Part shown: piece after piece, positions 1-64,000 of the stretch
Layout of the letters: each line of letters begins with the position of its first letter
How positions within the stretch are numbered: position 1 is the stretch's first letter
Assembly: GCA_004292955.1 (NCBI GenBank)
Contig: RDXX01000039.1
Span: 1 to 64,000, forward strand
Direction: 5' to 3'
Length of the DNA stretch: 64,000 bases
Source: Oscillatoriales cyanobacterium
Lineage (GTDB): Bacteria > Cyanobacteriota > Cyanobacteriia > Cyanobacteriales > Microcoleaceae
The notes under the pieces: model-generated
Databases searched by the model: none
The model's input: only the letters and a program-made list of their open reading frames with translations
Told to the model about the DNA's origin: nothing
Program-made: the position numbers and the translations under genes

Positions 1-30
1 AAGTAGGCTCCTAAAGTAGGGCCTTACTTT
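1..30. repeat. Left inverted repeat next to the integrase gene (possible attachment or arm site)
   Basis: The first 19 bases, AAGTAGGCTCCTAAAGTAG, occur in exact reverse complement at 1591-1609, on the other side of the integrase genes. Bases 14-30 add a second imperfect palindrome (AAGTAGGGCC-TTACTT). Such palindromes flanking a tyrosine recombinase fit recombinase-binding sites. The exact crossover point cannot be seen, and the window starts here, so the element may extend further left. Confidence 0.55.
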
Positions 31-109
31 GTAAAATGACAGTAGGTACAGGAAAATAGTCAAAAAAATACCCCCTGATTAAAGGGGGTAGGGGGTTACC
101 AGGTAAGGG

Positions 110-1222
110 TTAAACTTCGACAAGATGTATATCTTTATCAAATCCTAGGTAATGCTTAACAATGATTTCAACACTGTTCCCGCAAGCGTGAGCCAATAGC
201 AGAAGAGCCGATGTGTCACTTTTGTTAGCGTGAGCGGTAAGGGTAATGTAAGTGTGTCTAGTGTGATAAGGTGCGAGATATTGGCTGATTTTGCCTTCAG
301 AAACAAGTCGAGTAACTACGCCAGGATAGTGGTATTCGTAGCTTTTGCCATTTACTTCTTTCTTATCTACCTTGCCTAGCCATATTAAAGAGTGACTGCT
401 GTTGCTATGAGTTTGGCCGCCTACCTGTGGGAATACAAGGTCAACTGATGATTGACTTTTTCTAATATTAGATAGAAGGCTAGCTATTTTCGGGGTGATT
501 CTGAACATTCTTATCTCTTTAGTTTTTGTCCGCTTTGTAGATTTAATGCTGGTTGCGTAGCTCTTACTAAAACGGATATAGCCACGGTCAAAGAAAATAT
601 CACCCCAACGCAATGCGAAAGCTTCACCGGGTCGGCAACCTGTCAGAAACAAAAATTCAATCAAGGGCGCGGCTTTACGTTCATTTTGCTTGTCTGATTC
701 ATAGAATGCCCTGACAATAATGTCACGTTCATTCTTGGTAAAAAAACGTACATCAGTTTCGCATTCTTCCTCTTGCCTACTATCTTGCAACTGCCACCAT
801 TCTAGTATTTCACCATCGACACCGATTGCTGATGTGTACTTTTCCTTAGGATTCTCGACAACTTCAAGATGTAAGTTTCGATAAGGGTTTTGAGCATTCT
901 TTATCATGCCCGTTGATTGCCCTCGATCAAAAGCTTCATTTAACGCTCGGATGGTATCGACAATAGCAGCCTTATTGTAAGGTGACAATAATAGTTTTTC
1001 AGCAGACAATCTGTTAGCAGGTAGACTGCTGATGTCGTTCCCGGTAGCGGAAAAACTACGGCTTTTTTTGTCCCATTTCAGCCCTTTGATGATATTTGAA
1101 TAACGTCGCAGATAGCGGTCAGCAAAAGTAGATGGCTCTACTTTTGTTTCTTTCCACTGAAGGTACGCTTCCCACATCTCGCCTACGGTAATCTCGGGTG
1201 TTGTAGCCTGTGCACCTGGCAT
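110..1222 (-). CDS. Tyrosine recombinase (phage-type integrase), core and catalytic part
   Basis: Site-specific DNA recombinase that would cut and join att sites. The 370-residue frame holds a SAM-like core-binding region (about 10-110) and a catalytic domain (about 160-365). Visible catalytic residues are Arg197 in TGCRPGEAF, Arg322/His323 in PYHTRHTY, His345, and the nucleophile candidate Tyr358 in KHYLGF. The first His of the usual HxxR is Tyr here, as I recall for some phage integrases. The frame begins at an internal ATG, but the open frame continues upstream and overlaps the end of the 86-residue frame at 1233-1493, which looks like the missing arm-binding N-terminus. The gene is therefore probably one integrase split by a one-base shift. 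It is flanked by inverted repeats at 1-19 and 1591-1609. Confidence 0.85.
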   Translation of the reverse strand: MPGAQATTPEITVGEMWEAYLQWKETKVEPSTFADRYLRRYSNIIKGLKWDKKSRSFSATGNDISSLPANRLSAEKLLLSPYNKAAIVDTIRALNEAFDRGQSTGMIKNAQNPYRNLHLEVVENPKEKYTSAIGVDGEILEWWQLQDSRQEEECETDVRFFTKNERDIIVRAFYESDKQNERKAAPLIEFLFLTGCRPGEAFALRWGDIFFDRGYIRFSKSYATSIKSTKRTKTKEIRMFRITPKIASLLSNIRKSQSSVDLVFPQVGGQTHSNSSHSLIWLGKVDKKEVNGKSYEYHYPGVVTRLVSEGKISQYLAPYHTRHTYITLTAHANKSDTSALLLLAHACGNSVEIIVKHYLGFDKDIHLVEV

Positions 1223-1232
1223 CTGAAGTACA

Positions 1233-1493
1233 TCAGCTAGCTTTTTCCCATTCAGGATGGTCTAAATCGGCTTCCATCTGTGCTGCTAGGGCAGAAGCAC
1301 GCTTCCAGTCCTCAGGATTGTCCTTGTAGCCGTGTCGCCCTAGTGGTAGATACTTGGGTTTACCTTTTAGCAACTTGCCGTCTAGGGCTTCCCATAGTGG
1401 GCTGTGCCGAGAGGGAAACTGTAATCGGAGGCTACCATGATCAACGCCGATTGTGATGTCGCAAGCAGTCTGAACTTTGCTCTGAGCTTTCAT
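1233..1493 (-). CDS. N-terminal arm-DNA-binding part of the integrase (frame-split)
   Basis: This 86-residue frame resembles the N-terminal arm-binding domain of phage integrases: a short beta-rich start (ITIGVDHGSLRLQFP), a KPKYLPLGRHGYKDN stretch, and an ending helix with AxxxAAQMEADLDHPEW, like the usual linker into the core domain. It stops just before the 370-residue integrase frame. A +1 shift at the A5 run (T5 on the plus strand, 1242-1246) would join the two frames through ...GKKLADVLQMPG. This could be a mutation, a sequencing error or programmed frameshifting; the sequence alone does not decide. Alone, the fragment would bind DNA but not recombine it. Confidence 0.6.
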   Translation of the reverse strand: MKAQSKVQTACDITIGVDHGSLRLQFPSRHSPLWEALDGKLLKGKPKYLPLGRHGYKDNPEDWKRASALAAQMEADLDHPEWEKAS

Positions 1494-1580
1494 TGGTGTT
1501 TCTCCTGAAACTATTGGTTTGTCAAGGTTCTATGGTTTCTAGATTGTTTCTAGATTTAGTCTAGGTAGACTCTATTCTCC

Positions 1581-1610
1581 AAGTAGCTCCCTACTTTAGG
1601 AGCCTACTTG
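1581..1610. repeat. Right inverted repeat and junction of the integrase element
   Basis: Bases 1591-1609 are the exact reverse complement of window bases 1-19. The site is itself palindromic (AAGTAG-CTCC-CTACTT). Directly beyond it begins the 3' part of a YbjQ-like gene, so this is the probable right boundary of the integrated element. Confidence 0.55.
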
Positions 1611-1794
1611 TGACAAGCATAGCAGATTTCCGCAAGGACAGGGACATGCCCTCGCGGAACTGGAAAAACGGGCCCAGCGCCTGGGTGCTAATGCCGTGAT
1701 CGGGGTGGAAGTTGACACCGGCACGATTAATGTAGACTCTTCGGGGGCTTTGCTGTTGATTACTGCTGTTGGGACTGCTGTCAGATTGCGTTAA
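1598..1794 (+). pseudogene. 3' remnant of a YbjQ/UPF0145-like heavy-metal-binding-domain protein
   Basis: Reading to the TAA at 1792-1794 gives ALAELEKRAQRLGANAVIGV followed by EVDTGTINVDSSGALLLITAVGTAV, the typical C-terminal pattern of the YbjQ/UPF0145 family (LGANAViG, GTAV ending). Upstream the family-like reading continues in another frame as TSIADFRKDRDM. Joining the two needs one extra base near 1648, so the remnant also carries a frameshift. No start codon or N-terminal half is present: the coding similarity ends at the integrase-element repeat (1591-1609). The missing half may lie left of this window, across the element. Family assignment is from memory of the motif. Confidence 0.65.
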
Positions 1795-2047
1795 TAAGCC
1801 GCTTTTCCTCTATACATCAGCGAACTTTTTTAACTGGATAAAATAGTTATTGGTTATCAGCCATCAGTCATCAGTCATTAGCTAATAGCTGCTGGCTGAA
1901 AGCTGATGACTTTTTAGTTTATTTCTTCAGACATAGATACTGGTTATTTCCCCAGGCAGATATGGTTTCTATCAATCTCAGCCACAATCAATGCTTAGGT
2001 GAAAGATTGTTAAAAATAAAACCAACTCTCAAAGGAAAGGAAAAGCT

Positions 2048-2671
2048 ATGGCATACGTAAATAGACCAGTAGACAACGTTGTTACCGAGCAGACTCTAGT
2101 TAAGCCGGTCATGGAATATCACGATTTAGTGCGGTGGGGCCCAATTTTTTCAGGTTTGGTAATTGCGATCGGCACACAACTGGTGTTAAGTGCGTTGGGT
2201 GCTGCGATCGGGTTGAGCAACATTGCTAATTCAGGAGCTCCGCGCAGTATTGCAGGCAACGTCGGTACTGGAGTAGGAATTTGGTCAATTATCAGTTTAT
2301 TAATAAGCTTGGGCGTTGGCGGTTGGGTAACTGCTCGCGCTTGCGGCCCGATGAACCGCAGCACCGCGCTTTTGAACGGAGCAATTTTGTGGGCAACTAC
2401 CTTAACAATTGGCTCTTGGCTGTTAGCAAATGGCGTAGCTGGGACTTTTGGCGTAGTAGCAGCGAATGCCGGAGCAGCGATTAATCAAGCCCAACAAGGC
2501 GGCGTAAATCTACCCAACCAAGCGCCTAGCGTTTCTGCTCAGGATGCTCGGAATATTGCTGAAAATGCCGCTAAAGCTGGTTGGTCATTTTTGTTCGGCT
2601 CATTATTGGGTTTGGTTGCTTCAATGGCCGGAGCATCTGCCGGCGCCCGCACTCCCCGGAATCACTTGTAA
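2048..2671 (+). CDS. Conserved small-residue-rich membrane protein, function unknown
   Basis: A 207-residue protein with about four predicted membrane spans, near residues 30-53, 68-93, 105-132 and 175-198. All are rich in Gly, Ala and Ser, with a soluble Gln/Asn/Ala stretch (about 135-172) between spans 3 and 4. The N-terminus (to about 28) is soluble. The ATG at 2048 follows a purine-rich AAAGGAAAGGAAAAG stretch that can serve as ribosome binding site. I recognise the general look of alternating Gly/Ala membrane proteins found next to stress genes in several bacteria, but no specific function. It stands alone and is followed by a clear intrinsic terminator. Confidence 0.8.
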   Translation: MAYVNRPVDNVVTEQTLVKPVMEYHDLVRWGPIFSGLVIAIGTQLVLSALGAAIGLSNIANSGAPRSIAGNVGTGVGIWSIISLLISLGVGGWVTARACGPMNRSTALLNGAILWATTLTIGSWLLANGVAGTFGVVAANAGAAINQAQQGGVNLPNQAPSVSAQDARNIAENAAKAGWSFLFGSLLGLVASMAGASAGARTPRNHL

Positions 2672-2705
2672 AAGTTTGGTGGGACAATCAAACTTCCGGT
2701 TCATG

Positions 2706-2731
2706 AAAGCACTTTTTCAAGGTGCTTTTTT
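2706..2731 (+). terminator. Intrinsic terminator after the membrane protein gene
   Basis: Stem AAAGCAC (2706-2712) pairs with GTGCTTT (2722-2728) around a 9-nt loop and runs into a T tract. It lies 35 nt after the stop codon on the same strand. Confidence 0.75.
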
Positions 2732-2836
2732 ATTGGGTGAATTTGTGTATTCTTCAGTCCGCGAAGGCGGACTTTGTTTGTGTACTAGCGGTTTCAACCG
2801 CCGAGTTTTATTTGTATAATGCGCTTTTTGCTGAGT

Positions 2837-2985
2837 CTAGATCCCCCTAAATCCCCCTTAAAAAGGGGGACTTTGATATCTTCCGGTTCCCCCCTTTTTA
2901 AGGGGGGTGCCAGGGAGATCTGGGCCTAGTCGTCAAACAGTAAATCGATAGTACATTTGACGTTAAGTTGACACTAATGGTACTC
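2837..2985. repeat. Dispersed repeat with GATCCCCCTAAATCCCCC core and TTAAGTTGACACTAATG end
   Basis: Long G/C-tract hairpin (CCCCCTT.AAAAAGGGGG) followed by a tail ending GTTAAGTTGACACTAATG. The same modules recur at 47843-47935, 53962-54150 and 57730-57926, the latter two with recognisable inverted ends. It fills the convergent gap between the membrane protein gene and metH; no gene is seen here. The TAGTGTCAACTT end sequence is the best handle for defining the family. Confidence 0.6.
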
Positions 2986-3001
2986 CGCGCGCACTAATAA
3001 A

Positions 3002-6000
3002 TTAAGCTGTGAAGTATTTAGCGGCTGGGTGATAGGTGATAATTGCAGTGGTTGACTGTTCCGGATAAAGTTGTTCGCTTTCATCCATATACAGGTTTAT
3101 ACGATCGCACTTTAGCAAATCCAATTGCTTGTACTGATCCGCCATATTCGGACAAGCAGGATAGCCGAAACTGTAGCGCGAACCGCGATATCGCTGCGCC
3201 AGCATATCCCGAATATTATCCGGTTCCTCGCTAGCAAAACCCAATTCCCGGCGAATCCGCGCGTGAGTCCATTCGGCTACTGCTTCCGCCGTCTGTACCG
3301 CCAATCCGTGGAAGTAGAGATAATCGGTGTATTGATTGTTAGCAAATAGCTTTTGTGCGTACTCCGTAGCAACTTCTCCCACCGTCGCTACTTGCATCGG
3401 AAATACATCGATTTTACCCGATTCTTTCGGTGCGAAGAAGTCGGCAATGCACAGCCGGCGCGCCGATTTTTGCCGGGGAAATGTCAATGTTGTCACAGGC
3501 AAGATGCCTGTGCCACTATTGGCATTCACAGGCAAGATGCCTGTGCCACTATTTTCTGCTGTGGGGTGGGCATCTTGCCCGCCCTTCATAATTTCTGGGT
3601 CATACAGATACAAGGAATTTCCTTCAGCTTGACAGGGGAAATACCCGTAAATTGCTTGCGGGTGCAGTAACTTTTCGGTGATAATTTTGTGTTTCCATTC
3701 TTCCAAGATTGGATAAACTGTCTCAGCTAAGAAAGCATCGTATTCTTCCCGCGATTGGTCTTTTGGCTTGCGGAATTGCCACTGTCCAGCAACTAAGGCT
3801 TGCAAATCTAAGTGCCAGAAAAGCTCTTCAAAGGGGATTTCTTCGGGCGATAACAGTTTTGTACCCCAGAAAGGAGGATTCGGGCGATCGATATTTGCAT
3901 CAACTGCTTCGGAACGCTTGGTATCAACAATCACCGGAGTGTCTGCCTTCTTCGCATCCTCAACCGCAGTTTCTGCCGAAGTTTTAGCTGCTTTCACCGC
4001 CCCATTCTCACTCCCAACTTCATCTAAAAATCCAGCCAAATCTTCCCAGTTTCCAGCAGATTTGGCTGGCATCAGTTTCTCCATAAAGTTCAAGTCAGAA
4101 AACGCATCTTTGCCGTAAACAACTTTACCGTTATAAGTATTTTGGCAATCTTCATGGACAAATTTGGGAGTCAAAGCTGCACCGCCCAAAATCACTGGAA
4201 CGGTAATGCCTCTCTGGTTGAATACCTCCAAATTTTCCTTCATAAATGCGGTGGATTTTACCAGCAAGCCACTCATGGCAATACAATCGGCTTTGTGCTT
4301 TTCGTAGGCTTCGATGATATTATCAACTGGCTGTTTAATTCCCAAGTTAATCACTCGATAGCCGTTGTTTGATAGGATAATATCAACCAAGTTTTTGCCA
4401 ATGTCATGAACGTCGCCTTTGACAGTCGCAATGATAAATGTGCCTTTAGCATTGTCCCCGGATTCGGACTTTTCCATGTACGGTTCTAAATAAGCAACTG
4501 CCGCTTTCATGGTTTCGGCTGATTGCAATACAAATGGTAGCTGCATTTGTCCCGAACCGAACAATTCTCCGACTACTTTCATCCCATCTAACAAGAAGGT
4601 ATTGATAATTTGCAGGGGCGGATAGGTTTCTAATGCTTTGGCGAGTTGGATGTCGAGGCCGATGCGTTCGCCATCGATGATGTGGCGCTTCAATCGTTCT
4701 TCGACGGGGAGGTTTTCGTCTTGGGTGCGATCGCGCTTGGTAGTTTTGCCCGCAAACACCGTTGTCAGGTCGCCCAAGGGGTCGTAAACGCAAATATCGC
4801 CGTCGAACTCCCGTTCGTCGTAGATCAGCTTACGGCAGATTTCCTGGTGTTTGGGGTCGATTTTGGCGATCGGCAAAATCTTGTTAGCGCTGATAATCGC
4901 CGAATCCATCCCCGCCTGCATCGCTTCGTGCAAAAACATGGAATTGAGAACTTGGCGCGCCGCCGGATTCAAGCCGAAGGAAATGTTAGAAACTCCCAAA
5001 ATCACGTGACATCCCGGCAATTCTTGGCGGATGCGGCGGATAGATTCGATGGTAGCTTTGCCGTTTTTTCGGTCTTCTTCAATCCCGGTAGAAATCGGCA
5101 AAGCCAGGGTGTCAAAAAAGAGTTCTGAGGCGGGAATTCCATAGGCGACGGCGGCGTTATAGGCGCGTTGGGCGATCGCAAATTTTTGGTCAGCAGTGCG
5201 CGCCATCCCATCTTCATCAATCGTTCCGATCACAATCCCCGCGCCGTACTTTTTCGCCAACTCCAAAACTTGATAAAAACGCGGTTCTCCGTCTTCATAG
5301 TTAGTAGAATTCAGCAAACATTTGCCGCCCGCCACTTTCAAGCCAGCTTCCATCTTTTCCCACTCGGTGGAATCCAGCATTAAAGGCAGAGTTGCATTAG
5401 TCACAACCCGGGATACTAATTCTTTCATATCGCGCACGCCGTCGCGCCCGACATAATCGACGTTGACATCGAGAACGTGCGCGCCTTCTCGCACTTGTTC
5501 TCTAGCCATTGCTACTAAACCGTCCCAGTCTTCGGCGTTTAGCAAATCGCGGCATTTTTTGGAACCGCTAGCGTTGAGTTTTTCCCCGACAATTAAGAAG
5601 GAATTTTCTTGTTCGTAGGGTTGGGCGCTATAAATTGAAGCAGCGGCTGGTTCCCAAGTAATTTCGCGAATTTTGGGTTTAAGAGTTGTGCCAATTTCTG
5701 ACAGTTCGCGGATGTGATCGTAGCGAGTACCGCAGCAGCCGCCAATGACTTGCACGCCTAAGTCTTCGACGAAGCGCATCAAGGCCATTTTTAATTCAAT
5801 CGGCGTCAGTTTGTAGTGTGCGTGGCCGCCAATGTTTTCGGGTAAACCAGCGTTTGGTACGCAGGAAACCACGAAGGGCGAATGTTCGGATAGATATTTG
5901 ACGTGTTCCGCCATGCGATCGGGCCCGGTGGCACAGTTTAATCCTAAAATATCTATGGGATACGGCTGCAAAATAGCTAAAGCGGCGCTGATGTCGGAAC

Positions 6001-6616
6001 CGACTAACATTGTGCCGGTGGCTTCCATTGTGACTGATACCATTAACGGAATCCGCGCACCTTTTTTCTTAAATACTTCTTCAATGGCATTTAATGCTGA
6101 TTTAATTTGCAGCACGTCTTGACAAGTTTCGACTATAAATAAGTCAACGCCGCCGTCATAAAGTCCTTCGGCTTGTTCGGTAAAAGCGGCGGTTAGCGTG
6201 TCAAAATCGATGTGTCCTAAGGTTGGCAATTTGGTACCCGGGCCGATCGATCCTGCGACAAATCTCGGTTTTTCGGGCGTGTCAAATTCTGCTGCGATAT
6301 TCTTGGCGAGTTCAGCCGCCGTTTTGTTGAGATAATAGGCTTTGTCTGCTAAATCGTACTCCGCGAGCACGATGGAAGCAGCGCCGAAGGTGTCTGTTTC
6401 GATGACATCGGCGCCTGCTTCGAGGAATCCTCGGTGCACGATGGCGACGGCTTCCGGCTTGGTGTGCACGAGATATTCGTTACAGCCTTCGTATTCTTTA
6501 CCGCCGAAGTCTTCTGCGGTGAGGTTTTGGACTTGCAGGTTGGTTCCCATGGCGCCGTCGAAGACGATGACTGGGCGCGAGGGGTGGTGGAGTCGATCGA
6601 GAAATTTGCTATTCAT
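3002..6616 (-). CDS. metH: Cobalamin-dependent methionine synthase
   Basis: Transfers a methyl group from methyltetrahydrofolate to homocysteine through B12, in the cytoplasm. At 1204 residues it has the normal family length and domain order. The homocysteine domain (about 10-320) has zinc ligands Cys228 (NCATGP) and Cys294/Cys295 (GGCCGT). The pterin-binding domain spans about 340-610, the B12 cap about 640-730, and the B12 Rossmann domain has the cobalt-ligating Asp735-x-His737-x-x-Gly740. The AdoMet reactivation domain (about 910-1204) has [10 protein letters not shown] at 1147-1156. Oddity: about 30 residues near 1014-1043, holding NSGTGILPV twice, are encoded by a dispersed intergenic-type repeat inserted in frame in the activation domain. 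An Ala/Lys-rich linker (865-905) precedes that domain. No cobalamin riboswitch is visible upstream, where only 90 nt separate it from the divergent gene. Confidence 0.97.
3494..3584. repeat. Palindromic repeat (CACAGGCAAGATGCCTGTG) inserted inside metH
   Basis: Two copies of CACAGGCAAGATGCCTGTG followed by CCACTATT (3494-3520, 3527-3554) and a related GGGTGGGCATCTTGCCCGCCC hairpin lie within the metH reading frame. Their length keeps the frame, and on the coding strand they encode SGTGILPV repeats. A related GACAGGCGAGACGCCTGTTCCACC copy lies in intergenic DNA near 26503-26528. Confidence 0.8.
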
Positions 6617-6706
6617 CAGCGGTAAAAAGACGTAGGTGCTATATATTTACAATTTTATCTATTGTGCAATATTGTCAACAATTATGCGTATGTTGGGGAA
6701 CGACTG

Positions 6707-7273
6707 ATGACTGAAGGATTTAATGCTGCTGACGGTAGTTCGATCGCACCTACGATCTTACCGATCGCCCTGGATAATTGTCAAAATTCTGCTGTGGGCG
6801 CGGCTGTGGGGGCTAAACTGGCGATCGACTCTGAGGGGTTTTTTCGCTTAACTGTTGAGGAATTTTGCGAAAATGCGATCGCGATCGTGAAACGAGTGAT
6901 GCAAAAGGGCGATCGTTTTATTTTACAGCAAGCAGGGAAGGATCTAGCTGCGATCGTTCCCGAAGCAGAGTTTCACAAGATAGATTATCTCATGGAAGAA
7001 CTCAAACCCTCACAATTCTTTCCTGACGAAGAAGCATATTATGAAGATGAGAGAGGAATCCACTGCATTTACCCGGACGAACTTGTAGAAGACTTTGATA
7101 ATATTTTAGCAGATGTCAAGGAATTCGACGAATTATTTGGCTTATTGCCCACTGAGGAAATGGGAGAAAATATTGATATTTTCATGTCTGTAGCTATTCT
7201 CATGTCGATCGATCGTTTTTGGGTACCGGAGTACCTAATCGCCGAGAAATCCCGACTAAAAATGCTATCATAA
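6707..7273 (+). CDS. Protein with a Phd/YefM-antitoxin-like segment and an acidic C-terminus
   Basis: I chose the ATG at 6707 because GGGGA lies 8 nt upstream; a longer frame could begin at a TTG at 6662. About residues 45-105 read like the Phd/YefM prevent-host-death fold: a strand followed by VEEFCENAIAIVKRVMQKGD and then FILQQAGKDLAAIVPEAEF, matching the usual pattern of helix, repressive loop and 'G..lA.ivP..ef'. The acidic C-terminal half (FPDEEAYYEDERG, DELVEDFDNILADVKEFDEL) is unfamiliar. No toxin gene is adjacent: the next gene is a Uma2-family protein 240 nt away. It may be an orphan antitoxin or a regulator. The role is inference. Confidence 0.6.
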   Translation: MTEGFNAADGSSIAPTILPIALDNCQNSAVGAAVGAKLAIDSEGFFRLTVEEFCENAIAIVKRVMQKGDRFILQQAGKDLAAIVPEAEFHKIDYLMEELKPSQFFPDEEAYYEDERGIHCIYPDELVEDFDNILADVKEFDELFGLLPTEEMGENIDIFMSVAILMSIDRFWVPEYLIAEKSRLKMLS

Positions 7274-7274
7274 T

Positions 7275-7410
7275 ACTATTAGTAGGGTGTGTCGCCATTG
7301 AAATACCTCGCATCAGATCGACAATCTCATAGCGACGCACCTGACTATTAGTAGGGTGTGTCGCCATTGAAATACCTCGCATCAGATCGACAATCTCATA
7401 GCGACGCACC
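7275..7410. repeat. Tandem duplication of a 68-bp hairpin repeat
   Basis: Two near-identical copies (7275-7342 and 7344-7410, period 69) each begin with TAGTAGGGTGTGTCGCC and end with ATAGCGACGCACC. The ends of each copy can pair (GGTGTGTCGC with GCGACGCACC). The array begins two bases after the stop of the Phd-like gene. Confidence 0.85.
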
Positions 7411-7511
7411 GGACAAAATACTAAACAACACTTCTTTCCTAACACGGCTGTTTATAACTGCTATAAGTTTGTTCACCTTCGATCGCAAAACCAATACAGA
7501 GGACTCGCAAT

Positions 7512-8183
7512 ATGAATCCGCAAACAATAACCCCGTCTCCTCCCGTACAAGAGCAAATTATCCGAGAGTCAAAAGTTGTTTTGAAAGGCGTTAGCTGGCA
7601 AACTTTTCAAGCGTTGCTTGCTGATGTTGGAGACGATCGTGCGTGGAGAATTGCCTATGACAATGGAGTATTAGAAATCAGAATGCCCTACCAAGAACAT
7701 GAAATGCCTACAGGGATGTTAGAAAGTTTTATTGAAGCCCTAGCAGATGAGCTAGAAATTGAGGTAATGAAACTCCGATCTCTGCTGCTTAAACGAGAAG
7801 ATTTAAGTCGCGCGATCGAACCAGATACCTGTTTCTACATCCAGAATGAAGCTTTAGTAAGAAGCAGAGATATTGACTTGGAAACCGATCCGCCGCCGGA
7901 TTTGGCTGTCGAGTCGGATTACACCAATTCTTCTCTAAACAAATTCGCAATTTATGCAGCTTTGGGCGTTCCAGAAATTTGGAGATACCGCCGCCAAACT
8001 CTAGAAGTTTATCAACTTGTCGATGACAAATACGAGAGTGTTGGTCAAAGTGTAGCTTTTCCATTTTTGCCGATCGCAGAAATACCAGGATTTATCGAAC
8101 AAAGCAGGGCGATCGGACAAAGATCGGCCGTGCGTCTATTTCGGACAAGAATTAGAGAAATTTTGCAAAATTCCAACCTATAA
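7512..8183 (+). CDS. Uma2 family (DUF820) restriction-endonuclease-like protein
   Basis: A 223-residue member of the large cyanobacterial Uma2/DUF820 family, which has a PD-(D/E)XK nuclease fold; its cellular role is not established. Visible signatures are WRIAYDNGVLEIRMP near residue 45, the helix GMLESFIEALADEL, PPPDLAVESD near 127-136 (Asp and Glu as metal-ligand candidates), a conserved NKFAIYAALGVPEIWRY stretch, and the C-terminal VYQL. The usual lysine after the ExD segment is not obvious to me. These genes occur in dozens of paralogs per genome, often near repeats, as here. Confidence 0.88.
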   Translation: MNPQTITPSPPVQEQIIRESKVVLKGVSWQTFQALLADVGDDRAWRIAYDNGVLEIRMPYQEHEMPTGMLESFIEALADELEIEVMKLRSLLLKREDLSRAIEPDTCFYIQNEALVRSRDIDLETDPPPDLAVESDYTNSSLNKFAIYAALGVPEIWRYRRQTLEVYQLVDDKYESVGQSVAFPFLPIAEIPGFIEQSRAIGQRSAVRLFRTRIREILQNSNL

Positions 8184-8220
8184 TAAATGTAAAATTCCAA
8201 CCCATAATAAAATATAATTG

Positions 8221-8342
8221 GGGTGGATCTGAGTTTGGTAAATATGATTGTAGGGGCGAAGCATGACCGCAGTCAATATGAGATTATAACTAATAACTCA
8301 TATACGGTCATGCTTCGCCCTCTTGAAAAACCCGATGCACCC
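8221..8342. mobile_element. MITE with GGGTG(G/C)ATC ends and 8-bp target duplication
   Basis: The 122-bp element is bounded by GGGTGGATC at the left and GATGCACCC at the right. It is flanked by the direct repeat TATAATTG at 8213-8220 and 8343-8350. The core is a hairpin made of GGGGCGAAGCATGACCGCAG and its near-complement ending CGGTCATGCTTCGCCC. No coding capacity. A second copy of the core lies at 27511-27590. Confidence 0.85.
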
Positions 8343-8350
8343 TATAATTG

Positions 8351-8476
8351 GTTCGTAGCCAGGACTTCAGTCCGCATCCAATCCAAGGACTGAAGTCCTC
8401 ACTACAAACCTTTAAGAAGGACTGAAGTCCTCACTACGAACCTTTAAGAAGGACTGAAGTCCTCACTACAAACCTG
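8351..8476. repeat. Three clustered copies of the AAGGACTGAAGTCCTCACTAC repeat
   Basis: The short palindrome GGACTGAAGTCC followed by TCACTACAAACCT occurs three times in tandem here. It recurs, with or without an inverted partner, at 27251-27310, 29371-29437, 45887-45980 and 63629-63688. It occupies the gap between the Uma2 gene and the coiled-coil gene; no gene is seen. Confidence 0.8.
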
Positions 8477-8505
8477 TGAGTCTTAAAAAATATTAAATTT
8501 TTTGA

Positions 8506-9216
8506 TTATTTCTTTCGCATCTTTCTCTGTGAACCTCTTTTAGCCAGGTGCTTAATTTCATTGTCGGCTGGAACATCCACTTGTTCTACAATTTCTAAAT
8601 CCAAAACTTCAACCTCGCCTCCGCTGATTTCTTCAGCTTTCTCAACATCCTGCAAATCCTGCTGATGTTCGATTAACTCCAATCCAAATCCAGAATCTAA
8701 AATCGGCAATTCATCGATTTCTTCACTAATTTCAGATTCTCCAACCCAATCGTCAATTTCCGCCACTAAATCTTCCTCAATTTCTTGACTAATTTGAGTT
8801 TCTCTAATTTCCTTCTCTACTAGCTGCACCGATAACTGCTGGTTTTCCCTTGACAAATGCTCAATCTGAGTCGATTGAATTCTAAGCTGTTCATTCAAAA
8901 CGCGAATTTCTCGGTTTTGCTGCTGAATCATTTCTTCCCCATCAGCAATAGTTCGATTTCTCTCTAATATGACTTCATTTCTAGTTTCTAATTCCAAAGC
9001 GCTCATTGCTGCTTTAATTACATTATAAAAATGCGGCTTAGACACATCAACTTGTTTAGCATTATGGCGACTTTTCCCCAAAAGTCCAATCTTTTCTCCT
9101 TGCTTAACAGCCAACACAAAACCTTGATGATTTTTAATTTTTAATTCTTTGACAAAATCAACTTGAACTAAGCTGCAAATATATCTGTGACAGTCATAAT
9201 AAAATTCTGCTTTCAT
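8506..9216 (-). CDS. Coiled-coil protein with acidic C-terminal half, unknown function
   Basis: A 236-residue protein not recognised. Residues 1-75 form a compact, possibly nucleic-acid-binding or adaptor-like domain (FVLAVKQGEKIGLLGKSRHN, SKPHFYNVIKAAMSALE). Residues 75-145 are heptad-rich (NRTIADGEEMIQQQNREIRV and onward), predicting a coiled coil. The remainder is strongly acidic, ending in a basic tail (KRGSQRKMRKK). It stands alone with repeat-rich DNA on both sides. Codon use looks like the rest of the window. Confidence 0.65.
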   Translation of the reverse strand: MKAEFYYDCHRYICSLVQVDFVKELKIKNHQGFVLAVKQGEKIGLLGKSRHNAKQVDVSKPHFYNVIKAAMSALELETRNEVILERNRTIADGEEMIQQQNREIRVLNEQLRIQSTQIEHLSRENQQLSVQLVEKEIRETQISQEIEEDLVAEIDDWVGESEISEEIDELPILDSGFGLELIEHQQDLQDVEKAEEISGGEVEVLDLEIVEQVDVPADNEIKHLAKRGSQRKMRKK

Positions 9217-9413
9217 GAAAAAGCACCCCTTTCTGCTACAGTCCCGCAGAATTATAGCACGAAGAATGTTAAATCTCGAACAAAATCTCTAAACCTATGG
9301 TGCGCGCCGATCGCCCTACCATAATTTCAAATGTATGCGATGTCAAGAGTTGTTGCTAAAATTAATCAAAAATCAATAATCGATCGCCATTTCAATCAAA
9401 ACACCAGCTAATC

Positions 9414-9550
9414 CAATACTTCGGACAGTTTTTTAACGACTCTGTAAGCGTATCGCGAGTAAGCCCTGGCATTTTTAATGATTTTTTGAAACGAGCGGGC
9501 GAGACTTAAAGAGAGATACTAGATTAGATCTAAAACTGTCCGAAGTATTG
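9414..9550. mobile_element. Small MITE with exact 19-bp terminal inverted repeats
   Basis: CAATACTTCGGACAGTTTT (9414-9432) is repeated in exact reverse complement at 9532-9550. The element is flanked by the direct hexamer CTAATC (9408-9413 and 9551-9556). The right-hand copy overlaps the stop codon of the next gene (9555-9557 on the minus strand). The 137-bp element has no reading frame of note. The rest of the 9217-9554 gap shows nothing else. Confidence 0.85.
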
Positions 9551-9554
9551 CTAA

Positions 9555-10229
9555 TCAATAATAAATAATATCTTCCTCCAACTCAATCACACCCGCAATC
9601 AACTTCCAACAAGGATCGTCTCCTTCCCGATCATCAGGCCGCCAAGGCATACTTAAACTGATGGTTAGCAAACAAGCTTTTTCCGGGCGATAACCCAAAT
9701 CCAACCTTCTAGTAAACACCGGATCGGTAATTGTTGCCGTCAATTTTTGATTGTATGCAGTTACAATAGATCCTTCCCATTTATTCCCACTTTCAAATCT
9801 TTTGCCGACCATTCTTACGGTAAATTTTACTGCTTTTATTAATTGTAAAGTAATGCGCTCTTCCCTTGGCAAAGACTGCATATAATCTACTGTCACAAAT
9901 CGCAAATCATTATGCAAAATATATGCCCGATCGCGGAAATATTTCAGTAAATATGCAGAAGAAACCTTCCCGACGTGCTGCCATTTTCCCGGAATAATAG
10001 ACAGATTTTCACACTCAAAACCAAAATCCGGCCCCGTATTTGCCAAAGGAATGTCTATAACATCTAATAATGCCGGTTCCAGTCTATTTATCTGCCGTAT
10101 TTCTTTAGGAATCTGGCCGTCTGGTAAGTCGGAAATTGGACGTACCCAGTTACCATTAATTTCATTAATTCCAGCGATGCACCTGTCACCTCGTTTCCAG
10201 GAATTAGCAAGGCAAATTATCCGAGTCAT
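9555..10229 (-). CDS. Third gene of the DUF488 cassette, possible dual OB-fold protein
   Basis: A 224-residue protein not firmly recognised. The start MTRIICLANSWKRGDRCIAG and the following NGNWVRPIS, together with a beta-rich C-terminal half (MVGKRFESGNKWEGS, LTATITDP), resemble proteins I remember being called dual-OB-domain proteins that accompany DUF488 genes; this is unverified. It is the last gene of a three-gene minus-strand run behind two DUF488 genes (70-nt gap), which suggests a common role on nucleic acid. Conserved-looking Trp, Arg and Cys residues occur in the first 35 positions. Its stop codon overlaps the target duplication of the MITE at 9414-9550, so its 3' end may have been touched by that insertion. 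Confidence 0.55.
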   Translation of the reverse strand: MTRIICLANSWKRGDRCIAGINEINGNWVRPISDLPDGQIPKEIRQINRLEPALLDVIDIPLANTGPDFGFECENLSIIPGKWQHVGKVSSAYLLKYFRDRAYILHNDLRFVTVDYMQSLPREERITLQLIKAVKFTVRMVGKRFESGNKWEGSIVTAYNQKLTATITDPVFTRRLDLGYRPEKACLLTISLSMPWRPDDREGDDPCWKLIAGVIELEEDIIYY

Positions 10230-10299
10230 TCGATTTTAGATGTTAGATTTTAGATTGATTCCTGTATTTATGGCGTACACTCCCCGCCAGCTATGCAAT

Positions 10300-10752
10300 T
10301 CAAAGATGACTAATTTTGACATTTTGCCACTTATCGTTGAGATATTCAGCAACTAAACGGCGGTGACAGTTGTGAGGCTGTGGTTCGCTACAAAGCAGAC
10401 ACCCGCAGTCTAGAATATCCGGCGAAATTTTTTGCTCAATTTGTCGATCGCGAATCAACTGCAAAAACTGCTGTTCATAAACATCCCAATCTCCCTTTTT
10501 CTTTTTATAATCATCCAGAATATCTTGAGTCGGCGCTAAATCCAGAATATGCACATACTTAATATTACCAATTGTCCGCAAAAAATACTCTAAATCTTTC
10601 CGCTTAGCAAAACCAGCTAACTGGGACACATTATTCAGCCGCGTATCTATCACCCTGCGGACTCCGGCTTTTATCAAAGTATCAAAAAATTGCTCGGCGC
10701 TTTTTTGAGTAAAACCAATTGTAAATAAATTAATTGCTTTCTTTGGTGACAT
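10300..10752 (-). CDS. DUF488 family protein (second copy of the cassette)
   Basis: DUF488 proteins have unknown biochemical activity. This copy shows the family hallmarks FTIGFTQKSAEQFFDTL, RVIDTRLNN, and the cysteine motif LLCSEPQPHNCHRRLVAEYL near the C-terminus. I chose the ATG at 10752, which has GGAAA 8 nt upstream; a start at 10770 (MDWKSL) is also possible. It overlaps the end of the upstream DUF488 gene by 23 nt or more, so the two are translationally coupled. It differs from the first copy in having TRLNN in place of DVRSHPFS, so the pair may form a heteromeric complex (inference). Confidence 0.85.
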   Translation of the reverse strand: MSPKKAINLFTIGFTQKSAEQFFDTLIKAGVRRVIDTRLNNVSQLAGFAKRKDLEYFLRTIGNIKYVHILDLAPTQDILDDYKKKKGDWDVYEQQFLQLIRDRQIEQKISPDILDCGCLLCSEPQPHNCHRRLVAEYLNDKWQNVKISHL

Positions 10753-11356
10753 AAGCGATTTCCAATCCATAACGATAATAAGCTGTTTCTAAATCAACTA
10801 TTTCATCTTTAACTTGAGGTTCTAATTCAAACAAGCTTAACTGAATTGGCTGATTATTTTTTTTACCTTTGTTAAACTTGCTCAAAAGTCTTGCTTCTAC
10901 ATCCTGATGCGATTCTAAACTGCCATCGGACAGAATATGATTTATTTGCAAATTAAATTCTTTGAGTTTGTGGCAAACTAAAATAGTGCGGTGACAAGTA
11001 ATCGGGTCTTTTTCCGCACACATTAAACTGATTTTATAATTGGTGGCGCCTTTGAGCAAGCGTTGAATTCCTGAGGCAAATAGAGGAGTCGCTGCTATGC
11101 GATCGTACAAAGCTTTACCGCTAGTATCGTAACAGCTTAAGTCTTCCGGCCTCGCACCCAATTCTTGCCCCAAAAAAACATATTGAATGCCCGCAGCAGA
11201 CAGAGAAGCTGTAATTTCTGATTTATTAAAATGAGGTAAATAGCGGCTGAAAGGATGCGATCGCACGTCCGCAACCGCTGTAATTCCGTGTTGTTCCAAT
11301 AACAAAATAAACGCTTCAATACTGTGATTGGAGTGTCCGATCGTAAATACTTCCAT
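10730..11356 (-). CDS. DUF488 family protein (first copy of the cassette)
   Basis: A 208-residue member of DUF488. Visible signatures are the start MEVFTIGHSNHSIEAF, ADVRSHPFSRYLPHFNK, FLGQELGARP, and the conserved CAEKDPITCHRTIL segment. The invariant Cys, Glu and Cys-His-Arg suggest a metal or thiol centre (inference). A C-terminal extension (about 155-208) is particular to the longer versions. It is the promoter-proximal gene of a compact three-gene unit with a paralog and an OB-like protein. The family is often carried in accessory regions and is commonly found as adjacent genes; the function is not established. Confidence 0.88.
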   Translation of the reverse strand: MEVFTIGHSNHSIEAFILLLEQHGITAVADVRSHPFSRYLPHFNKSEITASLSAAGIQYVFLGQELGARPEDLSCYDTSGKALYDRIAATPLFASGIQRLLKGATNYKISLMCAEKDPITCHRTILVCHKLKEFNLQINHILSDGSLESHQDVEARLLSKFNKGKKNNQPIQLSLFELEPQVKDEIVDLETAYYRYGLEIAYVTKESN

Positions 11357-11417
11357 TGCTTCGATCTTACTATTAAGTATTCAGCTTGCAGGCTAGATTT
11401 TCTGTAGTCTGATAGTT

Positions 11418-11771
11418 TCAACCAGCAGGTTTCTTCACCAACTTTTGAATCCCAATTTGCAAACCCAGCAGCATTAAGCCGACTGCCGCCAGCCCAAAAA
11501 CGCCCGTACCTAAAGCCACCATCCCCACGACTAAAGTTCGCACGGCGACACTAATTTTAAGCACAGTAATATTGGTGGAATGCAGCGGCTTGCTAGCAAA
11601 ATTTAGAGCGATCGACATAGTTAGCGAATACAAACCAAAAGCGAACACACTCGCGATCAGCGAACCTGTCACGCACCGCAAAACAGTCGGCTGCTTGGGA
11701 GATGCAGGCGTTGCATCCCGCGCCGAACTTAGAGGTTCAGAAGTAGAATTTGGATTAGTTAAATCAGCCAT
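11418..11771 (-). CDS. DUF3082 family membrane protein
   Basis: A 117-residue protein with a disordered, Pro/Ser/Thr-rich N-terminus (1-28) and two hydrophobic spans near 32-57 and 75-108, the second ending in a Lys-rich tail (QIGIQKLVKKPAG). This matches the DUF3082 family of cyanobacteria and chloroplast-bearing plants, as I remember it; function unknown, probably a thylakoid or plasma-membrane protein. It lies upstream of the DUF488 unit on the same strand, 61 nt away, and could be co-transcribed by chance. Upstream DNA carries TTTTAGA repeats. Confidence 0.75.
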   Translation of the reverse strand: MADLTNPNSTSEPLSSARDATPASPKQPTVLRCVTGSLIASVFAFGLYSLTMSIALNFASKPLHSTNITVLKISVAVRTLVVGMVALGTGVFGLAAVGLMLLGLQIGIQKLVKKPAG

Positions 11772-11976
11772 GGCGATTTTAGATTTTAGATTTTAGATTT
11801 TAGATTTCTGGTTAATTTACCAAAACTAAAATCGGTGTTTCATGTCATTTTATCAGTTCTGCGATCTTAATAGACTCCGCGCAAAGTTAGATTCATTTTT
11901 GCCGTTAGCGCAGCCCTCGGAGAGGATCGCCCCCACTGACATTTAACCGACGATCGCGATCGCACCCGACAGCGAG

Positions 11977-12954
11977 TTACACCCTCACAATCGGCGGTTT
12001 CGTATCATTTCCTTCCGAAAAAATCCGAATCCCAGTATTGCTAAACTTTGCTACCCAAAAATCCAAATCGGGAGAAGCGATCGCACTTTTCACCCGTTCC
12101 AGAACCTGCTGAGCCTGCTCTGGAGACTCACACAGCGCAAACACCGTCGGCCCGGAACCGGACATCATCGCGCCCAAAACCCCCGCCGACTCAAAAGCCT
12201 CCCGCAATTGCAACACCTGCGGGTACACGGGTAAAGCAACTTTTTCTAAATCGTTGTGCAGCAATTGACCAATTTTCGATCGATCTTTTTGGGCGATCGC
12301 CCCCACCATCGGCCCTGAATGTAGCCTTTGGCGGCGACATTCCAAATCTTCTGGTGCACAATAGGAACTACTGAACTGTTTGCGATAAGTTTGATACGAC
12401 CATGCAGTAGAAATACTGAGATTGCGAAACTTCGCCAGCACCACACAAAAACCTCCCAAATCAGGCAGGGGAGAGAGTTTATCCCCACGACCTGTTGCCA
12501 GAGCCGTACCTCCTCCAATGCAAAAAGGCACATCAGAACCCAGAGTTCCCCCCAACTCTTGCAACTCCGATTGAGTGAGTCCCAATTGCCACAGCAAGTC
12601 CATCCCGACTAAAACTGCGGCAGCATTTGCAGAACCGCCGGCGAGCCCCGCGGCCACCGGAATCTGCTTGTGAATGGCAATCTCGACTCCGCCGTATTTC
12701 GCCAAAGCATCTGGAAATTGCTGCGCCAACAAATCCGCCGCGCGATAAGCCAGATTATTCTTGTCCGGCGGGACTTGGGGGTGATCGCAGCGCACGCGGA
12801 TCGTGTCCGTTCCGATCGCGCGCAAGTCAATTCGATCGGCCAAATCTATGCTTTGAAGCACCATCGCCAGTTCGTGATATCCGTCGGGGCGATCGCCTAT
12901 TATCTCCAAATACAGATTGATTTTTGCTGAAGCTAGCAGAGAATATGAACGCAT
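11977..12954 (-). CDS. ispE: 4-diphosphocytidyl-2-C-methyl-D-erythritol kinase
   Basis: GHMP-family kinase of the MEP (non-mevalonate) isoprenoid pathway; phosphorylates CDP-methylerythritol in the cytoplasm. At 325 residues it has the family length. The N-terminal SAKINLYLEI (9-18) is the substrate-binding start, PVAAGLAGGSANAAA (99-113) is the ATP-binding GHMP loop, and SGSGPTVFAL (about 265) is the third GHMP motif. In many cyanobacteria ispE follows rsmA, as it does here on the same strand. However, 445 nt containing a pseudogene on the other strand now separate them, so the old operon may be broken. Confidence 0.96.
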   Translation of the reverse strand: MRSYSLLASAKINLYLEIIGDRPDGYHELAMVLQSIDLADRIDLRAIGTDTIRVRCDHPQVPPDKNNLAYRAADLLAQQFPDALAKYGGVEIAIHKQIPVAAGLAGGSANAAAVLVGMDLLWQLGLTQSELQELGGTLGSDVPFCIGGGTALATGRGDKLSPLPDLGGFCVVLAKFRNLSISTAWSYQTYRKQFSSSYCAPEDLECRRQRLHSGPMVGAIAQKDRSKIGQLLHNDLEKVALPVYPQVLQLREAFESAGVLGAMMSGSGPTVFALCESPEQAQQVLERVKSAIASPDLDFWVAKFSNTGIRIFSEGNDTKPPIVRV

Positions 12955-13047
12955 AGGTGATTAAGCCGCGGGTGAAAGAAACCCCTGGTTGAAGAAATTA
13001 ATTGACACCAGTCAGACTACATTTTCTCACAACTCAAAGGAAATATT

Positions 13048-13227
13048 ATGCAGGAAATGTGGAAAACTTTTTTTAGTTCGGGGTCATTTATTCCCCACGG
13101 GCGCTGTTATCGATGGCAGACCAAGTTAGTCTGGCTGCACGTAGCCTCAGATTCAATAATTGCGATCGCCTATTTCTCGCTCCCGATTACACTGCTTTAC
13201 TTTATTTCCAAACGCGAAAGTCATTAG
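13048..13227 (+). pseudogene. Truncated N-terminus of an ethylene-receptor-type sensor histidine kinase
   Basis: The 59-residue frame starts at an ATG with AAAGGAAA upstream and reads FIPHGRCYRWQTKLVWLHV then SDSIIAIAYFSLPITLLYFI. This is the first transmembrane helix region of cyanobacterial ETR1-like hybrid histidine kinases (typical pattern PHGhCYlW..LvWLH..SDslIAlaYfSIP..L.YF). The protein ends at SKRESH, where the family normally continues with two more helices carrying the Cys and His copper ligands, and then GAF, kinase and receiver domains. The cut coincides with repetitive CATTAGTCATTATTCATCAG DNA. The rest of the 12955-13399 gap holds no other gene. Confidence 0.75.
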
Positions 13228-13399
13228 TCATTATTCATCAGTCATGTTTTGCGAGTAAACAAGAGTTCGCGAACGTTATTAATCATCAGTTATCAGTAAA
13301 CTTATTGCATAAATCTTTGATTGATAGGCGAACCGCAGATGCAACCGACGATGCAACGCAGATTATTTCCAGATAAGAAAGCTTGGGAGTGCAAGGATT

Positions 13400-14221
13400 C
13401 TAGTCATCGGAAAACAAATTATTGCTCAAATTTACCCATTGCGCCACGCTTAAATCTTCAGCGCGAGATTGAGGATTGATCTGTAACTTTTCTAACAATT
13501 GAACGAGTTTATCTAAATCCACAGATCCTTTTAAATTATTACGCAGCATCTTGCGCTTGCTGCCAAATCCTAACTTGACTAAAGTCTCTAAATAACGCGG
13601 ATTAACTGCTGGCGTTTCTATCACTCGGGGCAGCAGCCGCACCACGGCGGAATCGACTTTTGGCGGCGGATAAAAGTCTCTAGACGGCACATCGCAAATT
13701 AACTCGCATTCTGCTAAATACTGCACCCGCACCGACAAAGCGCCAAAAGCTGTCGAACCAGGTTTAGCGTAAAGCCTTTGGGCTACTTCTTTCTGCACCA
13801 ACAGGACGATCGCATCGAAGGGTTTCGCAACCGGCACAGATATCGTTCCCAGCAGTTTTTGCAGGATGGGGCCGGTGATATTGTAGGGAATGTTGGCAAC
13901 AACTTTATTGGGATCTTGGAATTTGGGAAAGGCGATTAGTTCAGCCTCTAAATCCATTTCCAGAAAATCGCCTTGTAGCAGTAAAAAGTTGTCGTTTTTG
14001 CCTAGTTGCTTGGCGAGTTTTAGGCACAAATCTCGATCGATCTCCACCGCAACAACAGACTCAGCCGCAGCCAGCAAGGGTCGAGTCAGAATCCCAGTGC
14101 CCGGCCCGATTTCCAGGACGCGATCGCCCGACAAACTCGCCGCTTTGACAATCTTATCTAAGGCTTTCTCGCTTTTGAGCCAATGTTGAGCAAACTGTTT
14201 CCGGGGTCTGGTCGATCGCAT
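13400..14221 (-). CDS. rsmA: 16S rRNA dimethyladenosine transferase
   Basis: Methylates two adjacent adenines near the 3' end of 16S rRNA during 30S maturation. In the longest frame (ATG at 14263) the SAM-binding loop EIGPGTG is at 51-57, the acidic VEIDRDL ends strand 2, and the catalytic motif NIPYNITGP starts at residue 124, followed by the C-terminal helical domain with SKRKMLRNNL. I chose the ATG at 14221 (MRSTRPRKQFAQHWL), which begins at the family's usual start; the upstream ATG adds 14 residues of no family character. It lies upstream of ispE on the same strand. Confidence 0.95.
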   Translation of the reverse strand: MRSTRPRKQFAQHWLKSEKALDKIVKAASLSGDRVLEIGPGTGILTRPLLAAAESVVAVEIDRDLCLKLAKQLGKNDNFLLLQGDFLEMDLEAELIAFPKFQDPNKVVANIPYNITGPILQKLLGTISVPVAKPFDAIVLLVQKEVAQRLYAKPGSTAFGALSVRVQYLAECELICDVPSRDFYPPPKVDSAVVRLLPRVIETPAVNPRYLETLVKLGFGSKRKMLRNNLKGSVDLDKLVQLLEKLQINPQSRAEDLSVAQWVNLSNNLFSDD

Positions 14222-14380
14222 TTTTTGAATTCTTCGAGAAATCTTAGCCTGCCATTCTATCACAACCCCATATTTTTTCCCAAGCTAAAGTTATGTTTAT
14301 TTTTGTAAACAGGGGTTGAATTCAGCAAAAAACTTGGGCATCATAAAATAATTAACGATAAAAAATAAGTTTATTTCTTC

Positions 14381-14436
14381 CCAATTACCAATTACCAATT
14401 ACCAATTACCAATTACCAATTACCAATTACCAATTC
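14381..14436. repeat. Heptamer tandem array (AATTACC) directly upstream of galK
   Basis: About eight perfect copies of AATTACC end seven bases before the galK ATG (14444). The array takes the place where a ribosome binding site would be, and no Shine-Dalgarno motif is visible. It belongs to the STRR class of cyanobacterial heptamer repeats. Confidence 0.9.
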
Positions 14437-14443
14437 CCCAAAA

Positions 14444-15523
14444 ATGAAATTCCAACGAGTATTTGGTACATTACCCCAAACCCAAGCCAGCGCGCCCGGA
14501 AGAGTAAATATGCTGGGCGAACACACAGACTACAACGATGGATTTGTACTTCCGACTGCGATTGGGCAGCGCACAACAGTACAAATTGGCTTCAGCAGCG
14601 ATACCCGACACCATTTTTATTCAGCCGAATATGACGAACTCATAAATTTTTCAGACGACGATACCATACCGCAAAAATTCGTCAGTTATATCTGTGGCTG
14701 CATCAGACTTTTAGAAAAAGAAGGGTACAAAATACCACCAATAAATCTCTACATTACCTCCGATGTGCCGATCGGCGCCGGTTTGTCCAGCAGCGCCGCT
14801 TTAGAAATAGCCACCCTCAGAGCAATCCGCGCGCTGCTGAACCTCCCCCTAGACGACGTGCGGCTGGCTCAAATCGGACAGCTAACCGAAATCCGGTATG
14901 CCGGGGTGAACTGTGGCATCATGGATCAAATGGCGTCGAGTTTAGCAGACACCAAAACGATGCTATTTATCGACACCCGCAGCCTCGAATACCGCGCCCT
15001 ACCTTTTCCCACAGGCACAGAAATTTTAGTCATTGACAGCGGTGAAAGCCACAACCTAGCAGCCGGAAGTGGCTACAACCAGCGGCGTGCTGAGTGCGAA
15101 GAATCCGCCCGGATATTGGGAGTTAAAGCCCTTAGGGATATCAGCGATCCCAAAGCAGTGGAAGTATTGCCAGAACCCCTAAAAAGGCGATCGCGCCACG
15201 TAGTCACCGAAAACAACCGCGTGCTGCAAGCTGTAAAATCTTTACCAGCCGAACGTTTCGGCGATTTAATGAATGCTTCCCATGCGAGTTTGCGCGACGA
15301 CTACGAAGTTTCGGTGGTTGCAGTAGATGCCTTGGCGGCAATCTTGCAGTCAATCCCCGGAGTCTTCGGCGCGAGGCTGACGGGCGGAGGTTTTGGCGGT
15401 GCTTGTGTTGCACTGGTTAAGAGTGGGAAAGCCGATGTTATTGCATCAGAGGCGATCGATCGTTACCACCGCGCGGGTTATAATGGTCGCGTTTTAGTTC
15501 CCGAAGTTCAAGTTAATTCTTAA
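14444..15523 (+). CDS. galK: Galactokinase
   Basis: GHMP-family kinase that phosphorylates galactose to galactose-1-phosphate (Leloir pathway, cytoplasm). Diagnostic motifs are the galactokinase signature GRVNMLGEHTDYNDG starting at residue 19, the ATP loop VPIGAGLSSSAALE (108-121), the catalytic-Asp segment CGIMDQMASSL (near 160), and GARLTGGGFGGACVAL near the C-terminus. Its 359 residues fit the family. The start at 14444 follows a heptamer repeat array instead of a ribosome binding site, so copy-number changes there could alter expression (inference). The last 11 bases overlap the convergent cupin gene. Confidence 0.93.
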   Translation: MKFQRVFGTLPQTQASAPGRVNMLGEHTDYNDGFVLPTAIGQRTTVQIGFSSDTRHHFYSAEYDELINFSDDDTIPQKFVSYICGCIRLLEKEGYKIPPINLYITSDVPIGAGLSSSAALEIATLRAIRALLNLPLDDVRLAQIGQLTEIRYAGVNCGIMDQMASSLADTKTMLFIDTRSLEYRALPFPTGTEILVIDSGESHNLAAGSGYNQRRAECEESARILGVKALRDISDPKAVEVLPEPLKRRSRHVVTENNRVLQAVKSLPAERFGDLMNASHASLRDDYEVSVVAVDALAAILQSIPGVFGARLTGGGFGGACVALVKSGKADVIASEAIDRYHRAGYNGRVLVPEVQVNS

Positions 15524-15887
15524 TCGCAGAACTATCTCCCGACACCGAAGGCCACCGCACAGTCACGATAACCGAATCCTCCTCGGCCGACCAATAATGA
15601 GGCACTCCCGGCAGCCAGAGAGCATAATCTGCTTCACAACACAGCAAGATTTCTTGCGAAGGAAATTGCAAGCGAAACCGCCCTTTTACCAGAATAGAAA
15701 GCGTAGTTGCTGCCGCATTTACCGCCCACTGAGTCCTGCAATCTCCGGCCGAGTGAACGCCCCATTTTACCTCTAACGCAGAAGTCGATCGCGCGTCATC
15801 TTCGGGCATTATAAAGTGACCCGCAAACCAACCGCCGCGACTTGCACCTTCAGCACCCGCATTTCCAAAAATCACTTCAGGTGGCAT
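15513..15887 (-). CDS. Small cupin-fold protein
   Basis: A 124-residue protein that reads as a single cupin barrel: WGVHSAGDCRTQWAVN, then TTLSILVKGRFRLQFP, ADYALWLPGVPHYWSAE and VTVRWPS. One clear His (GVPHYW) and one upstream (GVHSAG) could hold a metal, but the full two-motif cupin set is not complete. Similar stand-alone proteins are common in cyanobacteria, with no known role. It converges on galK with an 11-nt overlap, so the two mRNAs are antisense at their ends. Confidence 0.65.
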   Translation of the reverse strand: MPPEVIFGNAGAEGASRGGWFAGHFIMPEDDARSTSALEVKWGVHSAGDCRTQWAVNAAATTLSILVKGRFRLQFPSQEILLCCEADYALWLPGVPHYWSAEEDSVIVTVRWPSVSGDSSAIKN

Positions 15888-15983
15888 CAGTTAATAATCT
15901 AACAAACAAATATTTTAAGTAACACAAACTCAAAGGTTCGTAGTAAGAACTTTAGTCATAAACACAACAGGCAATTGATCTTT

Positions 15984-16051
15984 AGGTACGTTGTTGCGCT
16001 TCAGCGCTCTTTGATAGATCTAGCATAGCGCCCAAGCGCAACAACGTACCT
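15984..16051. repeat. Long hairpin repeat with 18-bp perfect arms
   Basis: AGGTACGTTGTTGCGCTT (15984-16001) pairs perfectly with 16034-16051. A related hairpin with 28-bp arms lies at 39599-39666. It is noncoding. Confidence 0.85.
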
Positions 16052-16090
16052 CATCCTTGATGATTTTTAGACGAGCCAACACGATCGCAA

Positions 16091-16490
16091 TTATAACTTG
16101 CGGCCCGAAGATTGACCTTCCGTCGTAGCTATTTCCCCAGCTTCCATAAACTGCTTAAAGTGGCGCAAATCGTCAGCAATTTGCTGTTCTGGATCTTCCC
16201 CAAATAGTTTAGCAGCGCCCGCACCGATCGCACCGCCCGGAGGGTTGTATTCGATCGCCACTTTTACCTTTGATTCGCATCCGCAGCCGACTGCAAACCC
16301 TCCACAACCCCGAGTCCGCGCGCCGCCAAACTGCCGCCCGCAACCGCCAGCAAAGCACCTCTGAGTGAACGCTGCGACAAACCAAACAGCACCAGCGCTC
16401 GCCCACCAATTAACGAAGCCCAGCGTTCGGTATCGCTGGTGTTAGCTTGGTTTTGTTTGTCAGAATTTGCGATCGAAGTAGATTCGATTG
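16091..16490 (-). pseudogene. Decayed SRPBCC-family protein with an N-terminal YgaP-like membrane segment
   Basis: Two frames read parts of one known-looking protein. The 5' part (about 16266-16490) gives [13 protein letters not shown] followed by [29 protein letters not shown], the DUF2892/YgaP-like membrane hairpin. The 3' part, in another frame (about 16091-16283), gives [20 protein letters not shown], then [31 protein letters not shown], the typical C-terminus of cyanobacterial SRPBCC (cyclase/dehydrase-like) proteins. About 100 residues of the SRPBCC core between them are missing, and no start codon is left: the 5' end runs into TTTTAGA repeats. I conclude an internal deletion plus frameshift. 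Confidence 0.75.
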
Positions 16491-16721
16491 CTTTAAACCT
16501 CGTCAGTCGATTTTAGATTTTAGATTTTAGATTCTTCGACTTCGCGATCGAACCAGTTTTAGATTTTAGATTTACTCCACAGATAAATCTGCGAGGTCTA
16601 ACTAAGGTCTAAAATCTTGGGATACCCACGACAGCCCTGCGGGGACTTCCGTTTTTGGGCGGGTCAATTAATCGTGAAAAACAGCAGCAAAAGGGGCAAC
16701 CCAAACAGATCCATCGAAACT

Positions 16722-16947
16722 GGGAGCATCTCAGTTTTTCATTTATAGCGGTTCTCAGAAAGATTCGCGGATGTTGTTGGGCTTGGGCCCTCTTGGTTTA
16801 AGGGTTGTGTGGGCTGTCAGTTATACCTCATCTTTTTGAGAAAGGCTATATATAGATAGTGCTGTCCCCGCTCGCGAGTTGTACAATACGCGAGCGGGGA
16901 CAGCACTATAATAAAAAAAATGCTTTTTACAAAAGTGAGATGCTCCC
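16722..16947. mobile_element. GGGAGCATC-type MITE, apparently carrying a nested second element
   Basis: The ends are GGGAGCATCTCAGTTTTT (16722) and AAAAGTGAGATGCTCCC (ending 16947). The right part holds the hairpin AGTGCTGTCCCCGCTCGC...GCGAGCGGGGACAGCACT seen in the copy at 33101-33216. About 100 bp around 16747-16850, bounded by TATAGCGGTTCTCAG and TTTTTGAGAAAGGCTATA (roughly inverted), interrupts the left arm and looks like a second small element. No clean 8-bp target duplication is seen at the outer ends, so this copy may have been rearranged. Its right end is fused to the RAYT gene. Confidence 0.65.
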
Positions 16948-17267
16948 ACATGAATCGCCTCAAACCGTCCCTGAAAAAGTGAACCAACTCTTTGATAGCG
17001 TTTATTAATAGCCTTAGTATAAGACAGAGTAAATGCCTGCATCAGGTTGGAAAAACGATTGGTGTTCAGGTGAACTAATAAATGATAGTGGTTCGGTATC
17101 AAACAATAAGCAAGAATATCGACACCATGAGTAATCAGATGGTTTCTTAATTGGCGTAAAAAATAAATATAGTTTTCTCGCTCAAAAAATATCAACTGAC
17201 GGTTATTACCTCGGTTATAAACATGGTAGTAATTACCCGCTTGCAAGATAACTTGGCGACGTGGCAT
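16821..17267 (-). CDS. REP-associated tyrosine transposase (RAYT, IS200-like Y1 family), 3'-truncated
   Basis: The N-terminal 107 residues are a RAYT: MPRRQVILQAGNYYHVYNRG, then the divalent-metal motif IPNHYHLLVH (the HUH-type H-x-H), FSNLMQAFTLSYTKAINKRY and VGSLFQGRFEAIHV. At this point the family continues with the helix carrying the catalytic tyrosine (typically ...LSRYIHLNPV). Here the frame instead reads GASHFCKKHFFYYSAVPARV, which is encoded by the end and hairpin of the MITE at 16722-16947. The catalytic Tyr helix is therefore lost and the enzyme is probably inactive. RAYTs process REP palindromes, and an exceptional palindrome array starts 49 nt upstream of this gene. Confidence 0.88.
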   Translation of the reverse strand: MPRRQVILQAGNYYHVYNRGNNRQLIFFERENYIYFLRQLRNHLITHGVDILAYCLIPNHYHLLVHLNTNRFSNLMQAFTLSYTKAINKRYQRVGSLFQGRFEAIHVGASHFCKKHFFYYSAVPARVLYNSRAGTALSIYSLSQKDEV

Positions 17268-17315
17268 ATCAGATAGTAGGTAAGTGGCTAGCCGAAGTCA
17301 GAAACTGGGAGGCTC

Positions 17316-17804
17316 AGAAACCGGGTTTCTACGAAAAATCTGGTGAGGTTGTTTAAATTATCGCAGAAACCCGGTTTCTTGAACTAAGCGCGTGGAACTC
17401 AGAAACCGGGTTTCTCGCGAAAATCTGGTGAAGAGGCGTAAATTCTCACAGAAACCCGGTTTCTTGGGCTCAGCGCGGGAACTCAGAAACCGGGTTTCTA
17501 TGAAAAATCTCGTGAAGATACGAAAATTCTCGTAGAAACCCGGTTTCTCGGACTCAGCGCGTGGGACTCAGAAACCGGGTTTCTCGCGAAAATCTCGTGA
17601 AGAGGCGTAAATTGTCGTAGAAACCCGGTTTCTTGGACTAGGCGCGTCGAGATTCAGAAACCGGGTTTCTTCAGATCATCTCATGAGGAGGCGTAAATTC
17701 TCGTAGAAACCCGGTTTCTCGGACTCAGCGCGTGGGACTCAGAAACCGGGTTTCTGCGTAAAATCTCATGAGGAGGCGTAAATTACCGTAGAAACCCGGT
17801 TTCT
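17316..17804. repeat. Six-unit array of paired palindromes AGAAACCGGGTTTCT (BIME-like)
   Basis: Twelve copies of a 15-bp near-palindrome alternate between AGAAACCGGGTTTCT and its reverse complement AGAAACCCGGTTTCT. Starts: 17316, 17365, 17401, 17450, 17485, 17534, 17570, 17619, 17656, 17705, 17741, 17790. Every within-pair step is exactly 49 nt and every between-pair step is 35-37 nt (unit of 84-86 bp). Spacers are similar but not identical and are not CRISPR-like. A degenerate seventh start follows near 17835. One solitary unit lies at 41733-41798. The array sits between the RAYT gene and the Roco gene; no gene lies within it. Confidence 0.95.
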
Positions 17805-17984
17805 TGGACTAGGCGCGTCGAGATTCAAAAACCTTACTCAAACCTCACGAATCGCCAAAATATTCGTGTTATTTTGTAGTGAGATTAAGGAATATTCAAA
17901 ATCAAATCATGTCTCAAGATCGCCCTTTCATCTCAAAAGGCGATGATCGAACTTATATACAAAAATCAAAATAAGGAATTGGCA

Positions 17985-20720
17985 ATGTCAGGAACTGAGG
18001 GCGATCGGAAAGCATATCAGCGCATTGGAAAAGCGCGGCGAGAGGGAGCAAAAACACTCAATCTTAGCGATCTGGAACTGACGAAACTGCCAGAGGCGAT
18101 CGCCTCCCTCACTCAGTTGGAAAAGCTTTACCTTCACAACAACCAACTGACAAAACTGCCAGAGGCAATCGCCTCCCTCACCGAATTACAACAGCTTTAC
18201 CTCCACAACAACCAACTGACGAAACTGCCAGAGGCGATCGCCTCCCTCACCCAGTTGCGTGGGCTTTACCTTTCCAGTAACCAACTGAGGGAACTACCAG
18301 AAGCGATGGTCTTCCTCACCGAGTTGCGACTGCTCTACCTCCACAACAACCCTCTCAATTCTGACCTCGCCGCCGCCTATGAACAAGGCACTAAAGCCCT
18401 TTTGCAATACCTACGAGCAAAGGCAGAAGCACAAATCACCCTGAACGAAGCCAAGCTGATTTTAATCGGCGAAGGCGAGGTAGGCAAAAGTTGCCTCCTC
18501 GGAGCATTACGAGAAGACGAATGGCTAGAAAGTCGTCCCACCACTCACGGCATTGAAATTAAGCCAGTCATTGTCACCCATCCTGAAACCGACACAGAAA
18601 TATCCCTCAATGGTTGGGATTTTGGCGGTCAACCGGTTTATCGACCCACACACCAGTTGTTTTTCAGTGCACCAGCCGTGTATCTAGTGGTGTGGAAGCC
18701 ACGGGAAGGCCCCCAGCAAGGCTTTGTCAAAGAGTGGATTACCCTAATCAAGCATCGGGAACCAGATGCCAAAGTGCTAGTAGTCGCCACCCACGGCGGC
18801 CCCGGACAGCGACAACCCGACATTGACAGACAGGAAATTTGCGATCGATTCGGCTGCGATACGGTGCTTGGCTTCTTTCATATCGACAGCAAACCTGACA
18901 CTCAGAACTCCTGCAACGGCGTGGCAGAATTAAAAAGTGCGATCGCTAATGTCGCCGCCTCTCTTCCCGAAATGGGACGTTCGGTTCCCGCCAAATGGCA
19001 GCGAGTGCGGGAAATCTTGCAGACAAACGACAAAGCCTATCTGCCCTACGATGAAGTTATTGCCATCTGCACTCAGCACGGAATCGATAAAGAACAAGCA
19101 GAACTTTTCCTTCGTATTTCCCATACCTTGGGGCATATCATCCATTACCACTACGATCCAATACTGCGGGATATTGTCATCCTCAAACCCGACTGGTTGG
19201 CCAAGGCAATTAGCTTCGTACTTGATGATGAAACGACCCGCCGCCGCAACGGTTTAGTAGACTTTGAGCATCTGGGTGAATTATGGAGGAATCCCCCGTT
19301 TCCAGGCGAGAACGGCTATCCGAAAGAACTACATCCCATCTTTCTGAAGCTGATGGAACGCTTCGATTTATCTTACCGCGTGGTGCTCGACCCAACTAAA
19401 CCCAGCAATACGAGCTTGATTGCTCAACTCGTACCCGATACACGCCCGGAATTGTCCAATTGGGGACAGCAACCGGAAGCCGGAGACAGACAACAAATAC
19501 AAATCTGCCGCATTGTGGACGATCGAGGACAACTTGCAGTAGCAGAAGGATTGTTTTACCAGTTGATTGTGCGCTTGCACAAATACTCACTAGGGCGATG
19601 CAATTACGAAAAAAGTATCCATTGGCAACGCGGTTTGATGCTTGACGACGACTACAACGGTCGGGCATTGCTGGAATATATTGACAGTGATGTCAAAATC
19701 ACCGTGCGGGCGGCTTATCCAGAACGGTTCTTGTCTTATCTCACGGCAGAGATTAAATGGCTAGTCGAGAATTTCTGGGAAGGATTGCGATGTAATGTGA
19801 TGGTTCCTTGTATTGCGCCTTGTGGTAAAAATCTGCCTGGAAACGCGCTATTTGAAGTAGAGAAACTAATTGAAAGCAAAAAAGATAATCGTCATGATTA
19901 TCCATGTTCACTCTGTAATAAATGGCAAAACATCGATTCTTTGCTGAATAACGCACCGATTGCTCAACCCCCATCTCAAGAAATCGGCATTCAGCAGTTC
20001 CGAAATATGTTCAAAGACGAGCTAAAAATCATCCGCGAAGATTTAGTGATTTTCGATAGTCGAAATCAAGAACGATATCAGTCATTGTCTCAGGATCAGC
20101 GAATCATTCTCAGTAAAGTCGATGAAGAATTTGCGTCACTGATGCAAATGCTCACCGATGAAGCGAAAGATGGCCCGCGCCTGTTTAGTTTCAAGCCCGT
20201 CGATCCCAAGTTTTTCGATCGCCCAAAATGGATTAGTACAAAATTGCAAATAACCCTCTGGTGCGAACACTCTCGTCAACCGCTTCCCGCCTTAAATCCT
20301 CACGACAAGCAGAAAGGAGTTTATGAATTGGAAGTATCGCGCCAATGGTTTACCATAGCAGCCCCATATCTCAAAATTTTGACCGGAACCCTGAGTCTAG
20401 TCTTACCTGTCGCAGCCTTTGCCACCAAGTTCATGCTAGACGAAGCTACCTACAAAGGCATTGAAGAAGAACTCGATTTAGGACAAAAAAGCATCGAATC
20501 TACCTTGAAAGGTAGCGATTTAGCTACTAATTTGTCTGGCGAAAATGACATCCCAGATTGGCAACAGGGCGACTCAGCAATCATGGCGAAAGGCTCGATT
20601 TTGCGAGAATTACACGCGCTGCTAAAAGCAAAAGATCCTGGTTTTGGTGGCTTAGTTCGGGTGCAGAATAGACGGCGCGAATTTCTTTGGGTTCACGAGC
20701 AGTTTGTAGATGAGTATTAA
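17985..20720 (+). CDS. Roco-family protein: LRR, Roc GTPase, COR
   Basis: I place the start at the ATG 17985, which has AAGGA 7 nt upstream; the frame is open from 17943, and the numbering below uses that longer frame. Leucine-rich repeats of about 23 residues (LYLHNNQLTKLPEAIASLTQL pattern, 36-140) are nearly identical at DNA level. A Roc (Ras-of-complex) GTPase follows, with P-loop GEGEVGKS (176-183), a THGI switch I (201-204), WDFGGQ switch II (225-230) and an ATHGG motif (282-286) in place of N/TKxD. A COR-like region spans about 350-620. Cys623/627 and Cys655/658 could form a zinc site. A hydrophobic segment (about 805-830) and a helical C-terminus end the protein. Bacterial Roco proteins are GTP-regulated dimers, mostly of unknown role; association with stress or defence is only a hypothesis. 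Confidence 0.9.
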   Translation: MSGTEGDRKAYQRIGKARREGAKTLNLSDLELTKLPEAIASLTQLEKLYLHNNQLTKLPEAIASLTELQQLYLHNNQLTKLPEAIASLTQLRGLYLSSNQLRELPEAMVFLTELRLLYLHNNPLNSDLAAAYEQGTKALLQYLRAKAEAQITLNEAKLILIGEGEVGKSCLLGALREDEWLESRPTTHGIEIKPVIVTHPETDTEISLNGWDFGGQPVYRPTHQLFFSAPAVYLVVWKPREGPQQGFVKEWITLIKHREPDAKVLVVATHGGPGQRQPDIDRQEICDRFGCDTVLGFFHIDSKPDTQNSCNGVAELKSAIANVAASLPEMGRSVPAKWQRVREILQTNDKAYLPYDEVIAICTQHGIDKEQAELFLRISHTLGHIIHYHYDPILRDIVILKPDWLAKAISFVLDDETTRRRNGLVDFEHLGELWRNPPFPGENGYPKELHPIFLKLMERFDLSYRVVLDPTKPSNTSLIAQLVPDTRPELSNWGQQPEAGDRQQIQICRIVDDRGQLAVAEGLFYQLIVRLHKYSLGRCNYEKSIHWQRGLMLDDDYNGRALLEYIDSDVKITVRAAYPERFLSYLTAEIKWLVENFWEGLRCNVMVPCIAPCGKNLPGNALFEVEKLIESKKDNRHDYPCSLCNKWQNIDSLLNNAPIAQPPSQEIGIQQFRNMFKDELKIIREDLVIFDSRNQERYQSLSQDQRIILSKVDEEFASLMQMLTDEAKDGPRLFSFKPVDPKFFDRPKWISTKLQITLWCEHSRQPLPALNPHDKQKGVYELEVSRQWFTIAAPYLKILTGTLSLVLPVAAFATKFMLDEATYKGIEEELDLGQKSIESTLKGSDLATNLSGENDIPDWQQGDSAIMAKGSILRELHALLKAKDPGFGGLVRVQNRRREFLWVHEQFVDEY

Positions 20721-20908
20721 TATTGTTCGCCGATCGCCCGTTCCGCGCTACGATCGAACTATGATTCGGCGATTAAAATCGCTTCTACAAAAACGAAGTC
20801 CGCCTTCGCGGACTAAGAAAATAAACGGCGCTCTAAACCCGGATTTGGTATGATTACTGATGGCTAATAACTAATGACTGATAACTGATAACTCATAATT
20901 AATAACTC

Positions 20909-21688
20909 ATGACTCATAACTCCAAACCACCACTGTATGAGATGAATCCACTCGGTCGATTTTCCGATCGCGCTACGGATTATGTCAAATACCGCCCGAG
21001 TTATCCAGCCGCTGCGATCGATGCGATTTTAGCAGGACTTGGGGAACTTTCACAGTTAACCGCAGCCGATATCGGTGCAGGTACAGGAATTTCTTCCCGT
21101 TTGCTAGCAGAAAGAGAGGTTCGAGTATTAGCGATCGAACCCAATGCCGAGATGAGACAAGCGGCTGCACCTCATACTTTGGTAGAGTTTAGAGACGGAA
21201 CTTCCGAAGCCACTAATTTGCCTGACCGATCGCTCGATTTAGTCGCGTGTTTCCAGTCTTTCCATTGGTTCAATCCTGTTTTAACTTTACCAGAATTTCG
21301 GCGAATTCTCAAGCCATCGGGAAGGTTGGCTGTTGTTTGGAATTTGCGCGATCGCACGGATGCGCTGACAGAGGGCTACACTCAAATTGTTAAGAGCGCT
21401 TCCCAGAGCTATCCTGCCGAAAAGCACGATCGCTCGATCGAACCTTTGCTTGCGAGTGCAGATTTTACTGATGTGCGATCGATCGAATTTGCTAACAGAC
21501 AAGATTTAGATTTAGCAGGGTTAATCGGGCGGGCACAAAGCTCATCTTATATGCCGAACTCCGGGCCTCAGTTGCAGAAACTCACCTCGGATTTAACCGA
21601 ACTTTATCAAGCTTACTGTGGCGATCGTGGCTTTGTTTCATTGGTTTACAAAACAATAGTTTATCTGGGAAATTCTACGGATTGTTAA
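20909..21688 (+). CDS. Class I SAM-dependent methyltransferase
   Basis: Small-molecule-type methyltransferase of the UbiE/Methyltransf_11 group; substrate unknown. Visible: FSDRATDYVKYRPSYP at the start (typical for this subgroup), the SAM loop ADIGAGTGISSRLLAE (about 53-68), the acidic end of strand 2 in VLAIEPNAEM, and LVACFQSFHWFNP with FRRILKPSGRLAVVWN, the classic post-I and motif III region. The alternative ATG at 20942 (MNPLGRFSDR) is equally plausible. It stands alone between repeat-rich gaps, and the upstream DNA holds degenerate ATAACTG repeats. Confidence 0.85.
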   Translation: MTHNSKPPLYEMNPLGRFSDRATDYVKYRPSYPAAAIDAILAGLGELSQLTAADIGAGTGISSRLLAEREVRVLAIEPNAEMRQAAAPHTLVEFRDGTSEATNLPDRSLDLVACFQSFHWFNPVLTLPEFRRILKPSGRLAVVWNLRDRTDALTEGYTQIVKSASQSYPAEKHDRSIEPLLASADFTDVRSIEFANRQDLDLAGLIGRAQSSSYMPNSGPQLQKLTSDLTELYQAYCGDRGFVSLVYKTIVYLGNSTDC

Positions 21689-22062
21689 TTTTTTATATAA
21701 TACCGATAAATTAAAACTTCTGTGATATGATGCTGGGCAAATTGGCGTGGCGATCGCTCGTTCGTTCAGTTGACAGTTGACAGTTGACAGTTGACAGCTA
21801 CCTCTACCTGGAAGGAAGAGGATTGGAGTAATGAATAGTCTGATTTTAATTTCTCCCGATCGGGATTGGGGCTTTAAACCAATTCTTTCTGGTAAATTCA
21901 AGAATAAATAAAGGCGATCGCACAGCAGCACTAGGTAAGAACTCCATCTTTTGTAAGATGCTCAAACTAATCTCTTAAGATGAATCTATTTCTATTGATA
22001 GAGCCCGCAAAGTTGTTAACATTTGTAAAATGAGAAAAACATCCTATCCCAAAGCTTCATCT
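21689..22062. other. Intergenic region with a short heptamer array
   Basis: Holds four or five copies of CAGTTGA (21766-21797) and otherwise unremarkable DNA. A 26-codon frame starts at 21831, but nothing supports it as a gene. No promoter could be assigned to crtO. Confidence 0.6.
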
Positions 22063-23754
22063 ATGCAAACGTATGACGTGATTATCATAGGAGCAGGTCA
22101 CAACGGGCTTGTCTGTGCGTCTTATCTCCTCAAAGCCGGATATACCGTTCTTTTGTTAGAAAAACGTTCCGTTCCCGGTGGCGCCGCGACTACCGAAGCT
22201 GCGATTCCCGAATTACCAGATTTTAAATTCAACTTGTGCGCGATCGACCACGAATTTATCCATTTAGGGCCAGTTGTAGAAGAGTTAGAACTGGAAAAAT
22301 ACGGATTAGAATATCTTTACTGCGATCCAGTGGCGTTTTGTCCGCATCCAGACGGCAAATATTTCTTGGCGCACGGTTCCGTAGAAAAAACTTGTGCAGA
22401 AATTGCCCGCTACAACGAACGCGATGCGAAAAAATATGCCGAATATACAGATTTTTGGCAGCGCGCTTTAAGCGCGATGATTCCGATGTTTAACGCGCCG
22501 CCAAAATCCATCATAGATATTGCCGGCAACTACGATATTGCCAAACTCAAAGACTTATTTTCAGTCATCGGTTCCCCAGACAAAACGCTGGACTTTATTC
22601 GCACGATGATTACCAGCGCTGAGGACATTCTCAACGAGTGGTTTGATGAGGAATTTTTGAAAGCACCTTTGGCAAGACTGGCCGCAGAGTTGGGCGCGCC
22701 TCCTTCACAAAAAACCATTGCTGTAGGCGCAATTATGATGGCAATGCGCCACAATCCTGGCATGGCGAGGCCGCGCGGAGGAACGGGTGCATTGGTGCAA
22801 GCGCTGGTCAATTTAGTGAAAAGCTATGCGGGTGTTATACTTACTGACCAGCACGTCGAGAAAATATTAGTTGATAACGGCCGCGCTGTCGGTGTTAGAG
22901 TTGCAGGCGGCACAGAATATCGAGCTACTAAAGGCGTCATTTCTAATATTGATGCGAAGCGTTTGTTTCTGCACTTGATGGATGATAGCGATGTTGACAG
23001 TGCCGATCCGAATTTGCGGGAAAGATTGGAGCGCAAAATTGTCAATAACAATGAGACAATTCTGAAAATAGATTTAGCTCTCAATGAAGTACCTAAGTTC
23101 GATCGCTGGAACCATAAAGACGAATATTTAATGGGTTCTGTTTTGATTGCTGATTCGGTGAAACACGTGGAAATTGCTCATACTCAGCCTGCGATCGGCA
23201 AAATCCCCGATTCCGATCCGTCGATGTATGTGGTGTTTCCAACGGTACGAGACCCGTCAATGGCTCCCCCCGGACACCATACGGCTTGGATTGAATTTTT
23301 TGCTCCTTACCAAATCGAAAATGCTGAAGGAACCGGCCAGCACGGTACGGGTTGGACGGACGAGCTGAAAAACAAAGTTGCCGATCGCTGCATTGACAAA
23401 TTAGCAGAATACGCACCCAATATCAAGAACTCAATTATCGGCCGCCGCGTGGAAAGTCCGGCGGAATTGGGAGAGCGTTTGGGGGCGCTGAAGGGGAATT
23501 ATTACCACGTTGACATGACGCTGGATCAGATGATATTTTTCCGTCCGTTACCCGAGTTGGCGAATTACAAAACGCCGATCGACGGTTTGTTCCTCACCGG
23601 TGCCGGCACGCACCCCGGCGGCTCGATTTCGGGGATGCCGGGACGCAATACGGCTCGCGTGTTCATGCACTCGCAGCAGCCGATCGCGCAAACGTTGAGC
23701 GATGCGGCTAATTCTCTGAAATCGACGGCTAAGTCGGTATTTCGGATTAATTAG
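22063..23754 (+). CDS. crtO: CrtO-type beta-carotene ketolase (FAD-dependent)
   Basis: Introduces a keto group into beta-carotene (echinenone synthesis); a membrane-associated flavoprotein related to phytoene desaturases. The N-terminal dinucleotide-binding motif is DVIIIGAGHNGLVCA, followed by LLEKRSVPGGAATTEA. CAIDHEFIHLGPV and the C-terminal GLFLTGAGTHPGGSISGMPG match the Synechocystis CrtO sequence as I remember it over most of the length. I chose the ATG at 22063 (MQTYDVIII), where the Rossmann fold begins; an upstream ATG at 22030 adds 11 unlikely residues. The bacterial CrtO family also includes uncharacterised oxidoreductases, so substrate is inferred by similarity. Echinenone is the usual ligand of orange carotenoid protein. 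Confidence 0.85.
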   Translation: MQTYDVIIIGAGHNGLVCASYLLKAGYTVLLLEKRSVPGGAATTEAAIPELPDFKFNLCAIDHEFIHLGPVVEELELEKYGLEYLYCDPVAFCPHPDGKYFLAHGSVEKTCAEIARYNERDAKKYAEYTDFWQRALSAMIPMFNAPPKSIIDIAGNYDIAKLKDLFSVIGSPDKTLDFIRTMITSAEDILNEWFDEEFLKAPLARLAAELGAPPSQKTIAVGAIMMAMRHNPGMARPRGGTGALVQALVNLVKSYAGVILTDQHVEKILVDNGRAVGVRVAGGTEYRATKGVISNIDAKRLFLHLMDDSDVDSADPNLRERLERKIVNNNETILKIDLALNEVPKFDRWNHKDEYLMGSVLIADSVKHVEIAHTQPAIGKIPDSDPSMYVVFPTVRDPSMAPPGHHTAWIEFFAPYQIENAEGTGQHGTGWTDELKNKVADRCIDKLAEYAPNIKNSIIGRRVESPAELGERLGALKGNYYHVDMTLDQMIFFRPLPELANYKTPIDGLFLTGAGTHPGGSISGMPGRNTARVFMHSQQPIAQTLSDAANSLKSTAKSVFRIN

Positions 23755-23829
23755 AAGTAAGATTTTTAACCGCAGATGAACGCAGATAAACGCAGATGAA
23801 TTACATCTGCGTTTATTTGTATTAATTTA

Positions 23830-24630
23830 TCAGTGTGCGAGTGCGAGAATTTTTTCGGGTTGATTCCCTGTGAGGGGAAAACGATTTGCGATCGCACTTA
23901 ACACCCTTTCTAAATCGGGAGCATCTTTCGCCAATGTTGGCTGCTCCTCCCGTTCGGTCAAATCTGTTAAAATATTCAGGATGATCGTTGCTAAATATTC
24001 ATCAGCATTATCCAACAAACTCAATAGCTTCTCGATATCTTCTTTCGCGCCCAACCAGTACCGCGCTCCCAGCAATTCAGCTTTTACTGATAAAGGAAGT
24101 TCCGAGTTTAGATACTCTTCCAGTTTTGGCAATAGCTGCGGCGTACCTAAAAGCCCGATCGAATTAGCAGCATACCCTCTAACTGCTTTATCTTCATCAA
24201 CATCAAGCAGTGAAAGCTCCAGAGTTTCTATAGCTGATGGTTCTTCTAAATATCCAAGAGTTTCTGCTGCTGATGCGCGAACCAGTGCTGAAGGGTCATT
24301 TCTGAGAATATATTCTATCGGTACAACCGCAGGACTATAACCAAGTTCTCCCAGTGCCTCCACTGTTTCAGACCTAACCAGTTCTTCAGGATCGTTTAGC
24401 AAAGGCATTAATGCAATGCCAACTGTCTCTACTTCCTCTGAACCGAGATAACCTAATGCCTCGGCTGCCTCAGCTCTAATTGATTCATCGGCGGATTTTA
24501 GCAATCTTAATATCTTCGGTACAGCTTCATAAACTTCTGCATCTACAAGCTGTATCAATGCTTCTGTTTGCAGGGTATAATCATCTGAATCGCAATAATC
24601 TAGCAGTGTTTCAGTTGTCAGCTTATCCAT
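23830..24630 (-). CDS. HEAT-repeat (PBS-lyase-type) protein
   Basis: 266 residues made almost entirely of about seven or eight HEAT-like repeats of 31-34 residues, for example SIRAEAAEALGYLGSEEVET, LVRSETVEALGELGYSPAVV, LVRASAAETLGYLEEPSAIE and AVRGYAANSIGLLG. The pattern (V.R..AA..LG.L) is that of phycobilin-lyase-type HEAT repeats. Lyases of the CpcE/F type have similar repeats, but no phycobilisome gene is near, and the regular acidic repeats fit a general scaffold. Likely a soluble protein-binding protein. It stands alone, convergent with crtO. Confidence 0.85.
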   Translation of the reverse strand: MDKLTTETLLDYCDSDDYTLQTEALIQLVDAEVYEAVPKILRLLKSADESIRAEAAEALGYLGSEEVETVGIALMPLLNDPEELVRSETVEALGELGYSPAVVPIEYILRNDPSALVRASAAETLGYLEEPSAIETLELSLLDVDEDKAVRGYAANSIGLLGTPQLLPKLEEYLNSELPLSVKAELLGARYWLGAKEDIEKLLSLLDNADEYLATIILNILTDLTEREEQPTLAKDAPDLERVLSAIANRFPLTGNQPEKILALAH

Positions 24631-24822
24631 AATTTTTGCACCTCCCTAAATTTTAGTGCTTCCAGCCTAGGTTATTTTCACACTTAGTCAGTTAGATTGA
24701 ATGGCATTACGCAAGTATCAAAATGAATAAGTGTGAGTAATTCGACATCCCCCAAAACTCTCTGAATTTCGTGGTACTACACTAATTGCAGACTAATTTT
24801 GGGAGATATTTCTTTGAGCAGC

Positions 24823-25047
24823 TTACCTTTTGGTCTTCTTCTTTTTGCCGCTGGATCGGCTATGTCTGTCACCAAAGAATTTCTGGGTGCTTTTAATTTT
24901 TTCCATTTTTTCTTTATCTTTATCGCGTTTAGCTTGCTGTTTCAATATTTCGAGTGCTTCAGGCATATCTGATGCTCTTTTTTCGGCGATTAGTTGTTTA
25001 GCTTGTTCTACAATACCCGTATCAGCTACATTACCTTCAGATGTCAT
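24823..25047 (-). CDS. Small basic hypothetical protein
   Basis: A 74-residue frame with a helical, charged composition: EQAKQLIAEKRASDMPEALEILK, KRDKDKEKMEKIKSTQKFFG and a lysine/arginine tail (HSRSSGKKKKTKR). Its composition and lack of repeats suggest a real gene, and the basic tail suggests nucleic-acid binding, but I know no family. Nothing nearby indicates a role. Confidence 0.5.
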   Translation of the reverse strand: MTSEGNVADTGIVEQAKQLIAEKRASDMPEALEILKQQAKRDKDKEKMEKIKSTQKFFGDRHSRSSGKKKKTKR

Positions 25048-25336
25048 AGTGTTTTATTTTAGGTTTATTATAAGGAATTATCAAAAATATTACGGACTGT
25101 TCATATATGATTACATTTTAACTCAGATATCAAACCTTGTCAATAAAGGATTTTCTACTTTGGTGGAGGTTTATTTAACTTGTCTGTAATTAGTTTGATT
25201 TATTGGTTTTCACCGCCCTTCTGGGGTTATGGATATTGGTGCGAGATATCAGTTATCATAAAGTCATACTTTATGTGGATGAAAAGACCTGCCAAAAGTT
25301 GACATAGTGAAAGATGGCGTTACCCTTTTTTGAGCG

Positions 25337-26437
25337 ATGGCAAACCGAGTTTTGATTGTCGGCGGGCGCGGACGAATTGGCAGCAGCGTTGCCCAAGATA
25401 TTCTCACCTATACCGACGCAGAAATTACTGTTACCGGACGCGATCCCAATGGCTCTCTTCCAGCAGAGTTGCCGTCGGATCGATCGCGCTATTTAGCTTT
25501 AGATTTAGCAGACAGTGCAGCTTTGCAACAAGCGGTTTCATCCTCTAACCTCGTCGTGCACTGTGCCGGGCCTTTTCACTACCGAGACGCTGGCGTGCTG
25601 AAAACTTGCATCGAAGCAGGTGTTAATTATACCGATGTCAGCGACAGCCGCAGTTTTACTCGGAGAGCTTTAGACTGCCGGGAACTTGCTAAAAATGCCG
25701 GGGTGACAGCGATTATCAATACGGGCATTTTTCCGGGGGTTTCTAACAGCATGGTGCGCCGAGATGTGGAGCAGTTAGATACCGCAGAACACATTCATTT
25801 GAGTTATGTTGTCGGCGGTTCTGGGGGTGCTGGCGTTACCGTCATGCGTACTACTTTTTTGGGTTTGCAAACTCCTTTTGATGTTTTGGTTGATGGCAAA
25901 CTACAGCAAATCAAACCCTACACCGATCGCGAAACGATAGAATTTCCCGCACCCTACGGCAAAACAGGCGTTTACTGGTTCGATATGCCGGAAGCAATTA
26001 CTTTGCCCGAAACTTTCCCAGTGAAAACAGTTATTACTAAATTTGGCACTTCTCCCGACCTTTACAATCACCTTACCTGGTTTGTTGCTAAATACTGGCC
26101 GGATAGCTGGCTGAAAAATAATTCAGTCATTGAGTTTTTGTCTTATGTCAGCTACGGGATGACTTCTGTTACCAATAATTTTAGCGGTGTGGGCGTGGCT
26201 GTGCGATCGCAAGTGAGCGGCATCAAAAACGGTCAACCCGCAAAAGTGCGATCGACAGCGGTACACCCGAATGCTGCCACAGCAACGGGCATCGGTACTG
26301 GCAGCATTGCTCAATTGATGTTAGAGGGCAAACTGACAAAACCGGGGGTTTGGTCGGTAGAACAGGCTCTTTCTACTGAGCTGTTTGAAGCAGCTATGCA
26401 GAACCGAAACCTCAACATAGAGCAGGTTTTCTTGTAG
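25337..26437 (+). CDS. Saccharopine-dehydrogenase-like NAD(P)-binding protein
   Basis: 366 residues with a Rossmann start RVLIVGGRGRIGSSVAQDIL, an Arg after strand 2 (VTGRD), and VVHCAGPFHYRDAGVLKTCIE then GVNYTDVSD, the pattern of the saccharopine dehydrogenase/homospermidine-synthase-like superfamily. The reaction is unknown: true saccharopine dehydrogenases are part of lysine metabolism, but cyanobacterial members like this one are mostly uncharacterised. The C-terminal part ends with a domain typical of the group (GVWSVEQALSTELFEAAM). It stands alone before a long gene-poor gap. Confidence 0.82.
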   Translation: MANRVLIVGGRGRIGSSVAQDILTYTDAEITVTGRDPNGSLPAELPSDRSRYLALDLADSAALQQAVSSSNLVVHCAGPFHYRDAGVLKTCIEAGVNYTDVSDSRSFTRRALDCRELAKNAGVTAIINTGIFPGVSNSMVRRDVEQLDTAEHIHLSYVVGGSGGAGVTVMRTTFLGLQTPFDVLVDGKLQQIKPYTDRETIEFPAPYGKTGVYWFDMPEAITLPETFPVKTVITKFGTSPDLYNHLTWFVAKYWPDSWLKNNSVIEFLSYVSYGMTSVTNNFSGVGVAVRSQVSGIKNGQPAKVRSTAVHPNAATATGIGTGSIAQLMLEGKLTKPGVWSVEQALSTELFEAAMQNRNLNIEQVFL

Positions 26438-26527
26438 TTCGATCGGGTTTTTATAGGAAGTTTAGATGTTTGGTCAAGGGGCTTTTTTTGATGAACCTAA
26501 GAAGGACAGGCGAGACGCCTGTTCCAC

Positions 26528-26643
26528 CTATAGCAATCAGATCGGATTGGCACAAGATAAAAACCTTTTTGTCTTGCGAGACTCCTTGTTGAACAAGGAT
26601 TTCAGGATTTCTAGGACTAGCAAATCAATTAGGATTGCTATAG
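26528..26643. mobile_element. Small inverted-repeat element with CTATAGCAATC ends
   Basis: CTATAGCAATC (26528-26538) is exactly reverse-complemented at 26633-26643, enclosing about 95 bp without coding capacity. Flanking target duplications are not clear. Confidence 0.55.
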
Positions 26644-26965
26644 AAAGACCCAGAAGAGAAGAGTAAGGGTTTGAAATTGATAGGAAAACCGCTAGATGGG
26701 TTTTTTGTAGGAATGGGGATCGCCCCTCAGACAACCTCATAAAAGATGAGTTCCGCTTGTTTAACTAATCTATCTTTTGGTAGAAGTAATGGTAACAAGC
26801 AGGAGCTTAATATGTTGCACATCACGATAAATATCTCTGTTCGCTCGATCGCTCTTTGGTAGCTGCGACAAAGATGGCGCTTCAACCAAGGTTCTTGACG
26901 CGCGATCGCCCGATCGGGAAAACAAACACGACAATTTTTGCGACAAAATACGAGGAGACGTTGAT

Positions 26966-27031
26966 ATGAAGCGGGTTTTAAAAGCTCTTGGACAAACATT
27001 GAGTCAATCGATTTTAGATTTTAGATTTTAG
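26966..27031 (+). pseudogene. Possible 5' end of a lost gene (21 codons)
   Basis: GAGGAG stands 8 nt upstream of an ATG opening MKRVLKALGQTLSQSI. The frame then runs directly into TTTTAGA repeats and ends there. A good ribosome site with a sensible N-terminus cut by a repeat suggests a gene start whose body was lost. The family cannot be recognised. Confidence 0.3.
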
Positions 27032-27050
27032 ATTTTAGAGGCGACCCCAC

Positions 27051-27131
27051 GGATAAATTCGGGGGAAGAGAGGATTTTCGATTTTAGATTTGGGATTGAT
27101 TCCACGGATAAATCACGTGGCGGGTACTATC
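27051..27131. repeat. 79-bp dispersed repeat (second copy splits the NIL-domain gene)
   Basis: The reverse complement of this segment, beginning GTACCCGCCACGTGATTTAT and ending CCCCCGAATTTATCCGT, is nearly identical to 48234-48314. Internally GATTTATCCGTGG and GAATTTATCCGTGG are imperfect direct repeats. Confidence 0.85.
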
Positions 27132-27478
27132 AAGAAATTCTTGGTCAAAGCATTTTGCTGGTATTTTTCAGTCTAGGATGCACATAAACTCGATCGTGCG
27201 GGAGTTTTGTACCAGCGCTGCTGAATGCAGCGAAGTGTTTGGGTAAGGAACGCACGTGCGGACTTAAGTCCGCAGCCGGATTGCGGACTGAAGTCCGCAC
27301 TACGAACTGTTTTTTTATGGTAATCGAGCGGACATCATATGACACTATTTTCAAGGCGAGTTTAGCAAAGTTATTGGGGATTTTTAGCCCCTCTCTACAT
27401 CGGGAGGGGTATTTTTCGGCTGCGTTGAAATCGCTTTTTTCAGAAAGCAAGATTTGTGCGCGGTTGGTTGTCCGGCTG

Positions 27479-27607
27479 GGGGTGCAGCGGCTTGTGCAAG
27501 AAAATATATCTGTAGGGGCGAAGCATGACCGCAGTGAATATGAGATATAACTAATAACTTATATGCGGTCATGCTTCGCCCTCTTCAAACAAAAGTGAGA
27601 TGCACCC
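27479..27607. mobile_element. MITE of the GGGTGCATC family
   Basis: Shares the hairpin core GGGGCGAAGCATGACCGCAG with the copy at 8221-8342 and ends in GTGAGATGCACCC. It is flanked by the direct repeat TCCGGCTGGGGGTGCA (27471-27486 and 27608-27623), of which TCCGGCTG is the likely 8-bp target duplication. The left end is less well conserved. Confidence 0.7.
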
Positions 27608-27847
27608 TCCGGCTGGGGGTGCAAAAAAACTTATTAACAACGGAGTTTGAGATGGACATTATTTTTTGAATATTAGGCTTAAAATTAAACTAATTCAGGA
27701 CTCAGGCATCGATCGCATATTTCGGTCATTCTTCGCAATCTGCGCCATTCTATCCCAGCCGGAGCGTAAAGCGTCGGTTGCTTCAAGTCCGATAATTGTT
27801 AAGAATCTAAATCCTTTCATTCAAAATCGGTATAACTTGTGGATGCA

Positions 27848-29173
27848 ATGTTGGAAAGAGCTTGGACACTCAAGCAAAATTTAATTGACTTTGTGCTGGA
27901 TGCTGAGGGAGAGTTGGCGGTAGCTTTAGAAGCTTTTGCCGCAATTCGCTCGACGGGCGAGCGCTACGATATTGCTCAACAAAATCAGGTAATTGACAGT
28001 TTTACAGTCGAAGGTAAAGTCGGAAACAAAACGCCGATCGACCTTTTTGTCGAAAGTCAGCCCGATTTAACCGAGGGCGAGATCAGTTTGCTAAAAAGTT
28101 GGGGTCAAAAAAGCTTCACCGGCTTGTTTGAAATTACTCAAATTTCCCCTGACAGCTTCGAGGTGACAAACTGGCTGACGGCGAAGCACTACAATGTCAA
28201 GCCCAACAGCGCTAATTTCCTCCCAGAAATGTCTCGCTTTAAGTTAGGAGAAATCTTGCGGGCTCGGATTGCGCCTCTCACCGATGAGGCGTGGATACTC
28301 TCAGGGCCTCCGATTCCCATGGGGAAATTGGGCAAGCCGAAGTTGGCGGTGGCGATCGGCAGTTTCAAGCAAAATTACAAAAATAACCTGTACAGCGACG
28401 CCCCAGAACTGTTAGAGCAAGCTTGGAAGTCGGTAGAACAGTATCACGACGATTTTACCGAATTTTTTGGCGGCGACGAAGTGACGCTATCGGGATATCA
28501 CCTCAACAAACAGTTGGCCCAATTTCAGGAGGTAATGACTAAAAAACGCTTAGCTGATATCGGCATCGATGGAAGTAAATCTCTCGCGGATATCGTTGAA
28601 GATGCCGGAATCGATCCCGAAGAAATCAAAGCAGTCGCGATCGCAGCAGCAGGCGCCGATACTAAAGCAGTTGAGGTGGCGATCGACAGCAATGCGAGTT
28701 CAAAAATGGTAACGCCGAAAGTCGAATTGCCCGATCGCTTCAAAAAAGCCGAAAAGGTGACAGCGCTTTCTCATTCCCGCTGGGGACAAACCTTTTTGTC
28801 TAACTACAGCCAGTTTACCGAAATGCTCGCAGCCGAGGACTTTTCCACCATTCCCGGTTACGAGAAAATGGTTCGCAGCTATCTAGAAGATCCGGCAATT
28901 AATGCCTGGATTTGGTGGCGGTTAGCTAAAGTTAATCCAGCGAAATTATCACAAATCTTGCAAACAGTATTGCAGCGCACAGACTTTCAGATCGAGACCG
29001 ATTTAGATTCCCTACTGCAAGAGTATAAAAAACCCTTAGAACCCGAACTCCCGGAAATTGCCAGCGTTCCCCTGCACCTGCACAACTTATTTCAGGAAGC
29101 TTTAGGCGAAGTTCACAAGTCAAAGTCCAAGCCGCAGGACAAAAAGAAAAGCTCTAAGGGCTTTAAATCGTGA
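27848..29173 (+). CDS. Conserved hypothetical protein, 441 residues
   Basis: Not recognised. I chose ATG 27848 (MLERAWTLKQNL); a GTG at 27839 is possible. The N-terminal half reads like a soluble enzyme or regulator with a helix, then a mixed domain (TPIDLFVESQPDLTEGEISLL, FTGLFEITQISPDSFEVTNW, FLPEMSRFKLGEILRARI). A middle helical part has FAEFF-like aromatic residues, with an Ala-rich stretch (about 265-285). The C-terminus is a Lys/Ser tail (HKSKSKPQDKKKSSKG). The LxxW and ExSxFxLGEIL elements resemble proteins I have seen annotated only as hypothetical in cyanobacteria. Monocistronic; it follows the repeat-rich gap. Confidence 0.7.
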   Translation: MLERAWTLKQNLIDFVLDAEGELAVALEAFAAIRSTGERYDIAQQNQVIDSFTVEGKVGNKTPIDLFVESQPDLTEGEISLLKSWGQKSFTGLFEITQISPDSFEVTNWLTAKHYNVKPNSANFLPEMSRFKLGEILRARIAPLTDEAWILSGPPIPMGKLGKPKLAVAIGSFKQNYKNNLYSDAPELLEQAWKSVEQYHDDFTEFFGGDEVTLSGYHLNKQLAQFQEVMTKKRLADIGIDGSKSLADIVEDAGIDPEEIKAVAIAAAGADTKAVEVAIDSNASSKMVTPKVELPDRFKKAEKVTALSHSRWGQTFLSNYSQFTEMLAAEDFSTIPGYEKMVRSYLEDPAINAWIWWRLAKVNPAKLSQILQTVLQRTDFQIETDLDSLLQEYKKPLEPELPEIASVPLHLHNLFQEALGEVHKSKSKPQDKKKSSKGFKS

Positions 29174-29217
29174 TTGTGCGATCGCGATGGGGACGAACTC
29201 ACCGCATTTGATATGAG

Positions 29218-29267
29218 AGTCGGTTTTAACCGACTTTAGCTTTGAGGCAGGGGTTTAAACCCCTGCC
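29218..29267. repeat. Two adjacent perfect hairpins
   Basis: GTCGGTTTTAACCGAC is followed by a 22-bp perfect palindrome (29246-29267, GGCAGGGG...CCCCTGCC). They lie 45 nt after the preceding gene's stop and may help 3'-end formation, but they have no T tract. A further GGACT-type repeat pair lies at 29371-29437. Confidence 0.6.
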
Positions 29268-29445
29268 GGACTCCGGCACAAGTCAAAAGCTCGATCGAGC
29301 TTTTATTCCTAATCGGGCTGCGCCGACTCACCAAGCAGTCTCACAATAGAAAATTCAAAACTATTAATTAAGTTTGTAGTGAGGACTTTAGTCCTTCTTC
29401 ACTCCAACCGGAAGGACTGAAGTCCTGACTACAAACCTGTTCTTT

Positions 29446-29832
29446 TCACTCTTCAACTTGTCTGACAGCCATGCGTTGCAGCGGCAGGCTGAGGATGCTA
29501 GAAGCAGTCAACAAATAAGAAAGAACAGTAGTCAGCTTCAAACTCAGCAACAACCAGCTATCCTCTGGCAAGTGAAGTTTCAGCCCGAAAACAGATATGC
29601 AGTAAACTATCCAGTAAGTAAAGCTCATCTTGATCAGGATTTCTTCGCTCAAAGTACGCGCGGCGAAGCTATCCCCTAGGGAATCGTCAGCCCCGTCAGA
29701 GGAGGCATTATCGCTCAGCACGACTAGACCCGCAATAGCAGCGACAAAAGAAACGATCACCAGATTGTCATGCCAGTTAAGCTCAAGCATTTCTAAAACT
29801 CCGCTTTTATCGTAATTTTTGGAATTAGACAT
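29446..29832 (-). CDS. Small membrane protein, unknown function
   Basis: About 128 residues from the ATG at 29832 (MSNSKNYDKSGVLEML); a longer frame to 29931 reads through the divergent channel gene's upstream region and is less likely. Three hydrophobic segments are visible: NLVIVSFVAAIAGLVVLS, SFTYWIVYCISVFGLKL and LLLSLKLTTVLSYLLTASSIL. A soluble Asp/Ser-rich loop (SDNASSDGADDSLGDS) lies between the first two. It is divergent from the Kir channel gene with about 70 nt between them, so they may share a control region. No family recognised. Confidence 0.6.
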   Translation of the reverse strand: MSNSKNYDKSGVLEMLELNWHDNLVIVSFVAAIAGLVVLSDNASSDGADDSLGDSFAARTLSEEILIKMSFTYWIVYCISVFGLKLHLPEDSWLLLSLKLTTVLSYLLTASSILSLPLQRMAVRQVEE

Positions 29833-29903
29833 CAGTCTAAAGGATAAGTTTTCCCGCTCCAAGCAATAGTTACAATTTGACACAGCCACAGTTACAAATC
29901 GCA

Positions 29904-30797
29904 ATGAAAATTCACCGCAACCGCCCGCCACAGGCTCGTTTAGTCAATCGCAAAGGACAATTCACCTTGGGTGTTGTCAAATTGGGAGTACCTCGCCTGC
30001 ATTTTGCCGATCTATATCACAGGCTGCTAACTCTTTCTTGGCCACAATTTTTCATGCTGATTTGTCTGTCGTATGTACTCACAAATTCTTTATTTGCCTT
30101 AGCTTACTTAGCGGGAGGAGATTGCATTGCTAATGCACGGCCTGGTTCATTCAAAGATGCTTTTTATTTCAGCGTGCAAACAATGGCGACAATCGGCTAC
30201 GGTGCCATGTATCCGCGCACCGAGTACGCTAATACTATAGTTGCGATCGAAGCGTTTTTTGGTTTGTGGGGAGTCGCAATGGTGACGGGACTGGCTTTTT
30301 CAAGATTTTCTCGAGCAACCGCTAGAGTTATCTTCAGCCGCGTAGCTATAATCGCTCCTTTCAACGGCGTTCCGACTCTGATGTACCGCGCAGGAAATCA
30401 GCGCTTCAACCAAATTTTAGAAGCACAGCAGCGAGCTACTTTAATCCGCGACGAAGTAACATCGGAAGGAGAATATATGCGGCGTTTTTACGATTTGCAA
30501 TTAATGCGGAGTCAATCTCCTATTTTTGCCTTAACTTGGACGGTAATGCACACAATTGATGAGAACAGTCCTTTGTACCAACTTACCGCCAAAGATTTGA
30601 TCGAGCAGCACGCCGAAATTGTAATTACGCTAACGGGAATTGACGAGACAGTTTCGCAAACTATACACGCGCGACATTCTTTTGTAGCGTCAGAAATTGT
30701 GTGGAATATGCGGTTTGTAGATATTATTTCGAGAACTCCGGATGGCGGGCGGGTGGTTGATTATACTCGGTTTCACGATGTGAAGCCTGTGGAATAG
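29904..30797 (+). CDS. Inward-rectifier-type (KirBac) potassium channel
   Basis: Plasma-membrane K+ channel subunit, expected to be tetrameric. In the longest frame (TTG at 29877) the selectivity filter TIGYG is at 105-109, preceded by the pore helix (SFKDAFYFSVQTMA). The outer helix lies near 57-80 (FFMLICLSYVLTNSLFALAYL) and the inner helix near 118-142. The C-terminal cytoplasmic immunoglobulin-like domain has FNGVPTLMYRAGNQR, LQLMRSQSPIFALTWTVMH and the final WNMRFVDI. This two-helix plus Kir-domain layout is diagnostic of KirBac channels. I prefer ATG 29904 (MKIHRNRPPQA). It is divergent from the small membrane protein gene. Confidence 0.9.
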   Translation: MKIHRNRPPQARLVNRKGQFTLGVVKLGVPRLHFADLYHRLLTLSWPQFFMLICLSYVLTNSLFALAYLAGGDCIANARPGSFKDAFYFSVQTMATIGYGAMYPRTEYANTIVAIEAFFGLWGVAMVTGLAFSRFSRATARVIFSRVAIIAPFNGVPTLMYRAGNQRFNQILEAQQRATLIRDEVTSEGEYMRRFYDLQLMRSQSPIFALTWTVMHTIDENSPLYQLTAKDLIEQHAEIVITLTGIDETVSQTIHARHSFVASEIVWNMRFVDIISRTPDGGRVVDYTRFHDVKPVE

Positions 30798-30948
30798 AAG
30801 TTTTGATTTAGCGCTAGAATTAGGTGTATTGCAACACAAGCCGTAGGGACACGGCACTGCCGTGTCCCTACCTCTGTTAGATTTAGCCAGTCCTAGAAGA
30901 CCTGTAGGGCAAAACAAGTTAATATTTATGAACTCAATAACTGCGAAC

Positions 30949-31275
30949 ATGACACTGAAAGAATTGCAACCGCAACTTTTGGCGTTAACTCCTGAAGAAA
31001 AGACTCAAGCTATACTATTTTTAGCCCAAAGTTTAACCAACTTTTGGTCTGGAATTCAAAAGACTCCCGGCGTGTGCGGTGGCGATGCTTGCATCAGACA
31101 AACGCGCATTCCTGTTTGGGTGTTGGTGAATGCTCGCCGTTTAGGTATTTCTGAATCTGAACTGTTAGAAGATTATCCGACTCTGCGTGCCACTGACTTG
31201 GCAAATGCTTGGGCATATGCTGAGGCATATCCTGACGAGATTGAAACAGCAATTCAAGAAAATGAGGATGATTGA
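30949..31275 (+). CDS. DUF433 protein (tandem copy 1)
   Basis: 108 residues with an N-terminal helical segment (TLKELQPQLLALTPEEKTQA) and the DUF433 core GIQKTPGVCGGDACIRQTRI then PVWVLVNARRLGISESELLEDYP. DUF433 is usually the antitoxin of a DUF433/DUF5615 pair (such a pair sits at 62983-63572), but no DUF5615 gene follows here. I set the start at ATG 30949, which aligns with the start of the paralog at 31459 and shares the preceding AACGAAC-like bases; starts at 30928 or 30862 are also open. Probably an orphan antitoxin or regulator (inference). Confidence 0.8.
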   Translation: MTLKELQPQLLALTPEEKTQAILFLAQSLTNFWSGIQKTPGVCGGDACIRQTRIPVWVLVNARRLGISESELLEDYPTLRATDLANAWAYAEAYPDEIETAIQENEDD

Positions 31276-31458
31276 AAAGTGGCACGTTTTTATATTTGTT
31301 GAATGAAGTTATGAGTTACATTATTATCTATTCTTGGCTGGCAATGCGTACTATACAATTGGCACTTAAATAGGCTCAATAAATCTGGGTGGCAAGTGCT
31401 AGAATAGTTTGACGATCACCAAACATATATTTTTTACCACTTAGTACGAATAACGAAC

Positions 31459-31794
31459 ATGACACTAAAAGAATTACAACCGCAACTCCTGGCGCTAAGT
31501 CCAGAGGAAAAAACTCAAGCTATACAATTTTTAGCCCAAAGTTTAAGTAACTTTTGGTCGGAAATTCAAAAGACTCCCGGCGTAATGGGCGGCGAAGCTT
31601 GTATCAGACAAACGCGGATTCCTGTTTGGCTGTTAATAAGTTATCGCCGTCAAGGTGCTAGCGATGCTCATATTTTAGAAGGTCATCCGGATCTGAGTGC
31701 TGCCGATTTGGTAAATGCTTTTGCTTATGCTGAGGCACACATTGAAGAGATCGATCGAGGTATTCTAGAACAAGAAAAAGAAAGCGACACCTAA
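31459..31794 (+). CDS. DUF433 protein (tandem copy 2)
   Basis: 111 residues, clearly a duplicate of the gene at 30949 (same TLKELQPQLLAL start and TPGVMGGEACIRQTRIPVWL core). It differs mainly in the last third (SYRRQGASDAHILEGHPDLS) and ends in an acidic tail. The 183-nt gap between the copies contains no other gene, and both keep full-length frames, so both may be used. No partner toxin is adjacent: sbcD follows 52 nt downstream on the same strand. Confidence 0.8.
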   Translation: MTLKELQPQLLALSPEEKTQAIQFLAQSLSNFWSEIQKTPGVMGGEACIRQTRIPVWLLISYRRQGASDAHILEGHPDLSAADLVNAFAYAEAHIEEIDRGILEQEKESDT

Positions 31795-31846
31795 ACGATT
31801 GTTAGAAACCCATAAGTATTAAAATAAATAAAAGACTCCTTGTAAT

Positions 31847-33022
31847 ATGCGAATAATTCATACTGCTGACTGGCATTTGGGACGACGTTTTCGAGGGATC
31901 GATCGCACTTCTGAAATTGCGATCGCCCTAGAACAAATATTGAAACAAGCCAAGGAGCTCGATGTTGATGCCGTGTTGGTCGCCGGTGACATTTTTGACG
32001 TTCCCAACCCTCCAGCCTATGCTGAGCGCATTGCCTATCAATTTTTCTGCGAACTCCAAGCTGCCGAAATTCCCGCAATTGCGATCGCCGGCAATCACGA
32101 TTCAGCATCCCGCATCGACAGCATCGCGCAACTGCTATCCCTTGCCGGCGTTCGCGCTTTAGGTAAACCCAGGCGATCGGCAGACGGTGGCAGCATTACT
32201 CTGAATACCAAAAATGGTAAACTATGCGTAGGAGCGATGCCTTTTGCTTCCGAACAAAGACTCTTAGATGCCAATTCTCTGTGGCACTCTGGCGACGCCA
32301 ACCGCCGTCAAGATTACCGCGAGATTGTAGCAGATTTACTGCAAAATTTAACCACAGATTTTCGAGACAATACTGTGAATATGCTGATGGGACACATGAG
32401 CATTGACGGTGCTCGCTTGGCTAAATCCGAAGTCGCTTATTACACGCGGGAAAAATACCTGCACCCGTCGCAAACTCTGCCGCCAGAAGCTCAGTATGTA
32501 GCCCTCGGACACATCCACATTCACCAGCGCATTGCTAAGAATTCTCCCGCTTATTATTCCGGTTCTTTGATTCAGTTAGATTTTGGAGAAGCCGAACAGG
32601 AAAAAGGATTTTGCTTGATCGAAGTTGAGCCGGGAAGTCAAGCCAAAGTAGAATTTAGACCGGTGGCTTGCCACAAACCGTTAAAAGTGCTTCAATGTGA
32701 TAATGACAATCTCGATCAAATTTTAGAAGCTCATCAATATCATCCTGGTTTTTTGAAGGTAATTGTCGAATTGGATAGCCCGCAAATCGGATTAGCCGAT
32801 CGCGTGCGGCAAATCTGTTCTCAAGCGCTGTTAATTGAACCGCGCTATCGGGATGCACCGCTAGAACCAACAGAGAGCACTAATATCGATCCCAACAACT
32901 TCGATCCAGCAGCAGAGTTCTGCAACTATTATCAAAACCGCTTGGGAACGACACCACAACCCGCTGTATTGGAGGGATTTGAGAATTTGTACAAGAAGTT
33001 TAAGGAAACAGTTAATAGTTAA
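31847..33022 (+). CDS. sbcD: Nuclease subunit SbcD (Mre11-type)
   Basis: Metallophosphoesterase subunit of the SbcCD exonuclease/endonuclease, which opens DNA hairpins and processes double-strand breaks. Metal-ligand motifs: TADWHLG (5-11), LVAGDIFDVPNPP (45-57), AGNHDSASR (near 83-91), MGHMSIDGA and LGHIHIHQ (near 223-230). The 391-residue length fits. sbcC follows in the same direction after 277 nt that contain an inserted MITE. The association with hairpin-rich DNA is notable given the many palindromes in this window, since SbcCD cleaves such structures. Confidence 0.96.
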   Translation: MRIIHTADWHLGRRFRGIDRTSEIAIALEQILKQAKELDVDAVLVAGDIFDVPNPPAYAERIAYQFFCELQAAEIPAIAIAGNHDSASRIDSIAQLLSLAGVRALGKPRRSADGGSITLNTKNGKLCVGAMPFASEQRLLDANSLWHSGDANRRQDYREIVADLLQNLTTDFRDNTVNMLMGHMSIDGARLAKSEVAYYTREKYLHPSQTLPPEAQYVALGHIHIHQRIAKNSPAYYSGSLIQLDFGEAEQEKGFCLIEVEPGSQAKVEFRPVACHKPLKVLQCDNDNLDQILEAHQYHPGFLKVIVELDSPQIGLADRVRQICSQALLIEPRYRDAPLEPTESTNIDPNNFDPAAEFCNYYQNRLGTTPQPAVLEGFENLYKKFKETVNS

Positions 33023-33100
33023 ATAGGTAATTGGTAATTGGTGATGGGTAATTGGTAATTCTTTGCCATTGCTCGCGAGCTCGCGAACAAACTTGATAAG

Positions 33101-33216
33101 GGGAGCATCTCAGTTTTAATTTTATAGTGCTGTCCCCGCTCGCAATCTATCCAACACTCTCGAGCGGGGACAGCACTGTAAAGAAATTGTTTTTTTGCAA
33201 AAGTGAGATGCTCTCC
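33101..33216. mobile_element. MITE between sbcD and sbcC, with 8-bp target duplication
   Basis: The ends are GGGAGCATCTCAGTTTT (33101) and GTGAGATGCTCTCC (ending 33216), enclosing the hairpin GTGCTGTCCCCGCTCG / CGAGCGGGGACAGCAC. TTGATAAG flanks it directly on both sides (33093-33100 and 33217-33224). Noncoding. It sits in the sbcD-sbcC intergenic region and would form a large hairpin in a shared transcript. Confidence 0.9.
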
Positions 33217-33299
33217 TTGATAAGTACCCTAAAACTCCGAACAACGTAATTGTAAAAATCCCGAAATCTAAAATCCAAAATCTCAAATCTAAAATCAGT

Positions 33300-36200
33300 A
33301 TGCGTCCACTAGAACTTTTGCTCGAAGGATTTACCAGCTTCCGCCGGGAACAGCGCTTAGATTTTTCTCAACTCGATTTGTTTGCAATTACTGGTGCTAC
33401 TGGTGCGGGCAAATCTTCACTGCTAGATGCCATGACTTACGCGCTTTTTGGTACGACAAATCGCAGTGGCAAACAAGTAGCTGATTTGGTAAGTCAAGGA
33501 AGCGAAAATTTAAAGGTGCAGTTGCGTTTTGCTGTGGGTTTGGCACAGTATCGGGTGACGCGGAGATGGCGTTTTCGTCCGAAATCTCCCGAGAATAAGG
33601 TGATTTTGGAATGTTGGCAAGATGGCAATTGGGAAACTTTGGGGACGAGTATTGTTGCTGTTCAAAATACGATTGAACAGATTTTGGGGATGGATTTTGA
33701 TACTTTTACAAGAGCCATTATTCTGCCTCAAGGCAAGTTTGATGAGTTTATTAAAGGAGATACTTCTAAACGCCGGGAAATTTTGCGGCAGCTAGCGGGA
33801 TTTGAGATTTTTGAGCAGATGCGGAAGGAAGCAAACGAACTCGCGAAGTTGCTGAAACAGGAACGGGAAATGGTGGAAAGACAGTTGGCTGAGTTGAGCG
33901 CTCCGGCGGCGAATGAGGTGGAGCTAAAACGATCGCAACTTTGGATTTTAGAGCAGCAATTACCTCAGTTCGAGCGCGCTGTTATGGAAGCTCAGAAGGC
34001 TGTGGATGAAGAAGAACAGCTATTTTCCCAAATCACTCGCTGGCAAGAGTTGCAACAAGAATTAGCGCAATTAAATGCTAGTTCCGCCGAGATTACAATT
34101 TTAGCACAGCGTTTAGAAAGAGCGCAAGCTGCGAACCATTTACAGGGAGATTGGGCTTTATTGCGATCGGCTCGCAGTCAGTATGAAACTGCCGAAAGTG
34201 CTGCTTTATCAGCGCGGGAGCGGTTAACTAAAGCTCGCTCGGAGCTAGCAACAGAGCAGCAGCAATTTGAAGCAGCCAAAGCCAAATCTGAGGTATTAGC
34301 ACCACAAATTAAGGCTCGCGAAGATGCTCTGGCTGCTGCAAAAGTATATGAAGAACAGCGCACTCAATTAGACAAAGAAGTTGCCCTCGCCCAGAAAAAT
34401 CAACAGGAAAAACTGCGGTTTCTTCAAGTAGCAGATAAAGAACTGCAAGCTGCTAATACTAAAATTCAGGCGGCTGGTTTTCGGGTTACTCAAGTAGCGG
34501 CAATGCTCGAAAAGTATTCGCCCGGAGGAAAGCGTTTTGAAAAATTGCAGGAAGTTGCACCTTTATTGATGGAACTTCAACTAATTGCCAAACAGGTAAA
34601 AACTCAGCGCGAACAGTTGAATAAATCTGTCGCCGAAAAAGCCAGCGCCGAACAGAATTACGTGCAGGTTGCGACTAATTTAGCAGCAGCAGAAATCAGG
34701 CTAAAAGAGTGCAGTGCCGAGTTAGAAGCGGTGGAAACTGCTAATGCGGAAGCGGCGCGTTTAGAGAGTGTTGCTGCTGTCAGGATGTCGCTGAATGCTG
34801 GCGATACTTGCCCGGTGTGCGGGGGGGTGCATCCTGAGAGCGATTTGCTCCCTGCTTTGCCGATTTCTAAGATTGTCGATGTTGCTGGTTTGCGCCGGAA
34901 AGTGGCGGCTGCAAATCAGGTTTTGCCAACTGCTCAAATGGCGGTGGCTGAGGGGAAAAGCGCAGTTTTTGCCTGCGAGCAAAAACAGTCAGAAATTGCT
35001 CTAGCATTGGAATTGACAGAGAAGAGAGTTGCTCAGTTGCAGCAGCAAATCACTCAAGTTCTGGAAAATCCGCAGTGGGAAGTCTTGCAGTTGCAGCAGG
35101 AGTTGGTTATACTTGCAGATAGCGATCGCCAATACCGCGAAACCGAGCAGCAATTCCAACTCGCATCCTTTGAATATAATAATTACGAACAAAGATTCAA
35201 TTTTGCAGCGACGACTCAAGCAGCTAAACAGCAAGAATATCAAGATGCGATCGCCGAATCAGACCGTCGGAAGCAGCAGTTGCAAAGTTGTGTGAATGCG
35301 CTTTATCAAATTACGGAATATCAACCCTATGCTAATTTAGCAAAAGCTTTAGCAGAAGACAAGCAAGAGTTGGCAAATCTGCTGACAACTGCCGAAAAAT
35401 CGTATCAAACCGCTCAAAATACTGCTATTCAAGCAGCCGAGAGAGAGCAACAAGCGGGGGAGGTTTTCGCACAAGCCCAAGCTAGCAAACAGCAGTTAAA
35501 CCAGGATTGGTTAGCAAAATTAACAGCGGCTGATTTCACAGAAGAGACGTTTCTAGCAGCGGTGGCGCCCGTTAGCGAACAATCGCAGTGGGAAAATGCG
35601 ATTCGGTGTGTACGCGAGTCAAAAATTCAGTTGGAGACGCGGGCGAAGGATTTAAGCGAGGCGATCGCAGGCAGGACTACCGATGAAGATATATTAGCAC
35701 AAGTGCGATCGGCAAAACACGCCGCCCAAGAAAAATTCAAACAAGCCAACAACAACCGCGCCGAACTTTTAGCGTGGATTCAAGTAGCAGCCCAAACCCT
35801 CGAACAAGCCGAAAGACTGTCCCAGCAAATTACAAATTTCACAGAACAAGAGCAAACCTATCACACCTTAGCGCAGAATCTGAAATCCAACGAATTTCAA
35901 TCCTACATCTTAGAACATTTAGAAGCAGAATTAGTCGGCAGCGCCACCTTGATTTTGCAAGAATTAACCGAAAATCGCTACAAGTTAAAAAACCAAGACG
36001 GCGAATACTGGGTAGCAGATAATTGGAATGGCGGCGAAGCTAGACGAGTGCGAACCCTTTCCGGTGGCGAAACCTTCGCCACTTCGCTATCAATGGCTTT
36101 AGCTTTGTCTGAAAAACTATCTCAAGGAACTCAACTGGGTAGCTTGTTTCTGGATGAAGGATTCGGCACTTTAGATGCAGAAACCCTCGAAAGCGTCACT

Positions 36201-36341
36201 CAAATTCTAGAATCATTGCGGCAGCGAGAAAGGCTAATTGGAGTGATTACCCATGTTAGAGGATTGGGCGAAAGATTGCCCGCACAAGTTAAAGTATTTA
36301 AGTCGCCCCAAGGTTCTAGAATAGAAATAGAAAGAGTTTAA
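33300..36341 (+). CDS. sbcC: Nuclease subunit SbcC (Rad50-type SMC-like ATPase)
   Basis: ATPase subunit of SbcCD. Walker A is GATGAGKS (32-39). The long coiled-coil arms (about 170-500 and 510-860) join at the zinc hook CPVC (504-507, DTCPVCGGVHPES). The ABC signature is LSGGE (920-924), and Walker B is LFLDEGFGTLD with Asp952/Glu953. The 1013 residues match the family. Its start at 33300 follows 70 nt of A/T-rich repeat DNA, with no obvious ribosome site. The MITE separates it from sbcD, so coupling of the two genes may be weaker than usual. Confidence 0.96.
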   Translation: MRPLELLLEGFTSFRREQRLDFSQLDLFAITGATGAGKSSLLDAMTYALFGTTNRSGKQVADLVSQGSENLKVQLRFAVGLAQYRVTRRWRFRPKSPENKVILECWQDGNWETLGTSIVAVQNTIEQILGMDFDTFTRAIILPQGKFDEFIKGDTSKRREILRQLAGFEIFEQMRKEANELAKLLKQEREMVERQLAELSAPAANEVELKRSQLWILEQQLPQFERAVMEAQKAVDEEEQLFSQITRWQELQQELAQLNASSAEITILAQRLERAQAANHLQGDWALLRSARSQYETAESAALSARERLTKARSELATEQQQFEAAKAKSEVLAPQIKAREDALAAAKVYEEQRTQLDKEVALAQKNQQEKLRFLQVADKELQAANTKIQAAGFRVTQVAAMLEKYSPGGKRFEKLQEVAPLLMELQLIAKQVKTQREQLNKSVAEKASAEQNYVQVATNLAAAEIRLKECSAELEAVETANAEAARLESVAAVRMSLNAGDTCPVCGGVHPESDLLPALPISKIVDVAGLRRKVAAANQVLPTAQMAVAEGKSAVFACEQKQSEIALALELTEKRVAQLQQQITQVLENPQWEVLQLQQELVILADSDRQYRETEQQFQLASFEYNNYEQRFNFAATTQAAKQQEYQDAIAESDRRKQQLQSCVNALYQITEYQPYANLAKALAEDKQELANLLTTAEKSYQTAQNTAIQAAEREQQAGEVFAQAQASKQQLNQDWLAKLTAADFTEETFLAAVAPVSEQSQWENAIRCVRESKIQLETRAKDLSEAIAGRTTDEDILAQVRSAKHAAQEKFKQANNNRAELLAWIQVAAQTLEQAERLSQQITNFTEQEQTYHTLAQNLKSNEFQSYILEHLEAELVGSATLILQELTENRYKLKNQDGEYWVADNWNGGEARRVRTLSGGETFATSLSMALALSEKLSQGTQLGSLFLDEGFGTLDAETLESVTQILESLRQRERLIGVITHVRGLGERLPAQVKVFKSPQGSRIEIERV

Positions 36342-36344
36342 AAG

Positions 36345-36505
36345 ACCGGGCGGTTGGAAACCGCGTCTACACAAGCAAAACCCGCCTCCGCGGGTTGAAG
36401 ATTTGCCCGTTAAAATTATGTTTTTTTTCTTCAGTTGTTTTCTTCAGTCCGCGGAGGCGGACTTCCCTTGTGTAGACGCGGTTTCAACCGCCGTATACAA
36501 ACAAA
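36345..36505. repeat. Dispersed repeats containing the GCGGTTTCAACCGC hairpin
   Basis: Two parts in roughly inverted order (GGGCGGTTGGAAACCGCGTCTACACAAG, and CTTGTGTAGACGCGGTTTCAACCGCC). Each includes the pairing AAACCGC/GCGGTTT, with TCCGCGGGTT or CAGTCCGCGGAGGCGGACTT units. A related repeat lies at 2755-2820. Noncoding, between sbcC and the aminotransferase. Confidence 0.7.
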
Positions 36506-36533
36506 ATTAATCCTAAAAACAGACTTAAATTAA

Positions 36534-37703
36534 ATGAAAAATTACCCAACTCGAATGCAATCAGTACAATCGCCAATCATCCCAGTAGTAGGCGAACTAA
36601 TCCGGCAAAATCCGGGAACGATATCCTTAGGACAAGGCATAGTTTACTACAATCCGCCCCAAGAATCATTTGAAAAAATCCCCGACTTCTTCGCAAATCC
36701 CGACAATCATAAATACAAAGCAGTCGAAGGAATCCCAGAATTACAAGATGCCATCGCGGCCAAACTCAAAACAGATAACGGCATAGAAATTAACACCCAA
36801 AACTGCATAGTCGTTACCGCCGGCAGCAATATGGGATTTACCAATGCCATTCTCGCCATCACCTCGGCGGGAGACGAAGTTATCATTCAATCACCTTATT
36901 ATTTCAACCACGAAATGGCTGCTGTCATGGCAAATTGCCACCCCGTGATAGTAGAAACCGATGCCAACTATCAACTCAATATTGTTGCGATTAAAAAAGC
37001 AATCACCGAAAAAACGCGAGCAATTGTCACCATTTCACCTAACAACCCAACAGGCGCGGTTTATTCTGCCGAATCTCTCCGGGAAGTGAACGAGATTTGC
37101 CGCCAACACAATATTTATCACATCAGTGATGAAGCCTACGAATATTTTACCTATGACGGCGTGAAACACTGTTCGCCCGCAAGTTTTTCCAACAGCAGCG
37201 AACATACAATTTCCCTGTTTAGCCTTTCCAAAGCCTACGGTTTTGCGAGTTGGCGCATCGGGTATATGGTAATTCCACAGCATTTGCTGGTTTCGGTGAG
37301 GAAAATTCAAGATACCATCTTAATTTGTCCGCCGGTAATTTCCCAGTATGCAGCCCTGGGAGCCTTGCAAGTTGGTAGAGGTTACTGCGATAATTATGTA
37401 AGGGCGATCGCATTTGTGCGCCAACTCGTATTAGACGAACTCAATACCATCCAAAATCTGTGTACAATTTCCCCAGCCGCCGGGGCTTTCTATTTTTTCT
37501 TGAAAGTTGACACCGAACTCGATACAATGGAATTAGTAGAGCGATTAATTCGCGAACATCAAGTAGCAGTGCTTCCCGGCACAACCTTCGGTATGGATAG
37601 CGGCTGCTATTTGCGCGTTGCTTACGGTGCCCTAGAAATTGCAACAGCAGCCGCAGGAATTAGCAGGCTTGTCAAAGGTTTGAAGACAATTTTAAACCAG
37701 TAA
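36534..37703 (+). CDS. PLP-dependent class I/II aminotransferase
   Basis: Fold-type I aminotransferase, probably amino acid: the substrate is not defined by the sequence I can read. NNPTG (170-174), DEAYE with Asp199, and the Schiff-base Lys233 in FSLSKAYGFASWRIGY are visible, and the C-terminal YLRVAYG holds the carboxylate-binding Arg. 389 residues is normal. It begins with LGQG-type motifs (TISLGQGIVYY) like aspartate/kynurenine-type enzymes. The next gene, an aminopeptidase P, starts 16 nt after its stop on the same strand, so the two probably form an operon concerned with amino acid or peptide turnover (inference). Confidence 0.88.
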   Translation: MKNYPTRMQSVQSPIIPVVGELIRQNPGTISLGQGIVYYNPPQESFEKIPDFFANPDNHKYKAVEGIPELQDAIAAKLKTDNGIEINTQNCIVVTAGSNMGFTNAILAITSAGDEVIIQSPYYFNHEMAAVMANCHPVIVETDANYQLNIVAIKKAITEKTRAIVTISPNNPTGAVYSAESLREVNEICRQHNIYHISDEAYEYFTYDGVKHCSPASFSNSSEHTISLFSLSKAYGFASWRIGYMVIPQHLLVSVRKIQDTILICPPVISQYAALGALQVGRGYCDNYVRAIAFVRQLVLDELNTIQNLCTISPAAGAFYFFLKVDTELDTMELVERLIREHQVAVLPGTTFGMDSGCYLRVAYGALEIATAAAGISRLVKGLKTILNQ

Positions 37704-37719
37704 CATAGGATATTAAAAA

Positions 37720-39591
37720 ATGGTTGCAACTAACTTTAAATCTGAACGCATTCTTGAGAATGCCTCCGTTGAAAAAATTGCTACTTTGCGTGCTTTGATG
37801 GCAAACTATGACTTAGATTGCTATTTCATCCCAGCAGTTGACGAACACTTAAATTTATCAGTCCCAGCAGCCAAGCAGCGACGAGCTTGGATTTCCGGTT
37901 TTACAGGTTCGGCTGGCGATTTGTTAGTTGGCAAAAATTATGCTTGGTTGTTTGTAGATTCCCGCTATTACGAACAAGCAGAGTTGCAAGTCGATGCCGG
38001 ATTGATTCAAATATCAAAACTTGGCTTAGAAGGAAATTTAAGCTTAATTGAAACTTTAGAAAAACTGGCGACTGCATCTGCCCAAAAATTAACTAAAATT
38101 AGATTCGGTTTTGATCCGTTTACCGTAGCCACAGAGCAATATCAAAATTGGGTGAAAAAATTTGCAACAGTGGGAATTGAACTCGTACCGATACCGGAGA
38201 ATTTAGCAGACAAGGTTCGACAAACAGCAGAGACTTTACCCGCGATTGACGAATCTCCTATATTTAGCTTACCAGCATCCCTGACCGGAGAAACCTGCGC
38301 CCAAAAATTAGTCCGAGTCAGGGAAGCGATGCAGAAAGCCAAAATCGACTTGCTCCCAATTACCAACCTCAATCAAATAGCGTGGCTGTTCAATCTGCGA
38401 GGCTCGGATATTCCCCACATTCCCATTTTCATATCCTACGCGATTGTCACCGCAGATGCAGCATTTTTGTTGACAAATCTCGAACGAGTTTCACCGGAAA
38501 TCGAGCAAGAATTGGCGGCGGCTGTAACTTTGCTTCCCTACTCCGACTATCCGTCAACCTTAGAACTTTGTTTGAATTTGCCGAAACAAGTTCGGGTGCT
38601 GTTAGATGCGAAACACAGTACAGCAGGCACTTACCAGTTATTGTTAAACCAGCAAAAAGCTAGTGAAAATAAGATAGAAATAGTTTTCCAGCTAAATCCC
38701 GTAGAAGGTATGAAAGCTCGGAAAAACCCGGTGGAAATCGAGCAGATGAAATCAGCTAATTTTAAGGCAAGTCGAGCTAAAACTCTGACTTTAAAGTGGT
38801 TGAGCGAACAGCTAGAAAATGGTAATGTATTGACGGAGTTTGATGTTAAAGAAAGTATCGAAAGTTTTTATCAGCAAGAAGCTGATTTTCATATTTTAAC
38901 ATTTAGAACGATCGCAGGTGCGGGAGCAAATAGCTCGATCGTACATTACGGCACTCCCAGCCCCGAAATCACGCTAAAACCCGGAGAATTGCTGCTGCTA
39001 GACTCAGGCGCACAGTATCTAGCGGGAACAACCGACGACACCAGAACCATGATAGTCGGGGAACCGACAGCGCAGCAAATCGAACACTACACCACAGTTT
39101 TGATAGCACACATCAACTGTGCCATGCAGCAATTCCCGAAAGGTACAACCGGATCGCAGTTAGATGCGATCGCCCGTGCGGTATTATGGCAACAACAGCT
39201 AGATTACGGACACGGCACGGGCCACGGAGTCGGCGCATTTTTAGCCGGTCACGAAGGCCCCAACGGTATCAGCAAATTTGTCCAATATCCCCTCGAACCG
39301 GGAATGGTAACAAGTATCGAACCGGGATATTACGAACCAGGCTGGGGCGGAATTCGTCTCGAAAATCTCTATGTTGTCAGGGAAATGCCGTCTAAAAACG
39401 GTACGGCTTGGTACGGATTTGAACCGCTGACGTATATTCCGTTTGAGCAAAAATTGATAAATGTCGATCGGCTATCAACAACTCAACTACAATGGTTGAA
39501 CAACTATCACGCTTCAGTAGTTGAGAAACTCTCACCCGTACTCGATGCTGCCACAATCACCTGGTTGAAAAAAGCCTGTACTGCGTATTGA
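37720..39591 (+). CDS. Aminopeptidase P family protein (Xaa-Pro aminopeptidase, M24B)
   Basis: Dimetal peptidase that removes N-terminal residues preceding proline; cytoplasmic. 623 residues, the long form with two N-terminal creatinase-like domains. The pita-bread fold is in the last third, with ligands Asp (about 428, LLLDSGAQY), Asp (about 439, TDDTRTM), His (HGTGHGVGAF), Glu (SIEPGYYEPG) and Glu (IRLENLY). The N-terminal AGFTGSAGDLLV-like element (SGFTGSAGDLLVG) is typical. It follows the aminotransferase by 16 nt. The hairpin at 39599-39666 lies after the stop. Confidence 0.92.
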   Translation: MVATNFKSERILENASVEKIATLRALMANYDLDCYFIPAVDEHLNLSVPAAKQRRAWISGFTGSAGDLLVGKNYAWLFVDSRYYEQAELQVDAGLIQISKLGLEGNLSLIETLEKLATASAQKLTKIRFGFDPFTVATEQYQNWVKKFATVGIELVPIPENLADKVRQTAETLPAIDESPIFSLPASLTGETCAQKLVRVREAMQKAKIDLLPITNLNQIAWLFNLRGSDIPHIPIFISYAIVTADAAFLLTNLERVSPEIEQELAAAVTLLPYSDYPSTLELCLNLPKQVRVLLDAKHSTAGTYQLLLNQQKASENKIEIVFQLNPVEGMKARKNPVEIEQMKSANFKASRAKTLTLKWLSEQLENGNVLTEFDVKESIESFYQQEADFHILTFRTIAGAGANSSIVHYGTPSPEITLKPGELLLLDSGAQYLAGTTDDTRTMIVGEPTAQQIEHYTTVLIAHINCAMQQFPKGTTGSQLDAIARAVLWQQQLDYGHGTGHGVGAFLAGHEGPNGISKFVQYPLEPGMVTSIEPGYYEPGWGGIRLENLYVVREMPSKNGTAWYGFEPLTYIPFEQKLINVDRLSTTQLQWLNNYHASVVEKLSPVLDAATITWLKKACTAY

Positions 39592-39598
39592 AAAAATA

Positions 39599-39666
39599 GG
39601 TACGTTGTTGGGCTTTAGCCCTCTTTCAAGATATAAATAAAGAGGGCTAAAGCCCAACAACGTACC
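39599..39666. terminator. Perfect 28-bp hairpin between convergent genes (terminator-like repeat)
   Basis: The arms 39599-39626 and 39639-39666 are perfectly complementary around a 12-nt loop. They lie between the aminopeptidase stop and the convergent hypothetical gene, and could end transcription from both sides. There is no long T tract. The GGTACGTTGTTG ends are shared with the hairpin at 15984-16051, so this is also a dispersed repeat. Confidence 0.6.
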
Positions 39667-39676
39667 TTGATTTGGA

Positions 39677-40831
39677 TTATAATAAATTAGCCTTAAGCAA
39701 ACGTCTTTTCAATCCAGAGCGACTGCTATATTTATTATGCAGTTGTTGAACCCGTGTGAAAAATTTAACTGTTTGGTTTTGATAATCCGCTAAATCTTGG
39801 AGTTTTAAAAGTAACAGCACTACTTCATCGTAAGAGCTAGAATTTCCTTTTTGAATAAGAGCGTCTATATCTTCCCAAGCAGCCGTTTCTCGCTTAGCCA
39901 AAGCTTCTAAATCTCTGATTCGTGCAGCTTTAGCTTCCTGTCCTCTTCTTTCTTCTTCCTTCTTTTCTTCCTTTTCTGCGCTTGCTAAAAGCTGACGAAT
40001 TGTTCGTTTACCGGGATTTTCCTCTTGTCTAACTTCTATCATTCCTGATAATTTCTTACTCAATTCAATAGACAGATTAGATTCTCCTTTGAGTAACCGC
40101 ATTAAAAAAGTATCGACTTCAGAACGTTCAAGTTTTTTGATAGCTTCTTTGATGCTACTTTCAGGAATTGAAGGTTTAGCAACACTCGCACTGATTGCAG
40201 CTTTGAGTAGATGCTCATCGACTTCAAAAATATCGATAAAAGCCTGTAACGATGAAGATAACTTACCGAAATTAGGAGGAACAGGTGGTTCTAGCCCTTC
40301 TTCATCATTTTCATCATCTTCATTTTCTTCATCATCATCTTCATCTTCGTCGTCTAATTCATCAAGATAGGTAATCCCTTTCAGCCAAGCTAAATAAAGT
40401 AAACGATAATCTCCCTGCAAAATTTCCTGACGCAAACCTATCAAAGAGGATAAACTTCCTTCTCCCTCTATCCATCCATCAAAACCTTCTTCCTCATTAA
40501 TAGAAATTTCTAAAACAACAAAATTATTAATTTCCGAAACCTCAACTATGTCTTCAACACAATATTTCCCCATCAGTTCGATATCAATCAAACCTTTGGG
40601 GAAACGAAACATTAGTTGTAACGATCCCCAATTAGCTATGTAAAACATAGCATCGAAATATTTGATTAATAATTGTTTTTCGTTGCCCGGTAAGTCTCCA
40701 TAGCTATAGACAAAGATAGCTCTGCTAGAGCTTATTTGTGCGCGACTAGACAGTTTGCTGATTGCTTCTTGTTCGGATTGAGTCAAACGTCGATCGACGC
40801 TTTGAAACTCGTAATATTGATATTCGCTCAT
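39677..40831 (-). CDS. Hypothetical protein with acidic linker, possible SWIM-protein partner
   Basis: 384 residues. The start MSEYQYYEFQSVDRRLTQSE with AISKLSSRAQISSS, then DAMFYIANWGSLQLMFRFPK, resembles a widespread family that I remember as often encoded beside SWIM zinc-finger proteins (a recollection, not checked). A striking acidic run of about 24 Asp/Glu/Asn residues (165-188) links the N-terminal domain to a helical region with a Lys/Glu-rich coiled-coil segment (about 285-320) and a basic C-terminal tail (RSGLKRRLLKANLL). No SWIM gene is present, so the gene is an orphan here. It is followed on the minus strand by nothing coding, and preceded by the 139-residue hypothetical at 40838-41254, 6 nt away, suggesting an operon. 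Confidence 0.65.
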   Translation of the reverse strand: MSEYQYYEFQSVDRRLTQSEQEAISKLSSRAQISSSRAIFVYSYGDLPGNEKQLLIKYFDAMFYIANWGSLQLMFRFPKGLIDIELMGKYCVEDIVEVSEINNFVVLEISINEEEGFDGWIEGEGSLSSLIGLRQEILQGDYRLLYLAWLKGITYLDELDDEDEDDDEENEDDENDEEGLEPPVPPNFGKLSSSLQAFIDIFEVDEHLLKAAISASVAKPSIPESSIKEAIKKLERSEVDTFLMRLLKGESNLSIELSKKLSGMIEVRQEENPGKRTIRQLLASAEKEEKKEEERRGQEAKAARIRDLEALAKRETAAWEDIDALIQKGNSSSYDEVVLLLLKLQDLADYQNQTVKFFTRVQQLHNKYSSRSGLKRRLLKANLL

Positions 40832-40837
40832 TTTGGG

Positions 40838-41254
40838 TTATTCCAAGTACATCGAAGAGATGGCAAAGGCTTCTTCCGGCGTACCGTAGAAACTGCCATT
40901 TGGGAACATACAAGGCTCGTATTTTTCACTGCTATAGGCGTAAAATCCCAGAGTCCAAGCTTCTTCATCACTAAAGTAACGCAGCCGACACAGGTGAAGG
41001 GGGTTATTTCGTCTTTGTTCTAAATATTCTTCACGAGATACGCGAAGCTCTTTGAACGGAAAATCTAAGGGGACATCAGGTTCTGTGTAGGCATCAACGT
41101 AACAAAATTGACTGCGAAAACGGATGCCTAGGCGAGTGTACTTACCAGCGTAGTTAGCAGCAGCATAATTAAGAATACGCTGTTTCACCCGTTCTTGAAC
41201 TGCCGGTGGGATTTTTACTCCTCCTGAATGTGGATCTTTTACCCAAGGGGACAT
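40838..41254 (-). CDS. Conserved hypothetical protein
   Basis: 139 residues from ATG 41254 (MSPWVKDPHSGGVKIPPAVQ); the frame is open further upstream to 41329, but the extra residues look random. It contains ERVKQRILNYAAANYAGKYT, RLGIRFRSQFCYVDAYTEPD, EEYLEQRRNNPLHLCRLRYF and DEEAWTLGFYAYSSEKYEP. I remember similar sequences in other cyanobacteria annotated only as hypothetical. The mixed alpha/beta pattern with conserved Tyr and Phe could be a small enzyme or adaptor. It ends 6 nt before the next hypothetical gene on the same strand. Confidence 0.7.
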   Translation of the reverse strand: MSPWVKDPHSGGVKIPPAVQERVKQRILNYAAANYAGKYTRLGIRFRSQFCYVDAYTEPDVPLDFPFKELRVSREEYLEQRRNNPLHLCRLRYFSDEEAWTLGFYAYSSEKYEPCMFPNGSFYGTPEEAFAISSMYLE

Positions 41255-41527
41255 TTCGCTGCTCCGGTAAACTGCTGACAAAGTTAGTGTAGAATAACTT
41301 GCTAAGTTGAGTGGCCAACATTTAATCAAACTTGATAATCAGACGCTCAAGTTTGCGATCGCCCGATTCAATATAACCTTCAATATAACCATAGATATTT
41401 CTATTTTTGGAAAAAAGATTACGTTAACAATCAAAATTGCTGAGGCGGGTGACAAGGACTTTGAGACGCTTGCGGGGCAAAAAAAATTAAGGCTAGAAGT
41501 TATATCTAGCCTTAATTTCATGAAATA

Positions 41528-41600
41528 AGCTGGTGACAAGACTCGAACTTGCGACAGGCTGATTACAAATCAGCTACTCTACCAACTGAGTTACACCAGC
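41528..41600 (-). tRNA. tRNA-Thr (anticodon TGT)
   Basis: The minus strand folds as a full cloverleaf. The acceptor stem GCTGGTG pairs with CACCAGC, the D arm contains CAGTTGGTAGAG, the anticodon stem GCTGA/TCAGC encloses the loop TTTGTAA (anticodon TGT), and the T arm is GTTCGAGTC. CCA is not encoded. It is 73 nt long. Confidence 0.96.
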
Positions 41601-41732
41601 AGTGAAAATTAATATAGCAAACTTATCGCCATTAGCGCAACCCCCTCAGCAAACTTTTTTGCAAATTCGCCCAAAACCTCTTCCGGTAAGGGCAGAACCG
41701 GAATTATCGTCTCCTGGGCGCACCCCGAGATC

Positions 41733-41798
41733 AGAAACCGGGTTTCTTCCGATATTTCTCGTCACTCAACCCAAATTTTTCGTAGAAACCCGGTTTCT
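41733..41798. repeat. Solitary paired-palindrome unit (same motif as the 17-kb array)
   Basis: AGAAACCGGGTTTCT at 41733 is followed 51 nt later by AGAAACCCGGTTTCT at 41784, the same inverted pair seen six times at 17316-17804. The rest of 41602-41919 is noncoding. Confidence 0.9.
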
Positions 41799-41919
41799 AG
41801 CCCCTGTGGGTAAGTCGCGTGGTGGGGGCGGGTTTATCTAGATTGTTAATGGGAATTATAGATTGTTGGTGAACCCGCCCGTACAAGTATTGTGGTTAAT
41901 TAGCGGATAGGATCTGAAA

Positions 41920-42057
41920 ACAGCCAACTGCCAACTGCCAACAGCCAACTGCCAACAGCCAACTGCCAACTGCCAACTGCCAACAGCCAACTGCCAACTG
42001 CCAACAGCCAACTGCCAACAGCCAACTGCCAACTGCCAACTGCCAACTGCCAACTGC
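41920..42057. repeat. Heptamer array CAACTGC/CAACAGC, about 20 copies
   Basis: A 138-bp tandem array of two heptamer versions (CAACTGC and CAACAGC) mixed in irregular order. It ends exactly at the stop codon of the WD40 gene (42058-42060). STRR-type repeat. Confidence 0.97.
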
Positions 42058-44217
42058 CTAATCGCAACACCAAATCTTAATTGTCTCATCCGCGCTGCCG
42101 CTGGCTAGCAAATTGCCCGAAGGTGCGATCGCCACCGAGTATACCGTACCCGAATGTCCCTCAAGAGTGCTCAACAGCTCCCCCGTCTGCAAACTCCAAA
42201 TATTAATCTTATTATCATCGCAGCCGCTAGCCAAAGTCAAACCGTCCCTACTGATAGCAACCGAATCGCCCCGACTTACATAATTCCGCAAAATATGCAC
42301 AGCCTCATTCATCCCTAAATTCGCTACACCCTTTCGCTTCGCAGAATTAGAATTTAAGATCCGCAACAAACTGCCCGTGTGCAAATTCCGCAGCTTAATC
42401 GTATAATCATTGCTGACGCTAGCCAGAATTTGACCGTCCGGCGCGATCGCCACAGAATTCACCCCAACATTCAAACCCGAAAGAGTCCGCAGCAACTTAC
42501 CGCTTTCCACATCCCAAACCTTGCTCGTCGCATCCGAACTCCCGCTCGCCAATATCTTACCATCCGGGCTAAAAACCACCGCATTCACATTGTCTGAATG
42601 ACCCCTCAAAGTCCGCAGCAACTCACCAGTTCGCAAATTCCACAGCTTAATCGTATTATCAGCCCCGCCGCAGCTAGCAATTATCTGCCCCTTCGGGTTG
42701 ATCGCCACCGAATTCACCTCCATAGAATGTCCTGGAAAAGTACACAATAGATCGCCATTGTACAAATTCCAAAACTTAATTGTTTCGTCCGAACTGCCGC
42801 TGACCAACATTTTTCCGTCATAGCTAATAGCAACCGAATTTACGCGATCGGAATGTCCCGTCAAAGTGCCAACTAATTCCCTTGTTTCTAAATTCCAAAT
42901 CTTAATAGTTTTATCCCAACTGCCACTAGCCAGAATTTCGCCATCAGGACTAATCGCCAGAGAATTCACAAACGATGAATGTCCCGGCAGCGTGTAAGCG
43001 CACCGCCATTTCAGATTTTTTAATTTGTGAGCGAACTCCTTCGCCCGCTTTGATTTCGCCTCAGCTTCCTGTCTGCTTTTTAGTGCCTCCTCCTCCAAAC
43101 GCTTGCGTTCCGCCCTAGCTTTCGCCTCTCGCAGTGCTAACCGCCGCATCTCTCCCTTATAGGTTATTCGCTGCTGCTCCTGAATTTCTTTAAGAGTTTC
43201 CATATACGGTAGGGCCCAATCTTGAGAAAACCATTCCTGAGCAAATTCCGCCTCTAAATTAAATAGCTGAGGTTCGTGAGTAAAATCTATTTTTAAATAA
43301 TACAAATCCGCTAAAAAAGCCGCCAGCAACTTATGAATTGTCACAATTATTTGCCGAATAATCCGCAGTCTCACCTTTTCATCTTTCCCCTCGGCTTCCA
43401 ACTGGTGATAAACTTCTTCCCAATTCCAAGGCTGCATCGCCACTAGGGAAACATTCTGATTGATGATTCCCCAAAAACCGACATGAAAATTAACTTCATA
43501 ATCGCTGATGTCGCTGTACAATATAGCGGTTGGCACGGGAGACAAAACAGTCTGCAACCGCTCCACATCAATATCAGAAATAGGGTTTTTGAAATAATCT
43601 CCGTAAAACTGAACTGGAGAGGATTCTCCGTGCTGGGGGTAGTGCTGGTTCAAAAAAGTTCTCAACTTAGCCGGCAGCTCGATATTCAGATTGTGGCGAA
43701 ACGAATCCGGGCAATCTTGGCTAATTTTGGCCGGAGCAACTAACAACAGCAATCGGTGCTGCTGCTGCTGCAAAATCTGTTCAGTTTCCTGCCTGCTCAA
43801 ATTGGAAAACCAGTTGTCCCTGTCCCAAATAATTTGAATTTCGTTCAGCTTAACTCGAATTGCTTCTGATTGAATCTCCCGCATTAACTCGCGGCCAAGC
43901 CGACTAATAGTCCGCTGATCTCTCAATTCTTCCGCCCTAATTCGATTGGCGCGTTCTTCCTTTACCTTTTCTTCTTCTATGCTGGCGATCGCAATTAACT
44001 CTTGTTCTCGGGCCTGCTGCCGCTGCAAATACTTCACTTGTGCTTTAGTCCAGCGGGGGTCTTTTTTGATTTGCTGGTTCAAAGCAGAAGAACCAGACGG
44101 CTCAATTTCTGCATAGCGTTCGTTGACAGCGCTTGCTCCCAATCTTTCTCCCAATTCGCAGGCTACAGGTTTCAACAGTTCAATTAGGGTATCTGAGACG
44201 GGGCGAGGTAATACCAT
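42058..44217 (-). CDS. WD40-repeat protein with an uncharacterised N-terminal domain
   Basis: 719 residues. WD repeats occupy about 407-719: six or seven blades, each with a GHS...VNSVAISPDGKILASGS pattern ending in ...IKIWNL. One blade (about 610-650) carries an insertion (NSNSAKRKGVANLGMNEAVH), and the last blade ends IKIWCCD. The N-terminal 400 residues are not a recognised domain: a coiled, charged segment (55-120), a mixed segment (150-345, LLLLVAPAKISQDCPDSFRH, FYGDYFKNPISDIDVERLQT) and a long basic helix (352-400). WD propellers are protein-binding scaffolds; in cyanobacteria such modules often follow an effector domain, which here is unknown. The stop codon abuts a heptamer array. Confidence 0.85.
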   Translation of the reverse strand: MVLPRPVSDTLIELLKPVACELGERLGASAVNERYAEIEPSGSSALNQQIKKDPRWTKAQVKYLQRQQAREQELIAIASIEEEKVKEERANRIRAEELRDQRTISRLGRELMREIQSEAIRVKLNEIQIIWDRDNWFSNLSRQETEQILQQQQHRLLLLVAPAKISQDCPDSFRHNLNIELPAKLRTFLNQHYPQHGESSPVQFYGDYFKNPISDIDVERLQTVLSPVPTAILYSDISDYEVNFHVGFWGIINQNVSLVAMQPWNWEEVYHQLEAEGKDEKVRLRIIRQIIVTIHKLLAAFLADLYYLKIDFTHEPQLFNLEAEFAQEWFSQDWALPYMETLKEIQEQQRITYKGEMRRLALREAKARAERKRLEEEALKSRQEAEAKSKRAKEFAHKLKNLKWRCAYTLPGHSSFVNSLAISPDGEILASGSWDKTIKIWNLETRELVGTLTGHSDRVNSVAISYDGKMLVSGSSDETIKFWNLYNGDLLCTFPGHSMEVNSVAINPKGQIIASCGGADNTIKLWNLRTGELLRTLRGHSDNVNAVVFSPDGKILASGSSDATSKVWDVESGKLLRTLSGLNVGVNSVAIAPDGQILASVSNDYTIKLRNLHTGSLLRILNSNSAKRKGVANLGMNEAVHILRNYVSRGDSVAISRDGLTLASGCDDNKINIWSLQTGELLSTLEGHSGTVYSVAIAPSGNLLASGSADETIKIWCCD

Positions 44218-44651
44218 TTTAGATTTTAGATTTTAGATTTTAGATTGTCTGAGATTTCCGATTTTAGATAATCTATTAAATTTTAGATTGTCTTTCTTAA
44301 ATAACTTATGAGATTTTAGATTGTCAATTGTAGAGGAGTTATTCGATGTATTGGAGATGTCTGACAATCGAATCAATTTCCTAACGAGATTTACTTGGCA
44401 GGCTGCGATCGGATTCCCCCCACGACGCGAAAGCCCCTAAAAAACACTATCTAGAGTCGATCGCCCTTTCTCCGAAACTCGCAACTCCAGCCTTTGACCT
44501 TTGAGGTCTCGCCCAGGTTTACAGCCTCAGCAGCTTAACTTAACAATGTTTATATTCTTTACATTTTACTGCGAATCCAGGCGTACAGCACCGGGCAACT
44601 AGGCTAAGAGACGCCCGATCGACCTTTTTTTTTACCAATTTTTTTTGCTTA
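44218..44651. other. Intergenic region with TTTTAGA repeats
   Basis: Starts with tandem TTTTAGA copies (44219-44260) directly upstream of the WD40 gene, then ordinary DNA. I see no gene. The right end carries the sbpA promoter. Confidence 0.65.
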
Positions 44652-44680
44652 TTGCCATTTCGCTCGCCCTTGTCTATAAT
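44652..44680 (+). promoter_or_regulatory. Likely sigma-70-type promoter of sbpA
   Basis: TTGCCA (44652-44657), a 17-nt spacer and a perfect TATAAT (44675-44680), 67 nt before the sbpA ATG. Sulfate-limitation control sites cannot be identified from sequence alone. Confidence 0.6.
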
Positions 44681-44747
44681 CGTACTTCACCACCATAATT
44701 ACGGTATCCCGACCTAATAACCGTACTTTAGTAAAGGAACAAATATA

Positions 44748-45866
44748 ATGAGCCCGTGGCAACACCTAACTCAACAATTTCACCGACCACAACAGCTACC
44801 AATTAGCCAAAATCGATCGCTGACTGCACTTAAAAGATTTGTGTCGCTATTTGTAGTAGGAATAACTTTAAGTTTGGCAATTGTATCCTGCCAGCAGGGA
44901 ACCCCAACAAACCCAGCAGCCAACAAAGGCAAAGTAGAATTAACCCTCGTTTCCTTCGCCGTCACCAAAGCAGCCCACGAAGCGATAATTCCCAAATTTG
45001 TAGAAAAGTGGCAAAAAGAAAAAGGACAAACCGTCACCTTCAGCCAAAGTTACGGCGGTTCCGGTTCCCAAACCAGAGCAGTAATTGACGGATTAGAAGC
45101 AGACATCGTACACCTAGCCCTCGCCCTCGACACCGCCAAAATCGAGAAAGCCGGACTCATCCAACCAGGCTGGGAAAAAGAAGTTCCCAGCGAAGGTATC
45201 GTCAGCAAATCCGTAGCAGCAATAGTCACCCGCGAAGGCAATCCCAAAGGCATTAAAACCTGGGAAGATTTAAGCAAAGACGGAGTTAAATTGATCACCG
45301 CCGATCCCAAAACCTCAGGCGTTGCTCGCTGGAATTTCCTAGCACTTTGGGGTTCGGTAATTAAAACCGGAGGAGACGACACCAAAGCATTAGAGTTTAC
45401 CACCAAAGTCTACAAAAATGTTCCGATTCTGACTAAAGATGCCCGCGAAGCTATGGATGCTTTTTTTAAACAAGGCCAAGGCGACGCCTTAATAAATTAC
45501 GAAAACGAAGTTATTTTAGTAGCTGAGAAAGGCGAAAAACCGAGTTATATTATTCCCGATGTGAATGTGTCGATCGACAATCCCGTTGCGATCGTCGATA
45601 AAAACGTGGACAAACACGGCACTCGCGAAGTCGCCGAAGCCTTTGTCAAGTATCTGTACACTCCAGAAGCCCAGCGAGAATTTGCCAAAGCAGGATTTCG
45701 CCCAGTAGATGAGACAGTCGCCAAAGAAGCAGAATTTGCCCAAAAATATCCCGCCGTCAAAACCCTATTTACAGCTAAAGATTTGGGAGGTTGGGGAGAA
45801 ATTCAGAAGAAATTCTTTGATGACGGAGCCGCGTTTGACAAAATCCAAGGATCGATTAAACGCTAA
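44748..45866 (+). CDS. sbpA: Periplasmic sulfate-binding lipoprotein
   Basis: Substrate-binding component of the sulfate/thiosulfate ABC importer. A lipobox-like LAIVSC with Cys48 follows a hydrophobic signal (about 28-47) after a basic N-terminal part. The mature part shows LTLVSFAVTKAAHEAIIPKF, SYGGSGSQTRAVIDGLEADI and VHLALALDTAKIEKAG, and the C-terminal EAFVKYLYTPEAQREFAKAG, all typical of the SbpA/CysP family. Ribosome site AAAGGA at 12 nt. A promoter lies 67 nt upstream. It is the first gene of a sulfate uptake run, followed by cysT and cysW. Confidence 0.95.
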   Translation: MSPWQHLTQQFHRPQQLPISQNRSLTALKRFVSLFVVGITLSLAIVSCQQGTPTNPAANKGKVELTLVSFAVTKAAHEAIIPKFVEKWQKEKGQTVTFSQSYGGSGSQTRAVIDGLEADIVHLALALDTAKIEKAGLIQPGWEKEVPSEGIVSKSVAAIVTREGNPKGIKTWEDLSKDGVKLITADPKTSGVARWNFLALWGSVIKTGGDDTKALEFTTKVYKNVPILTKDAREAMDAFFKQGQGDALINYENEVILVAEKGEKPSYIIPDVNVSIDNPVAIVDKNVDKHGTREVAEAFVKYLYTPEAQREFAKAGFRPVDETVAKEAEFAQKYPAVKTLFTAKDLGGWGEIQKKFFDDGAAFDKIQGSIKR

Positions 45867-45886
45867 TTCCCGAATTACCCGCTCGT

Positions 45887-45980
45887 AGTGAGGACTTCAG
45901 TCCTCTCCAAACGGTTCGATCGTTCGGACTTCAGTCCTCCCCAAAATATTAGCTTTTCAAGGACTTGCATTCCTTACTAC
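45887..45980. repeat. GTAGTGAGGACTTCAGTCCT dispersed repeats between sbpA and cysT
   Basis: Several partial units of the GTAGTGAGGACTTCAGTCC repeat, the same as at 8351-8476 and elsewhere. This places a repeat inside the sulfate transporter operon. Confidence 0.75.
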
Positions 45981-46004
45981 AAACGAAGAAATACTCAAAC
46001 CTAA

Positions 46005-46865
46005 ATGGCAGTATCATCTCCAGCAACCAACCCTCAATCTGCGATCGCCAATATCAAAAGAGCGATCGGCAAAATCACACTACCTTGGGGAATCACCATC
46101 GGCTACCTCAGCCTAATGCTATTTCTGCCAGTCACAGCCATGCTGCTAAAAGCCAGCACAGCAAACCCCGGCGAATTTTGGAAAATTGCCACAAGCCCGA
46201 TCGCCCTTTCCGCCTACGATGTCACCTTCGTCACATCATTAATCGCAGCCCTAATCAACGGAGTCTTCGGCACATTAATAGCCTGGGTATTAGTCCGCTA
46301 CGACTTTCCCTTAAAACGCATTGTCGATGCAGCAGTCGATTTACCCTTTGCGCTACCAACATCCGTTGCAGGTTTAACCCTCGCCACAGTTTACAGCGAT
46401 AACGGCTGGATCGGTTCGCTATTTGCACCATTAGGAATCAAGATATCATTCACTCGCTTGGGCGTAGGCGTAGCCATGATCTTTATATCCTTACCCTTCA
46501 TCGTGCGAACTGTACAGCCAGTTTTACACGAAATGGAAAAAGACATCGAAGAAGCAGCTTGGTGCTTGGGTGCTTCTCAATTTCAAACCTTTTGGCGAGT
46601 AGTTTTACCGCCGCTCTTTCCGTCAATTTTAACCGGAGTTGCCCTCGGATTTTCCCGAGCCGTTGGCGAGTACGGTTCGACGGTAATTGTAGCAGCCAAC
46701 GTACCGTTTAAAGATTTAATTGCACCTGTTTTGATTTTCCAAAGATTGGAACAGTACGACTATGCAGGAGCCACAGTAATCGGCACTGTCATGTTAGGTA
46801 TTTCCCTAGCAATGCTGTTCACAATTAATATTTTACAAGCCTGGAGGAGACGCTATGACGGCTGA
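46005..46865 (+). CDS. cysT: Sulfate ABC transporter permease CysT
   Basis: Inner-membrane permease subunit. 286 residues with about six membrane spans and the cytoplasmic EAA loop EEAAWCLGASQFQTFWRVVL then PPLFPSILTGVALGFSRAVGEYG, typical of CysT. LPFALPTSVAGLTLATVYS matches the family's region between spans 2 and 3. It lies 138 nt after sbpA and overlaps cysW by 11 nt, so the two permeases are translationally coupled. No cysA follows downstream. Confidence 0.95.
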   Translation: MAVSSPATNPQSAIANIKRAIGKITLPWGITIGYLSLMLFLPVTAMLLKASTANPGEFWKIATSPIALSAYDVTFVTSLIAALINGVFGTLIAWVLVRYDFPLKRIVDAAVDLPFALPTSVAGLTLATVYSDNGWIGSLFAPLGIKISFTRLGVGVAMIFISLPFIVRTVQPVLHEMEKDIEEAAWCLGASQFQTFWRVVLPPLFPSILTGVALGFSRAVGEYGSTVIVAANVPFKDLIAPVLIFQRLEQYDYAGATVIGTVMLGISLAMLFTINILQAWRRRYDG

Positions 46866-47733
46866 GATCAATTTATCTAAAAATTACACAGTTCCGCCAG
46901 CGGGTTCGTCGCGGGGCAAAGAAAAAGCCTGGGTAAAGCCAACTTTGATCGGAATTGCGATCGGCTATCTCGGCCTCGTCTTATTTATCCCAACCCTCAA
47001 CGTTTTTTACCAAGCATTCAAAAAGGGAGTCGAGCCATTTTTCGCCAACTTAACCTCACCAGATTTTCTATCAGCAGCACAACTTACCCTGCTGATAGCT
47101 CTGATAGTTGTACCTATAAACACAGTATTTGGTTTGTGTGCAGCTTGGGTAATCGGCCGCAATAAATTTCCCGGACGCACCCTATTAATCACCATTTTAG
47201 ACGTGCCGTTTGCCATCTCTCCCGTAGTCGCAGGTTTAATGATTGTACTGCTTTACGGTCGGCTGGGATGGTTCGGCCCGTGGCTGGAAACTGCTGGAAT
47301 TAAGATTATATTTGCTTTCCCAGGAATGGTGCTAGCTACTGCTTTTGTCACTCTACCTTTTGTTGCCCGCGAAGTGATTCCTGTTTTAGAAGAAGTGGGA
47401 ACCGATCAAGAAGAAGCGGCGAAAACTTTGGGAGCAAATGATTGGCAAATCTTCTGGAATGTGACGCTGCCGAATATTCGCTGGGGCTTACTTTACGGTG
47501 TGATTTTGACAAATGCTAGAGCAATGGGAGAATTTGGAGCTGTTTCTGTGGTATCGGGAAATATTGCTAAAAAAACCCAAACTTTGCCTTTGTTTGTCGA
47601 GGATGCTTACAAGCAGTACGCGACGCAAGCAGCATTTTCCGCTGCGGTAGTTCTCGGTTTTTTAGCTGTTGTTACTCTCGTGGTTAAGGAGATTTTGGAA
47701 CGGAAAACTAGCATTAAGGAAGTTGACAGTTGA
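46855..47733 (+). CDS. cysW: Sulfate ABC transporter permease CysW
   Basis: Second permease subunit, 292 residues. Membrane spans and the EAA loop EEAAKTLGANDWQIFWNVTL with PNIRWGLLYGVILTNARAMGEFG are clear. The 5' end overlaps cysT. Unusually, the last three codons and the stop (GTT GAC AGT TGA) are part of a TTGACAG heptamer array starting at 47722. The array therefore supplies the C-terminus VDS and the stop. A family end around KEILERKTS-ike sequence would be normal without it. Confidence 0.95.
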   Translation: MTAEINLSKNYTVPPAGSSRGKEKAWVKPTLIGIAIGYLGLVLFIPTLNVFYQAFKKGVEPFFANLTSPDFLSAAQLTLLIALIVVPINTVFGLCAAWVIGRNKFPGRTLLITILDVPFAISPVVAGLMIVLLYGRLGWFGPWLETAGIKIIFAFPGMVLATAFVTLPFVAREVIPVLEEVGTDQEEAAKTLGANDWQIFWNVTLPNIRWGLLYGVILTNARAMGEFGAVSVVSGNIAKKTQTLPLFVEDAYKQYATQAAFSAAVVLGFLAVVTLVVKEILERKTSIKEVDS

Positions 47734-47824
47734 CAGTTGACAGTTGACAGTTGACAGTTGACAATTGACAGTTGACAGTTGACAGTTGACAGTTGACAGT
47801 TGACAGTTGACAGTTGACAGTTGA
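47722..47824. repeat. Heptamer array TTGACAG, about 15 copies, overlapping the end of cysW
   Basis: Perfect TTGACAG tandem repeats with one variant (ACAATTGACAG near 47760). They begin inside the last codons of cysW and provide its stop. The same heptamer, also in its reverse orientation CAACTGT, recurs at 21766, 55189 and 61947. Confidence 0.97.
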
Positions 47825-47842
47825 TACCGCAGTTTCGATCGC

Positions 47843-47935
47843 CCTAAATCCCGCTTCTTAAGGGAGACTTTGAGAATACTCCTGCCCCCCTCTTGTTAAG
47901 GAGGGTTAGGGTGGATCGAAGGGCTAATCGTCAAG
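47843..47935. repeat. GATCGCCCTAAATCCCGC / CCCCTCTTGTTAAGGAGGG repeat
   Basis: Shares the CCCTAAATCCC...AAGGG layout of the elements at 2837 and 57783. Noncoding. Confidence 0.6.
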
Positions 47936-47981
47936 CAGTAGTACGTTATCCCTGAAAAGAAACAGACATTAGGAGGCCACA

Positions 47982-48416
47982 ATGTTAAACCAGAACAATA
48001 GCGAACCTGAATTTGAGTCGATCGACAATTTCCACCAAACTCAACAATCAGACATACCGCACACTGAGTCAGGAGACAGCAGACCAACTCAAACCCGCAT
48101 TCGCATTCGCATTCCCAAAGAATACCATCAGGAACCTGTTATCTCTAACCTGATTTCGGAACACGGTTTAAAGGTGAATTTTAATGCAGCTTTGTTGGGT
48201 GGCAAAACTTCCGATGACCAATAATTTTTTGATGGTACCCGCCACGTGATTTATCCGTGGAATCAATCCCAAATCGAAAATCTAAAATCCTCTCTTCCCC
48301 CGAATTTATCCGTTAACGGTACAAGTCAACAAATTGAAAGTGCTCTGATTTATCTGAATGATTTAGATGTGGAAATCTGGAGCAATTCCAATCATCCCGA
48401 TGAAGAAACTTGGTAA
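47982..48416 (+). pseudogene. NIL-domain gene split by an 80-bp repeat
   Basis: An ATG at 47982 opens a frame with RIRIRIPKEYHQEPVISNLI then SEHGLKVNFNAALLGGKT, the first half of a NIL domain (found near ABC transporter subunits). A TAA at 48222-48224 stops it. About 10 nt later the repeat at 48234-48314 begins, then the same frame continues GTSQQIESALIYLNDLDVEI and ends ...HPDEETW at 48416, which is the expected second half. The repeat itself is open in this frame, so only the one TAA interrupts a 144-codon frame. It lies behind cysW, where some cyanobacteria have a sulfate-linked NIL gene. Confidence 0.75.
48234..48314. repeat. 80-bp repeat inserted in the NIL-domain gene
   Basis: Nearly identical, in reverse complement, to 27051-27131. 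Its start GTACCCGCCACGTGATTTAT and end CCCCCGAATTTATCCGT mark the insertion. Confidence 0.85.
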
Positions 48417-48525
48417 TTGGCGATCGATCCAGGCTGTACAGGCTCGCGCAGCCGTGTTGGTTATTAGTCAAAAGCTAAAAACGAATAACTTTGGCATCAA
48501 TACCCTAAAAAATAACATCAGATTG

Positions 48526-48561
48526 TAACTAATGGCGAGCGATCGCCATTAGTTATTTTTT
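48526..48561 (+). terminator. Strong intrinsic terminator
   Basis: A 13-bp perfect stem (TAACTAATGGCGA with TCGCCATTAGTTA) with a GCGA tetraloop is followed by six T. It lies 110 nt after the NIL remnant and ends transcripts from the sulfate region. The rest of 48417-48882 contains no other feature I can support. Confidence 0.85.
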
Positions 48562-48882
48562 GCTTGACATTTATGACAATACGTTGTACTCGTTCGAGTC
48601 TAATGACATTAAAAACTGAGTACAAGCTTGACTCAAATATTTTTGTAAAAGCCGGAACAACAGCCCCCTTGAAAACTTCTACACAATCAAACTAACTTCA
48701 GTATATCCTATAGGGAGCACAAAAAAAACGTTTTGTCAATCTTCCAGGTAGGTGAAAGTTAGGGGCGATCGTCTTCGAGAGCTTCGCCAACGACAAAATC
48801 TACCCTAAAATTAAGATATCTCGCTGCTGCGTTTGGTTTGTGCTATGAATTTAATGTGTGTGTGTACCAGAGGAATTTAATC

Positions 48883-51800
48883 ATGGAACTCTATAAAGAA
48901 CGGAAACACCAGATAGTTTTTGCGGATTCACAAGTTAAAGATTGCGAAAGTTTAACAAAAACCGCGAATTCCGATACAGAAGTTATTATTCTCAAGGCCG
49001 ATCGCGACGGCATCAAGCAAATCGCCGAAACACTTAAAGAGCGAAAAAACATTGCAGCCGTCCACATTTTGTCTCACGGCGCAGCAGCCAGCCTGCAACT
49101 GGGAACCACAGAACTCAATCTCAGCAACATTGAAACCTACCGCAATTATTTAGAAAAATGGTTTGCTTTGCCAGCAGCCGAAGCAAACTCGAAGTCTTCA
49201 ACTACTTTTGCTAAACCCGAAATTCTGCTTTACGGTTGCAACGTCGCCGCCACAGAAGCCGGTGTCGCCTTCGTCGAAAGGCTGAGCCAGCTCACGGGGG
49301 CAAATATTGCCGCATCCGATAACTTGACCGGCAGTGCAGCCTTGGGCGGAGACTGGGAATTGGAAGTAACTACGGGGAAAATAGAAACACCTTTAGCATT
49401 TTCCCAAGAGGCGAGGGAAGCATATAGCGGAGTCTTAGTCGCTACATTTAGCGAACTGCAAGATGCGATCACTCTGGCTAACGCTTTGCCGAATCCAGAT
49501 ACGATTCTCATCACCGGCAACATCACCTTCGCGCCCGGACAAGTTCTGCCGAGAATTTCCACTCCCATCACCTTTACCGGCGGCGGTTTCGCCCTAAATC
49601 TCGGCAATAACCGGGGCTTCTTCATCGACAGCGCCACAGCCCCAGTCACATTTTCCAACCTGACAATTACGGGCGGCAGATCCGCAGGTGCTGTCGGTAC
49701 AGGCGGTGGCGGCGGTGCAGCCGGCATGGGCGGTGCACTATTTATCAACAGCGGGGCTGTCACAGTTAACAGCGTCACCTTTAATGGCAACAGTGCTGTG
49801 GGTGGCGCGGGCGGCGCGGCTCCCGTTGCTCCAGCAGTAGCAGGCGCGGGTGGGAACACCGATTTTGCAGCTCTGTTTCCCTTCGTTTCCGCAGGTGGCC
49901 CAGGTCTCAACGGTCTCACAGGTTTGACAAGCCTCGGCCCTGGTGGCCCTGGTGGCCCCGGCGGTACGGGTGGCAATGGCGGGGCCGGCAGCGGCGGATT
50001 ACCAGGTACTGGTCTTAACGGCGGCATCGGAGGCGCTGGTGGCGCTGGTGGCGCTGGTGGCACTGGTACTAACGGCGGAGTTGGTGGTACCGGAGGCACT
50101 GGTGGCGCTGGTGGTCTCGGAGGCGGTGGTGGCCCTGGCGGTGCTGGTGGCGCTGGTGGCGTCGCGGGCACTGGCGCGGCAGGTTTACCGGGCGCTGGCG
50201 GTGTTGGTGGTGCTGGTGGCTTCGGTGGCGGTGGCGGTGGTGGCGGTGTTGGTGGCAACGGCGGCGCTGGCGGCTTCGGTGGCGGCGGCGGACGCGGTAC
50301 AGTAGGTGGAGCCAGCGCTGTTGTCGGAGCTTTCGCTCCCGGCGGTGTCGGCAGCGCAGCCGGCGGCGGTGGCGGTGCTGGTTTGGGCGGCGCAATTTTT
50401 GTGAATGCTGGCAGTTTGACCCTGAACAACAGCACTTTCTTCAGCAACACAGCCACGGGCGGCGCTGCTGGCGGTGCTGCCGCTACACCCGGCCAGGGCG
50501 CAGGGGCCGCGATTTTTGTTAACAGCGGCGCTACTGCAACTCTGACTAACAACACGATTACTGCTAACAGTGCTGCTGCGACTGCTCCTGCTCTTGCTGT
50601 GGGCGGGGGTATTGCTACTAACGGCGGTGCTGTGAATGTCAGAAACACTATTGTTGCTGGCAATACTGGTGGCGCGAGTCCTGATGTGTTCGGAACCTCT
50701 TTCGCCGCCACCAGTATCAAGAATTTGATCGGGAACATTGCTGGTAGCAATTTACCTGCTACCCAGCAATTGGCGGCGACTGTTCCTCTAGCTAATGTAC
50801 TCGCACCTACCGCAGCACTGAACCAGGCTACAGGCGTTCCCTTCACTTATGCTTTGGCTGATAGCACTGCGACAGTGATTAATCCGGCGATCGATGGCGG
50901 AGATGTGGCGGCTGGGGCGGCTGCTGGCGCGACTGACGAGCGGGGTACTGGCTTTCCTCGGACGATCGGCGCTGCTGTTGATATCGGTGCCTACGAGTAC
51001 GGCCCGATCGTCACAGGCGTCAAATACAACGACCTTAACGGTGACGGCGTTCGGCAGGCGGCTGAACCCGGTCTCCCAGGTTGGGTAATTTCTGTAGGCA
51101 CGAAGAGCGCTACCACCGCAGCCGACGGCTCTTACACCCTCCGCGACGTAAAAACAAATACTGCGATTACAGAAGCCCCGCCCGCTGGAACGCCTCCCAC
51201 TGCTTGGGTGCAGACTGTCGGCCCGACTCCGCCCTCTACAGGTATTGTGAATGTCACCGGCGCCAACTTCGGTAATTTCCAAAAAACTACGATCGCGGGC
51301 AAAACCTTCAGCGACCTCGCAGGCAACGGTTTCACTCCCGACGACACCGTATTAGCTGGCGTCGTAGTCAATCTCTACAAAGACACCAACGGCGACGGCA
51401 TATTCCAAGCCGCCACAGATACAGTTGTCGGCACTCCGCAAACGACTACGGCAACAGGAGATTACAGCTTCGCGGACATCGGCCCGGGCAAGTACCTGAT
51501 ACAAGCCACTCCCCCAGCCAACTCCAGCATCTCTTTCCCCGCTGGCGCAATTCCGGCTATTCCGGTTACTACCCAAAGCGGTCTTGCCGTCACCGGGCAG
51601 AACTTTGGCATCTTCAAAAACGTCACTATCACCGGTCAGAAGTTCAACGACCTCAACGGGAATGGGGTCAAAGAGGGCACCGAACCAGGATTAGAAGGCT
51701 GGAAAATCTTACTAGAACCACAGACCTTTATCGGCACAGCAGTACCGCGATCGACTACCACTGATGCCTCTGGGAATTACACCTTTACTGACGTTGGCGC

Positions 51801-53943
51801 TGGTACATTCCTCCTGCGGGAAGAGCAAAAGACTGGTTGGCAGCAAACTTTCCCTGTTCCCCCAGCGGCCACGAGGCTTACTACCGCAAGTGGCGTTAAC
51901 ATTGCCAACACCACCACCCTTCCTACCAACTTCGGGAACTTCCAGGTTGGCAAGATCAGCGGGATCAAATTTAACGATCGCAACAAAAATGGTGTCCAAG
52001 ATGCCGGCGAACCAGCGCTAGCAGGCTGGAGAATCTACCTAGATGCCAACAACAACGGCGCGCTAGAGCCAACCGAAACCGCTGTCGTCACCGATATCAC
52101 TGGTAAGTACGAGTTCACCAACCTGCCATTCGCCACCTACAACGTCCGGGAGTTAGCAGAACCAGGCTGGACGCAAATCTCTCCAGCAGCAAGTGGCACG
52201 GCGCCTACTACACTTTCAGGTGCCTATACGATCGCCCTCACCAGCGGCCTCGACTCCCAAAACAACAACTTCGGCAACTTCTTCGAGGCGAGCACGATCA
52301 GCGGTCAAAAATTCAATGACCTCAACAACAACGGCGTTAAGGATGCCACAGAACCGGGTCTACAAAACTGGCAAATCTTCGTAGACACGAACAAAGATGG
52401 AGTCTTCCAACAGGGCGAATTGACTACCATCACGGATAAGGATGGCAACTACACTATCAACGACGTACCCGCAGGTACTTTCCAGGTAAGGGAAGTCCAG
52501 CAAACCGGCTGGACGCTGACAACTGCGCTCCCCGCCGACGTTGTTATAGCTAAGGCAGGAGAAAAACCCACCGGCATTGACTTCGGCAACTTCCTGCCCC
52601 AACCGGGCACGATCCGCGGTCTGAAGTTCCAAGACAACAACAAGAATGGCGTTCAGGATGCCGGAGAACCGGGTTTACCCAATGTCCAAATTCTGTTAAC
52701 CAAAGTCGTAGCTCCCACCCCAGGAGCTCCTGCTGCTGTTCCTGTTACTACTACCACAGACAACAGCGGCAACTACGTGTTCGCGAACCTAGCGCCGGCA
52801 ACCTACCGCGTCCGGGAAACCCCGCCAATAGGTTTCACTCAAACCAGCCCCAACCCCGCCGACATCGTGCTGGCTTCGGGCGCTATTGTCAGCGGCATCA
52901 ACTTCGGGAATTCCATTACAACACCGACGCCACCGACGCCGACGCCGACATCGACGCAGCCGACACCGACACCGCCGGCAAGGATAGAACCGACACCTTC
53001 ACCTGCACCGACGCCGCTGCCGACACCTGCACCGACGCCTGCACCGACGCCGCTGCCGACACCTGCACCAACACCTGCACCGACTCCGACGCCAACACCT
53101 GAACCGACTCCGACACCAGAACCGACGCCGACACCGACGCCGACACCTGTAGGGACAGATTTGGTTTGTCCCGATCCCTTCCCCAGGGTTACCCCTCCGA
53201 ATCTGCCCCCCAGTCCTTCGCGCAACGGTGTCATCAACGGTACTAACGGCGACGATACCCTCGTGGGCAGTGCCAATGTTGACTCTATCTTCGGGTTAGG
53301 CGGCGGCGATTTGATCTTCGGCCAAGAGGGCGGCGATTACATCAATGGCAATACCGGCAACGATACTATCTACGGTGGTAAAGATAGCAATACTATCTTT
53401 GGTGGTAAAGGCTTTGACCTGATTTTTGGCGATCGAGCTAACGATACTCTTTACGGCAATCGGGGCAACGACTCAGTAAGCGGCGACGACGGCGATGACG
53501 TATTGTACGGCGGCAAAGGCGACGACGTGCTATTGGGAGAAGCCGGCGACGACGTGCTATTGGGCGATCAAGGTAATGACACTCTCTGCGGTGGCGACGG
53601 TAACAATACCTTACTGGGCGGCAGCGGCGATGATATACTCTTTGGTGGCACCGGCGATGACTTGCTGTTTGGCGGCATTGGCAATGATACTCTGATCGCT
53701 AACGGCAACCGACAAGACTTTGTATTGGCAGCGATTCAGGGAATTGACACGATTATCAACTTTAGACCAGAATCTGATTCGATCCAGTTGGTGGGAGGCT
53801 TGGACTTCAATCAACTGTTGTTAACCGAAACTAACGGCTCAACTGCGATCGCGATCGCCAGCAGCAACCAGACTTTAGCTATATTGGCGGGCGTAGTACC
53901 CAACCGGTTAGCGGCAAGCAGTTTTAACGTGCTGGTGGTTTAA
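48883..53943 (+). CDS. Giant modular cell-surface protein (DUF4347, Gly-rich, SdrD-B, RTX)
   Basis: 1686 residues from ATG 48883 (numbering below from the longer frame at 48838). DUF4347 (about 16-205) shows [29 protein letters not shown] and [21 protein letters not shown] beta-helix-like adhesin region with LTITGG... follows (about 205-290), then a Gly/Ala-rich low-complexity segment (about 283-520). Six SdrD-B-like Ca-binding repeats ([23 protein letters not shown], about 728-1350) come next, then a Pro/Thr spacer (about 1361-1438), RTX GGxGxDxLxGG nonapeptides (about 1461-1621) and a C-terminal secretion-type end. RTX proteins are usually exported by type I secretion; no transporter gene is in the window. 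DUF4347 occurs in large secreted cyanobacterial proteins of unknown role. Confidence 0.9.
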
Positions 53944-53961
53944 TCTGTAGTCCTTAGTAGG

Positions 53962-54150
53962 CATTGGTTTCAACTTAACGTCAAACGTAGTGCCTGTCTG
54001 GCGATCGGGGCCAGATCCCCCCTAGCCCCCCTTCTTAAGGGGGGGACAGGATTTTTCTCAAAGTCCCCCTTCTTAAGGGGGATTTAGGGGGATCGACGCT
54101 CAGGGTAAACGAGAGATACAAAGGTTTTCGGGGTTAAGTTGACACTAATG
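53962..54150. mobile_element. Repeat element with CATTAGTGTCAACTTAAC-type inverted ends
   Basis: CATTGGTTTCAACTTAAC (53962-53979) and the reverse complement of 54133-54150 match at 15 of 18 positions. The core has the CCCCCTTCTTAAGGGGG hairpins of the 2837 repeat. Flanks CTTAGTAGG and CTATGTAGG are similar at 7 of 9 positions, possibly a decayed duplication. Noncoding. Confidence 0.65.
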
Positions 54151-54204
54151 CTATGTAGGATGCGTACTTCGCGCACCCTACTATTACCCGGACAATCAGG
54201 ATGA

Positions 54205-54232
54205 GGGGAACGAAATTCCGTTCCCCTTTTTT
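54205..54232 (+). terminator. Intrinsic terminator facing the end of cytM
   Basis: GGGGAACG (54205-54212) pairs with CGTTCCCC (54219-54226), followed by TTTTTT on the plus strand. The T tract fits termination of plus-strand transcripts from the giant gene, preventing antisense reading into the convergent cytochrome gene. Confidence 0.75.
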
Positions 54233-54234
54233 GC

Positions 54235-54615
54235 TTAAATTTGTTGGAGATATTTCAGCAAGTCGGCCATTTCTTGCGGGCTCGGCTGAAACTGTGGCAT
54301 TGGTGGGGTTCGCCCGCTGGTGACTTGGCGGATCAGCTCGAATTCGGATTTGCGCTCTGAAACTCGGTGCAAGTTGGGCCCAACTTGAGTCTCTCCGACG
54401 GATATGTGACACCCCGCACAGTTCATTTGAAAGATGGCGGAACCCTGAAACTGGTCGCCAGCAAGGGACAGCACGCTTTTGACGTAGGGATCGGCAACTT
54501 GAAACTGACGAATTGTCATCGTCGCCAACATGATCGCAAGCAACAGCGCGATCGCAAATATGAGCAGTCGCTCGATCGGGTTTTTAATTTCATTCGTGGC
54601 AATTTGGTGATTCAA
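54235..54615 (-). CDS. cytM: c-type cytochrome, CytM-like
   Basis: 126 residues with one N-terminal membrane anchor or uncleaved signal (about 16-38) and a single heme c site, CAGCH (CXXCH, NCAGCHIS). The axial Met is probably in TPPMPQF. The C-terminal SPQEMADLLKYLQ matches CytM sequences as I remember them, as does the segment after the anchor. CytM-type cytochromes are linked to respiration and the suppression of photosynthesis in dark or mixotrophic growth. It lies divergent to petG, with 180 nt between the two starts. The anchor and CXXCH are certain; the CytM identity is somewhat less so. Confidence 0.8.
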   Translation of the reverse strand: MNHQIATNEIKNPIERLLIFAIALLLAIMLATMTIRQFQVADPYVKSVLSLAGDQFQGSAIFQMNCAGCHISVGETQVGPNLHRVSERKSEFELIRQVTSGRTPPMPQFQPSPQEMADLLKYLQQI

Positions 54616-54797
54616 AGGAGTGCAATTTTAAAATAGTATCTACAAGAAAATTTATTTCTCATCACATAGCTTAATCGTTTCCAGCGGGGATATCAAGATC
54701 ACAGACCCCCAGAACTCCCAAGAATGGGAAAATTCATCTGTCTCAGTGCTGGTAATATTAAAAATAGATTGTTAAATCTTAACGTTAAGGAGCTCTC

Positions 54798-54917
54798 ATG
54801 GTAGAACCGCTGCTTTCAGGTATTGTTCTGGGTTTAATCTTTGTTACTCTGGCTGGGCTGTTTTTTGCTGCTTACCAGCAATACAAGCGGGGCGATCAGT
54901 TGGGTATCAACAAGTAA
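54798..54917 (+). CDS. petG: Cytochrome b6f complex subunit PetG
   Basis: A 39-residue single-span protein, too short for usual ORF cut-offs. It starts [20 protein letters not shown] and ends [16 protein letters not shown], the PetG pattern (..EPLL.GIVLGLI..TLAGLF..AY.QY.RG). PetG is essential for cytochrome b6f assembly in the thylakoid. A strong ribosome site AAGGAG lies 5 nt before the ATG. Monocistronic, divergent from the cytM-like gene. Confidence 0.95.
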
Positions 54918-54942
54918 AAGGGCCTAAGTCCCTCGGTGAAGC

Positions 54943-54990
54943 GGAGGGAGGAGATGGAGGAGAGGGGGAGAGGGGGAGAGGGGGAGATTG
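54943..54990. repeat. Polypurine GA tract
   Basis: About 48 bases almost entirely of G and A (with two T), rich in GAGGGGGA units, 25 nt after the petG stop. Could form unusual structure (triplex), but this is only a possibility. Confidence 0.7.
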
Positions 54991-55044
54991 GAAAAATCTT
55001 TCTTCTTTCTTCTTCAGTCTTGCTTCTGTCAACTGTCAACTCTT

Positions 55045-55165
55045 GGGAGCATCTCAGTTTTGCATTTACAGTGCGAGCATCCCCGCTGGCGTATTTTACA
55101 ATACGCGAGCGGGACGCTCGCACTACAAGAAAAAAAATGCTTTTTACAAAACTGAGATGCTCCCC
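55045..55165. mobile_element. MITE with GGGAGCATC ends and 8-bp target duplication
   Basis: The 18-bp terminal inverted repeats GGGAGCATCTCAGTTTTG are exact (55045-55062 and 55148-55165). The flanking direct repeat is CAACTCTT (55037-55044 and 55166-55173). The hairpin core (AGTGCGAGC...GCTCGCACT) differs from that of the 33101 copy. It lies within heptamer-rich DNA between petG and the glycosyltransferases. Confidence 0.92.
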
Positions 55166-55188
55166 AACTCTTCCCTCTTTCCTCTTCC

Positions 55189-55230
55189 AACTGTCAACTG
55201 TCAACTGTCAACTGTCAACTGTCAACTGTA
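55189..55230. repeat. Heptamer array CAACTGT ending inside a glycosyltransferase stop codon
   Basis: Six copies of CAACTGT. On the minus strand the last unit provides AGT TGA, the C-terminal Ser and stop of the glycosyltransferase gene at 55222. Confidence 0.93.
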
Positions 55231-56304
55231 TCGATCGAGAATAGCAGCAGTTTCCACGCCTGTCTTTTCCCAGCTAAACTGTTTTGATCGGGCCAAACCG
55301 AGTTCCCGCAAGTGCGATCGAGCTTTGGTATCTATTGCCAGCTCGTGCATAGCAGAGGCTATTTCTGCGACGCTGTACGGATTGACTAACGATGCTGCGT
55401 CCCCCCCGACTTCGGGCATCGAAGATAGGTTAGAAGTGATGACAGGAGTGCCACAGGCCATTGCTTCGAGCACCGGCAGACCGAATCCTTCCCAAAGACT
55501 GGGGAATACAAGGGCGATCGCCCGGTTGATGACTTTCGGCAAATCAGCCGCGGGGAGGTAATTTAGGAATTTTACGCGATCGGACAATCCCAATTCTTGA
55601 ACCTGGGCCTTCAGCAGCGGCGTATAGCGTTTATCTTCCGATCCCGTTATCCACAATTCGTACTCGGAATTATTAGGTAAAGCCGCAAACGCTGCTACAA
55701 CTCGCTGGACGTTTTTATGGGGATTGTGGCGGCCCATATACAGGAAATAATTGCTAGTTGGTAAGTCTAGAAACTTAAAAAAACTGGTATCGTAGCCGGG
55801 AAAAATTCGTGTAATTAAAGAACTTGGAATCTTACAAAAATTAGTAATGTCATTGGCGGTTGACTCGGAATCGCAGATGATATGTTCAGCCTGCCGCAAT
55901 ACTTGGGGAATGTAGTAACGGTGATAAACCGCCAAAGGATCGAAGCGGCGGGGAAATCGTAGGGCTATTAGGTCATGTACTGTAATTATATACCGACAAC
56001 CGCTAAATAGAGGAGCTTCGGGAATTGGCGAAAATAACAGGTTAGATTTTAGCTGTTTGTAAATTTTGGGAATTTGGGTTTGTGTCCACAGCAATCGGTT
56101 GATGTGTCCTCTGCTTCCTTGTTCTGGTGTGAGGTTCGCTGGGATTTCGTAGCAGTTATTATTGGGAAATTTTTGGGCTGTTAGTAAGGTTGGATTGAGG
56201 GTTTTTAGGTGGGGAAATAGGTTTTTAGCATAGATGGCTAATCCGGTTGGTTCGGAAATTAGGAAGGAGAGATTAATTAGTAGGTTGGATTCGGGGTTTG
56301 GCAT
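55222..56304 (-). CDS. GT4-family glycosyltransferase (copy 2)
   Basis: 360 residues, GT-B fold. N-terminal [41 protein letters not shown], and the C-terminal domain with [19 protein letters not shown] then [19 protein letters not shown], the EX7E motif of retaining GT4 enzymes. Nucleotide-sugar and acceptor specificity cannot be read from sequence. It closely resembles the gene at 56553 (shared PTGIxxYA and SPIPEAPL segments), so the two arose by duplication. The last two codons (Ser, stop) lie in a heptamer array. Its role in exopolysaccharide or O-antigen-like glycan is inferred from context. Confidence 0.9.
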   Translation of the reverse strand: MPNPESNLLINLSFLISEPTGLAIYAKNLFPHLKTLNPTLLTAQKFPNNNCYEIPANLTPEQGSRGHINRLLWTQTQIPKIYKQLKSNLLFSPIPEAPLFSGCRYIITVHDLIALRFPRRFDPLAVYHRYYIPQVLRQAEHIICDSESTANDITNFCKIPSSLITRIFPGYDTSFFKFLDLPTSNYFLYMGRHNPHKNVQRVVAAFAALPNNSEYELWITGSEDKRYTPLLKAQVQELGLSDRVKFLNYLPAADLPKVINRAIALVFPSLWEGFGLPVLEAMACGTPVITSNLSSMPEVGGDAASLVNPYSVAEIASAMHELAIDTKARSHLRELGLARSKQFSWEKTGVETAAILDRYS

Positions 56305-56552
56305 ATAATCAGATGAGGATTGCGGTTTTTTGATTGGGATTTTTTTTTGATTAACCGCAGAGGGCGCAGAGGGCGCAGAGAGAGAAAATAGAGAGAGGCA
56401 GGATTGAGAGATATTGTTGTAAGATTTATGAGGATTGCGGTTTTTGGTTGGGATTTTTTTTGATTAACCGCAGAGGGCGCAGAGGGCGGTTGGGATTTTT
56501 TTTGATTAACCGCAGAGGGCGCAGAGGGCGCAGAGAGGAAGAGAAGGAGGAT
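56305..56552. repeat. Tandem AACCGCAGAGGGCGCAGAGGG repeats
   Basis: Three near-copies of a unit with GATTAACCGCAGAGGGCGCAGAG separate the two glycosyltransferase paralogs. A related AACCGCAGATGAACGCAGATAAACGCAG occurs at 23770. Noncoding. Confidence 0.8.
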
Positions 56553-57623
56553 TTAAAGATATTGTTGTAAGATGTTGGCGGTTGCTTGTCCGGTTTTGTG
56601 CCAGCTAAATTCGGCCGATCGCGCTAAGCTAGATTTTTTTAAGTGCGATCGCACTTTTGAATCTGTGGCTACTGTTTGCATGGCTGCGGCTATTTCTCCG
56701 ACGCTGTAGGGATTGACTAATAATGCCGCATCTCCGGCTACTTCTGGCATCGATGACAGGTTGGAAGTGATGACTGGTGTACCGCAGGCCATTGCTTCTA
56801 AAATCGGCAAGCCGAATCCTTCCCAGAGTGTGGGAAACACCAGGGCGATCGCCTGATTCATCAGTACGGGCAATTGCGAGTAGGGAACGTAACCGAGAAA
56901 CTTTACCAAAGATTGTAAACCCAATTGTTCTACTTGTGCGATCGACTGCGGCGTGTAGGCGTTGGGAGGCCCGGCTAGCCAAAGTTCGTAGTTTGTGCGA
57001 TCGGCTAAACTTGCAAATGCAGCAATTAATCTTTCCAAGTTTTTGTAACTATCGTGTCTGCCGGTATAAAGAAAATAATTTTTTGCTGGCAAGTCGAGAC
57101 AGCGAAAATTAATATTATCACAAGCTAGGGGAATTGCGGTCATTTTCTGACGCGAAATCTGGTAAAAGTTAGCAACATCTGTCGCCGTTGCTTGAGAATC
57201 GCAAATAATATGTTCGGCTTGTCGCAAAACCTGGGGTATGTAGTAGCGGAAATAAGCTGTCAGCCGAGATAACTTTTGGGGGAATCGCAAAGGAATTAAA
57301 TCGTGAACTGTAACTATGTAGCGACATTTGGAATATAAAGGTGCTTCAGGAATTGGCGAAAATATTAGGTTTGAATCCAATTTCTCGTAAATCTTAGGCA
57401 ATTTAAATTGAGTCCACAGCAGTCTGTTAATTTGTCCTTTAGGGCCTCGATCCGGTGTGATGTTATCGGGGATTTGATAGCAACTATAATTCTCAATTTG
57501 CTGGGAAGTGAGTAATGTTGGTTCTAGGTGTTGCAGTTGCGGGAAAAGATTAGCTGCATAAGTTCCGATTCCCGTGGGTTCGGGAGTTAGAAAGGATAAA
57601 TTTATTAACAGTTTATTGGACAC
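56553..57623 (-). CDS. GT4-family glycosyltransferase (copy 1)
   Basis: 356 residues with the same architecture as the 55222 gene: [20 protein letters not shown], ..[20 protein letters not shown].., LFYTGRH-like [19 protein letters not shown] and the [20 protein letters not shown] donor-binding motif (EX7E). Both keep the full fold, so both are probably active, with diverged specificity. It is the upstream paralog in the transcription direction and is separated from the other by repeats. Part of the polysaccharide cluster. Confidence 0.9.
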
Positions 57624-57729
57624 GTTTTGAGTAAAAATAAACTTGTGATTAGTCGATATTTGATATCAAATCAAGTCGATTTTCGGCGATATCTGTGGGG
57701 AAATGGCACTCCCTCCGCTACGCTTCGCC

Positions 57730-57926
57730 CATTGGTGTCAACTTACGATCAAAAACTTTTGTATTTATCGTTCGCATCTGAGTCCAGATCCCCCTAAATC
57801 CCCCTTAAGAAGGGGGACTTTGAGAATACTTTTGTCCCTTTTTAAGAAGCAGGACTTTGAGAATACTCTTGTCCCCCCCTTTTTAAGGGGGGCTAGGGGG
57901 GATCGAGGCTTAACTTAACACTAACA
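57730..57926. mobile_element. Repeat element with CATTGGTGTCAACTTA end
   Basis: Starts CATTGGTGTCAACTTACG and ends TAACTTAACACTAACA, approximately inverted. It contains GATCCCCCTAAATCCCCC, two AAGGGGGACTTTGAGAATACT units and CCCCCTTTTTAAGGGGGG. Family as at 2837 and 53962. It occupies 57624-57965, where no gene is seen. Confidence 0.65.
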
Positions 57927-57965
57927 GACACTGCCACGTCCTTACCCACAGCTATATCTGTATGC

Positions 57966-60095
57966 TTAAGGTCGATCGAGCATTTGAGCAATCTCGCCTG
58001 GATTTGGCAGCCGAATTGTAGCATATTCCTGGTGAATAATCTCAAAAAAACTCTTGACTTTGTGTTCAAAAGGTGCGAGTCTAAAGTTCTGACTGCGTTG
58101 CTGTGCGCCAGCTTGAAGTTCTGCTAACAAATCGGGATTGACAATTAGTTGATGTGAATAGCGGCAAAGTTCCTCAACCGTATTGAACAAAAAGCCCGAT
58201 CGCCCGTGTTCGACAATTTCCGGTTGTCCACCGCCACAAAACGCGATCGGAGCACAACAGTTTTGCATTGCTTCAACAGTCGCCATCCCAAAATGCTCAA
58301 ACCTTTGGGGATTGACTTCACCCAAACCGCAGCCATGCCAAAATATACTCGATTTAGCATAAAGCGATTTTACCTCATCTAAGGAACCATTGACTTTAAG
58401 TTCGATCGCCCTTGAATCCTGCTTCAACAAATTCTGAACCGTCTTTAAATAAGGATTTTTCGGAACACTGCTACCAGCTAAAATCAGCCGCCATCCTTGA
58501 AGTTCATCTGGATAATCTGCTAGCAAACTGCGGAAAGCTTGGATGAGTTCAATTTGCTTTTTTGTTCCCCCAGCTTCAAACTGTCCCACAGCTAAAATTA
58601 TCTTTTCCTTCGACACTTTAGCTGTAGCCATTTCCACGGGCGGATACAGCATAAAAGTTGGTTGCAAATTCCAACGTTTCTCCAACCACTTGACAGTAAA
58701 TTGACTGTTGGCAATAATAAAAGTGTAATCATCCACAGCAAAATGACGGTTGCGAAAAGTATTCGGGAAGTGGCAGAAAAATACTGATATCGGCGACAGC
58801 GGTTTGACTTTTTCGAGTTGGTTGGCGTTGACAAAAATATCGTAATTTTTGCTTTCTCTGGCAATTTCATCAAAGGGATTTTCCATATCCTCAGCGATGA
58901 TACTGGAATCGATGCACTGCATTCCACGTTTCTCGTAAAACGCCAAGGGCATAATCTTAACTTTGCATCCTGAAAGGTTAAGCCCGTACCACGATTCTAA
59001 GTCGGAAACAGCCACGGGTTTGTTGGCGATAAAAGTAATGTCAAATTCATTTTGCAGCAGCGAGGCGATGGTAGCGACGTATTTTTGCCCGCCGCCGATA
59101 AAATGCAGTCCGTGATCGTAAATTGCGATCGACATTTTGCGATCGCCCCTAACCACCTCCAATCGAGGTAAAATGCGATCGACCTTCATTCTACTGTAAA
59201 TCACCGCCAACTTTTCCGTCAACTGCGGCAGTACCGCTGCGACGATTTCCGGTTTCTGATAATCTAGCAGTTTTTTAATCGCGAAAAACAAACTCTCGAA
59301 CAGCAAATCGTACTGCTTGTTACTAAAAAAATCCGAAGTATGAATCGATTTCACTAATTGCAGAGGTTCGTGTTTCGCCAAATACAAAAATCGATTGCGG
59401 TTGCAGAAATACTCGGTGAGTTTGCTACCTTTACTCGATCCTCGATACTCGTGATGGGCGATAGCTGCGGGAGTATAAAGCATTTTCCAACCGCGTTTTT
59501 GGCAGCGTTTGGAAAACTCTACATCTTCAAAATACATCACAAAATCTTCATCGATCGGCCCGACATCTTCCAGACATTCCCTGCGGAAAAGCACCGCCGC
59601 CCAACAAAGCCCTTCTACTTCCCTTTCTGTATTATACTGTCCCGCATCTTTCTCGCCAAAACCGACATCTTGCCAATAAAAATTAGGTAATTGCTGAATG
59701 CCCGCGCTGTTGATTCGCCCGTCTTTAAACAGCAATTTGCCACTAGCTGCACCAACTTTATTGTCAGTTTCTAGGCGTTTAACTAATATTTCCAGCCAGT
59801 GACTGTCAAGGGTTGCATCATTATTGAGAAAGCCGATGTATTGCCCTTTTGCTTCGCTGATGCCGAGGTTGAGGGCTTTGGCAAAGTTGTTGGCGGTATT
59901 CACAAAGATCCGAACTTTTGGAAACAGTTCGCGCAAAGCATGAACCGAATCGTCTTGAGAACAATTATCAATTACGATTAAATCGAGTTGTGATTCTGGA
60001 TACGCAAGTTTTTGTAGGGATTTCAAGCAGTCTTTGGTGTGGCGCAGACCATTATAGTTAACTATAATAAATGAGCATATAGGAAGTGTAGTCAT
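57966..60095 (-). CDS. Bifunctional glycosyltransferase (GT2 plus GT4)
   Basis: 709 residues. The N-terminal GT2 (GT-A) domain (about 1-250) has SFIIVNYNGLRHTKDCLKSL, DNCSQDDSVHALRE, GFLNNDATLDSHWLEIL and EDVEFSKRCQKRGWKML, typical of rhamnosyl- or related transferases. The C-terminal half (about 320-690) is a GT4-like GT-B enzyme with IAIYDHGLHFIGGGQKYVAT near 325 and a donor-site segment FEHFGMATVEAMQNCCAP then IAFCGGGQPEIVEHGRSGFL (EX7E). A fusion of two transferases implies sequential sugar additions on one acceptor (inference). It starts 11 nt after the end of the 60106 gene. Confidence 0.88.
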   Translation of the reverse strand: MTTLPICSFIIVNYNGLRHTKDCLKSLQKLAYPESQLDLIVIDNCSQDDSVHALRELFPKVRIFVNTANNFAKALNLGISEAKGQYIGFLNNDATLDSHWLEILVKRLETDNKVGAASGKLLFKDGRINSAGIQQLPNFYWQDVGFGEKDAGQYNTEREVEGLCWAAVLFRRECLEDVGPIDEDFVMYFEDVEFSKRCQKRGWKMLYTPAAIAHHEYRGSSKGSKLTEYFCNRNRFLYLAKHEPLQLVKSIHTSDFFSNKQYDLLFESLFFAIKKLLDYQKPEIVAAVLPQLTEKLAVIYSRMKVDRILPRLEVVRGDRKMSIAIYDHGLHFIGGGQKYVATIASLLQNEFDITFIANKPVAVSDLESWYGLNLSGCKVKIMPLAFYEKRGMQCIDSSIIAEDMENPFDEIARESKNYDIFVNANQLEKVKPLSPISVFFCHFPNTFRNRHFAVDDYTFIIANSQFTVKWLEKRWNLQPTFMLYPPVEMATAKVSKEKIILAVGQFEAGGTKKQIELIQAFRSLLADYPDELQGWRLILAGSSVPKNPYLKTVQNLLKQDSRAIELKVNGSLDEVKSLYAKSSIFWHGCGLGEVNPQRFEHFGMATVEAMQNCCAPIAFCGGGQPEIVEHGRSGFLFNTVEELCRYSHQLIVNPDLLAELQAGAQQRSQNFRLAPFEHKVKSFFEIIHQEYATIRLPNPGEIAQMLDRP

Positions 60096-60105
60096 CTTTG
60101 ATGCT

Positions 60106-60639
60106 TTATGGTTGTCGATCGCCCAATTGAGCAGTAATCTCCTGTAAAATAGCAGTATGTTGCTGCTGTACCGCTTTGATTTGCTCTACTTCAGACTGAA
60201 AATTTGCGATCGCCTGTTGTTGACTCTCAAGCTGCGCTGTCACTTCGGGAAACCCGCTGCTGAATTCCGATGTAAGTTTTTTCTCTAGAGTTTGTTGATT
60301 TTCTTGCAATTTTTGCAACTGTGTGCTCAAGGTTTGCACGACGCGGGTATTGGCGAAATTGTAAATTACTTGTCTGTCTAGTACGGGCTTGAGCAATTTT
60401 CGGACAATTTTTCTGACGGCGATGACTGCGGAACCGAGCCGCCTTTGGTAAGATGTAATTGGAATGTTATAAATGTCAAAGCCCGCTTTGAGAAGCGCAA
60501 TGTCTTCGTCATCTTCATTTTGGGCGATCGCACTATTTGGTCTTTCCGACAGCGACAACTCAGCAATACCAATTCGCGGCTCCAAAGTTTGCCGCAGTTT
60601 ATCTATAATTTGTTGAGTCGGTATTTCTTCGTACTGCAA
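60106..60639 (-). CDS. Coiled-coil protein of the polysaccharide cluster
   Basis: 177 residues from a TTG at 60639; AAAGGAGG stands 7 nt upstream, which decides the start. A longer frame to 60708 would begin in a dispersed repeat. The N-terminus has IPTQQIIDKLRQTLEPRIG. A basic segment (RRLGSAVIAVRKIVRKLLKP) follows, and about residues 95-170 form a Gln/Glu-rich coiled coil (LQKLQENQQTLEKKLTS, QQAIANFQSEVEQIKAVQQQ). Similar small proteins stand beside cyanobacterial glycosyltransferases and may act as scaffolds; no enzymatic motif is seen. It lies between RmlA-like and GT2-GT4 genes in the same direction. Confidence 0.65.
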   Translation of the reverse strand: MQYEEIPTQQIIDKLRQTLEPRIGIAELSLSERPNSAIAQNEDDEDIALLKAGFDIYNIPITSYQRRLGSAVIAVRKIVRKLLKPVLDRQVIYNFANTRVVQTLSTQLQKLQENQQTLEKKLTSEFSSGFPEVTAQLESQQQAIANFQSEVEQIKAVQQQHTAILQEITAQLGDRQP

Positions 60640-60747
60640 TCTTCCGCCTCCTTTAAATTTATGGTGCGCCGAGGGGCACCATCTCGTAGACGTAGCAACG
60701 CGCACCATCGGGTAAATTGCCGCTACGAGAATAGTGCAAATCCTAAG

Positions 60748-61821
60748 TTATACTAACTCGATTTGACTGTCATCACCAATCATAAACCGCAACGCTTTAG
60801 GACGCGGCGGCGCATTTGTGAGTTGAGCTCGCTGTCCGATCACGCTGTCAACAATTCGCTGGTGAATGCCAACAATTTTCGCCCCTTGCAATATTACACT
60901 GTGTTCGATATCAGCATCAACCATCGTCACGCGATCGGCAATACTGCTGTAAGGCCCGATAAAGCAATTTTCAATGCGGCAATTTTCCCCAATTACCACA
61001 GGCCCGCGAACTGTAGAATTAATGATTTCACTACCTTCCCCTACTTGCACTCGCCCGATAATTTGACTTTTGGCATCTACTTTTAATTCAGTTGAAGCTA
61101 CAATACAGCTATCTAAAATGATTTGGTTTGCACTCAGCAAATCATCTTTTTTCCCGGTATCCAACCACCAACCATCTAAATTGCAGGCTTCTACGTGTTT
61201 TTCTTGATTGATTAGCTGTTGGATAGCATCAGTAATTTCGAGTTCCCCGCGGGGCGAGGGTTGAATTTGATCGATCGCCTCGTGAATAGTAGGAGCAAAA
61301 AAGTAAATCCCCACCAGTGCTAAATTAGACGGCGGAACTATGGGTTTTTCTACTAACTGTAAAACTCGCCCATTCTCATCAACCTTTGCTACACCGAAAG
61401 CACTGGGATTGGGAACTGGGCGCAGCAAAATTAGAGCGTCTAGTTTTTGCTTATTAAAATTCTCTAAAAACGGATCTAGCTGACTCTGAATTAAGTTATC
61501 TCCTAAATACATAATAAATGGAGAATCACCCAAAAATGGTCTCGCAATTTTTACTGCATGAGCGAGTCCCGCCGGCTCTGATTGTAAGATATAAGTAATT
61601 TTTGCACCGAAGCGAGAGCCATCTCCTGTTTTCGCCTTCACCTCTTCACCTGTTTCAGGACTAATAATAATCCCGATATCCGTAATCCCAGCCGCCACAA
61701 TGCCTTCAATTCCGTACCACAGTATAGGCTTATTTGCCACAGGAACCAACTGCTTAGCACCCGTATAGGTGAGGGGACGCAAGCGTGTTCCTTTGCCGCC
61801 AGAGAGGATGAGTGCTTTCAT
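60748..61821 (-). CDS. rmlA: Glucose-1-phosphate thymidylyltransferase, long form
   Basis: Makes dTDP-glucose (or a similar nucleotide sugar) from glucose-1-phosphate and dTTP, the first step to dTDP-rhamnose. 357 residues, the long form with a C-terminal hexapeptide-repeat beta helix (about 245-345: IIGRVQVGEGSEIINSTVRG and VVIGENCRIENCFIGP). N-terminal nucleotide motif LSGGKGTRLRPLTY (7-20), KQLVPVANKPILWY (24-37) and LGDNLIQS (about 107-114). The short RmlA is about 290 residues, so this resembles the StrD/GraD subgroup; the exact sugar is uncertain. It probably feeds the neighbouring transferases. Confidence 0.88.
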   Translation of the reverse strand: MKALILSGGKGTRLRPLTYTGAKQLVPVANKPILWYGIEGIVAAGITDIGIIISPETGEEVKAKTGDGSRFGAKITYILQSEPAGLAHAVKIARPFLGDSPFIMYLGDNLIQSQLDPFLENFNKQKLDALILLRPVPNPSAFGVAKVDENGRVLQLVEKPIVPPSNLALVGIYFFAPTIHEAIDQIQPSPRGELEITDAIQQLINQEKHVEACNLDGWWLDTGKKDDLLSANQIILDSCIVASTELKVDAKSQIIGRVQVGEGSEIINSTVRGPVVIGENCRIENCFIGPYSSIADRVTMVDADIEHSVILQGAKIVGIHQRIVDSVIGQRAQLTNAPPRPKALRFMIGDDSQIELV

Positions 61822-62247
61822 TGGTGAAATCTAAGTTATCCTTTAGAGTTTGCGGTGCTGGCTTGATTTGCCTGCACTTGTTAGCTCTCGTTAATTTTAA
61901 AGCACGGCTACCCCGCTGGCAATAGCTGACCCAAAAGAAGGAAGAATTGACAGTTGACAATTGACGGTTGACAATTGACAGTTGACAATTGACAGTTGAC
62001 AGTTGACAGTTGACAGAAGGAAGAAGTAATCAAAGCAGGGGTTTCAGGAATCAAGAAGGTTTTCAGTATAGCAACCGCCACATGGGTGAAGACATAAATA
62101 ACTTCATGAATAGAGTCGATTCCCGTTCTGCATCAATGATTTGATTCCCGTTCTGCAACTGTCAACTGTCCACTGCTATATCTTAGCGGTTGCAATCCAA
62201 ATGATTTATGGCGATCGAGCATTCAGTCATTTAAAATCTAAAATGGT
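61822..62247. repeat. Intergenic region with a TTGACAG/TTGACAA heptamer array
   Basis: The array runs 61947-62016 in mixed TTGACAG and TTGACAA/TTGACGG versions, with further CAACTGTC copies near 62156. No gene is visible here. Confidence 0.85.
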
Positions 62248-62958
62248 TTAATAGCGGCCGTATCGGGCGATAACTTGACTACCACTATTCTTGTTATTTG
62301 TCAACCACGTCCACATCTGATCGCCCACAGAAAAATGCCACCACTCGTTAGGATGTTGCTCAAAACCAGCAGCTATCATCGCATCTTTCAATATTTGCCG
62401 GTGCAGGTGGTATTGCTGTTGTTGCGCGTCCTTGCTATTACCAAAATAATCGGGATAAGAACGTTCTGATATTTCATCAATCGGAGAACCCATATCAATT
62501 GGTCGATTATGTTCATCGACTAAAGTTACATCTAAAGCTGCACCTGTACTGTGAGGAGGAGGCGTCGCGCGATCGAGGCTCGGCACAGCCCAAAATTGAT
62601 ACACGTGTTCTATAATTACTTGGCGTTTGTCTTCGGAAACCGGAAATTCGCAGCCTTGAGCTACGGCAATTTGATTGAAAGTATAATCTACCATAAATTG
62701 CTGGACTTCCACGGGTCGATAAGCATCAAATATCAGAATTTTCCAATTTTGATGATTTTGCTGTAGCTGAGTTTGAGCTGCTACTAAACTATCTACAACT
62801 CCTTGCCGCAAATAGTAAGGTGAATCTGCTTTGCTGTTGTGATAGGGAGCACCCAACTTTTGATAAGGGTGCGGAATTTCAAAGGCAAAATCTTCTGGTG
62901 GAATTGGGACTAAAGGCTCGCCGCATTCGTCAATTTCTATTTGCTGATATGGTTTCAT
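62248..62958 (-). CDS. D-alanyl-D-alanine dipeptidase (VanX/DdpX-like, M15D)
   Basis: Zinc peptidase that splits D-Ala-D-Ala. 236 residues; zinc ligands are the His and Asp in PPPHSTGAALDVTL (about 133-145, HSTGAALD) and the His in EWWHFSVG (about 205), with Glu of that segment as catalytic base. The family element ILIFDAYRPVEVQQFMVDY (about 74-92) holds the conserved Arg. Full-length. In cyanobacteria such enzymes are usually for peptidoglycan recycling, not vancomycin resistance. No van-type partners are near. Its start lies 24 nt before the end of the toxin gene in the same direction, so co-transcription is possible. Confidence 0.9.
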   Translation of the reverse strand: MKPYQQIEIDECGEPLVPIPPEDFAFEIPHPYQKLGAPYHNSKADSPYYLRQGVVDSLVAAQTQLQQNHQNWKILIFDAYRPVEVQQFMVDYTFNQIAVAQGCEFPVSEDKRQVIIEHVYQFWAVPSLDRATPPPHSTGAALDVTLVDEHNRPIDMGSPIDEISERSYPDYFGNSKDAQQQQYHLHRQILKDAMIAAGFEQHPNEWWHFSVGDQMWTWLTNNKNSGSQVIARYGRY

Positions 62959-62982
62959 ATCAAGGTTTTACCTACTTAATTA

Positions 62983-63336
62983 TTACTGGTGAACTACAAT
63001 TGTATCGCGATTCATTTCTATCAATGAATGTTCCTCAAACATTTCAACCAAATGCGGCAAATTATTCACAAATAAGTCTATAAGTTGGTTGTTATTTATG
63101 TTGCCAGTCGTCAATATTAACAGCTTGTAAGGTTGCTGGCTAATCAGAAATGAATCGAGAAAATCTCGATCTTTGGTGATAACAATTCTGCTTTCTTGCA
63201 TTGAAAGCAAGTTAATTTCTGAATCGGGAGTTGCGTTGAGTCGAGGTAAATCCTTAGTATGAATAGTATCGCAACCAGCAGATTGCAAAACGCGTGCCAG
63301 ACGTACTGGTAATTGTGCATCTACCAAAAACTTCAT
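62983..63336 (-). CDS. DUF5615 PIN-like toxin candidate
   Basis: 117 residues with the PIN-like start MKFLVDAQLPVRLARVLQSA, an acidic DTIHTKDLP and VITKDRDFLDSFLISQQPYK, where Asp6 and the Asp pair of KDRDF are the usual metal-binding acids. This is the DUF5615 family, the toxin partner of DUF433. It starts in a TAATG overlap with the antitoxin gene, typical of translational coupling in such modules. Type II toxin-antitoxin function is inferred from family and arrangement. Confidence 0.85.
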   Translation of the reverse strand: MKFLVDAQLPVRLARVLQSAGCDTIHTKDLPRLNATPDSEINLLSMQESRIVITKDRDFLDSFLISQQPYKLLILTTGNINNNQLIDLFVNNLPHLVEMFEEHSLIEMNRDTIVVHQ

Positions 63337-63572
63337 TACACTAATACTCGATATATGCTTTTCACTTGAGTCAGCCGTGCTGCAAATAGCAAAGCAGCTA
63401 GAATATCTTCATGTTCTAAATCATCATAATCATCTATAATTTCTTTAGCATTCATACCTGAACTAAGTAATTCAAGAATCAACTCTACTGGATATCTGAG
63501 ACCGCGAATACAGGGTTTTCCGTGACAGATATTTGGATCGAGTGTGATGCGTTGCAAAAGTTCGTTGTCCAT
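63336..63572 (-). CDS. DUF433 antitoxin candidate
   Basis: 78 residues, the DUF433 core: RITLDPNICHGKPCIRGLRY, PVELILELLSSGMNAKEIID and DYDDLEHEDILAALLFAARL. It precedes the DUF5615 gene with a one-base stop/start overlap (TAATG), as in the standard pair. A winged-helix-like DNA-binding role for DUF433 and neutralisation of the toxin are family inference. Its relation to the orphan copies at 30949 and 31459 is distant: they share the core but are longer at the N-terminus. Confidence 0.88.
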   Translation of the reverse strand: MDNELLQRITLDPNICHGKPCIRGLRYPVELILELLSSGMNAKEIIDDYDDLEHEDILAALLFAARLTQVKSIYRVLV

Positions 63573-63628
63573 GTTTTAGGAGCCACTGTTAAATATATTC
63601 TAAGATAAAGATCGTAACTCTAGCTCGG

Positions 63629-63688
63629 TTTGTAGTAAAGACCTTAGTCCTCAAAAAAATCAGCGGACTAAAGTCCTCACTACAAACA
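63629..63688. repeat. GTTTGTAGT...ACTACAAAC inverted repeat
   Basis: GTTTGTAGTAAAGACCTTAGTCC pairs with the downstream GGACTAAAGTCCTCACTACAAAC (wider family of GGACTTTAGTCC repeats), forming a hairpin between the antitoxin and the methyltransferase. Noncoding. Confidence 0.8.
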
Positions 63689-63700
63689 TTTAAAAAAATC

Positions 63701-64000
63701 CTAACTTTGGCGGTAAGCAACTACCGCATAAAACGGATCGCCGCCTCCCATCCCCAGCATTTGCATAAAACTCGGCAAGCTAGACTGTTTAGCAATTACT
63801 TCCGGCTTGCTAAATCCGGGTATGTTCGCTCCTTTGACGGAATCAAAGTAACCCTGGACTAATTTTACCCGATCGCCCTCCGAACCTTCCCGCCAAGCCG
63901 CAATTGCTTTCTGATAAAACATCCGGTTGGAAAAACTGATAATTGCGACGCCCCCCGGCTTCAAAATCCGGTGCATCTCGGCAAAAATCGCATCCGGGTT
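63701..64000 (-). CDS. C-terminal part of a class I methyltransferase (runs off the window)
   Basis: The reading frame is open to base 64000 and reads NPDAIFAEMHRILKPGGVAI then ISFSNRMFYQKAIAAWREGS, matching the motif after the SAM domain (RILKPGG.a.isf) of class I SAM-dependent methyltransferases. The C-terminal end includes FMQMLGMGGGDPFYAVVAYRQS. The SAM-binding N-terminal half lies outside. The substrate is unknown; I saw no close link to neighbouring genes. Confidence 0.85.
   Translation of the reverse strand, partial: NPDAIFAEMHRILKPGGVAIISFSNRMFYQKAIAAWREGSEGDRVKLVQGYFDSVKGANIPGFSKPEVIAKQSSLPSFMQMLGMGGGDPFYAVVAYRQS

Follow-up and report, generated by a model that had tools for sequence, protein, structure and literature searches.

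A palindrome array beside a truncated RAYT gene in a filamentous cyanobacterium, probably the upstream half of a dead REPtron-like locus

The window, i.e. the whole stretch of 64,000 nucleotides analysed here, is contig C145 sequence from an Oscillatoriales genome of 7.29 Mb (G000), which is Microcoleus-like since the nearest named relatives of its RAYT belong to Tychonema and Microcoleus. At 17316–17804 the window carries twelve palindromes of 15 bp, AGAAACC[G/C]GGTTTCT. They are odd, with seven pairing bases on each side of a central G or C, and the G-type and C-type strictly alternate along the array. Within pairs the step is always 49 nt (6/6); between pairs it is 36, 35, 36, 37 and 36 nt. 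All coordinates and steps of the original prediction were reproduced, including those of a solitary unit with a step of 51 at 41733–41798. Read pair by pair, the array consists of six long-loop hairpin units: unit 1 at 17316–17379 (arms 17316–17330 and 17365–17379, loop of 34 nt), unit 2 at 17401–17464 (arms 17401–17415 and 17450–17464), unit 3 at 17485–17548 (arms 17485–17499 and 17534–17548), unit 4 at 17570–17633 (arms 17570–17584 and 17619–17633), unit 5 at 17656–17719 (arms 17656–17670 and 17705–17719) and unit 6 at 17741–17804 (arms 17741–17755 and 17790–17804). TRF describes the array as 6.1 copies of an 85-bp period, and the six units are mutually 80–94% identical. Allowing up to 3 mismatches and counting every palindrome once per strand, the motif matches the window 29 times; 100 shuffles averaged 2.3 matches and never reached that number.

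The array is directly adjoined by the gene of a large LRR-Roc-COR (ROCO-type) protein (17943–20720, + strand), whose LRR part gives several-fold matches in some relatives. Long runs of 7-bp tandem repeats, of a kind common in filamentous cyanobacteria, are found at 41919–42058, 47721–47824 and 61947–62016, one of them near the dispersed unit at 41733. At the site orthologous to this single unit of the same palindrome family, 0, 1 or 2 units are present among the 21 strains listed.

The RAYT gene predicted 49 nt from the array does have its ORF start at that distance (17267), but the RAYT is truncated. It is a broken half-gene and not in working order: positions 16932–17267 (− strand) encode residues 1 to about 107–112, 81–82% identical to the intact 188-aa RAYT on contig C141 of the same genome (82% over residues 1–112, the last five being unmatched). 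The fragment retains the HuH motif NHYH and GSLFQ; the catalytic-tyrosine motif YIHLNP is absent, so the local protein should not cut. The ORF (16821–17267) continues past the RAYT fragment into unrelated repeat sequence. A 92-bp repeated element with an internal inverted repeat overlaps the broken end (16856–16947). Copies with 91–97% identity exist in G000, G001 and G019, further copies (81–91%) at other loci of G000, and one copy lies at the Y1_Tnp locus L026. The inverted repeat, GGGGACAGC, fits the TIRYT repeat consensus GGGGWSAS of PMC3733652.

The complementary half of the gene, residues 106–188, is located on contig C132 beside three palindromes, and is interrupted by a 108-bp repeat of which another copy (89% identical) lies at 16744–16851 in the window. 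In G000 the two halves are on different contigs, so the link between them rests on a sister genome, G016. There, a single contig (C32) holds part of the N-half adjoining nine palindromes and the C-half beside three palindromes, ~15.5 kb apart and on opposite strands, with pieces of window region 1634–16051 between them in kept order. The N-half of G016 is shorter still, its DNA match starting at window position 17103, about residue 55. From the distance and the opposite strands of these halves, an inversion apparently split one array-RAYT-array locus; the simplest reading would be an inversion in the common ancestor with one end inside that locus, and the 108-bp repeat, found at both broken halves, is a possible cause of it. 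The array at 17316–17804, which adjoins the RAYT N-half in G016 too, is accordingly read as the 5' flank array of the broken locus. The flanks of window and G016 are 94–97% identical on the left and about 88% on the right. The array units of G016 and of the window are 0.85 alike, the same value as among window units, and the period has changed (84–86 in the window, 93–94 in G016). With conserved flanks and changed units and period, the array is neither frozen nor brand-new.

The intact C141 protein possesses both the HuH motif and the catalytic tyrosine. In 39 of 39 aligned RAYT relatives NHYH and Y119, the tyrosine of YIHLNP, are invariant, and FQ is kept in 38. The signature NH[YF]H, FQ, Y[IV]HLNP is that of RAYT subclass 2.1 (Bertels group 1). 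Above the Pfam cut-off only Y1_Tnp is detected, in three intact relatives including the C141 RAYT, and the NCBIfam REP-associated transposase model scores 79.7 bits, just below its cut-off of 80. The AF2 model of the RAYT (pLDDT 87, pTM 0.85) has as its best PDB match 4er8, a RAYT bound to a REP hairpin (E 2e-8), which is also the sole PDB match by sequence at E<=1.

The palindrome is not restricted to the array. The exact 15-mer occurs 169 times in the genome and its reversed control pattern 0 times; with up to 2 mismatches the counts are 679 and 11. Pair-step figures rest on the 162 of the 169 palindromes placed on contigs (two complementary listings plus the window). Among these, all 51 G-to-C neighbours within 150 bp are separated by a step of 48–52 nt, whereas C-to-G steps within the same distance vary from 26 to 63 nt; three G-G and three C-C neighbours also occur. 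Since one step is constant and the other varies, the element is the G-to-C unit of 63–67 nt, and the linker is variable. The 49/50-nt step is thus the norm of the whole family and nothing particular to this array. The original prediction saw in the exact spacing a sign of selection or very recent expansion; recent expansion is not marked by it, as the same spacing recurs throughout the genome and identity among the six units is only 80–94%. It had also considered that the motif might be common genome-wide with random spacing: common it is, random in spacing it is not.

Together, 168 exact copies fall into 72 loci: 122 have an exact partner at 46–53 nt, 20 a degenerate partner and 26 no partner. 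The 61 close pairs at a step of 47–52 comprise 53 G-to-C, 6 C-to-G and 2 like-like pairs. The family is therefore made of inverted pairs with a fixed spacer, as REPINs are. The copies mostly avoid long frames: 13 of 168 lie inside stop-to-stop frames of at least 150 aa, against 59% of random points, and 39 of 168 inside frames of at least 120 aa, against 68%. Three sites of dispersed units (on C115, on C1 and at 41733) were compared with relatives, and none showed a clean insertion opposite an empty site in a sister strain. The units on C115 and C1 are old and common to relatives, so no insertion ends are readable there; the 41733 site has 0–2 units and no sharp ends. At the C115 site, the REPIN unit is adjoined by a repeat of ~150 bp that is present very many times in the genus (L251, about 540–690); it is missing from G001, where the flanks are contiguous, and is itself likely an insertion.

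RAYT and hairpin are paired. The largest clusters among those listed contain 14 (C141), 12 (window), 8, 6 and 5 copies, and the two largest flank RAYTs of the same type, which bears out the expectation of RAYT-linked palindromes in inverted pairs. The intact RAYT on C141 has 14 palindromes upstream and 4 downstream. Among the 13 Y1_Tnp loci of the genome (flanks to 1.5 kb) the motif is present at only two, the window (12) and C141 (4 + 14); at the other 11 none was found, even at 2 mismatches. Among 148 genomes (G000 included), 31 have RAYT matches and 86 motif copies. Together, 30 homologous RAYT loci (of 38 places found; the C141 locus included) carry 286 exact copies, where the motif density of the individual genomes predicts 3.2, an enrichment of about 90-fold. 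At least one exact copy is present at 23 of the 30, so that homologous RAYTs of other genomes have the motif beside them too; of the remaining seven, four have near-copies and three have none. The RAYT lies beside gltB in 7 of the 30 short-flank loci and in 5 of 14 named loci, probably the same genomes, and from this recurrent position it looks inherited in place.

Copy number was also compared with RAYT presence. Relatives have up to 1442 exact copies per genome, and a count of at least 10 is reached by 22 of the 23 genomes whose RAYT match is full or near-full, by 6 of the 8 whose match is broken and by 45 of the 117 that have none (classes sorted by hand, "none" meaning no match at E<=1e-20, and related genomes being counted as independent). 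Within the genus the median is 169 copies in the 7 genomes with a full match vs 80.5 in the 22 others (one-sided p 0.012, kinship ignored). Some motif-rich genomes have no RAYT match at E<=1e-20, among them G102, G147 and G067 with 800, 666 and 636 exact copies respectively. The palindrome family can thus persist without a RAYT, or with a different one.

We compared arms, loops and flanks at three orthologous dispersed sites over 20 ortholog pairs, taking the better-matching unit where a strain has two. The differences amount to 4/600 in arms, 107/690 in loops and 329/2621 in flanks (p-values treat related genomes as independent). About 38 arm differences would be expected, a figure roughly halved to allow for reference arms having been selected as exact. 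Adding the decayed site L157, whose second arm was scored at whichever of five offsets fitted best, brings the arm differences to 11 of 630, which is less than half the rate seen in the flanks. All loci examined together yield 375 distinct long-loop units, of which 269 are exact in both arms and 56 changed in both; 30 arm changes are compensated, against 12.2 in shuffles (maximum 22 in 2000), and 186 are uncompensated. As compensated changes exceed the shuffles, arm–arm pairing, beyond the 15-mer itself, seems to be kept. Units with compensated changes, AGAAACCGGGTTTTT pairing with AAAAACCCGGTTTCT, are seen near L200 orthologs (L289 781–848, L291 2655–2822, L293 1689–1754).

The hairpins differ between RAYT clades. 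Around 80 named RAYT loci, the best 80 of the matches listed (700-bp flanks), 28 have AGAAACC copies (three of them a single one), 29 another family and 23 none, a label which includes loci with a one-sided hairpin. The 29 comprise 17 ACTTCT, 5 AGGTTT, 2 GGTTCT, 2 non-palindromic CGGGTTTCT and 3 others. At 35 of the 80 loci the gene is bracketed by similar hairpins, against 0 of 400 plain letter shuffles; almost all of these hairpins have a 3-nt loop, and AG opens 66 of their 70 arms (cut at 15 nt). Other RAYT clades carry other perfect hairpins with 15-nt arms and a 3-nt loop. The AGAAACC family itself exists in two forms: a short form of 33 nt (C-to-G step 18) in Okeania, Iningainema, Roseofilum and Calothrix parasitica, and a long-loop form (G-to-C step 48–52) in Microcoleus, Kamptonema, Planktothricoides and some Nostocaceae. 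Given the short-loop form, the 15-mer of the window is one hairpin arm. A RAYT may also have some 10 units in tandem on one of its sides (L061).

Hairpin and enzyme co-evolve. On a RAYT tree of 77 rows (four of the 80 loci, with proteins <150 aa, omitted and the intact C141 RAYT added) the hairpin label needs 24 changes vs 41.7 when shuffled, a value as low being reached in 0 of 200 shuffles; the AGAAACC label needs 8 changes. Two types may coexist in one genome: in Symploca SIO2E6 both main clades are represented by one RAYT, which in either case has a hairpin of its own (L070, L089), and the MAG MO_167.B47 has two AGAAACC-type RAYTs (L076, L084) and a broken RAYT beside ACTTCT hairpins (L130), which is outside the tree and is nearest by BLASTP to the ACTTCT clade. 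ACTTCT hairpins number 142, 31 and 18 in three genomes with their RAYT clade, and 0 or 1 in seven others tested. RAYTs of the same type with long hairpins on both sides are also found in Chloroflexota (L125, L132; Anaerolineae / Anaerolineales), which suggests transfer or an old origin; at three other Chloroflexota loci (L085, L111, L118) no both-sided hairpin was found.

Our preferred reading, which we hold to be very probable, is that a dead REPtron-like locus has left the array as its upstream half, and that the hairpin units serve as cognate substrate for a RAYT bearing the subclass-2.1 signature. It builds on the pairing of RAYT and hairpin and their co-evolution, on the hairpin geometry, on the two complementary gene halves and on the arms conserved at three dispersed sites. 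In the proposed mechanism each 64-nt unit, whose two 15-nt arms pair perfectly around a 34-nt loop, would act as a hairpin element; the RAYT would bind the arm–arm hairpin on single-stranded DNA (lagging strand), cut and rejoin at the hairpin foot, probably at the terminal CT of an arm, and would thereby spread and maintain the family between genes. Speaking against this reading are the motif-rich genomes without a RAYT match, the RAYT loci that lack exact copies or hairpins, the 8 changes of the AGAAACC label on the tree, the missing GTAG tag, the 186 uncompensated arm changes and the dispersed sites without a clean insertion. The intact C141 RAYT could still act on the window array. For GTAG-tagged systems, PMC8266576 proposes that cleavage at CT is guided by the AG within the tag. 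Every exact arm here has AG at its start and CT at its end, and we propose that guide and cleavage letters may therefore lie in the stem itself. A bolder version of this idea, which we regard as unlikely, is that a cyanobacterial RAYT lineage believed to be REP-less operates an entire superfamily of untagged hairpins (arm of 15 nt opening with AG, loop of 3 nt or about 34 nt) and, by cutting and rejoining single strands, actively holds both arms of each dispersed copy to the same sequence. If so, the arms would stay nearly fixed while flanks diverge by 12% and loops drift, and the opening AG and closing CT of the AGAAACC arm would replace the GTAG guide/CT cleavage pair of known REPs.

Other explanations have to be weighed against the same data. 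That the hairpins are selected regulatory or structural elements of the host (transcript ends, protein or nuclease binding sites), the RAYT being a co-opted binding protein, would account for their position mostly outside long ORFs, for arms that are nearly invariant beside variable loops at three orthologous sites, and for pairing kept by compensated changes. But the ~510 of 679 copies that are not exact (about three quarters) indicate that only a subset is held constant and most sites are not; presence also differs among strains, and no Rfam match reaches its gathering score (14 matches at E<=1, all below), which leaves the earlier suggestion of a structured RNA without a known family. We consider this explanation rather unlikely.

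Quite improbable, in our view, is that the palindromes are a common type of repeat, propagated and maintained through recombination and gene conversion, and that RAYTs just happen to lie where arrays grow. Unit numbers of 0, 1 and 2 at one orthologous site, with tandem duplication, fit it, as do the units of G016, which differ from those of the window as much as the latter among themselves despite conserved flanks, and the many motif-rich genomes without a close RAYT. It does not predict the enrichment at RAYTs, the absence of the motif from the other 11 Y1_Tnp loci, or different hairpins for different RAYT clades even within one genome. A functional array peculiar to this locus, of CRISPR-like, iteron or other kind, would suit the regular spacing and number; the genome-wide count, with a family over 72 loci and 61 pairs at a step of 47–52, rules it out, and the array has a broken RAYT on one side and a Roc-COR protein on the other.

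The system that we prefer, a RAYT with its cognate hairpins, resembles REPtrons (RAYT-REP; TnpAREP of E. coli; Quentin subclasses 2.2, 2.4, 2.5, 2.7 and 2.8) in having a HuH/Y1 RAYT between its own palindromes, a family dispersed between genes in inverted pairs, and 4er8 as nearest fold. It differs by the tag: as the 5' foot, GTAG/GTGG is present at 0 of 122 outer feet of the 61 G000 units and, among the 63 short hairpins of relatives, at 3 of 126 feet. Inner feet read GTAG outward from the loop in 38 of 122 cases, which is not the canonical place. The RAYT also has FQ in place of the W motif, together with YIHLNP. With IS200/IS605 TnpA it shares the HuH/Y1 fold and subterminal hairpins (PMC6006769), but the motif is Y---NP (YIHLNP), not Y---Q, and the RAYT, recurrently beside gltB (7/30), does not look mobile. 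REPINs (PMC8049555) are likewise two inverted REPs and a spacer forming one hairpin unit, with a RAYT kept at one chromosomal place; here, in contrast, each arm is itself a 15-mer palindrome, the element of relatives is a single 33-nt hairpin with a 3-nt loop, and tandem arrays of about 10 units stand on one side of a RAYT (L061).

The strings of the AGAAACC motif (the 15-mer and two shorter ones) gave no paper, and those of the ACTTCT hairpin only papers apparently unrelated by title and the start of the abstract. Small mobile repeats in cyanobacteria were reportedly described by Elhai in 2008. The literature covered, consisting of paper listings and parts of PMC3733652, PMC6006769, PMC8049555 and PMC8266576, contained no report of these hairpins with a RAYT. 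Subclass 2.1, the largest class-2 RAYT subclass, is stated in PMC6006769 to have no REP-like sequences nearby, and our observations bear on this gap: across filamentous cyanobacteria, RAYTs with the subclass-2.1 signature have clade-specific hairpin families. As one genome can hold two RAYT types and hairpin codes and there is no GTAG tag, these systems offer a natural test set for DNA choice by RAYTs, and since arms are conserved in place, the question of what REPs are kept for becomes directly testable.

The nearest published idea is that of the TIRtrons (PMC3733652). They too have a RAYT-like gene (TIRYT), of a group later equated with subclass 2.1, and flanking repeats that can self-complement, in families of dimers or clusters. 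The arms described here are without the GGGGWSAS motif, and up to 1442 exact copies per genome contrast with TIR families termed moderately abundant. RAYTs of subclass 2.1, with its TIRYTs, are given an HTH-like C-terminal tail and a median length of 238 in PMC6006769, whereas the 188-aa RAYT has Y1_Tnp only in Pfam; this does not exclude it from the subclass, because subgroup 2.1.2 is described there as heterogeneous in length and tail. From these comparisons we infer an untagged REPIN/REPtron-like system, in which the RAYT would cleave and mobilize its own hairpins.
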